A stretch of DNA of 21,542 bases from IMG/VR virus record IMGVR_UViG_3300049893_002597, positions 1 to 21,542 of that record. One strand, 5' to 3'. Positions 1-21,542 of the stretch are shown in pieces. Source of the stretch: a virus. How positions within the stretch are numbered: the stretch's first letter is position 1; the number at the start of each line of letters is the position of its first letter. Position numbers and translations under genes: made by a program. The notes beneath the pieces were generated by a model. The model did not search any database. It saw only the letters and a program-made list of their open reading frames with translations, and was not told the origin of the DNA.

Positions 1-424
1 CCTGCTTCGGGAACACTTCCATCTTGGGCTGGTCAACCAACACACGTACGGCACTGCCGACACGCATCAACTCCGTGGCTGGGCGGTACCGTGGGAGTAC
101 GACCCACACGTGGTAGCCCTTCTTGCCGGAGAACTCCAGCCCGATGGACTGGCTGGGTATGCCAAGCTCAAGGAGTGCCGTCATTACGGCACCCGCATCT
201 GCCTGCTTACCCGTGTCAATGTCGAAGACAAGCGTCCGTGCTGTGTCTCCGTTGAGCACGTAGGTACCCACGCTAATGTCCCCGCGCAGGTGCTTAGCCA
301 GCACGGCGGGTGTGAGTGGTTGACGGACGGGGCGGTAGCTCCCGTCTTCCTGCTGGAGGGCATACGCATTAGGGTTTCCCACCAGTCGCTTTAGATACGC
401 GACGTTTACGTCGTTTCCTGCCAC
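1..424 (-). CDS. Archaeo-eukaryotic-type (AEP) primase / prim-pol, partial (C-terminus beyond window)
   Basis: The minus strand reads open from a GTG at 424 to the window edge, giving 141 residues of an unfinished protein. The GTG is preceded by an AGGAAGG ribosome binding site. Visible AEP motifs, in order: a metal-binding VFDIDTG (Asp68 and Asp70), then EFSGKKGYHVWV (Ser99 to His105), then MEVFPKQ (Glu136). This spacing matches the AEP primase fold used by many phages and plasmids to synthesise primers. Its role is probably to prime replication for the family A polymerase encoded from 1232. The start lies 56 bases inside the end of the upstream endonuclease gene, in another frame, so the two are probably translationally coupled. 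Whether a helicase or PriCT domain follows cannot be seen. The motif triad makes the family fairly sure; subfamily is uncertain. Confidence 0.85.
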   Translation of the reverse strand, partial: MAGNDVNVAYLKRLVGNPNAYALQQEDGSYRPVRQPLTPAVLAKHLRGDISVGTYVLNGDTARTLVFDIDTGKQADAGAVMTALLELGIPSQSIGLEFSGKKGYHVWVVLPRYRPATELMRVGSAVRVLVDQPKMEVFPKQ

Positions 425-779
425 GCTTCTTCACCTTCCTTTCTGGTGCAAGCGGTGGTTCTGTGCCGTAGTTTGCGGCGAAGTATTCTTGCGCTGGTGT
501 CAACCTCAGGTACCGAATGGCGGCTTTGAAGAGGTCAATCTGGTCCTTGAACCACACCAGTCCACGGTTGCATTTGTGGCACAGCAGGCCCCGCACGTAG
601 TTAGACTTGTGGTCGTGGTCTACGTGCAAGGCCCGTGCGCCGGGTGACCTGCCACAGATGGCGCATACACCTCCCTGCTGGGCAAGCAAGCCTTCATAGT
701 CGGATAGACTCAGGCCGTACGTTCGCCTCAAGTAGTAGTCGCGCTTCTTTCGTCGGTCCTGTTCGCTGGTCACACCCAT
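369..779 (-). CDS. HNH endonuclease, recombination endonuclease VII family
   Basis: This 136-residue protein carries the endonuclease VII signature: CAICGR, then LHVDHDHKSNYVRGLLCH and KCNRGL, with two CXXC-type pairs binding structural zinc and the central DHDH as the catalytic beta-beta-alpha-metal core. In T4 the family resolves branched DNA before packaging; many phage homologues are also free-standing homing-type nucleases. The N-terminus is basic (DRRKKRDYYLRR), and the C-terminus is a Lys/Arg-rich tail (KKRGRKRRKRR) encoded over the ribosome binding site and first codons of the primase gene. The ATG at 779 is the first start after an in-frame stop and has no clear Shine-Dalgarno sequence; GTG at 773 is an alternative. 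Location beside primase and polymerase fits a replication or recombination role. Confidence 0.88.
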   Translation of the reverse strand: MGVTSEQDRRKKRDYYLRRTYGLSLSDYEGLLAQQGGVCAICGRSPGARALHVDHDHKSNYVRGLLCHKCNRGLVWFKDQIDLFKAAIRYLRLTPAQEYFAANYGTEPPLAPERKVKKRGRKRRKRRVSKATGGKP

Positions 780-819
780 TCTGCTGAATCGTCAACCCCA
801 CAGTCCGTGGAGGAACTGC

Positions 820-836
820 GCTCTCTTGAAGAGAGC
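820..836. other. Perfect hairpin in divergent spacer
   Basis: GCTCTCT-TGA-AGAGAGC is a perfect 7-bp inverted repeat with a 3-nt loop. It lies between the divergently oriented endonuclease gene (start 779) and the plus-strand gene starting near 900. It could be an operator or a transcript structure. No long T-run follows, so an intrinsic terminator is unlikely. Confidence 0.5.
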
Positions 837-899
837 TTGTTCCCCACGTCCCTCCACTCCCCCTGCCGGTCCCCCTCGGTTGACGTATCCGCATTGAGT

Positions 900-1247
900 A
901 TGAGAGTGCAGAGGGACGAGCTAGAGTGTGACGCGTGTGCCAAGCGGGTGGACCTAGATACACCCGAGGGCCTGACCCACGCACAGGCGTGGCTCGCAGT
1001 GCGTACCGTAGGCTCGTCACAGACCGAGTACATAGAGCACCTGCGCCAGCAGGGGCATGAGGTCACCACCATCATTGACATGCCGGAGGTGGTGAACGTC
1101 CGGGGAGACTACTGTTCAGTAGTCTGTGCCATCGAGGGGTTGACAGCGGCGGCAGTCTTGCTGGAAGTCAGCGACCAACCCCGTGCATCTGGTTTGAAAC
1201 CAGAGCATGTGGCCGAGACCCCGGAGGTAGAGTGGCCAACGAACTAG
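900..1247 (+). CDS. Small putative zinc-binding protein, function unknown
   Basis: The ATG at 900 gives 115 residues beginning MRVQRDELECDACAKR. A CXXC pair (Cys10, Cys13) and a CX3C pair (Cys72, Cys76) could together bind one zinc ion. Between them lies a mostly helical stretch with the motif EYIEHLRQQGHEV. No family is recognised. The frame is open further upstream to a GTG at 807, but the 807-899 segment overlaps the spacer hairpin and reads as low-quality protein, so the shorter start is preferred; neither has a strong ribosome binding site. The gene ends 16 bases inside the DNA polymerase gene and its last codons contain that gene's GGAGGT ribosome binding site, so the two are co-transcribed and probably coupled. 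A replication accessory role is inference from position only. Confidence 0.6.
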   Translation: MRVQRDELECDACAKRVDLDTPEGLTHAQAWLAVRTVGSSQTEYIEHLRQQGHEVTTIIDMPEVVNVRGDYCSVVCAIEGLTAAAVLLEVSDQPRASGLKPEHVAETPEVEWPTN

Positions 1248-3187
1248 CACTCGTATACGACATCGAGACTGATGGCATGCCATGGGATGGCGTGCTCCTG
1301 AACGTGGCATGGTGCATCGTGGACGGGGACGACATAGGCCCTATGCACTACGACCTTGGGCTAACTCCCACGCTTCGTGACCTGCTTAGGCAGGAAGACG
1401 TGGTCAAGGTGAGCCACACCAAGTACGACCCCCGATGGTTCCGCCTCACCGGCGTGGACGTGCGAGGCCAACTGCACGACACGCAGGTCATGGCGTGGAT
1501 TCTCAACGAGAATCAGGACCTCAGGCTTGAGGCACTGGTGCGCCAGTACCTAGGCAAGAAGATGGACAAGCGCATCCACACGGTGGCAGGACAGGTCCTG
1601 TTCCGGTGTGACAACGGCACCAGCGTACCGCTGGACGAGGCACCGCCTGACGAAATGGAGCGGTACAACAGGGCTGACACACAGCGCACCGCAGAACTGT
1701 ACGTACTGTTGCGCAACCTGATGCGGGAGACTGAATGGTGGGACTACTTCCTGTCGGAAGATGTACCCCTGACCCACGCTCTTCTGGAAATGGAGTGCAA
1801 CGGACTCCCGGTCAACCTCGACGAGACAGCTGACCTAGCTGCCGAGCTAGAGGTAGGCGTGGCAGACATACAGGCAGACATGTATGACATGTCCGGCCTG
1901 CCTCGTACCTTCAACTTCCGCAGCGGTGACCAGCTTTCTGGGTACCTGTTCAACAAGGTGTTCAGCGTGGCGTGGCGGGATGAGATTACGCCCGAAGAAC
2001 GCACGCTTCTCAAGGAGACAGGCCGGTCTCTTGAACGGTGGGTCGAAGACAACGTGGTCGTCGAGAAGGTGGGCCGGAGCTACGCTCACGGTACCCGCCT
2101 GCTCAAAGGCAGGGGGCTGAAGCGCACACCGCTGACTGACAGCGGCAAGCGTCCAGCCACGAGCACGCTTGAGCTTATGACCCTGCACGCTGGCGACGAG
2201 TTCGTCAAGGTGCTGGTGAAGTGGCGCAAGATGGACAAGCTGCTGACCACGTACATGTACAACTTCCCGAAGTTCAGCCACAAGTCCCGGCTGTACGGCA
2301 AGTTCAACCAGACGGGTACGAAGACGGGCAGGCTGTCGTCCTCGGGTCCGAACCTGCAGAACATCCCGGCACACGGTGAGTGGGGACCGAAGGTCCGGCA
2401 CCTGTTCCAAGCACCCGGTACCTCACGCCTCATAGTCGGGGACTACTCACAGCTGGAGCCACGCCTGATGGCACACTTCTCAGGCGACCCCGTGCTCACC
2501 GATGCGTACCAGACAGGCAAGGACGTGTACCTCGTGACAGCCGAAGGTATCTTCGGCAGGAAGGTAGACAAGCATGACGATGAGCGACAGATTGCGAAGA
2601 CCTTGGTCTTGGCTCTCGGGTATGGTGCAGGAGCAGCGAAGCTGGCGCAGATTCTGTCGGTCAATGGGTATCCGACATCCGAGCAGACAGCAAAGGGCTA
2701 CCTTCGTGAGCTGCAGACGCTCTATCATGTCCTCTTCGAGTGGAAGGACAGCATTATCGCCGTTGCTAAGCGCGACGGTTACGTCACTACTCTGGGGGGA
2801 AGACACCGGCGTCTTCGCTCAGCCTTCGGGGACAAGAAGAACTGGCGCAACATCGGGTACGGTGAGCGACAAGCAGTCAACGCCGTCATTCAAGGGTCTG
2901 CTGGGGACATTGTTAGACGAGTAGCTATCGAGACTCTGTCCACGTACCCCAACCTGCGCCCCCTTGCACAGGTACACGACGAGTTCGTGTGGCAGTACGA
3001 CAGGCCCGAGGTGTTCTACGTTGACCCCCTTGAAAGCTACTGCGCCACAGCGCATGGCTTCGACCTCGACGTACCACTCGTGTTCGAAGCTGACGTATGT
3101 CAGACATGGGCAGGCAAGGGAGGCACGGAGGTTGACATTGTTACCACAATGGACGACGAAGGACTGGAGGAAGAGTGGACTGGTTGA
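1232..3187 (+). CDS. polA: Family A DNA polymerase with 3'-5' exonuclease domain
   Basis: The 651-residue protein starts at GTG 1232 behind a GGAGGT site. The N-terminal DEDDy exonuclease shows YDIETDG (Asp10, Glu12), LHDTQV (Asp83) and YNRAD (Tyr145, Asp149), all intact, so proofreading should be active. The polymerase core shows TGRLSSSGPNLQNIP, motif A VGDYSQLEPR (Asp404), motif B RQIAKTLVLALGYG (Arg452, Lys456) and motif C QVHDEF (His582, Asp583). There is no 5'-3' exonuclease domain, as is usual for phage enzymes such as that of T7. The C-terminus ends in an acidic tail. It is the likely replicative polymerase, acting with the AEP primase encoded divergently at the left edge. The next gene starts inside its last codons. 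Confidence 0.97.
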   Translation: MANELALVYDIETDGMPWDGVLLNVAWCIVDGDDIGPMHYDLGLTPTLRDLLRQEDVVKVSHTKYDPRWFRLTGVDVRGQLHDTQVMAWILNENQDLRLEALVRQYLGKKMDKRIHTVAGQVLFRCDNGTSVPLDEAPPDEMERYNRADTQRTAELYVLLRNLMRETEWWDYFLSEDVPLTHALLEMECNGLPVNLDETADLAAELEVGVADIQADMYDMSGLPRTFNFRSGDQLSGYLFNKVFSVAWRDEITPEERTLLKETGRSLERWVEDNVVVEKVGRSYAHGTRLLKGRGLKRTPLTDSGKRPATSTLELMTLHAGDEFVKVLVKWRKMDKLLTTYMYNFPKFSHKSRLYGKFNQTGTKTGRLSSSGPNLQNIPAHGEWGPKVRHLFQAPGTSRLIVGDYSQLEPRLMAHFSGDPVLTDAYQTGKDVYLVTAEGIFGRKVDKHDDERQIAKTLVLALGYGAGAAKLAQILSVNGYPTSEQTAKGYLRELQTLYHVLFEWKDSIIAVAKRDGYVTTLGGRHRRLRSAFGDKKNWRNIGYGERQAVNAVIQGSAGDIVRRVAIETLSTYPNLRPLAQVHDEFVWQYDRPEVFYVDPLESYCATAHGFDLDVPLVFEADVCQTWAGKGGTEVDIVTTMDDEGLEEEWTG

Positions 3188-3315
3188 GAGCAGACATCAC
3201 ACCGTTCGTGCTGGCATGCTTCGGACTCGTGGCATGCAACACGGCGTGGGTAGTGTTCATGGCCCTGCGTAACAGGGACCGTGACGACGGACCCGATGGG
3301 GGTTGCTGTGCGTGA
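3175..3315 (+). CDS. 46-residue single-span membrane protein
   Basis: A GTG at 3175 sits behind a strong GGAGG at 3166-3170 and overlaps the polymerase stop by 13 bases in another frame. The product starts MDWLRADITPFVLACFGL. One hydrophobic segment (about residues 8-31) is followed by a charged RNRDRDD tail, which predicts a single transmembrane helix with a cytoplasmic C-terminus. The next gene overlaps it by 35 bases. No family is recognised. Phage micro-membrane proteins can be holin-like, superinfection-exclusion or host-modifying proteins, but nothing here decides between these. The strong ribosome binding site and hydrophobic pattern are the main support for it being real. Confidence 0.65.
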   Translation: MDWLRADITPFVLACFGLVACNTAWVVFMALRNRDRDDGPDGGCCA

Positions 3316-3739
3316 GGTCGAGGACCGGCTGCGCAAGTGCCCCACCTGTCTAGGCGACCTGCCTGAGGAAGGGCTGGGTCTCCGTGACTTCAAGTGGATT
3401 GAGTCTGCGCTACCCGGCAGAGCCGGAGCTAGCGACATTGACTTCGTCCTTGAGCAGAGCAAGACTGGACGCGTGCTAATCATCGAGCACAAACCTGACA
3501 TGCCGGGGCAACTGCCCATGGGTCAGCGCATCATGCTCAAGCGATTCGTACGTGTCGAAGGGTTCGACGTGTGGATTGCGTGGGAGGAAGACGACCACAT
3601 GCACGTCAAGGTTGGAGCGATGGACCGCAACGGGCAGGTCCCCTTCATCGAGCGCATGCCCGTCGAGAAGTTCAGGGTGCGTGTCACCGAGTGGTGGCAG
3701 GCGGGGTTCGACACCCACAGCCCGACACCCACAACGTAG
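3281..3739 (+). CDS. Putative PD-(D/E)XK-type nuclease
   Basis: The 152-residue frame begins at GTG 3281, with ATG 3296 and GTG 3308 as in-frame alternatives; AGGG at 3274-3277 slightly favours the first. The central part reads SDIDFVLEQ, then RVLIIEHKPD: an acidic residue (Asp54) about 15 residues before a hydrophobic strand ending in Glu-His-Lys (Glu69, Lys71). This is the layout of the PD-(D/E)XK nuclease core. A strand FDVWIAWEEDD follows, as in small phage endonucleases and resolvases of this superfamily. An N-terminal CPTC could be half of a zinc site. Location directly after the polymerase supports a replication or recombination nuclease. The superfamily call is by motif and gene order only; a fold comparison would decide it. 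Confidence 0.55.
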   Translation: MTTDPMGVAVREVEDRLRKCPTCLGDLPEEGLGLRDFKWIESALPGRAGASDIDFVLEQSKTGRVLIIEHKPDMPGQLPMGQRIMLKRFVRVEGFDVWIAWEEDDHMHVKVGAMDRNGQVPFIERMPVEKFRVRVTEWWQAGFDTHSPTPTT

Positions 3740-3755
3740 GAAAGGAAGGTGGTAC

Positions 3756-4097
3756 ATGCCTAGGCACGTGTACACGGTACGTATGGAGCCGGAAGAGTAC
3801 TGGCTGCTGGTCGAACTGGCAGACGAGGCGTCCGACTTCAAGAGCAAGGCGGACAAGTGGGCCGAGGTGCGTGACGAGGTAGTCTCGTTCCAGTCCATGG
3901 CTGCGAACAACATACCCCCGTCACCCCTGCCTGAGGGAGACTGGGACTACCCAGTCAGCCGCAGGTTCGCGGACTGCGGGTCCTCGATGGTGTACCTAGT
4001 CGGGGAAATGAAGGGCTTGTCGGAAAGGCCCCGCATCAAGGAGCTGCTGGCCAGTCTGAAAGACTACGGGTACATCCCCGTGTCTATGGTGGTGTAG
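3756..4097 (+). CDS. Hypothetical protein (113 aa), end of replication block
   Basis: The ATG at 3756 follows an AAGGAAGGT ribosome binding site 16 bases after the nuclease stop codon. The product begins MPRHVYTVRMEPEEYWLLVE and is a soluble, mixed-charge protein without obvious motif. It contains an acidic/aromatic stretch (EGDWDYPVS) and a helical ERPRIKELLASLKDYGY near the C-terminus. A longer open frame upstream overlaps the nuclease gene and lacks a ribosome binding site, so it is ignored. It is the last gene of the plus-strand left block and is followed by the convergent terminator region. No function can be assigned. Confidence 0.75.
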   Translation: MPRHVYTVRMEPEEYWLLVELADEASDFKSKADKWAEVRDEVVSFQSMAANNIPPSPLPEGDWDYPVSRRFADCGSSMVYLVGEMKGLSERPRIKELLASLKDYGYIPVSMVV

Positions 4098-4172
4098 CAC
4101 CCATGCCCTAAGCACGCAGGGTGGGGGTTCGCCCTGAAAGGGCAACTGCTGATGCCTCGGCGGACCTCCTAT

Positions 4173-4189
4173 CAGTAGCCCTGCTACTG
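4173..4189. other. Hairpin in convergent spacer
   Basis: CAGTAGC-CCT-GCTACTG is a perfect 7-bp stem with a triloop closed by C-G. It lies between the end of the plus block (4097) and the terminator at 4225. It has the same shape as the many hairpins further right in the minus block. The rest of 4098-4224 shows no open frame with a start site and no tRNA. Confidence 0.5.
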
Positions 4190-4224
4190 CCCGATGTGTG
4201 AAAAGCGGAGGGCGGCGCAACAAA

Positions 4225-4252
4225 GAAGGCCCCGGCGAAAGCCGGGGCCTTC
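4225..4252. terminator. Bidirectional-type terminator hairpin between convergent blocks
   Basis: A perfect 12-bp GC-rich stem (GAAGGCCCCGGC pairing with GCCGGGGCCTTC) is capped by a GAAA tetraloop. It sits in the only convergent junction of the window, between genes ending at 4097 (plus) and 4269 (minus). The run AAAG before the stem gives a short U-tract for minus transcripts, and the plus side has TTCT, so it could stop transcription from both sides. Confidence 0.85.
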
Positions 4253-4268
4253 TGCGTACCTGCTGCTA

Positions 4269-4565
4269 CTACTGCTGGACCATGTCCACCAGTTCGAGGG
4301 ACTCTAGTGAGTACCACACGTTGTCCATCACGAGGTCGTCGGAGAGCAGGGCCTTCCGAAGCTTTGCTTCGTCAACTATCTTCACGGCACCCTTCTTCGC
4401 CAGCTCCCTAACGCTCAGGCTACGCCCGTCGAAGGACTCGTACAACGTAGACATCACGCGGTCAGCCTGAGCCTTGGTACCCTTGAACGTGACGACGATA
4501 GTCGTGTCCTTGCCCGCAGGCTTAGCGGCCTTCTTGGTCGCGGCCTTCTTCTTACCGGCAGCCAT
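4269..4565 (-). CDS. Small basic protein with Lys/Ala-rich N-terminus, function unknown
   Basis: This 98-residue protein starts at ATG 4565 behind AAGGAGGT. Residues 1-20 are a Lys/Ala/Pro tail (MAAGKKKAATKKAAKPAGK) resembling the tails of bacterial and phage histone-like proteins. The remainder, TTIVVTFKGTKAQADRVMST onwards, looks like a compact alpha/beta domain. A nucleic-acid-binding role is suggested by the basic tail; the folded part matches no family I recognise. The start overlaps the stop of the preceding minus gene (TGATG), so it is translated in the same operon. It is the last gene of the minus block and ends just before the convergent terminator. A second protein with such a tail lies at the other end of the same block (10808-11488). 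Confidence 0.8.
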   Translation of the reverse strand: MAAGKKKAATKKAAKPAGKDTTIVVTFKGTKAQADRVMSTLYESFDGRSLSVRELAKKGAVKIVDEAKLRKALLSDDLVMDNVWYSLESLELVDMVQQ

Positions 4566-4756
4566 CAGCTACCTCCTTCCGCCCGTGACCGGGCTTCCTT
4601 CGTGGCCTTGCGGTCCACGCGTAGTTGCCGAGGGTCGAAGAACCTAGCGTGTCCGTAGGACACGTCCCGGCAGTCAACCTTGGTGTCTTCCACCCTGAGT
4701 ACCCGGAACCTCCGTCCCGGGTACAACAGGTGGCGTACTATGTCGCCTACCTTCAC
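4565..4756 (-). CDS. Hypothetical 63-residue protein
   Basis: GTG at 4756 overlaps the stop of the DUF932-like gene in a GTGA arrangement, and the stop overlaps the next start in TGATG. The product begins MKVGDIVRHLLYPGRRFRVL. The pattern VGDIVRH, RFRVLRVEDTKVDCRDV suggests a small beta-barrel (SH3- or KOW-like) fold, and the C-terminus is basic. That fold suggestion is inference from strand pattern alone. Tight coupling on both sides supports it being a true gene. Confidence 0.7.
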   Translation of the reverse strand: MKVGDIVRHLLYPGRRFRVLRVEDTKVDCRDVSYGHARFFDPRQLRVDRKATKEARSRAEGGS

Positions 4757-5706
4757 GACGCGGCGACCTCCCGAACCAGCGGCAGCAGCTGGTCCTTGAA
4801 CTTGTCACGCGTCAGAAGCTGACGGGCGAACAAGGTGTCCGAGTTGCGGTACTGGCGGTACCAGTCGAGGTACTCGATGCCAGCTTGGAACAGCCCGTAG
4901 GCCGTGAGCTTGTGCTCTTCGGGTATGGTGCGTCCGTCAAGGATGCGGTTCACAGAACCACGCGCCTTCCGGATGTTGGTCACCACCCTGTCCGACACGA
5001 TTCCCTCTGCCTCCGGCATCGGGATGAACTGACGGACGAACTGCTCCCTCTGCGCAACCGTGATGGGCGTGTTGGCAAGGTCCGTAGCCAGCTCGATGTA
5101 CTGCTGGAAGTCCTGCCTCGTCTTGAGGATGGCTCCCTTCGCAGCCTCGATACGCTCGACCACGTTACCCGTGTGGCGGAACCGGAATCCGACACCGTCC
5201 TTCTTCGCCTTCTTCTCTGCATACTGCAGAGTGTTGGCGCATTGGACCCTGACCTTGGTCGGCACAATCTTCCACGCACCTGACCCGTCGTGGCTCCAAT
5301 GGAGCAGCATCCACGGAAGCGTAGGACTCAGGTCACCCGGGACGTACTGCGGCTCGTCGAGCAGCAGCATAATCCAGCAGATGGCTCCGTCCTTTAGGAC
5401 ACCAGCGGTCTCGACCTTGGCACCCCGGCCAACGAGGGTCTCGACGATGTCCCAACCCACGCTGTTCTGCACCGGAGCATACGTGTCCTTCGCCATGTGC
5501 AGGACGACCTCGGTGTCGTCACGCACGATGGCCTTCCAGTCCTCGACCAGCTTGCCACCTACGGTGACGGGCTTCTCAATCACCGTGAAGTTGTGGCCAG
5601 CCAGATACGGGGCGTAGACAAGGTCCGGGTAGTCCGACAGGACCACGCCCTTGTTGTGCCACATCGGCTCTCTTACAGAGAAGCCGCTCGTGAAGTAATC
5701 GCTCAC
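4753..5706 (-). CDS. DUF932 / phage-plasmid-like protein (TIGR03299-type)
   Basis: The 317-residue protein starts at GTG 5706 in a GTGA overlap with the previous gene. Its N-terminus has REPMWHNKGVVL, and later come the segments TYAPVQNSVGWDIVETLV, KIVPTKVRVQCANTL and FRFRHTGNVVERI. These fit the DUF932 family of phage- and plasmid-encoded proteins, where an Arg/Pro-Trp-His start, a conserved VQN segment and an R-V-CxNT strand recur. Length agrees with the family (roughly 250-400 residues). Function is not established; members often sit near recombination or anti-restriction genes. No catalytic motif is evident. Confidence 0.8.
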   Translation of the reverse strand: MSDYFTSGFSVREPMWHNKGVVLSDYPDLVYAPYLAGHNFTVIEKPVTVGGKLVEDWKAIVRDDTEVVLHMAKDTYAPVQNSVGWDIVETLVGRGAKVETAGVLKDGAICWIMLLLDEPQYVPGDLSPTLPWMLLHWSHDGSGAWKIVPTKVRVQCANTLQYAEKKAKKDGVGFRFRHTGNVVERIEAAKGAILKTRQDFQQYIELATDLANTPITVAQREQFVRQFIPMPEAEGIVSDRVVTNIRKARGSVNRILDGRTIPEEHKLTAYGLFQAGIEYLDWYRQYRNSDTLFARQLLTRDKFKDQLLPLVREVAAS

Positions 5707-6101
5707 TCCTCATCCCACCTTTCCCACCACACGTCACTCGTAGTGGCTATCAGTTCCGTTGGTTCACCACGCACAACCTTGAGCCACATCCTAGCCTCGG
5801 GCTGGTACTTCATACCAGAGACACGGAAGTCGGCGGGGTCCAGCAAGTAGTGCCATGCCACGCCGTTGCCTTCGGCAACCACCTGACTGTCGAGGTAGTC
5901 ACCTTTGTCGCAGATTGCAAGAGCTATGCTCTTCATTCCGGGCTGCTCCGCCAGCCACTCCACGGTTCCTTTCTCTGGCACGCGTGGTGTCTTCGACATA
6001 CGCTGGTACACGAGGTTGTCGTTGACGTGTACGGTTACACCGGACGCGTCTTCGTTGACCACGATTCGGGCCAGCTCAAGGTCCACTTCGATGTGTCTCA
6101 T
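5703..6101 (-). CDS. Hypothetical protein (132 aa)
   Basis: It starts at ATG 6101 in an ATGA overlap with the helix-turn-helix gene and ends in a GTGA overlap with the DUF932-like gene, so it is locked into the operon. The product begins MRHIEVDLELARIVVNED and reads as an acidic alpha/beta protein ending in a Trp-rich SDVWWERWDEE. A preceding GGAGGT lies at the usual distance. No family is recognised. Confidence 0.75.
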   Translation of the reverse strand: MRHIEVDLELARIVVNEDASGVTVHVNDNLVYQRMSKTPRVPEKGTVEWLAEQPGMKSIALAICDKGDYLDSQVVAEGNGVAWHYLLDPADFRVSGMKYQPEARMWLKVVRGEPTELIATTSDVWWERWDEE

Positions 6102-6592
6102 CGCACCTCCTTCAACTCTGCGTACTCCGCAGGGGTGATGTCCCCTCTGTCCAGCAGCTCGTCGGCGGTTACTCCGTAACCACGCTTGACGTGCTCGTAC
6201 TCCCCGTACAGGGCGTCCAGCATCAGGGCCATGGCCTTCTTCGCTTTCAGGAATCGCTTGTGTACGGCTTGCCGTGACACCTGTTCCTCACGTGCGATGG
6301 CACTGATGGTACGTCCCTCCCAGAACACCTTGCGTAGCAAGGCATACTGGTTGTCGGTCAAGCCCCGGTGCATCACGAACTCGACACGTTCCCGCAGGTT
6401 CAACTGCTCCGCAGTCAACGCGTACTCGCTCTGGATGCCGGGGACTGACCCGACGAGGGGACGGAACGTCCCCCCGCCTTCGAACATCGCTTGCTCTGCG
6501 ACCCGAGCATCACCGTCGAAGAAGAAGAACTCGCCCCTTGGGCGGAACTCCAGCTGTTCGGCCTTGCTTGGGAGGCGTACGGCTTCGCTCAC
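6098..6592 (-). CDS. Helix-turn-helix protein with sigma-70 region 4-like domain
   Basis: GTG 6592 (behind GGGAGG, overlapping the preceding stop as GTGA) gives 164 residues; a longer frame upstream lacks a ribosome binding site. Residues 77-122 read as a helix-turn-helix of the sigma factor region 4/RinA-like type: GLTDNQYALLRKVFWEGRTI, then SAIAREEQVSRQAVHKRF. The turn and recognition helix (VSRQAVHKRFLKAKKAM) are typical. The N-terminal 75 residues are unrelated and include an EFFFFDGD stretch. There is no region 2, so it is not a complete sigma factor; a transcription regulator of phage genes, or a region-4-like anti- or co-sigma protein, is more likely. The C-terminal tail is acidic. Confidence 0.75.
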   Translation of the reverse strand: MSEAVRLPSKAEQLEFRPRGEFFFFDGDARVAEQAMFEGGGTFRPLVGSVPGIQSEYALTAEQLNLRERVEFVMHRGLTDNQYALLRKVFWEGRTISAIAREEQVSRQAVHKRFLKAKKAMALMLDALYGEYEHVKRGYGVTADELLDRGDITPAEYAELKEVR

Positions 6593-7134
6593 ACTTCCTC
6601 CCAGTCTGCGTCCATGACCTCGCACTCTTCCAACTCGGTGGCGTACTCGTTCTTCGACGCGTAGTACGGGTCGAAGTCCTGCGAGAGGTCTCCGGTGACG
6701 TACCGGAACACGTCGTCGTCATCGTAGATGTCGAAGTCAAGGTCGTTGGCGTCCAACTCGAACTCTTGCGAGTACTCCGTGGACGTAACTTCACGCACTT
6801 GGAACGTGACCATGATGTTACGCGACTTGACCTCAAGGTCCTCGTCGTTGACGACTACGTCGTACCCGGTGACCGTGGTGATGGTCTCCGGAGCCTTGTC
6901 GGGGGCCAAGTCGGACCCGTCCGTGTTCTCCGGTGTAACCTCACGTGTGTTGACCACGATGCTGGAGTCCAGCGAGTACTTGAACTTCGTTCCGAGCTGC
7001 TTAGCCATGGCTTCGGCAGCTTCCGCGACAGCCATGGCGACGCTGTCGCTACCGGGGTACATGCCCTCCACGTCGAAGGCTATGCCGACCTGTACCCTGC
7101 CCTCTGCACCACACTCGTTGTTGACCTTGCTCAC
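6589..7134 (-). CDS. Acidic protein, function unknown (181 aa)
   Basis: GTG 7134 follows GGAGGT and overlaps the stop of the preceding gene (GTGA). The protein begins MSKVNNECGAEGRVQVGIAF. Its middle includes an Ala-rich helix (VAMAVAEAAEAMAKQLG) and its second half is strongly acidic (DANDLDFDIYDDDD). Such charge is common in phage inhibitors that mimic DNA, but no specific family is recognised and the idea is untested. Gene order shows co-expression with the helix-turn-helix and DUF932-like proteins. Confidence 0.75.
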   Translation of the reverse strand: MSKVNNECGAEGRVQVGIAFDVEGMYPGSDSVAMAVAEAAEAMAKQLGTKFKYSLDSSIVVNTREVTPENTDGSDLAPDKAPETITTVTGYDVVVNDEDLEVKSRNIMVTFQVREVTSTEYSQEFELDANDLDFDIYDDDDVFRYVTGDLSQDFDPYYASKNEYATELEECEVMDADWEEV

Positions 7135-7394
7135 TTGCTACCTCCTTCGTAGCCGATGGTTCCGAAGCCAGGTTCCCAGCCTCCGTAGTGGATGTCGTCA
7201 GCCTCGACAACCACGCGAAGCTGCACGTAGTTACCGTCCGGCTGCTCGCACGTCCTGACCAGCTGCCCAATCAAGCTGTCACCTACGGTGAGCGAGGGGT
7301 TCTTGGCCCCACGAGACTCAGCTTGGGCTAGCAGGTCGCGGAGATTGCGTTCGCTAAGCGAAACGCGTATCTCCCCGTCTAGCCTTACATCCAT
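7131..7394 (-). CDS. Hypothetical protein (87 aa) downstream of the tRNA-like RNA
   Basis: ATG 7394 lies behind AAGGAGG; the frame is open further upstream, but that part runs through the structured RNA and is not protein-like. The product begins MDVRLDGEIRVSLSERNLRD and continues with a helix and several strands. A pattern of two beta strands, a LLAQAESR helix and VQLRVVVEAD suggests a small alpha/beta fold. No family is recognised. It is the first gene after the structured RNA at 7437-7550 and starts the coupled series reaching to 4269. Confidence 0.75.
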   Translation of the reverse strand: MDVRLDGEIRVSLSERNLRDLLAQAESRGAKNPSLTVGDSLIGQLVRTCEQPDGNYVQLRVVVEADDIHYGGWEPGFGTIGYEGGSK

Positions 7395-7412
7395 GCTGCC
7401 TCCTTCCATACG

Positions 7413-7433
7413 CGTGGTACCCAGTGTACCACG
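7413..7433 (-). other. Hairpin 3' of the tRNA-like RNA
   Basis: On the minus strand CGTGGTAC-ACTGG-GTACCACG forms a perfect 8-bp stem with a 5-nt loop. It begins three bases after the discriminator base of the tRNA-like element and ends 18 bases before the next start codon. No U-run follows. It could mark the 3' end for processing or limit transcript flow. Confidence 0.6.
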
Positions 7434-7436
7434 TAG

Positions 7437-7513
7437 TGGAGCGGGTGGGAATCGAACCCACGTGCTGTCGGTTGCGCTTCGGCTTTGCCGACAGTCGAGA
7501 CCACTTCCGCCCC
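7437..7513 (-). ncRNA. tmRNA-like tRNA-like domain without tag domain
   Basis: On the minus strand 77 nt fold as follows. The acceptor stem GGGGCGG (7513-7507) pairs with CCGCTCC (7444-7438), including a G3-U70 wobble, followed by discriminator A (7437). The T-arm is GTGGG-TTCGATT-CCCAC (7461-7445), perfect. A helix CTGTCGG/CCGACAG (7494-7488 with 7471-7465) replaces the anticodon stem and has a 16-nt loop. The D-region AAGTGGTCTCGA is too short for a D-stem. G3-U70 plus A73 is the alanyl-tRNA synthetase identity set. A stemless D-region ending in TCGAC, and a P2 helix in place of an anticodon arm, are tmRNA hallmarks. There is no tag reading frame or pseudoknot domain, and CCA is not encoded. 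No anticodon can be assigned, so an ordinary tRNA is unlikely. A decayed tRNA or tmRNA is the main alternative. Confidence 0.7.
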
Positions 7514-7514
7514 G

Positions 7515-7550
7515 TCGAGGTGCCACGGACTCCCCTCCGTAGCACCTCAA
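7515..7550 (-). other. 15-bp hairpin immediately 5' of the tRNA-like RNA
   Basis: Minus-strand bases 7550-7536 pair with 7529-7515 (15 pairs, two of them G-U) around a GGGGAG loop at 7535-7530. It ends one base before the tRNA-like element and starts 12 bases after the stop codon of the upstream gene. It probably insulates or directs processing of the RNA, or acts as an attenuator. Confidence 0.75.
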
Positions 7551-7561
7551 GTTGACGCGTA

Positions 7562-7786
7562 CTACTCTGCGTTGGCCCACTCAGGCCTAGCGAACACCCT
7601 GATGCCAGCCTCGTCGAGAGCTTCGCTCAGCCCCTTCAATCCATCGTTCGTGTACCACACGTCAATGGGCGTCTTGACCACCCTCCACGGGTGTTGGATG
7701 AGGTACTGCAGCGACTCTGCCTCCTTACGAGTGAGCGTAAGCACGACACGCTCTTCGTGGACCTCCTTGACCTCGCACCTTGCCAT
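7562..7786 (-). CDS. Hypothetical protein (74 aa)
   Basis: ATG 7786 follows ACGGAGGAAACGT, a good ribosome binding site. The product begins MARCEVKEVHEERVVLTLTR. An amphipathic segment TRKEAESLQYLIQHPWRVV is followed by TNDGLKGLSEALDEAG. No family is recognised. It is the last gene before the structured RNA, and its upstream leader contains one copy of the conserved 28-bp intergenic element at 7808-7835. Confidence 0.75.
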   Translation of the reverse strand: MARCEVKEVHEERVVLTLTRKEAESLQYLIQHPWRVVKTPIDVWYTNDGLKGLSEALDEAGIRVFARPEWANAE

Positions 7787-7807
7787 ACGTTTCCTCCGTT
7801 CGTCGAA

Positions 7808-7835
7808 CCGTCACCCTTCAACGACCCGCCCGTCG
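7808..7835 (-). repeat. Conserved intergenic element, copy B
   Basis: On the minus strand this 28-bp segment starts CGACGGGCGGG and ends GTGACGG. It matches the element at 9150-9177 at 24 of 28 positions by eye. It lies in a 67-bp gap in an otherwise tightly packed operon, 21 bases upstream of the start at 7786. A CGAC...GTCG symmetry is visible in this copy. Possible roles are internal promoter, operator or RNA processing site. Confidence 0.6.
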
Positions 7836-7853
7836 CAACGTGTGAGCATAGCT

Positions 7854-7985
7854 TCACTCGTGCTCAGGTGACCCGCACCAGTTGAACCTCGGCCAGTCCC
7901 AGTAGTCTGCATCGCAGTCCTGACAGGACCCCACTTCGTCTACATCGTAGACGGCGAAGCAGCAGGGACATTCGTACAGCTTCAT
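7854..7985 (-). CDS. 43-residue zinc-ribbon protein
   Basis: ATG 7985, behind GGAGGG, encodes MKLYECPCCFAVYDVDEVGS and 23 more residues, including CQDC. The two CXXC pairs (CPCC and CQDC), about 14 residues apart, form a rubredoxin-like zinc ribbon. The start overlaps the stop of the upstream membrane micro-protein as ATGA. The small size, clean ribosome binding site and zinc pattern make it a convincing real gene. Its partner is unknown. Confidence 0.8.
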   Translation of the reverse strand: MKLYECPCCFAVYDVDEVGSCQDCDADYWDWPRFNWCGSPEHE

Positions 7986-8101
7986 CGGTCCCTCCACTCG
8001 TGCATCATCTCGTGTAGTTCTACACACAAGATGAGAACTAGCACGCCAGCCACCGCTATCATCGCGGTCTCTAGCAGAACTTCTGCTACTTCCTTCATCA
8101 T
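7982..8101 (-). CDS. 39-residue single-span membrane protein
   Basis: ATG 8101 (or ATG 8098) follows TAGGAGGG, which overlaps the stop of the GP88-like gene. The product begins MMKEVAEVLLETAMIAVAGV and continues LVLILCVELHEMMHEWRDR. One hydrophobic helix, about residues 9-28, is flanked by an acidic N-terminus and a His/Arg-rich tail. The stop overlaps the next start (ATGA). Its function is unknown; it is one of three micro-membrane proteins in the window. Confidence 0.75.
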   Translation of the reverse strand: MMKEVAEVLLETAMIAVAGVLVLILCVELHEMMHEWRDR

Positions 8102-8106
8102 CCCTC

Positions 8107-8760
8107 CTAGTGCTCGATGAAAGCAAGACGGAAGTCTTGCTTCTTGATGGTGAAGCAGAGACCGCAGGTCTCACAGTCAGGCTGCCTCTCCAGCTGTTCC
8201 GGGCAGACTGCGTAGCCTTCGGCTCGTGCGGTCTGCTCGTCGGGGAATATCCGTGCCTCCAGCAACGGAATCCTCGGGAGCCTCTCGACGTTGTCGTCGT
8301 CTGTCGAGTACCAAACCTTGAGGTTTGGCTTGCGTGACAGCCATGACACGGCACCCGTCATGCTCATGTCCACGTCCCAGCTACGCGTGTAGAGCCAGAA
8401 CATAATGTCGGGCCTGCTGTCTACGACAGCACCGATGGTCTCGGCGTGAGCCTCATCGTAGATGTCTCCGGCGACGTGGAACCTGAACAAGCTGCCGTAA
8501 GGCAGCGCGGCAACCTCAGCCAGCAGTTTCAGCTCATACGCGTGAGACTCTGTCTCAAGCAGGGTGAGGTTACGAGCGTAGGCTGCTCCGGAGTTGGAGT
8601 ACCGACGCTGGAAACGCTTTGCGTAGCAAGTCTTCCCACAGAACTCGGTCTCACCGGGGCAACTAGCCCCGGCAGTCAGGCTCGTGTGGTACACGTTCTT
8701 GCCTATCTTCGAGCTACCTCGAAGCACGAGTTTCGGTGCAGCCTTCGGCTTACTTACCAT
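8107..8760 (-). CDS. Cys-rich phage protein resembling the GP88 family
   Basis: The 217-residue protein starts at ATG 8760 (GGAGGG site). It has an N-terminal cysteine cluster CPGETEFCGKTCYAKR (Cys34, Cys41, Cys45), a central LFRFHVAGDIYDEAHAE, a strand FWLYTRSWD, and a C-terminal cluster of Cys186, Cys196, Cys199 and Cys202 (CETCGLC). The order Cys cluster, RFH-GD, YTRS resembles phage proteins of the gene product 88 type, which are thought to bind an iron-sulfur cluster or zinc and whose activity is unknown. It lacks the classic CX3CX2C radical-SAM motif. The gene overlaps the previous one by 11 bases. Several hairpins (8121-8142, 8311-8328, 8654-8672) lie within its coding sequence. Confidence 0.65.
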   Translation of the reverse strand: MVSKPKAAPKLVLRGSSKIGKNVYHTSLTAGASCPGETEFCGKTCYAKRFQRRYSNSGAAYARNLTLLETESHAYELKLLAEVAALPYGSLFRFHVAGDIYDEAHAETIGAVVDSRPDIMFWLYTRSWDVDMSMTGAVSWLSRKPNLKVWYSTDDDNVERLPRIPLLEARIFPDEQTARAEGYAVCPEQLERQPDCETCGLCFTIKKQDFRLAFIEH

Positions 8761-8935
8761 CAGCCCTCCTTACGTCAGACGCGTCGAACGAGAACCGTAT
8801 GGGGTTCCCGGCTTCCGTGAGGAACTCTACTCGGTAGAAGTTCCTGTCCCACCGGAGCATCGGGCCGAGGGCTACGCCCTCTCTTTCGTGGCCGTTGCTG
8901 AACTTGGCAATGACGCGTGTTCCTTTGCGTATCAT
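8750..8935 (-). CDS. Hypothetical protein (61 aa)
   Basis: ATG 8935, behind GGAGGCTGAG, gives MIRKGTRVIAKFSNGHEREG and 41 more residues. A longer frame upstream runs through the preceding gene's end and has no ribosome binding site. The strand pattern TRVIAKFSNG, GVALG, YRVEFL, IRFSF is compatible with a small beta-barrel (SH3-like) domain. It begins two bases after the preceding stop codon and overlaps the next gene by 11 bases, so it is in the operon. Confidence 0.7.
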   Translation of the reverse strand: MIRKGTRVIAKFSNGHEREGVALGPMLRWDRNFYRVEFLTEAGNPIRFSFDASDVRRADGK

Positions 8936-8936
8936 C

Positions 8937-9137
8937 TCAGCCTCCGCAACTCTGTTCGATGTTGACGATGCCTTCGCCTCCGGCGAAGTACTCCGCGTCA
9001 ACCTCGTCTGCAGCTTCTATGAAGCTGATGTCTTTGTCGGGGTCAGCGAAAGTGACCACCCACACGTGAGCCTCCGGCTCGTGCTCGTTGTTACACGTGG
9101 GGTCTCCGACCCTTGCGAACTTGGTGCTGGGCATCAT
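8937..9137 (-). CDS. Hypothetical protein (66 aa)
   Basis: ATG 9137 (a second ATG follows directly) lies behind AAAGGAG. The product begins MMPSTKFARVGDPTCNNEHE and contains HVWVVTFADPDKDISFIEAA, ending in SCGG. The layout, with VVTFADPDKD then a helix DEVDAEYF, suggests a short alpha/beta domain. No family is recognised. Its 57-bp upstream gap holds the conserved element copy A. Confidence 0.7.
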   Translation of the reverse strand: MMPSTKFARVGDPTCNNEHEPEAHVWVVTFADPDKDISFIEAADEVDAEYFAGGEGIVNIEQSCGG

Positions 9138-9149
9138 GGCTCCTTTCAG

Positions 9150-9177
9150 CCGTCACTCCCCATCGTCCCGCCCGTCG
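9150..9177 (-). repeat. Conserved intergenic element, copy A
   Basis: The minus strand begins CGACGGGCGGG and ends AGTGACGG, matching copy B (7808-7835) at 24 of 28 positions. It lies 12 bases upstream of the start at 9137, just before the ribosome binding site, in a gap after the phosphoribosyltransferase gene. Conservation between otherwise unrelated leaders suggests function. Confidence 0.6.
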
Positions 9178-9194
9178 TAGGCGTGGACGAAGTC

Positions 9195-10076
9195 TCACTC
9201 GTCTATGTCGTCGTCCCAGTCTTCGTAGTCCTCAGGGTCTCCCATGATGGCTTCAGCCATCTGACGCGCCTCCTGCACCTTCGGTGCATGGTTGTTCATG
9301 GCCCAGTTTCGGACTCCCTCGACCCATAGGGTCGAGTCAGCCGTGGTGCCGTAGCTGGTCACCAACGCGTGGTCGAATGCTCCCCTCGCGCCCTGTTCCC
9401 AGTCGTATTTCGCGTTCCAGTACGCGTCGGAGTCAAGCACTCCGTAGTCGTCGGTGAACTCATCCTGAGTTGGCTCTGCGGGAAGCGAAACGTCCGCCTG
9501 CAGTTGCCATTGCCACCAGACCTTGCCTTCGGCATTGACTTCGGGACACCACCACTCTTTACGCGTGGCCTGAAACGCGCCGACGAAAGACCACGTGGGT
9601 CGGTACCAACGCATGGTCTCCATGATGCGTGCGACGGTGTCTCCGGAGCTGACGAAATCGTCTACGACGATGTACTTGGGGTTGGGCTTGTCGAACCCGA
9701 CAGCTCCCTCTACGAGGGACCCTGAGTGACTCCCATCATCAGGCTTCCGGACTACCACAAGTGGTAGGCCAAGCTGGTCGGCAATCGCGGGGCCTACAAG
9801 TAGGCCACTCGTGCCGCTCACCACGATGGCGTCAAACGCGAAGTCGAGGTTGTACATCCTCTCCCACTCCGAGGCTATCGCCTCGGAAGCCTCAACCACG
9901 TGGTTCCACCAACTCGAAGAGTTGGACCGGAGCTTGGGAGTGTCGTCGTTCTCCGGTGCCGTGGACAACAGCTTTCCGAGGTACTCGGAACTGACTCCGT
10001 GGTGGTTACGGTACGCGTGGTCTTCCAGACGACGCGCATAGTGGACCTTTCGCTTGACTTGCTCACTCATTGCCAT
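9195..10076 (-). CDS. Type I phosphoribosyltransferase-domain protein
   Basis: ATG 10076 gives 293 residues; GTG 10088 and ATG 10070 are in-frame alternatives. The PRPP-binding motif is complete: YIVVDDFVSSGDT (Asp139, Asp140). Upstream strands DAIVVSGTSGLLVGPAIADQ and LPLVVVRKPDD fit the PRTase fold. Such enzymes transfer phosphoribose between PRPP and a base, or regulate pyrimidine genes. The extra N-terminal region (1-80) and the long Trp-rich C-terminal part with an acidic end (DYEDWDDDIDE) are unusual, so the substrate is unknown; nucleotide salvage for phage DNA synthesis is the simplest guess. The start codon lies in the stem of a perfect hairpin (10071-10087), which may lower translation. 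Confidence 0.85.
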   Translation of the reverse strand: MAMSEQVKRKVHYARRLEDHAYRNHHGVSSEYLGKLLSTAPENDDTPKLRSNSSSWWNHVVEASEAIASEWERMYNLDFAFDAIVVSGTSGLLVGPAIADQLGLPLVVVRKPDDGSHSGSLVEGAVGFDKPNPKYIVVDDFVSSGDTVARIMETMRWYRPTWSFVGAFQATRKEWWCPEVNAEGKVWWQWQLQADVSLPAEPTQDEFTDDYGVLDSDAYWNAKYDWEQGARGAFDHALVTSYGTTADSTLWVEGVRNWAMNNHAPKVQEARQMAEAIMGDPEDYEDWDDDIDE

Positions 10077-10087
10077 CGTAGATGGCA
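10071..10087 (-). promoter_or_regulatory. Start-codon hairpin of the phosphoribosyltransferase gene
   Basis: TGCCATC-GTA-GATGGCA (plus strand) is a perfect 7-bp inverted repeat that covers the ATG at 10076 and abuts the AAGGAGG ribosome binding site. In the transcript it would sequester the start codon. It is one of many small hairpins in this block, so its regulatory meaning is inference. Confidence 0.45.
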
Positions 10088-10109
10088 CCTCCTTCCGAGG
10101 GGCTTCCTA

Positions 10110-10131
10110 CCCCTCATCGTCCCGGGCGTCG
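10110..10131 (-). repeat. Conserved intergenic element, copy C (partial)
   Basis: The minus strand reads CGACGCCCGGGACGATGAGG, sharing the CGACG..CGGGACGATG core with copy A at 9150-9177. The tail differs: GAGGGG here pairs with CCCCTC at 10096-10101 to form a hairpin. It lies about 33 bases upstream of the phosphoribosyltransferase start. Confidence 0.5.
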
Positions 10132-10155
10132 TGATGCGTGGCCTTCGGCTACGCG

Positions 10156-10590
10156 TTAGCCGAGAGTCAGTCCCGACGACTCTGCCATGGCTACCCAGTA
10201 GCCATACTCGTGAGCACCGCTTGACTCGCCGCATGGCTCACAGAGCCATAGCACCGCGACCAACTCAGTCGGGTCACTTGGCCTGAGCACTCTGTGCTCC
10301 CAGCGTGACGTGTGGTACGTTTCTGCCATGCAGAAATCACACGTGAACGTGCCACCCGTGATGTCATTCGTGGGTACACGAAACAGCTCGCGGAGCCAAG
10401 CTTCGCTTGAGCTGACCTTCATCTCGACTTCTTCGAAGTCGCCTAGGTAGTCGGTGTCTTCACCGTAGGTGCAGTCGGGGCATTGACCCTGATAAGGGTC
10501 ACGGCACGAACTACACGTGCTCAGACCACAGTCTGAGCAGAGCTTCATGTCCTCGGTCTCCTTCGGGAGACCGCAGTTGTGACACTTCAT
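10156..10590 (-). CDS. Multi-zinc-ribbon protein (144 aa)
   Basis: ATG 10590 follows CTGGAGG. Six CXXC pairs are visible: Cys3/6, 18/21, 26/29, 37/40, 84/87 and 117/120, enough for three zinc ribbons or a treble-clef array. The first four lie within 40 residues (MKCHNCGLPK to GQCPDC). The layout resembles zinc-ribbon proteins that bind nucleic acids or protein partners, but no specific family can be named. A hairpin with arms CGGCTA/TAGCCG spans the stop codon. At least eight perfect hairpins (such as 10187-10205, 10233-10249, 10484-10501 and 10519-10538) lie inside the gene, among the densest in the window. Confidence 0.75.
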   Translation of the reverse strand: MKCHNCGLPKETEDMKLCSDCGLSTCSSCRDPYQGQCPDCTYGEDTDYLGDFEEVEMKVSSSEAWLRELFRVPTNDITGGTFTCDFCMAETYHTSRWEHRVLRPSDPTELVAVLWLCEPCGESSGAHEYGYWVAMAESSGLTLG

Positions 10591-10612
10591 CGTGCTTCCT
10601 CCAGTCTCTGGC

Positions 10613-10717
10613 TTACAGCCAGAACGGGTGGCCCGAATGGGCCGCAGACAGGCTCACACAGCTGACGACAGTCAGCACGAGCCACATCAGGAACAGAATC
10701 CACCATGTCTTCGACAT
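10613..10717 (-). CDS. 34-residue membrane protein
   Basis: ATG 10717 sits behind GGGAGGTGAGTGC. The product begins MSKTWWILFLMWLVLTVVSC and ends HSGHPFWL. A hydrophobic helix spans about residues 5-24 after a single Lys, which predicts a one-pass membrane peptide; the Cys at position 20 after VVS also resembles a lipoprotein-like cleavage site, though the match is weak. It is the third tiny membrane protein in the window. Its coding sequence holds hairpins at 10705-10719, 10660-10676 and around the stop codon. Confidence 0.65.
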   Translation of the reverse strand: MSKTWWILFLMWLVLTVVSCVSLSAAHSGHPFWL

Positions 10718-10740
10718 GCACTCACCTCCCTTCGGTGTCT

Positions 10741-10788
10741 TGTGACCTTCGGTCACACAGGGAAGGAGCGGAACTTGTGCTCCGCTCC
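10741..10788 (-). terminator. Two terminator-like hairpins after the zinc-finger/KA-rich gene
   Basis: Downstream of the gene ending at 10808, the minus strand holds GGAGCGGA/TCCGCTCC (10765-10772 with 10781-10788, 8-bp) and TGTGACC-TTC-GGTCACA (10741-10757). They lie between that gene and the next ribosome binding site. No strong U-tract follows, so they may attenuate rather than end transcription. Confidence 0.45.
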
Positions 10789-10807
10789 AACCCAGCGTGG
10801 TCGAAGA

Positions 10808-11488
10808 CTACGCGTAGTTGGCCAGCACCTCCATGAGAGCCTTGGCGAGGTCCTTGGCACTCGCCTCAGCCTTCGGCTGGGCCTTGGGCTTCGCAGCCTT
10901 CTTCGAAGGCGTCTTCGACGCCTTGCCCTTGACGGTCTTGGAAGGCGTAGCCTTCTTGGCCGCTCTGGTCTTGGCTGCCTTGGCAGCCCGTGCGGGCTTG
11001 AGGTTGTCGTTGACAACCTTCCATTGCAGCTTGTTGACCGCCGAGCGAAGTTCCTCCGGAACTTCCGCACCGGCTGCTCCGGGCCACTCCGTGGCCTTCA
11101 TGTCAACGAAGTCCTCAGCCTTCGGCTGTGCCTTCGCAGGCTTCTTCGAAGCCTTGGGCGACTTCGCAGCCTTCGGCTGCTTCTTCGCGGTCTTCACCTT
11201 CGGTGCTCCCTTCTTCCCGGCCTCAGCTGGCGCGGCAGTCTCTGACTGCTCCCACGGCTGGGGCTTTCCTTGGACCTTACGGTCCACAGCCGCCTTCACA
11301 TCCTTTACAGGATGTTTGGGCAAGTGCCGGTCTTTCAGACCGTGCTGAGTCTGGAACGTCCTGCCGCAGACCAAGCAGCGGTAGCTGACACGTGAGGCCT
11401 TCGGCCTTGCGCGTTCAGCATCCTCGATTTCGAGGTCAGTCTCCTCCGGAGACTCAGCCTCGACCTTCACCTTCGGTGAGTACCTCAC
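10808..11488 (-). CDS. Zinc-finger protein with histone H1-like Lys/Ala/Pro tail
   Basis: GTG 11488 behind AAGGAGGG gives 226 residues; an in-frame upstream GTG at 11524 would read through the ribosome binding site and a hairpin. After an acidic stretch (EAESPEETDLEIEDAERAR), residues 38-59 form a C2H2-type finger: Cys38, Cys41, His55, His59, with Phe and Leu near the classical core places but 13 residues between Cys41 and His55 instead of 12. From about residue 60 the protein is Lys/Ala/Pro-rich (KTAKKQPKAAKSPKASKKPA), as in histone H1 and bacterial HU/Hc1 tails, interrupted by a folded insert (VPEELRSAVNKLQWKVVNDN). It probably binds and compacts DNA. A eukaryote-style finger joined to an H1-type tail is unusual in a phage. 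Confidence 0.75.
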   Translation of the reverse strand: MRYSPKVKVEAESPEETDLEIEDAERARPKASRVSYRCLVCGRTFQTQHGLKDRHLPKHPVKDVKAAVDRKVQGKPQPWEQSETAAPAEAGKKGAPKVKTAKKQPKAAKSPKASKKPAKAQPKAEDFVDMKATEWPGAAGAEVPEELRSAVNKLQWKVVNDNLKPARAAKAAKTRAAKKATPSKTVKGKASKTPSKKAAKPKAQPKAEASAKDLAKALMEVLANYA

Positions 11489-11502
11489 GGCACCCTCCTT
11501 TC

Positions 11503-11619
11503 TGCCCCTTCGGGGCACAGACACCTATACCGAATGGCTTAGGCCATTCGCGGAAAGGCAGCGACCAGCTGAACCGCTGCCTAACCGTGACGGGCCGAAG
11601 GCCTTGTGCGTGGTTAGGC
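11503..11619 (-). other. Cluster of four hairpins in gap before the KA-rich gene
   Basis: Four perfect-stem hairpins follow each other: TGCCCC-TTC-GGGGCA (11503-11517); CGAATGGC-TTAG-GCCATTCG (11531-11550, 8-bp); GGCAGCG/CGCTGCC (11557-11563 with 11575-11581); and GCCTAACC/GGTTAGGC (11579-11586 with 11612-11619) with an inner GGCC-GAA-GGCC. The last spans the stop codon of the upstream gene at 11614. They may form terminators or attenuators between the two genes. Confidence 0.6.
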
Positions 11620-11979
11620 GTCGAGGTTCTCGGCAAGCCACTCGAACGAAGCACCGTCCCAGCACTCCGTGCACCAAAGCGTAGCTTCGCGCTGAGTGTC
11701 ACCTGCGTTCACGACCTCGATGGTGCCGTTGTCGTCGTTCTGGAATGAAACATTCCAAACCGTGACTTCGCCGACCACCAAACAGTCACCTGTGGAGTCG
11801 CATGAGCTGCAAGCAGCTTCGTGCGCCACTCCGTACGCTGTTATGACCGTCGAGAAGTCCTCGAAAGCTTCGTCGTCAAGGACGACGAACGCGTCGAACT
11901 TGTCGAACTTGGCCAGCAGGTTGTCGTCCTCCAACTGCGCAAGGACGAAGTCCGGTACGTGGTTGGTGCTGGAGTCCAT
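11614..11979 (-). CDS. Zinc-binding hypothetical protein, first gene of minus block
   Basis: ATG 11979 behind GGAGGG gives 121 residues (MDSSTNHVPDFVLAQLEDDN onwards); the frame extends upstream but without a ribosome binding site. Cysteines 57, 60 and 66 (CSSCDSTGDC) and 103 and 106 (CTEC) could bind zinc. The N-terminus is acidic and helical. No family is recognised. It is the first gene after the divergent control region and so probably the earliest-expressed gene of the minus operon. A GCCGGT-GAA-ACCGGC hairpin lies just upstream of its ribosome binding site. Confidence 0.7.
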   Translation of the reverse strand: MDSSTNHVPDFVLAQLEDDNLLAKFDKFDAFVVLDDEAFEDFSTVITAYGVAHEAACSSCDSTGDCLVVGEVTVWNVSFQNDDNGTIEVVNAGDTQREATLWCTECWDGASFEWLAENLDA

Positions 11980-12347
11980 CGGGACCCTCCTTCCGCCGGT
12001 TTCACCGGCTGTACGTGTCAACGGCTCTTGCCGTCGTGAAGCTCCGGCCAGTCCGGAACCTCGGCCAGCAGCTTAGCACGCCGAACCAATGTCGGTTTAG
12101 AGCGAAGCTCTATGGGCCTATTGACTCCCAGATTCCAGCCTCAGCCTCGTGTCACATAGGGGTACACACCATGCCACATGCAGCAGTGAAACTGCCACGC
12201 GCAGCATCGCACGTGAAGAATCTTCGATTCTGAGGACCGGTTCGCCCCCCATTGGCCCGCGTACCCGTGCGTGGTAAGACCTAAATGCACCTCGAAATAC
12301 GCTGTACGGACGGAATCGGACTTTATTCACGGCGACCTGCGGGAACA

Positions 12348-12363
12348 CCACTACATATAGTGG
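12348..12363. promoter_or_regulatory. Inverted repeat, possible operator
   Basis: CCACTA-CATA-TAGTGG is a perfect 6-bp inverted repeat, AT-rich compared with its surroundings. It ends 7 bases upstream of the TTGACA hexamer at 12371, a typical place for a regulator binding site. Confidence 0.4.
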
Positions 12364-12370
12364 GTCCGGG

Positions 12371-12400
12371 TTGACACCACCGGCATAATGGTTGCAAGAT
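12371..12400 (+). promoter_or_regulatory. Candidate promoter for the packaging/head genes
   Basis: TTGACA at 12371-12376 is a consensus -35 element. CAAGAT at 12395-12400 (18-bp spacing) is a fair -10. It would start transcripts about 90 bases before the small terminase gene. The -10 match is weak, so a role is likely but unproven. Confidence 0.5.
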
Positions 12401-12500
12401 GTGCAGGATGTGCAGGACGAAGTCCACGGCGGGTTGTTCCGCCGGTCAATATCGAAGAGAACCCCACGATTTAGCCGAATCCATGGCGGAAAGGACACCT

Positions 12501-12893
12501 GTGTCCGAACCAGACGGCAACCTCACCGAAGCTAAGAGGCATCAGTGGACACCCGAGGAAGCTGCCGAGATGGCACGCCTAGGTGGTTTGGCGTCCGCTG
12601 AGGCCCGCAAGCGGCGGGCCACCATGACCCCCAAGGAACGAGCCATAGAGGCCATCAGGGACAAAGGCGACAGGCTGATTCAGGAACTCCTGAACGCTGC
12701 CCTAGGGGAAGGCGACTTCCACGACCTTGAACTCCGTAGCCGGACCACCGCTCTGATGCGGTGTACGGACTACCTCATCGGGAAGCCCACGACCATGGGG
12801 CCGCTGGAGACCGCGTCGAGCGACGACGCTCCTCCAGAGCCGGACGGGTTCACCATCGAGGTCATAGACCCGCCAGAGCGTGCCGATGCCTAA
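12501..12893 (+). CDS. Putative terminase small subunit
   Basis: GTG 12501 follows GGAAAGGA and gives 130 residues; ATG 12483 is an in-frame alternative without a ribosome binding site. The sequence WTPEEAAEMARLGGLASAEARKRRATMTPKE (split here at RLGG/LASA) looks like an N-terminal DNA-binding helical segment. It is followed by an oligomerising helical part (AIEAIRDKGDRLIQELLNAA) and an acidic/Pro-rich tail (DDAPPEPDG). Small terminases bind the packaging site and recruit the large subunit. The call rests on size, helical build and position, ending 8 bases inside the large terminase gene; no sequence family was recognised with certainty. Confidence 0.65.
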   Translation: MSEPDGNLTEAKRHQWTPEEAAEMARLGGLASAEARKRRATMTPKERAIEAIRDKGDRLIQELLNAALGEGDFHDLELRSRTTALMRCTDYLIGKPTTMGPLETASSDDAPPEPDGFTIEVIDPPERADA

Positions 12894-14376
12894 GACCATC
12901 ACCCTGAACAAGGGGAATCAGGAAGAGTTCGTCAAGTGCGAGGACCCGTTCGTCGGGTACTTCGGAGGTGTCGGGTCGGGGAAGACCTATGCGGGGCTTG
13001 TCAAAGGGATTATGATGAGCCAACAACCGTCAACCACCGACACAATATATGGTGCCCGTGGACTGGTTGCCGCCGTCAGCTACCCGGTTCTTGAGGACGT
13101 GGTCCTGACCCAGTTCTTCGAAATCATCGAGGGCACGGGCCTGCTGCTCAGGTTCGAGAAAGCCAAGAAGAAGGCGTTTCTGAAGACCCCTTCAGGCAAA
13201 GAAGCCGAAATCCAGTTCCGGTCACTGGACAAACCCGAATGGATGCGAGGCCGCGAGCTGAGCTGGTTCTTCATTGACGAGGGCAGGCACGTGGACGGGA
13301 ACGCTTGGCGCGTTCTCGTCGGACGTCTGCGCCAGCCCGGTGGGTACAAGCACCGTGGGTGGGTCTGCTCCACGCCGAACGGGCACGACTGGATGTTCGA
13401 CAGGTTCCACGAAGACTCGGATGAGCACGAGGACGGGTACCGCTGGTTTGGTGCCCCGACGTGGGACAATGCCAAGAACCTGCCTGAGGAGTACCTACAG
13501 AACCTCGTCAAGGACTTCAAGGAAGGCTCGAACTACTACCGGCAGGAAGTCCTCGGAGAGTTCGTGGGTGTCGTAGATGGTGCTGTGTACCCTGATTGGA
13601 ACCCAGTGACACAAGTCATGGACCCCGTCCGGTACGACCCGGACTGGCCCCTGTACAGCTTCTGGGATTTCGGGATGGGAGACTTGGGAGTCTGTGTCTT
13701 CGCTCAGCTGCCTAAGGTCAAGCGGACACGGCAGCTCCCCCTAAAGGGGAGCATGCCTGTGTCCGTGGAGCTTGACGAGCTTCGAGTAGTAGGGTACTTG
13801 GCAAGCAAGGACTGGAACTCATGGCGGTGGGCCGACGAATGGTCGGCGTACTGCGACACGTACTTCGGAGGCCGGAGGCCCGTACGGAACATCGGGGACC
13901 CAGCCGGAGCCACCCGACAGATTGGCTCTGGGTCCTCCGTGATTCAGGACCTGACCGCCGCAGGCGTACCCATGGAGGCTGCACCCCGCCGTCCCCGTGA
14001 CTACGGGCTGCGCGTCATGTACAACATGACCGCAGACAACCGTGTCTGGGTCTCCAAGGAAATGGCCACGGAAGTGGGCCGTGCCCTGAGTTCCTACAAG
14101 TGGCCGGTTGACAGTTCTGGCAATAAGGTAGGGAGTGAACCAATCCACGACTGGACGTCGCACTACAACGACGCACTCCGCTACGGTGTGACAGCACTGG
14201 GGGACCTGTACGCAGACGAGCCTGCAGGCCCTGAGCCGGAATCGCCACCTCCGGACGCATACGACGCCTTGATGGAGTCGTTGCTGGAACCGCCAGCAAA
14301 GGGGTATATCGGACACGATATGCCGCGAGGTACCGGTAGGCTTGCCCTGCCGCCCGGACTAGTGGTAGCGAGGTAG
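12886..14376 (+). CDS. terL: Terminase large subunit
   Basis: ATG 12886 (GTG 12880 is an in-frame alternative) gives 496 residues. The ATPase shows Walker A FGGVGSGKT (Lys33), Walker B LSWFFIDEG, and the coupling motif CSTPNG. The C-terminal RNase H-like nuclease shows its three acidic positions: YSFWDFG (Asp261), IGDPAG (Asp338) and HYNDALRYG (Asp429). The enzyme cuts concatemeric DNA and pumps it into the prohead through the portal. Length and motif order are normal. The ATGCCTAA overlap with the small subunit gene couples their translation, and the portal gene follows two bases after its stop. Confidence 0.96.
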   Translation: MPKTITLNKGNQEEFVKCEDPFVGYFGGVGSGKTYAGLVKGIMMSQQPSTTDTIYGARGLVAAVSYPVLEDVVLTQFFEIIEGTGLLLRFEKAKKKAFLKTPSGKEAEIQFRSLDKPEWMRGRELSWFFIDEGRHVDGNAWRVLVGRLRQPGGYKHRGWVCSTPNGHDWMFDRFHEDSDEHEDGYRWFGAPTWDNAKNLPEEYLQNLVKDFKEGSNYYRQEVLGEFVGVVDGAVYPDWNPVTQVMDPVRYDPDWPLYSFWDFGMGDLGVCVFAQLPKVKRTRQLPLKGSMPVSVELDELRVVGYLASKDWNSWRWADEWSAYCDTYFGGRRPVRNIGDPAGATRQIGSGSSVIQDLTAAGVPMEAAPRRPRDYGLRVMYNMTADNRVWVSKEMATEVGRALSSYKWPVDSSGNKVGSEPIHDWTSHYNDALRYGVTALGDLYADEPAGPEPESPPPDAYDALMESLLEPPAKGYIGHDMPRGTGRLALPPGLVVAR

Positions 14377-14378
14377 CG

Positions 14379-16349
14379 ATGGCCCAGAAGCTGATGGCCG
14401 GATACAAGGTCTACGACAACGACGAAGAGAAGCTCAAGGTCTACAACCATCGCATGACGATGGCGGAAGAAGACTGGCAGGAGCTTGCTCCCGAGGTTGA
14501 GAAGTGGGCCAAGCGGTACCGGAACAAGGGTTGGGAGAACACCGAAGAGACTCCGCAGGGCCACATGATTCGCAGTGGTACCGGGCGTAGCATCATTGAC
14601 TCCCTCTACGGCATGTTGACGAACGTCAACATTGACCTGAACCTAGTACAGATAGGCGCGGGCACGCCTGACCAAGCAGAGCTTGCGCAGGAAGCCATGC
14701 ACGTCGAGTGGCGTAAGACCGATGTTGAGCGCAAAGGCCGGAAGGGAATCAAGTCCGGACTGCTGAACGGCATCGGGTTTGCCAAGGTGTACTACGAGTT
14801 CGAAGAGTACGAAGAAGAAGTACCCCGTGACCCAGAACAGGTGTACGGGGAAATGCGTCAGATAATGACCGGCGCGGCCAAGAACGGCCTGCCGCAACCC
14901 AGCCACGACCAGCTCGCTGAGCTTGTCCCGGCTACAGAAGTGGAGACCAATGTCGAGAAAGACCGCCTGTGCGTTGACTATGTCCCTATATCAGAAGTCC
15001 GATGGGACCCTACGGCCCGAGACTGGTGGGACGTCCGATGGGTGGCTCAGGTCACTCTTGTGCATCCCGACGAAATCCAGAACAACCCGGACTACGAAGA
15101 GTACGTAAAGGGTGACAGTGTCGCGTCAAAGGCGTTTCGTGAAATCAAGTCTCAGACGCAAGCGGTTACAGGACGAGTACTTGACTCTCGTGCGACCAAC
15201 ATTGACGGAGAGCCGTTCTCGGATGATGGTCGAGTCAAGCTCGTCGAGTTCTGGGACTTCGAAACCGGGACAGTCAGCCACTTCATCCTAGGGGAAGAGT
15301 GGCTGCTGCAGGAGTACCCGAACCAGCTGGCGTTCATGCCGGACATCTACAACCGCAACCCGTTCGTAGCTTACATCCCGACTGAGGACCCCTCAGCCGT
15401 GCGCGGTGTCAGCGAAATGGAGTGCATGTGGACCACGCTGGACGAAATCAACCAGTACCGCAGCGACCTAGCTAACCACACCGACAGGCTCATCCCCAAG
15501 ATTTACGCGCCTGAGGGCACGTTCGACAAGGCGGGCAAAGCCGCGCTGCAGTCGCGTGAGTGGGCAGCTGTGGCCGAAATGAAGAAGGGCCACGTCGCAG
15601 CCGAGGTCGGTTCTATCCAGCCTCCCGCAGTTCCTTCGGAACTATACAACCTTCCAGACAGACTCGAACGCGGACTCCGCGACGAGACTGGCGTGACGGA
15701 GGCGATGCGGGGCCTGTTCACCGGCGGGCGCAAGACCGCCACGGAGGCGCAGGAAGTTGCCGCCGGAGGCCTGAGCCGTCAGGCCGAGCGGCGTAACGCC
15801 ACCGAGAACTACTGGATTGACATAGCCCAGCGCATGCTGTGGCTCATGCAAATCAACTACGACCACGACCAGATGGTGCGCCTGACCGACTGGGAAGGCG
15901 ACGTCGAGTGGGAGTGGACCAACGAAGACATAGCCATCGAGGCGTTCATCGAGGTCGGCTTGACCCCGAAGGAGGACCTGACGTACCAGAGCAGGTCCGA
16001 GCGTGTCATGGCCTTGGCCAACTTCATCGGGCCGCTGCCCGAGACTGACCGTGTCGAGCTTGCTCGCAAGTTCGGAACCGAGCTTGGGTTCACGGTCAAG
16101 GAAATGCGTGCGTTGGTCAAGACGCCACAGGAAGTCCAGCAGGAGCAGCAGGCACAACAGGACCACGAAATGAACGTGGCCGCCGCTGCTGGGTCACCGC
16201 CACCGCCCGGTGCGGGTGGAGGCGTGGTGCCCGCATTCTCGGGTGCCGACATCAACGCAGGAGCTGACATGGGCATACCTTCTGAGGTTGCCGGTGGAGG
16301 CGTGCCTGTGGGTGAGGACGCGATAGCTGAGGCCCCCGCCGTATTCTAG
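14379..16349 (+). CDS. Portal protein
   Basis: ATG 14379, behind GAGGTAGCG, encodes 656 residues. Portal-type features include an N-terminal YRNKGWENTEE and SGTGRSIIDSLYGML, a central segment NPFVAYIPTEDPSAVRGVS, and the characteristic helical stretch DEINQYRSDLANHTDRLIPK, followed by GVTEAMRGLFTGGRKTATEA. The dodecameric ring forms the DNA entry vertex and the docking site for the terminase and tail. The C-terminus is Gln-, Gly- and Pro-rich (QQEQQAQQDH, SPPPPGAGGG) and likely disordered. Position directly after the large terminase supports the call strongly. Confidence 0.92.
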   Translation: MAQKLMAGYKVYDNDEEKLKVYNHRMTMAEEDWQELAPEVEKWAKRYRNKGWENTEETPQGHMIRSGTGRSIIDSLYGMLTNVNIDLNLVQIGAGTPDQAELAQEAMHVEWRKTDVERKGRKGIKSGLLNGIGFAKVYYEFEEYEEEVPRDPEQVYGEMRQIMTGAAKNGLPQPSHDQLAELVPATEVETNVEKDRLCVDYVPISEVRWDPTARDWWDVRWVAQVTLVHPDEIQNNPDYEEYVKGDSVASKAFREIKSQTQAVTGRVLDSRATNIDGEPFSDDGRVKLVEFWDFETGTVSHFILGEEWLLQEYPNQLAFMPDIYNRNPFVAYIPTEDPSAVRGVSEMECMWTTLDEINQYRSDLANHTDRLIPKIYAPEGTFDKAGKAALQSREWAAVAEMKKGHVAAEVGSIQPPAVPSELYNLPDRLERGLRDETGVTEAMRGLFTGGRKTATEAQEVAAGGLSRQAERRNATENYWIDIAQRMLWLMQINYDHDQMVRLTDWEGDVEWEWTNEDIAIEAFIEVGLTPKEDLTYQSRSERVMALANFIGPLPETDRVELARKFGTELGFTVKEMRALVKTPQEVQQEQQAQQDHEMNVAAAAGSPPPPGAGGGVVPAFSGADINAGADMGIPSEVAGGGVPVGEDAIAEAPAVF

Positions 16350-16353
16350 GGGG

Positions 16354-16382
16354 TTGACACTTTTGCGCATACTAAGTAGACC
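16354..16382 (+). promoter_or_regulatory. Candidate promoter for scaffold and capsid genes
   Basis: TTGACA (16354-16359), 17-bp spacer, then TAGACC (16377-16382) give a sigma-70-like promoter after the portal stop. AGTAGAC (16375-16381) can pair with GTCTACT (16426-16432), enclosing CTCC-TACG-GGAG, a stable UACG-type hairpin. That leader could act in readthrough transcripts. An extra promoter here would suit the high need for capsid protein. Confidence 0.6.
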
Positions 16383-16448
16383 GAGCGTGTAAGCACTCCT
16401 ACGGGAGCGAGCGGAGCAGACAGCAGTCTACTTCTGGAGGACAGCAAC

Positions 16449-17402
16449 ATGGGTGGTGCCAACGTAGCAGACGCAGTACGCAAGTCGTTTGAGGACCTGC
16501 CAGACGGTGGTGCCGCTCTCGAAGAAGCGTGGGAAAAGGCTTTCGAAGAGGAAAGCCCGGACCAAGGTAGCACTGAAACACCCTCCGTTCCTGAGGGTGG
16601 GACGGGTGACGTGGACTCCGGAGACAGCGGAGCGGGTGAGGCTTCCGAGCCAGAGGAAGCAGAAGACCTCCCCGAGTCGTACTTCGGATTTGACCTCTCG
16701 CCTTACGAGCCGGAAGAACGCAAGGCTATCCTTGCAGCTTTCAAGGAACGCGATAGGGAGATTCAGCAGGCGAAGCGTGAGGCCGCTGAGGCGCGGGAAG
16801 CCGCTGCCGAAGCTGCAGAGCCTGAGTTCTCACCTTTCGACCCGTCCGTGATTTCGGACGAACAGATTGCGGAGGCACTCGGTTTCGACCCAGATGACCC
16901 GTACTTTGAAGTGAAGGCGCAGGCCACGATTCCGCTGGCCCGAGAGATTCTCGACCTTCGCAACGAAGTCCAGTCACTGGCTCAGAACTACACCGGGGAC
17001 AAGACCTCTGCGATGTGGGCGACTGAAGTCCGGAAGCTTGAGCAGGTGTACGGGGAACTGCCGCCCGGAATGGGTGTCGAGGACGTAGTCGGCGTAGCTG
17101 ACGAGTTCGGCATCTCAGACCCGGAAGCAGCCTTCCTGAAAGCCACGGCTCAACGGCGGTTGGCGTTTGCCGAAACGGTTGCCGACACACTCGGTACCGC
17201 GAAGGTAGACGTGATGGCTCGTAAGCGTAGTGCGCCCAAGGCGGTCAAGCCGAGGGGACAGAACTCCGTGGACAAGCCGGAAGACCTCCGGGGTCTGCCT
17301 CTGAGAGAGGCCCTACAGAAGGGCCTTGAAAACTCAGAGAAGAGGCTGGGACTCGACATCGGTAAGGCGGCAGAGATAGCCGCAGCCGGAATCTCACGTT
17401 AG
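16449..17402 (+). CDS. Scaffolding protein
   Basis: ATG 16449 follows CTGGAGG. The 317-residue protein has an acidic, low-complexity N-terminal region (GSTETPSVPEGGTGDVDSGD, SEPEEAEDLPESYFGFDLSP), a predicted coiled coil at about residues 96-125 (KERDREIQQAKREAAEAREA), and a basic C-terminal part (RKRSAPKAVKPRGQNSVDK) typical for the capsid-binding end of scaffolds. No protease motif is evident. Scaffolds guide capsid assembly and leave before DNA fills the head. The position between portal and major capsid genes makes the assignment likely. Confidence 0.85.
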   Translation: MGGANVADAVRKSFEDLPDGGAALEEAWEKAFEEESPDQGSTETPSVPEGGTGDVDSGDSGAGEASEPEEAEDLPESYFGFDLSPYEPEERKAILAAFKERDREIQQAKREAAEAREAAAEAAEPEFSPFDPSVISDEQIAEALGFDPDDPYFEVKAQATIPLAREILDLRNEVQSLAQNYTGDKTSAMWATEVRKLEQVYGELPPGMGVEDVVGVADEFGISDPEAAFLKATAQRRLAFAETVADTLGTAKVDVMARKRSAPKAVKPRGQNSVDKPEDLRGLPLREALQKGLENSEKRLGLDIGKAAEIAAAGISR

Positions 17403-17428
17403 CCCCTACATAATAGGAGCTACGTACC

Positions 17429-18400
17429 ATGGCAACTCCTGCCGACCAGCTTGACCAGATTGTTGCTTCCACGTGGGAGCAGGTCAAGCCCGTACTCAAT
17501 GACAACATCACGACCAAGAACGCCCTTCTGGCCGCTCTTGAAAGCAAGTCGTCTGTCCGTATCGAAGGTGGACGCGAACTCAAGCGCCCGATTCTGTACG
17601 CGCTGAACGACACAGTCGGCTCGTTCTCCGGATGGGACACCATCAACACTGACCCGCAGGACGGTTTCGGTGACGCTGTCTACACTTGGCGTAGGCAGGG
17701 CGGTTCCATCGTTATTTCAGGTGAGGACCTTGACCTGAACAACGGACGCGAGCAGATTTTCAACCTGCTTACCGCCAAGATTGAGCAGTTGATGGTCTCG
17801 GTTGAGACCGACTTCAACACTCAGCTCTGGGCGGACGGCACCGGTAACGGTGGTAAGGACTTCTTGGGAGTTCAGGCTATCGTTGACGACACCTCGATTC
17901 TCGGCGGGATTGACCCTGCTACCGAGACTTGGTGGAAGTCGCACGTCGAGGCAGGTCCTGCGGACCTGACCGACTTCACCGGTATCGAGCTAATCAACAA
18001 CGTCCTCAACACGCTGCAGCTGGCGAACTCGAAGCCTGACTTCCTGTTCACCACGCAGGTGAACTACGAGGCGATTGACGCTCTTGCCATTCCGAACATC
18101 CGCTTCACCGACACCAAGATGGCCGACCTCGGCTTCGAGGCAGTCGCGCACCGTGGTGCGCAGATTGTCTTTGAGTCGGCGTCCCCCGCCGGTGGTGGCG
18201 GTGCTGATGGTGGACCTATCTGGTTCATCAACTCGAACTTCCTTGAGTTCGTGAAGCACAGCCGCACGTGGCTGAAGCGCACGCCGATGATGCAGCCGGT
18301 GAACCAAGACGGGTTCATCAGCCTCATCGTGTCCAGCGGTAACCTCATCACGGGTACTCGCCGGGCGCACGGTGTCATCACCGAGACCGTGGTGGTCTAG
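17429..18400 (+). CDS. Major capsid protein
   Basis: ATG 17429 follows AATAGGAG. The 323-residue protein has the features of HK97-fold coats without an N-terminal delta domain: an N-terminal helix (ADQLDQIVASTWEQVKPVLN), RPILYALNDTVGSFSGWDT (an E-loop-like segment), SIVISGEDLDLNNGREQIFN, a long spine helix (LLTAKIEQLMVSVETDFNTQ), and a C-terminal FLEFVKHSRTWLKRTPM region. It follows the scaffold gene and precedes a terminator-like hairpin, as common for the most expressed structural gene. Processing by a protease is not indicated. Confidence 0.92.
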   Translation: MATPADQLDQIVASTWEQVKPVLNDNITTKNALLAALESKSSVRIEGGRELKRPILYALNDTVGSFSGWDTINTDPQDGFGDAVYTWRRQGGSIVISGEDLDLNNGREQIFNLLTAKIEQLMVSVETDFNTQLWADGTGNGGKDFLGVQAIVDDTSILGGIDPATETWWKSHVEAGPADLTDFTGIELINNVLNTLQLANSKPDFLFTTQVNYEAIDALAIPNIRFTDTKMADLGFEAVAHRGAQIVFESASPAGGGGADGGPIWFINSNFLEFVKHSRTWLKRTPMMQPVNQDGFISLIVSSGNLITGTRRAHGVITETVVV

Positions 18401-18415
18401 GTAGATTCGATGCTG

Positions 18416-18446
18416 GGAGGGGTAGCCCTACGGGGCTACTCCCTCC
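18416..18446 (+). terminator. Terminator-like hairpin after major capsid gene
   Basis: GGAGGGG-TAGCCC pairs with GGGCTA-CTCCCTCC around a TACG tetraloop, with one bulged base. It starts 15 bases after the capsid stop and is followed by CTGTT. It probably reduces transcription into the next gene or stabilises the 3' end of capsid mRNA. Confidence 0.7.
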
Positions 18447-18468
18447 CTGTTACTGGAGGGAATCTGAC

Positions 18469-18870
18469 ATGGCTGGTGGAAGCCCCGTAGACTTCGCAAA
18501 GAACCCGACGCAGGGCCAAAGGCTCAAGTCCCAGAAGAAGCGCAGGGACATCATCTTCCCTGACGTGATGCCGCACGACAAGCCGCGCATGACGTCGGAC
18601 GAGATGAAGGCTCTTGGTGTTCGGGCGGCTCAGGAGCGGTGGAAGAATAAGACCGCTAACACTGAGGAAGAGGCCGCGAAGCGCATGGACAGGACTACCG
18701 CGAAAGAGGCGGCGATGTTCCTCCAGTCTTTGACACCCAGACAGCGTGTTCCGTACATCGAAGCTGAGAAGCAGGGTAAGGCCAGAGTGTCGGTCTTGAA
18801 GATGTTTCTCACACCGAAGGAGCTAAGCGAGTTCAAGCTTACGCTCAAGGAGACCACCAGCGATGCCTAG
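18469..18870 (+). CDS. Hypothetical protein (133 aa) in head module
   Basis: ATG 18469 lies behind CTGGAGGG. The product begins MAGGSPVDFAKNPTQGQRLK and is strongly basic at its start (KSQKKRRDIIFP), with helices DEMKALGVRAAQERWKNKT, TAKEAAMFLQSL, and PYIEAEKQGKARVSVLKMFL. It overlaps the next gene by 8 bases (ATGCCTAG). Position after the capsid gene suggests a head-completion or minor head role, but no family is recognised. Confidence 0.75.
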   Translation: MAGGSPVDFAKNPTQGQRLKSQKKRRDIIFPDVMPHDKPRMTSDEMKALGVRAAQERWKNKTANTEEEAAKRMDRTTAKEAAMFLQSLTPRQRVPYIEAEKQGKARVSVLKMFLTPKELSEFKLTLKETTSDA

Positions 18871-20317
18871 TGACAAGTATCAAAGGTTCCCCCGTGTTGA
18901 CACGGAGGGCAACATTCTCCAGTTCGCAAAGGCCAACGATGGTGGCCACAGCGCACTGGGTACAGGCGGAAGTGTAGGCCCTATGCGTAACCGCGTAGAT
19001 TACCTCGAAGTTATTGACGGGAACGGCGTGGACACGGTTACCCCCGCATTCACCCACCCGCAGACCGGGGAAACTGTAACCGGAAGCGCCCTCGCGTATA
19101 ACGCGTCTGCAGCGGCAGTTCAAGCAGAGCTTGATACGATTGCTGAGGGACAGTTCAAGGTGTCAAGTCCCGGTACAAGCAAGTACTACATCGAGTTCGA
19201 AGGGCCGCTTGTGGCGGCAAGAGAAAGTAACAACCTGTTGAACTGGAGCGTATCTGGTTGTGACATAGGACCAAACTCACAGATACCCCTTATTCCGGGC
19301 GGGCTTAGTGCAGCAGCTGACCCAATGCCTTACGACTCTGCACTTCTACCCCCTGTTATCACGGCAGTGACGAACGGGACCAATGAGGCACAGAACGTGG
19401 CATTCGGGGTTGCTCAGGGTAATGTGGACGACCCCACAGGAGGCACATTCACGCTCACGTTCGGGGCGGCAACTACAGAGGCCATAAGCTATAATGCCAC
19501 TGCTGCCGCTGTTCAGGCGGCGCTTGAGGCGCTAGTGACCATCGGCGCGGGTAACGTTACCGTGGTCAAGAATGGTCAGGGCGACTACGATGTCACATTC
19601 GTGAATGACCTTGGAAACCGTGATGTGGCCCTTATGACGGCGAGCGGGGCAAGTCTCACCGGCTCTGCTGGTACCGACGAGGTCGTGGTGATTGACAAAG
19701 GTACCGCCACCGGCGGTACGTTCACGCTGTCCTTCGATGGGCAGACCACAGGTAACATCGCGTACAACGCTACTGGTGCTACCGTCGAGACCGCTCTTGA
19801 GGCACTTAGCAACATCGCCCCCGCAGACCTTGCGGTAGCCGGTGCTGCGGGTGGTCCTTGGACCGTCACGTGGGAAGCCGACATCGTGGACAACCCGGCT
19901 GACATCACTGCGGATGGTACCAACCTCACGGGCGCGGACTCTCCGTACGACTTCTCCGGTGCTAACAAGGGAAGCGTTACGGTCAACCCGCAAGGTACCG
20001 ATGGCGGGCAGCCTTACGCCGTGGACGTTGCTGAAAGCACGGCTGGAGTCAAGGGTGCGGTCACGTACGTAGAGGCTCCTAGTGGTGACGTTGTGGACCT
20101 TAGGGTCGAGGACGTAAACGGCGACGTTGTGTACAACGTCGAAGACGCCGCAAGTCCTGTGACCATTACGCCCTCAGTTACCCCCGCAGTTGGAGCAGGG
20201 AAGGTATACCTAACTACGTGCGGTGTGAACGAAGGAACGTTCAACGACGCTGCAGGAGTAAGCCACTCGAACCGTACTCGCGGCCAGACCGCCGAGGCGG
20301 CTATCACTTTCGCATAG
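18863..20317 (+). CDS. Repeat-domain structural protein, possible head decoration
   Basis: The 484-residue protein begins at ATG 18863. Three related beta-rich repeats lie at about residues 60-115, 192-268 and 283-357. The last two share GGTFTL, then a short linker, then YNAT.A.V..ALEAL..I, ending in an LTG turn. The first is diverged (ALAYNASAAAVQAELDTI). This module occurs in many phage virion and bacterial surface proteins. A further domain covers 375-484. No signal peptide is present. Its place after the capsid gene suggests a capsid decoration or minor virion protein; a tail protein is possible. The bases are less GC-rich than in the left block. Confidence 0.7.
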   Translation: MPSDKYQRFPRVDTEGNILQFAKANDGGHSALGTGGSVGPMRNRVDYLEVIDGNGVDTVTPAFTHPQTGETVTGSALAYNASAAAVQAELDTIAEGQFKVSSPGTSKYYIEFEGPLVAARESNNLLNWSVSGCDIGPNSQIPLIPGGLSAAADPMPYDSALLPPVITAVTNGTNEAQNVAFGVAQGNVDDPTGGTFTLTFGAATTEAISYNATAAAVQAALEALVTIGAGNVTVVKNGQGDYDVTFVNDLGNRDVALMTASGASLTGSAGTDEVVVIDKGTATGGTFTLSFDGQTTGNIAYNATGATVETALEALSNIAPADLAVAGAAGGPWTVTWEADIVDNPADITADGTNLTGADSPYDFSGANKGSVTVNPQGTDGGQPYAVDVAESTAGVKGAVTYVEAPSGDVVDLRVEDVNGDVVYNVEDAASPVTITPSVTPAVGAGKVYLTTCGVNEGTFNDAAGVSHSNRTRGQTAEAAITFA

Positions 20318-20326
20318 GAGGCACTG

Positions 20327-21235
20327 ATGCCCGGAAAAGCTGGACAAAATGGCGGGTCGGGTGGCGGACCTAACGAGGGTGTAAGCCCGAGCGCATCAGG
20401 CGGGGCCGGTAACTTTGGTCTCCGGTGTATAGACGACGACAACTATATCCAGAACGTCGCATGGTTGCACACGGATGTTAGTATCGAGAAGTCCGCCAGT
20501 ATGCCGTTTGCTAAGACGGATGCAGGGGGCGCGGGTTACCTCCTGAATCTCGCGCCGGGGCAGTTCTTGAACCCCGGCTCAGGCGAAACACTCATGTTTG
20601 ACTCCCTCCGGTATTTCGTACAGCGGGGAGGCAAACTAGCGTGTCACTCAACTTCCACTGGTAACAGCATTGCAGGTACTGCACAGGTCCCTCTAGGTGC
20701 AGCCTATTCTGGGAGCAGCGAGGTTCTGTACATAGCCCTAGCGGCTGAGGATTATTCAGAAGCTGACTACGACCATAGTGACCTAATCATGTATGCTGGC
20801 CAGGGACAAGGCGTAGTTGAACTTTACCTAGACCCAGTTACAGGCTATCCGAACTGGTTCGACAACTACGACAACTCTACGGTAGTCCCGAAGCAGCTGA
20901 GTGGCGTACCTGTGGATGCTGTTATTGACCGGGAGAACCTTGCGCTGACTGTGGATGCTGTGTGGGATGGTACTCACTACATTCCAAGAGTGCGGTTCGG
21001 TTCAGGACCTTGGATTGACGAATGGGTGTACGAGACCACAGGAGAACCATGGTTGGGTAACGCTAGTTCCGACTTCACTTATGCAGCTGGTCTGTATTTG
21101 GGTAATCATGCGTTCACAGCTTTCAGGGTTGTAGCTCTGAAAGACGGCAGCCACCCGAACAGCGATTCTCGGGAAGCCTTCTTCGATTCTCCTGATGACA
21201 AGGCTTTGGTGAAGTACATAGAGTCACAAATCTAA
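20327..21235 (+). CDS. Unknown structural-module protein (302 aa)
   Basis: ATG 20327 follows AGGAGGCACTG. The N-terminus is Gly/Ser-rich (MPGKAGQNGGSGGGPNEGVS) and probably flexible. The rest shows many beta strands rich in aromatic residues and turns (YLLNLAPGQFLNPGSGETLM, VWDGTHYIPRVRFGSGPW, AAGLYLGNHAFTAFRVV). This pattern resembles a jelly-roll/lectin-like fold, which in phages often forms decoration or receptor-binding parts. That comparison rests on appearance alone. Wording of codons is more A/T-rich than upstream, suggesting separate ancestry. It ends 19 bases before the next start. Confidence 0.6.
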   Translation: MPGKAGQNGGSGGGPNEGVSPSASGGAGNFGLRCIDDDNYIQNVAWLHTDVSIEKSASMPFAKTDAGGAGYLLNLAPGQFLNPGSGETLMFDSLRYFVQRGGKLACHSTSTGNSIAGTAQVPLGAAYSGSSEVLYIALAAEDYSEADYDHSDLIMYAGQGQGVVELYLDPVTGYPNWFDNYDNSTVVPKQLSGVPVDAVIDRENLALTVDAVWDGTHYIPRVRFGSGPWIDEWVYETTGEPWLGNASSDFTYAAGLYLGNHAFTAFRVVALKDGSHPNSDSREAFFDSPDDKALVKYIESQI

Positions 21236-21254
21236 TCAACGCTGGAGGTTGGTT

Positions 21255-21542
21255 ATGGCGCTGTACTTGTACGAGTGTACGAGGTGCGGCACGCGGCAGC
21301 AGCTGAGTGCCACCATAGGAGATGTACCTTCTGCCCCTGACTGTGAGTGTGGGGGGGCCACACAGCGTAGTTACAGGAGCGAGGGCGTAGGGCTTGCAAT
21401 CAGGAACCTCAAGGTGGAGCGAGACCCTAACTTCTCTGAGCGCCTGTTCCTTCCCGATGCTTCCGACTTCGCCAGCCCAACTGACCCTGACGGGCAGAAA
21501 GGGCTGCGCGAGTGGAATGAGAACAACGTGCCTAAGGAGGGT
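21255..21542 (+). CDS. FmdB-like zinc-ribbon protein, partial (cut by window end)
   Basis: ATG 21255 behind GGAGG opens a frame with no stop in the window (96 residues). The start MALYLYECTRCGTRQQLSAT resembles the FmdB-type zinc ribbon, whose members begin MPxYEYxCxxCG. Cysteines 8, 11, 30 and 32 complete the site as CXXC...CXC, and ATQRSY follows as in the family. The later part (NLKVERDPNFSERLFLPDAS) is specific to this protein. Such proteins occur in phage head modules, function unknown. The real C-terminus lies beyond the edge. Confidence 0.75.
   Translation, partial: MALYLYECTRCGTRQQLSATIGDVPSAPDCECGGATQRSYRSEGVGLAIRNLKVERDPNFSERLFLPDASDFASPTDPDGQKGLREWNENNVPKEG

Follow-up and report, generated by a model that had tools for sequence, protein, structure and literature searches.

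The window analysed here, by which we mean the whole stretch of 21,542 nucleotides, is an IMG/VR contig of 21,542 bases that encodes DNA polymerase A, a terminase, an SU10-like portal, and DUF932 and GP88 proteins. On its minus strand, from 7513 to 7437, lies a 77-nt RNA gene with the tRNA-like domain (TLD) of tmRNA, the RNA by which bacteria rescue stuck ribosomes, and without the mRNA-like domain; we refer to it as a mini-tmRNA. It sits between the stop of one gene and the ATG of the next, the two genes being co-directional, with a hairpin on either side (Table 1), and neither a promoter nor a terminator consensus was detected at the locus. A mechanical open reading frame from a GTG at 7580, a longer version of the downstream gene, crosses the mini-tmRNA; because the stems covary, as described below, it would be the RNA rather than this frame that is under selection here.

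The terminase of the window shares about 26% identity with its best cultured-phage matches and 44-51% with eight IMG/VR contigs. A model search of the terminase relatives at 44-51% identity returned ordinary tRNAs only and no copy of the mini-tmRNA, and the nearest relatives with long records (42 and 48 kb) likewise carry none. Since these relatives are without a detectable copy, the mini-tmRNA would be an accessory, dispensable gene. A search for relatives of the locus through the DUF932 protein gave none, and the window copy, when compared with phages by BLAST, gave short tRNA-like matches only.

Table 1. Coordinates of the features of the window, followed by tRNA-like loci (L numbers) found in prokaryotes
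Feature	Position	Strand	Basis
Mini-tmRNA gene	7437..7513	-	RF00023, 51.9 bits; model R1, 79.1 bits (the window copy is among R1's 22 training sequences)
Acceptor stem, 5' strand GGGGCGG; partner CCGCTCC at 7438-7444; pair 3 is G-U	7507..7513	-	sequence
Stemless D region AAGTGGTCTCGA, 12 nt, with tmRNA motifs GG and TCGA	7495..7506	-	sequence
P2, CTGTCGG/CCGACAG, with loop CAAAGCCGAAGCGCAA holding a small inner hairpin; replaces the anticodon arm	7465..7494	-	centroid fold and covariation
T arm, GTGGG-TTCGATT-CCCAC	7445..7461	-	sequence and alignment covariation
Discriminator A73; the next bases are CTA, so CCA is not encoded	7437..7437	-	sequence
Upstream co-directional gene, 74 aa	7562..7786	-	ORF list
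Downstream co-directional gene, 87 aa, ATG at 7394 after GGAAGGAGG	7131..7394	-	sequence and ORF list
15-bp hairpin, ending 1 nt 5' of the mini-tmRNA	7515..7550	-	fold of 7390-7565
8-bp hairpin, beginning 3 nt after the discriminator base	7413..7433	-	fold of 7390-7565
Nostocales mini-tmRNA	L139:6134-6214, L138:6981-7061, L145:4016-4096 and further loci		
Candidatus Poribacteria mini-tmRNAs	L130, L133, L151, L154, L170, L173, L176, L184, L199, L200		
Candidatus Eremiobacterota tRNA-like genes	L140, L144, L146, L152, L165, L171, L175, L205 and others		

Read from the sequence of the minus strand, the RNA has the layout GGGGCGG-AAGTGGTCTCGA-CTGTCGG-CAAAGCCGAAGCGCAA-CCGACAG-CAC-GTGGG-TTCGATT-CCCAC-CCGCTCC-A. 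An earlier note on this DNA had described a 7-bp acceptor stem with G3-U70 and a discriminator A, a perfect T arm with a TTCGATT loop, and, in place of the anticodon arm, a 7-bp helix (P2) with a 16-nt loop preceded by a 12-nt stemless D region, and the sequence agrees on each of these points, the T stem being of 5 bp and the discriminator A73. It had also let the D region end in CTCGAC; the motif is present, but its closing C is the first base of P2. The mRNA-like domain and the pseudoknots are missing, as had been claimed, since about 310 positions of the RF00023 model are replaced by 16 nt, which leaves no tag reading frame and no space for either a tag frame or pseudoknots. According to the centroid fold, the 16-nt loop probably contains a tiny hairpin of its own. 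When the RNA is folded without its flanks, the minimum-energy structure mispairs P2, whereas the centroid of the fold of 7390-7565, which includes the flanks, has P2, the T arm and the two flanking hairpins (z -3.1).

The searches with Rfam models and ARAGORN that the earlier note had proposed gave a consistent picture. RF00023, the tmRNA family, scores 51.9 bits, above its cutoff of 47 (E 5.2e-18), and is the sole family to pass in the Rfam search of the mini-tmRNA, in which overlapping matches to models of the same clan, such as mitochondrial tmRNA (RF02544), are suppressed when they score lower; under other filters, in a short stretch, the same model gives 43.3 bits. The match spans model positions 1-374 with the whole mRNA-like domain deleted, and within the Rfam clan the tmRNA model beats that of tRNA. 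The tRNA family (RF00005) is distinguished by features that the window RNA does not have, namely a D stem and a 5-bp anticodon stem with a 7-nt loop. ARAGORN, run on the whole window, called neither a tRNA nor a tmRNA here, and it called none of 123 viral mini-tmRNA copies. A split tmRNA with its coding piece elsewhere was rejected, as P2 is closed within one piece.

Evidence that this structure is maintained comes from its relatives. In an alignment of 22 sequences, 95.5% of the cells are paired compared to 68.1% in shuffles, cells changed on both sides number 132 against 40.0, and the covariation score is 0.695 against 0.134; shifting the partners by one column lowers pairing to 51-57%. P2, of which the first pattern scan had fixed the first base only, is 94% paired, with double changes in six of its seven pairs. 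The acceptor-independent set of 39 distinct rows, drawn from the scans described below, behaves in the same way (covariation 0.665 against 0.138). The compensatory changes that had been proposed as a check are thus strong in P2, and they bear out, together with RF00023 and the acceptor-independent copies, the reading of this RNA as the tRNA-like domain of a tmRNA that lacks its mRNA-like part. Overall, the window RNA is almost certainly a TLD-only tmRNA gene.

The breadth of the family was established by pattern scans and a covariance model. The first pattern required a short tRNA-like domain with GGGG, TCGAC, a T loop and CTCCA within one tRNA length, and matched at least 120 viral contigs; in 84,980 prokaryote genomes it matched 105 stretches, a good number of which are other things. 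Because GGGG and CTCCA were imposed in that scan, the frequency of G3-U70 was not taken from it. Three acceptor-independent scans instead used inner-loop and T-arm sequence only, leaving acceptor and D region unconstrained, and matched 57, 7 and 30 contigs in all; 56 of the 57 inner-loop matches are full matches to the covariance model R1. With this model, built from 22 diverse sequences including the window copy, copies in 194 IMG/VR contigs reach E <= 1e-6 and are thereby confirmed (99 + 45 + 50 not previously counted). Its controls, tRNA-like genes of Eremiobacterota and 3' ends of full tmRNAs, stay under that level with one exception (L135, 42.7 bits), and ordinary tRNAs reach about 27 bits or less. 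Confirmed copies are 64 to 92 nt long. Some viral copies (L002, L020, L042, L048, L052, L058, L073, L085, L086) form a short class, 64-65 nt long, without the inner hairpin, P2 being closed directly by a small loop.

Among the carriers are cultured Streptomyces phages, which hold the mini-tmRNA inside tRNA clusters. In the related phages pSt2308, LuckySocke and BRock, of about 110 kb, it occupies the same position behind a tRNA-Val, and their P2 sequences differ with pairing largely kept. The records of pSt2308, LuckySocke, Shaeky, BRock and Alone3 have no feature annotated there. Each of 31 carrier records examined, several of them of 110-115 kb, has a single copy, and neither SmpB nor a full tmRNA was found in any of the 31, with the SmpB search positive in 10 bacterial controls. 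A tRNA gene lies within 2 kb of 29 of 111 distinct viral copies, on the same strand in 28 of these and within 200 bp in 26. Endonuclease VII genes recur near copies, but this probably reflects common ancestry of one phage group and the gene was rejected as a linked one. The phages MrMagoo and PA_L9 were likewise rejected as carriers, both having a full-size tmRNA: that of the Mycobacterium phage MrMagoo (101.5 bits) is unannotated and lies about 600 bases upstream of a GOLLD RNA (182 bits) in the same tRNA cluster (L127, record 57334-57677, and L127:3630-4047), and that of the Pseudomonas phage PA_L9 (L128 2927-3311), a Samunavirus, is of the permuted beta type and also unannotated, with similar 3' ends in the phages SM1, PaMx31, UF_RH6 and vB_PaeS_FBPa45.

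As an alanine identity element, G3-U70 is well established in both tRNA-Ala and tmRNA. It is completely conserved in tmRNA (PMC3985003), and the same holds in the viral family: of the acceptor-independent copies, 64 distinct ones have an acceptor that can be recognised, and in every one of these pair 3 is a G-U wobble and the discriminator an A, with no acceptor mismatch. The 64 have 19 different acceptor stems, and a second wobble occurs in one only. Among the 39 rows, G-C occurs at pair 4 in 19, C-G in 14 and U-A in 6, while pair 3 is always G-U. Two further pattern matches are without an acceptor, of which L314 looks like chance and L273 like a copy missing its 5' end. The D region of the same rows, which were not chosen on it, has GG in 39/39 and TCGAC in 31/39, the window having CTCGAC; the motifs expected to face SmpB would thus be kept in this set.

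Related RNAs occur outside the viral family. Nostocales have a conserved 81-nt mini-tmRNA in long arrays of 19-27 tRNAs (ARAGORN), between Tyr and Glu tRNAs, and an identical copy is present on the Nostoc sp. MS1 plasmid NZ_AP023446, where no feature is listed. In Anabaena PCC 7120 a related trn operon of 26 genes is active under translational stress, and a paper on it does not mention tmRNA (PMC10272220). Candidatus Poribacteria have a mini-tmRNA of their own type, 83-85 nt long, with an inner hairpin like GAAAGCGTGGTTGCTTTC; in the four loci checked there were no tRNA genes nearby. Matches in Candidatus Eremiobacterota were rejected as mini-tmRNAs: they are tRNA-like genes of 69-72 nt with short D arms, sometimes two per locus, to which ARAGORN assigns the anticodons GTC, GAT, GAG and GAC. 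In those caught by the pattern pair 3 is G-U, and they resemble tRNAs that accept alanine while having anticodons of other amino acids.

RNAs of this kind are known. According to two tmRNA surveys, a 'TLD only' tmRNA (tmID 11587) is found in the Mycobacterium phage DS6A, and in E. coli tmRNA is inhibited by a molecule similar to the DS6A type, with or without the capacity to be alanylated, perhaps through titration of SmpB (Mao et al. 2009 via PMC4131195, PMC11915505). DS6A is the sole TLD-only phage case named in the surveys of 2014 and 2025 (PMC4131195, PMC11915505), and the latter lists 97,179 tmRNA sequences, of which 79 are from phages and just 9 are 'standard, no CDS' (PMC11915505). Compared by description, the DS6A RNA is, like that of the window, barely more than a tRNA-like domain, with no tag frame and no pseudoknots, and the window RNA holds the whole of that domain and nothing more. 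Full bacterial and phage tmRNA (RF00023, for example in mycobacteriophages) shares with it the acceptor with G3-U70, the D-region motif, the T arm and the start of P2, whereas the mini-tmRNA is without mRNA-like domain, tag frame and pseudoknots and has P2 closed by a short loop. Mitochondrial tmRNAs of jakobids and oomycetes (RF02544) likewise have no tag frame (PMC3985003, PMC11915505), but are organellar and mostly permuted or in two pieces, unlike the one-piece, phage-borne mini-tmRNA. The CDS-less plastid tmRNAs of Mallomonadaceae, of about 65 bp, are close in size to the 64-65-nt viral class (for example L002 and L058) (PMC11915505), but they are plastid genes akin to the plastid tmRNA of ochrophytes. 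The TLD-only kind is thus already known and the decoy hypothesis already published, and the window copy is a further member. What is new here is the breadth of the family and its invariant alanine identity; no earlier report of these, or of the recurrent inner hairpin, was found in the literature covered (open-access literature and few subscription journals).

The reading that best explains the observations, and that we consider probable, is that the phage makes a TLD-only tmRNA which is charged and inhibits trans-translation of the host. Because the tRNA-like domain is retained, host tRNA-processing enzymes would cut the mini-tmRNA from the operon transcript, CCA would then be added, host AlaRS would charge it with alanine via G3-U70, and it would bind SmpB and EF-Tu like full tmRNA. 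Because the template is missing, it would compete with host tmRNA for SmpB and stalled ribosomes, which fits the published inhibition, and during infection trans-translation would be damped and fewer unfinished proteins tagged and degraded. That the RNA is expressed, charged and bound by SmpB, and that it benefits the phage, is here predicted from sequence. The decoy inference of the earlier note agrees with the published work on the DS6A type and is plausible, and an inhibitory function seems the better bet, with the shortness of P2 relative to full tmRNA weighing against it.

SmpB titration alone does not explain the invariant G3-U70 and A73, because the published inhibition has no need of alanylation. 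Either the charged form competes better, as EF-Tu binding and ribosome entry need charge, or the RNA accepts a nascent chain. The latter leads to an alternative that we regard as doubtful, an active rescue without a tag, in which the alanylated mini-tmRNA enters an empty A site with SmpB, takes over the nascent chain (+1 alanine) and leaves by drop-off or with a release factor. The presence of G3-U70 and A73 in 64/64 copies, stricter than titration requires, is in its favour, as is the conservation, along with SmpB, of mitochondrial tmRNAs without a tag frame (PMC11915505). Ribosomes would then be freed and phage proteins left unmarked for proteolysis. Against it, a similar RNA has been published as an inhibitor, and we know of no route by which the process could finish after peptidyl transfer when there is no template. 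A wider conjecture, unlikely in our view, is that a large, so far overlooked phage RNA family needs alanylation and enters stalled ribosomes with host SmpB, freeing or silencing them untagged, that many phages thereby run a tagless rescue of their own, and that Nostoc-type cyanobacteria have adopted the same RNA into stress-type tRNA arrays.

It would also be conceivable that the element serves only as a site of RNase P and 3' processing that separates neighbouring phage mRNAs, as its place between co-directional genes with a hairpin on either side might suggest. Hairpins are indeed enriched directly upstream of mini-tmRNAs: those with z below -2 occur at 23% compared to 5% at random places, and the 42 nt upstream have a mean z of -1.08, random places -0.16 and tRNAs of the same loci -0.68. 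The downstream 8-bp hairpin is not a general trait of the family; leader hairpins like that of the window are also present at L074, L309, L016, L049, L282 and L021. However, G3-U70, a covarying P2 and a tmRNA-type D region are all kept and none of them is required for processing, which makes such a role improbable.

The 3' end of ssrA frequently serves as attP in phages, and BLAST of a mini-tmRNA returned such ends among enterobacterial phages, so that decay of a tRNA or tmRNA has to be weighed, as has an attP fragment of ssrA that integration left behind. An attP holds the 3' part only, whereas here both halves are present together with a closed, covarying P2, and the acceptor is perfect in all 64 acceptor-independent copies. 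The earlier note had dismissed decay on account of the perfect stems, and covariation and about 190 further copies uphold this. As for the broken stems in homologous phages that it had named as counter-evidence, there is one weak case, the partly broken copy of the Streptomyces phage Alone3 (L126:2987-3063; 49.8 bits), which is damaged in T stem and P2 and lies where LuckySocke has an intact one. The Alone3 copy is probably decay in progress; decay or attP origin as an account of the window RNA is very improbable. A functional tRNA-Ala of unusual form, its anticodon arm rearranged, could invoke G3-U70, A73 and the T arm, but is hardly credible, given the missing D stem and 5-bp/7-nt anticodon arm, the silence of ARAGORN on 123 copies, the win of the tmRNA model in its clan and a loop highly variable in sequence and length.

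Finally, with about 190 copies in viral contigs, the phage tmRNA without a coding sequence is no longer a curiosity of one mycobacteriophage. It escapes standard annotation, being missed by ARAGORN and left without a feature in the records of the phages. Two mechanisms are set apart by the invariant G3-U70, titration of SmpB that needs no charge and an alanylated participant, and since cultured Streptomyces phages have the RNA, the idea of interference can be tested. Together, the number of copies, the covarying structure and an alanine identity that does not vary suggest that interfering with trans-translation is a common strategy among phages.

Follow-up and report, generated by a model that had tools for sequence, protein, structure and literature searches.

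The window, i.e. the whole stretch of 21,542 nucleotides analysed here, holds part of a phage genome. Its leftward operon is packed with tiny perfect hairpins that run across genes, and so is the same region in two related phages. The operon lies between a probable terminator and a divergent intergenic region, with the following features.

4224..4253, no strand: 13-bp GC-rich hairpin with a 4-nt GAAA loop, probable bidirectional terminator between convergent genes ending at 4097 (plus strand) and 4269 (minus strand); left edge of the field-bearing unit
4260..7900, minus strand: weak continuation of the field over distal leftward genes, 11 hairpins where codon shuffles give 3.9
7900..12240, minus strand: dense hairpin field in the promoter-proximal part of the operon, about 60 stems of at least 6 bp
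8107..8760, minus strand: GP88-like gene (PF17338), 8 hairpins, which lie on conserved residues and leave them unchanged
9195..10076, minus strand: phosphoribosyltransferase-like gene, 12 hairpins
10156..10590, minus strand: gene of a small cysteine-rich protein, 9 hairpins
10808..11524, minus strand: gene of an Ala/Lys-rich protein, 16 hairpins (22 per kb)
12232..12480, no strand: divergent intergenic region where the hairpins stop, right edge of the field and, from gene orientation, presumed promoter region

Searches with the GP88-like and phosphoribosyltransferase-like proteins yielded distant homologues only.

By field we mean a dense array of perfect short hairpins, counted mainly with stems of at least 6 bp and loops of 3-5 nt. 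Between 8121 and 12231 there are 60 such stems, against a mean of 3.2 (sd 1.7) in a first-order Markov model; stems of at least 7 bp number 31 (Markov 0.83) and those of at least 5 bp number 83 (Markov 13.8). The first-pass annotation, which had reported ~40 repeats, thus undercounted a field that is real and stronger than it claimed. Codon-preserving shuffles, named beforehand as the test, never equalled the observed number: the field genes contain 51 hairpins, whereas 300 shuffles gave a mean of 6.8 and a maximum of 14. For the four main genes, in the order listed above, the observed and shuffled counts are 8 vs 0.5, 12 vs 1.6, 9 vs 0.7 and 16 vs 1.8, each observed count being reached by 0 of 200 shuffles. 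Representative hairpins, all listed on the minus strand, are as follows.

8121..8142: AAGCAAGAC-GGAA-GTCTTGCTT, 9 bp, left end of the field as first described
8158..8172: GAGACC-TGC-GGTCTC on the sense strand, encoding ETCGL; TCGL is also present in the Karimac homologue
10425..10441: CGACTTC-TTC-GAAGTCG (sense-strand loop C-GAA-G)
10554..10573: CGGTCTCC-TTCG-GGAGACCG
10741..10757: TGTGACC-TTC-GGTCACA, intergenic
10906..10924: AAGGCGTC-TTC-GACGCCTT, overlapping two neighbours
11047..11065: GAAGTTCC-TCC-GGAACTTC (sense-strand loop C-GGA-G)
11503..11517: TGCCCC-TTC-GGGGCA, at a gene start
12217..12231: AGAATC-TTC-GATTCT, the last of the field

As first described, most loops are C-G-closed triloops on stems of unrelated sequence. 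In 7.9-12.24 kb, C-G closes 34 of the 41 triloops with stems of at least 6 bp, and 29 of these 34 read C-(G/A)NA-G or C-TN(C/T)-G. In the field-type triloop, a GNA or ANA loop on one strand is TNC or TNT on the other, and most field triloops fit a 5-7 bp stem capped by a C-G-closed GNA-type loop on one or the other strand. C-G-closed GNA and ANA triloops are unusually stable in DNA. The stems share no motif, and their second base may be T, C, G or A with no preference for G, the base next to the closing pair in N4 promoter stems. Perfect mini-hairpins occupy a quarter to a third of the operon's bases, at 15-25 per kb or one per 40-70 bases. Their spacing is close to random, which led us to reject a regularly spaced nucleoprotein array, and their density is similar in coding and noncoding DNA, the latter being hardly denser. 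The rest of the window has ~3.5 hairpins/kb, a mild enrichment (2-4 times Markov) comparable to the 0.6-3.5 hairpins/kb of ordinary phages.

Density is not uniform along the window. Field-type triloops amount to 6.7 per kb in 7.9-12.24 kb, 1.65 in 4.26-7.9 kb, 0.33 in 12.4-21.5 kb and 0 in 0.8-4.1 kb. They extend over the entire leftward operon (4.3-12.2 kb), become denser toward the end where its promoter presumably lies and hardly occur in rightward genes; thus, the feature tracks the leftward transcription unit. The earlier statement that hairpins are far fewer elsewhere needs correcting for the left minus-strand genes, which do carry them (1.65/kb, beside 0-0.33/kb in the rightward genes).

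The three fields that we compared are those of the window and of L007 and L009, two related phages (TerL 44-47% identical) known only from metagenome contigs, whose fields are equal or denser and occupy the corresponding position, with apparently different early genes beneath them. Comparison of the window's early genes with theirs revealed no convincing homology among the matches listed. Field-bearing sequences are few and distant, and all are metagenome contigs. TerL scans recovered these relatives, and a search with a conserved 19-mer matched L007, L008 and L009 only, L008 being too similar to L007 for hairpin change to show. Viral scans with the GP88-like protein and the polymerase found no relatives, the zinc-protein scan (35 contigs) found no field beyond the known bearers, and neither a host nor a field-bearing prophage emerged from genome scans that used TerL and MCP as queries. 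Annotated phages gave no DNA match to the window, and the portal protein reached 23% in one record. The field is absent from the other relatives, from about 30 unrelated contigs and from four phage genomes. Among the relatives without a field are the long contigs G1 and G2 (L004 and L006); the upstream hairpins of G2 are ordinary spacer hairpins, and their counterparts in G1 are often mismatched, in contrast to those of the fields.

Hairpin positions turn over between L007 and L009: 21 of the 30 hairpins compared are not shared, and most shift position. In those that are shared, pairs have changed on both sides and pairing survives, with amino acid replacements encoded in each arm, as in LNFVQ/LTFGQ and in DDHYVVS/DDGHSVA, where four of seven pairs have changed. 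Nine shared-hairpin comparisons gave 12 double compensatory pair counts, both directions being counted, and 6 broken pairs. The check on relatives suggested at the outset thus shows hairpins kept with changed stems in some cases but not in the majority. The direct signature of copying, an asymmetry with one conserved and one overwritten arm, did not reach significance (p = 0.19 over 21 hairpins), L007 and L009 being too strongly diverged.

The stems are perfect in the Watson-Crick sense. The three fields contain 41, 60 and 42 perfect triloop stems (143 in total) and 7, 1 and 3 stems with one mismatch (11 in total), about 3 of the latter being expected by chance in each. Sense G-U mismatches inside stems number 0, 0 and 2, and at the first unpaired position G-U is not commoner than A-C (31 vs 27). 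Stems of 6-7 bp are the commonest: L007 has 9, 12, 20, 32, 6 and 2 stems of 4 to 9 bp, beside Markov expectations of 12.6, 3.3, 1.0 and 0.3 for 4 to 7 bp.

Hairpins do occur in different reading frames, as first described, but their codon phase is not random. Over the three fields, triloop centres fall on codon positions 1, 2 and 3 in the ratio 30:53:5 (chi-square, p = 3e-9), with a depletion of the phase that pairs third positions; thus, protein constraint filters the hairpins. In the GP88-like gene, in contrast to the non-synonymous pattern, conserved residues remain intact despite the hairpins. Realised C-closed triloop sites (29, 31 and 20) match or exceed the synonymous potential of shuffled proteins (about 25, 15 and 15), and unused synonymous C-closed sites occur at or above chance (15 vs 14.3, 8 vs 5.9 and 11 vs 5.8). 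If any closing pair is admitted, with loops of 3-4 nt, the excess over protein potential is smaller (427 vs 344). Outside the operon, synonymous-compatible C-closed sites are hardly used, with 0 of 10 and 0 of 6 in the two TerL genes and 5 of 64 in the window's rightward genes.

With middling confidence, we propose that the field results from arm copying at the DNA level and not from the tuning of mRNA; template switching would take place at C-G-closed mini-hairpins of this operon only. The leftward operon, when single-stranded, would fold into tiny hairpins nucleated by the triloops, and a polymerase or repair synthesis would take one arm as the template for the other, by template switching or quasipalindrome correction. 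A perfect 6-8 bp stem could thus arise in a single step, and later mismatches would be repaired. Most events that destroy essential residues would be eliminated by purifying selection on the proteins, which would account for the codon-phase bias, and the tolerated events would also alter amino acids. Transcription may confine the copying to the operon by exposing single-stranded DNA, for example as the displaced strand of R-loops.

Arm copying is favoured by the near-chance number of one-mismatch stems and the virtual lack of internal G-U pairs, by the excess of 6-7 bp stems over Markov expectation in L007, and by C-closed sites that are realised up to or beyond protein potential while free sites stay unused at or above chance. 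Amino acid-changing double changes in shared hairpins, with 21 of 30 unshared, also argue for it, as do near-random spacing, similar coding and noncoding densities, the gradient along the operon and the bias of RNA-type loops to the sense strand in the window (22:7, p = 0.008). Template switching, one of the explanations first offered, is therefore consistent with stem perfection, compensatory and amino acid-changing double changes and random spacing, although it is not proven and must be limited to a single operon by some additional cause, which the first proposal did not include, as the unused sites in TerL and rightward genes indicate. Other observations weaken it: the narrow length peak and strict triloop geometry are just as compatible with a selected element, a protein-filtered mutational process should favour noncoding DNA, which is hardly denser, the sense-strand bias is limited to the window (29:26 in L007 and 20:14 in L009), and the excess over protein potential shrinks when any closing pair is allowed.

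Those geometric features suit the main alternative, possible though on balance unlikely, in which the perfect 6-7 bp C-GNA-G-type hairpins function as DNA and each is kept perfect by selection. They might be extruded when the DNA is supercoiled and then act as binding sites or in the control of early transcription, in an N4-like manner but not as N4-type promoters. Such loops contain sheared G:A pairs in N4, where physiological supercoiling is enough for extrusion (PMC4496689). Restriction to one operon, position-conserved hairpins with compensatory changes and the indifference of L007 and L009 to the strand of the RNA-type loop are in keeping with this function; the lack of a common stem sequence, the almost randomly spaced copies, about 60 in 3-4 kb, and the failure of relatives to share most hairpins are not. 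Free synonymous sites are not the first choice, and gain and loss without imperfect intermediates would be difficult by point mutation alone.

Selection for a folded early mRNA, protecting or regulating the leftward transcript (RNase resistance, attenuation or defence evasion), appears improbable, and template-switch mutagenesis fits the data better. The field does follow a single transcription unit, its density falling with distance from the promoter end, RNA-type loops favour the sense strand in the window, and mRNAs of the field are more stably folded than their codon-shuffled versions (z -3.5 to -7.2). However, a control gene outside the field is just as structured, and z is -5.2 in a gene that has only two such hairpins, so that whole-mRNA folding is not specific to the field. 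The near-equal strand distribution in L007 and L009, the scarcity of G-U pairs within stems, without excess at their ends, the near-chance one-mismatch stems and the synonymous opportunities left unused at the chance rate also speak against this half of the original proposal. Insertion of small palindromic elements is very improbable: hairpins do lie inside ORFs and five L007 spacers carry related CCCCCAGAGGGGG hairpins, but stems are unrelated and the zinc-protein genes of L007 and L009 align without gaps even where only one of the two phages has a hairpin. An origin by chance, codon usage or faulty assembly is scarcely credible, since shuffles never approach the counts and the field-bearing contigs, although all metagenomic, come from several assemblies, with open genes and normal structural genes.

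By current understanding, template switching gives rise to hairpins everywhere, though only weakly. The operon is an extreme natural case in which the creation, correction and loss of hairpins and their cost to proteins become measurable. A bolder and rather unlikely proposal is that this phage lineage has a locally targeted hairpin-writing activity that continually rewrites early genes, in effect as a diversity generator, or that the operon is a selected array of extruding DNA mini-hairpins. The former might be a phage or host polymerase or a repair route acting arm by arm on the leftward operon only; the latter might serve early gene control as a dispersed counterpart of the N4 hairpin promoters. 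If the hairpins are functional DNA structures, they would represent a previously unknown mode of phage early gene control. Either way, analyses of codon bias, mRNA folding and dN/dS in such genes would be misled.

Several known systems resemble the field in part. Rickettsia palindromic elements also place palindromes within protein-coding genes; they are insertions of one related family, whereas the field reflects in-place substitution with unrelated stems. The promoter hairpins of the N4 virion RNA polymerase (PMC4496689) likewise are short DNA hairpins with a 3-base loop and a C-G closing pair in an early region, with a sheared G:A pair across the loop. The three promoters of N4, however, have conserved bases in the stem and its flanks, in contrast to about 60 hairpins with unrelated stems, and a virion RNA polymerase was not seen in the window, a contig representing a 21.5-kb partial genome.

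Template switching creates and maintains hairpins and favours DNA-stable loops (PMC8794818), and RNA-DNA hybrids start quasipalindrome mutations in transcribed yeast DNA (PMC3820800). Such mutations have been reported both from coding genes and from DNA that is transcribed and carries RNA-DNA hybrids, and template switching or quasipalindrome correction produces perfect hairpins in one step, as proposed here (PMC8794818, PMC8604942, PMC3820800). The cases known so far are dispersed individual events or slight excesses across whole genomes, in contrast to 15-25 hairpins per kb in one operon, and the literature that we found contains no description of such a field. The mitochondrial palindromes of Nematomorpha (PMC6649704) are likewise inverted repeats in functional genes, with paired non-synonymous changes that keep pairing, a scarcity of repeats that pair third codon positions, and gains and losses. 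They are perfect, with no excess of imperfect copies, and conversion or template switching has been proposed for them. Those repeats reach 284 bp in animal mitochondria, whereas the field consists of 6-9 bp stems with C-G-closed triloops in a single phage operon.

The window, which spans an entire 21.5-kb virus contig, comprises a podovirus-like packaging and head module in its right part and a leftward operon, as follows.

1232-3187: family-A DNA polymerase
about 12.2 to 4.27 kb, leftward: operon with genes for, among others, DUF932, a sigma-region-4-like HTH protein, GP88 and a phosphoribosyltransferase-like protein, plus several orphan genes
12880-14376: TerL (packaging and head module)
14379-16349: portal (same module)
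17429-18400: MCP (same module)

The operon is closed by a 13-bp GC-rich hairpin common to the convergent genes. A Recombination endonuclease VII domain (PF02945, 3.5e-21) is encoded at 369-779 (-); this family includes Holliday-junction and cruciform resolvases, and phage Timshel, devoid of a hairpin field, has an annotated member too. An Rfam tmRNA match at 7434-7513 (-) (51.9 bits, model 1-374) spans only 80 nt and covers a tmRNA-like tRNA domain that lacks the messenger part; ARAGORN reported nothing there.

The first-pass annotation had described a dense field of short hairpins at 8121-12231, which our counts confirmed. Among perfect stems enclosing 3-5-nt loops, this segment contains 60 that are at least 6 bp long, against a Markov expectation of 3.2 +- 1.7, and 31 that are at least 7 bp long (Markov 0.83). 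Codon usage does not reproduce these numbers: the field genes have 51 hairpins versus 6.8 +- 2.3 in codon-preserving shuffles (n=300, maximum 14), and each of the four largest exceeds all of its 200 shuffles, these nulls preserving codons or dinucleotides and higher-order composition only in part. The characteristic hairpin is a C-G-closed triloop reading GNA/ANA on one strand, i.e. TNC/TNT on the other. Its density is not uniform along the window, with 0 per kb at 0.8-4.1 kb, 1.65 at 4.26-7.9 kb, 6.7 at 7.9-12.24 kb and 0.33 at 12.4-21.5 kb. Thus, these triloops are a property of the leftward transcription unit, where they become denser toward the presumed promoter end.

TerL searches of IMG/VR uncovered relatives of this protein at 26 loci; 16 of these relatives are at least 44% identical to the TerL of L007, a related phage contig. 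Fields located as in the window, on the leftward strand and upstream of the terminase genes, were found in L007 (75 hairpins in about 4.1 kb), its near-twin L008 and a third contig, L009 (54 in about 3.4 kb), with C-G-closed triloops in overwhelming majority in L007 and L009. These two phages share several small genes; the weak BLAST matches listed between their early genes and those of the window include no convincing homology. The field is absent and such loops are scarce in the long relatives G1 and G2, the remaining TerL relatives, some 30 further IMG/VR contigs and, in a small survey of other phages, four genomes covered wholly or in part (Karimac, phiFa, Timshel and MW202803). Since the TerL proteins of G1 and G2 are nearer that of L007 than the window's is, the distribution of the field is patchy. 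The independent field-bearing sequences are only three, all metagenome contigs, two of them ending inside the field and no two forming a close pair. In two AT-rich contigs (L048 and L049, 28% GC), short hairpins reach 17 per 2 kb, but the C-G-closed loop type is missing.

The geometry of the hairpins is strict. The length distribution of triloop stems has its maximum at 6-7 bp, while the chance background drops about fourfold per bp; in L007, 4-bp stems are at background level and 7-bp stems about 100-fold above it. One-mismatch triloop stems number 7, 1 and 3 in the window, L007 and L009, respectively, barely exceeding the Markov expectation, versus 41, 60 and 42 perfect ones. On the sense strand, G-U mismatches within stems number 0, 0 and 2, and the first unpaired position is G-U in 31 cases and A-C in 27 over the three fields, so wobble pairs are not favoured. 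Hairpin spacing resembles random placement with exclusion, and densities per kb are similar in coding and noncoding DNA (14.6 and 13.3, 21 and 27, 19 and 23).

Nine comparisons of hairpins shared by L007 and L009, each direction counted, gave 43 unchanged, 12 doubly compensatory and 6 broken pairs; in 21 comparisons the hairpin is present in one phage only. The homologous DNA of their best-conserved gene is ungapped. One shared hairpin reads CCTGAAC-TTC-GTTCAGG or CTGACC-TTC-GGTCAG (amino acids LNFVQ/LTFGQ), and another TGACCAC-TAC-GTGGTCA or CGACGGA-CAC-TCCGTCG, with four of seven pairs changed and both arms non-synonymous. The zinc protein of L009 (1193-1492, -) has CQKDQD where that of L007 has CQGCQD, the missing cysteine lying next to a phage-specific hairpin. 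The ordinary hairpins upstream of the G2 terminase behave differently from the shared ones: in G1, between one and four positions of their counterparts are often unpaired. In L007, a set of related CCCCCAGAGGGGG hairpins occupies the intergenic spacers at 161, 735, 1164, 1510 and 1864, with covariation of the outer stem pairs among copies. A conserved hairpin-free stretch (L007 2654-2850, L009 2165-2364; 77% identity) adjoins the first leftward gene and is probably a promoter or origin. Upstream of that gene, 15 of the 18 differences between L007 and L008, otherwise 99.8% identical, cluster at L007 2721-2790, a patch that resembles one of recombined or immunity type.

We determined, for each protein, at which sites synonymous choice alone allows a 6-bp stem carrying a C-closed triloop, a test that presumes amino-acid order to be otherwise random. 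The real proteins of the three fields have 52, 42 and 36 such sites, versus about 25, 15 and 15 in amino-acid shuffles, with 29, 31 and 20 realised. In hairpin-free stretches, the number of unused sites is no lower than the chance level (15 vs 14.3, 8 vs 5.9, 11 vs 5.8). With the raised potential of the proteins, this indicates that the hairpins were not built by exhausting free synonymous sites; rather, it is the proteins that follow the hairpins. When the measure was broadened to any closing pair, the excess was smaller (427 vs 344; 110 realised). The triloop centres fall on codon positions 1, 2 and 3 in a 30:53:5 ratio (fields pooled), the rare class being that in which first codon positions pair with second ones. 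In the GP88 gene, the sole field gene with usable homologues, hairpins sit on conserved residues, and all 11 shared conserved positions are intact, which argues for strong filtering by protein function.

Imperfect stems are scarce, double changes alter amino acids, free synonymous sites are neglected and G-U pairs are lacking; together, these observations point to a DNA-level process copying one arm from the other as the candidate source of the hairpins. The template-switch origin initially proposed is supported to that extent; a test for one kept and one overwritten arm between L007 and L009, which are not a close pair, was not significant (p = 0.19). Template switching can create and maintain hairpins, and loops stable in DNA favour it (PMC8794818). 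DNA mini-hairpins whose GNA triloop contains a sheared G:A pair are very stable and extrude from supercoiled N4 DNA (PMC4496689). In transcribed DNA of yeast, RNA-DNA hybrids reportedly initiate quasipalindrome mutations (PMC3820800). The field coincides with a single operon and thins out away from the promoter end, and RNA-type loops in the window are in excess on the sense strand (22:7); this suggests that transcription might expose the strand that folds, which would explain the confinement to the operon.

Given the strict geometry and the hairpins that are conserved in position, selection for hairpins in the DNA is still a serious rival. Both may act together, copying being the source of the hairpins and selection their keeper. 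Selection for folded mRNA, the other initial proposal, fares poorly given the lack of G-U pairs and the neglect of free synonymous sites. Protein tolerance alone does not account for the end of the field, as synonymous-compatible C-closed sites are unused in both TerL genes (0/10 and 0/6 realised) and largely so in the rightward genes of the window (5 realised vs 64 possible). As for arm copying, the same argument has been put forward for the coding palindromes of Nematomorpha mitochondria (PMC6649704).
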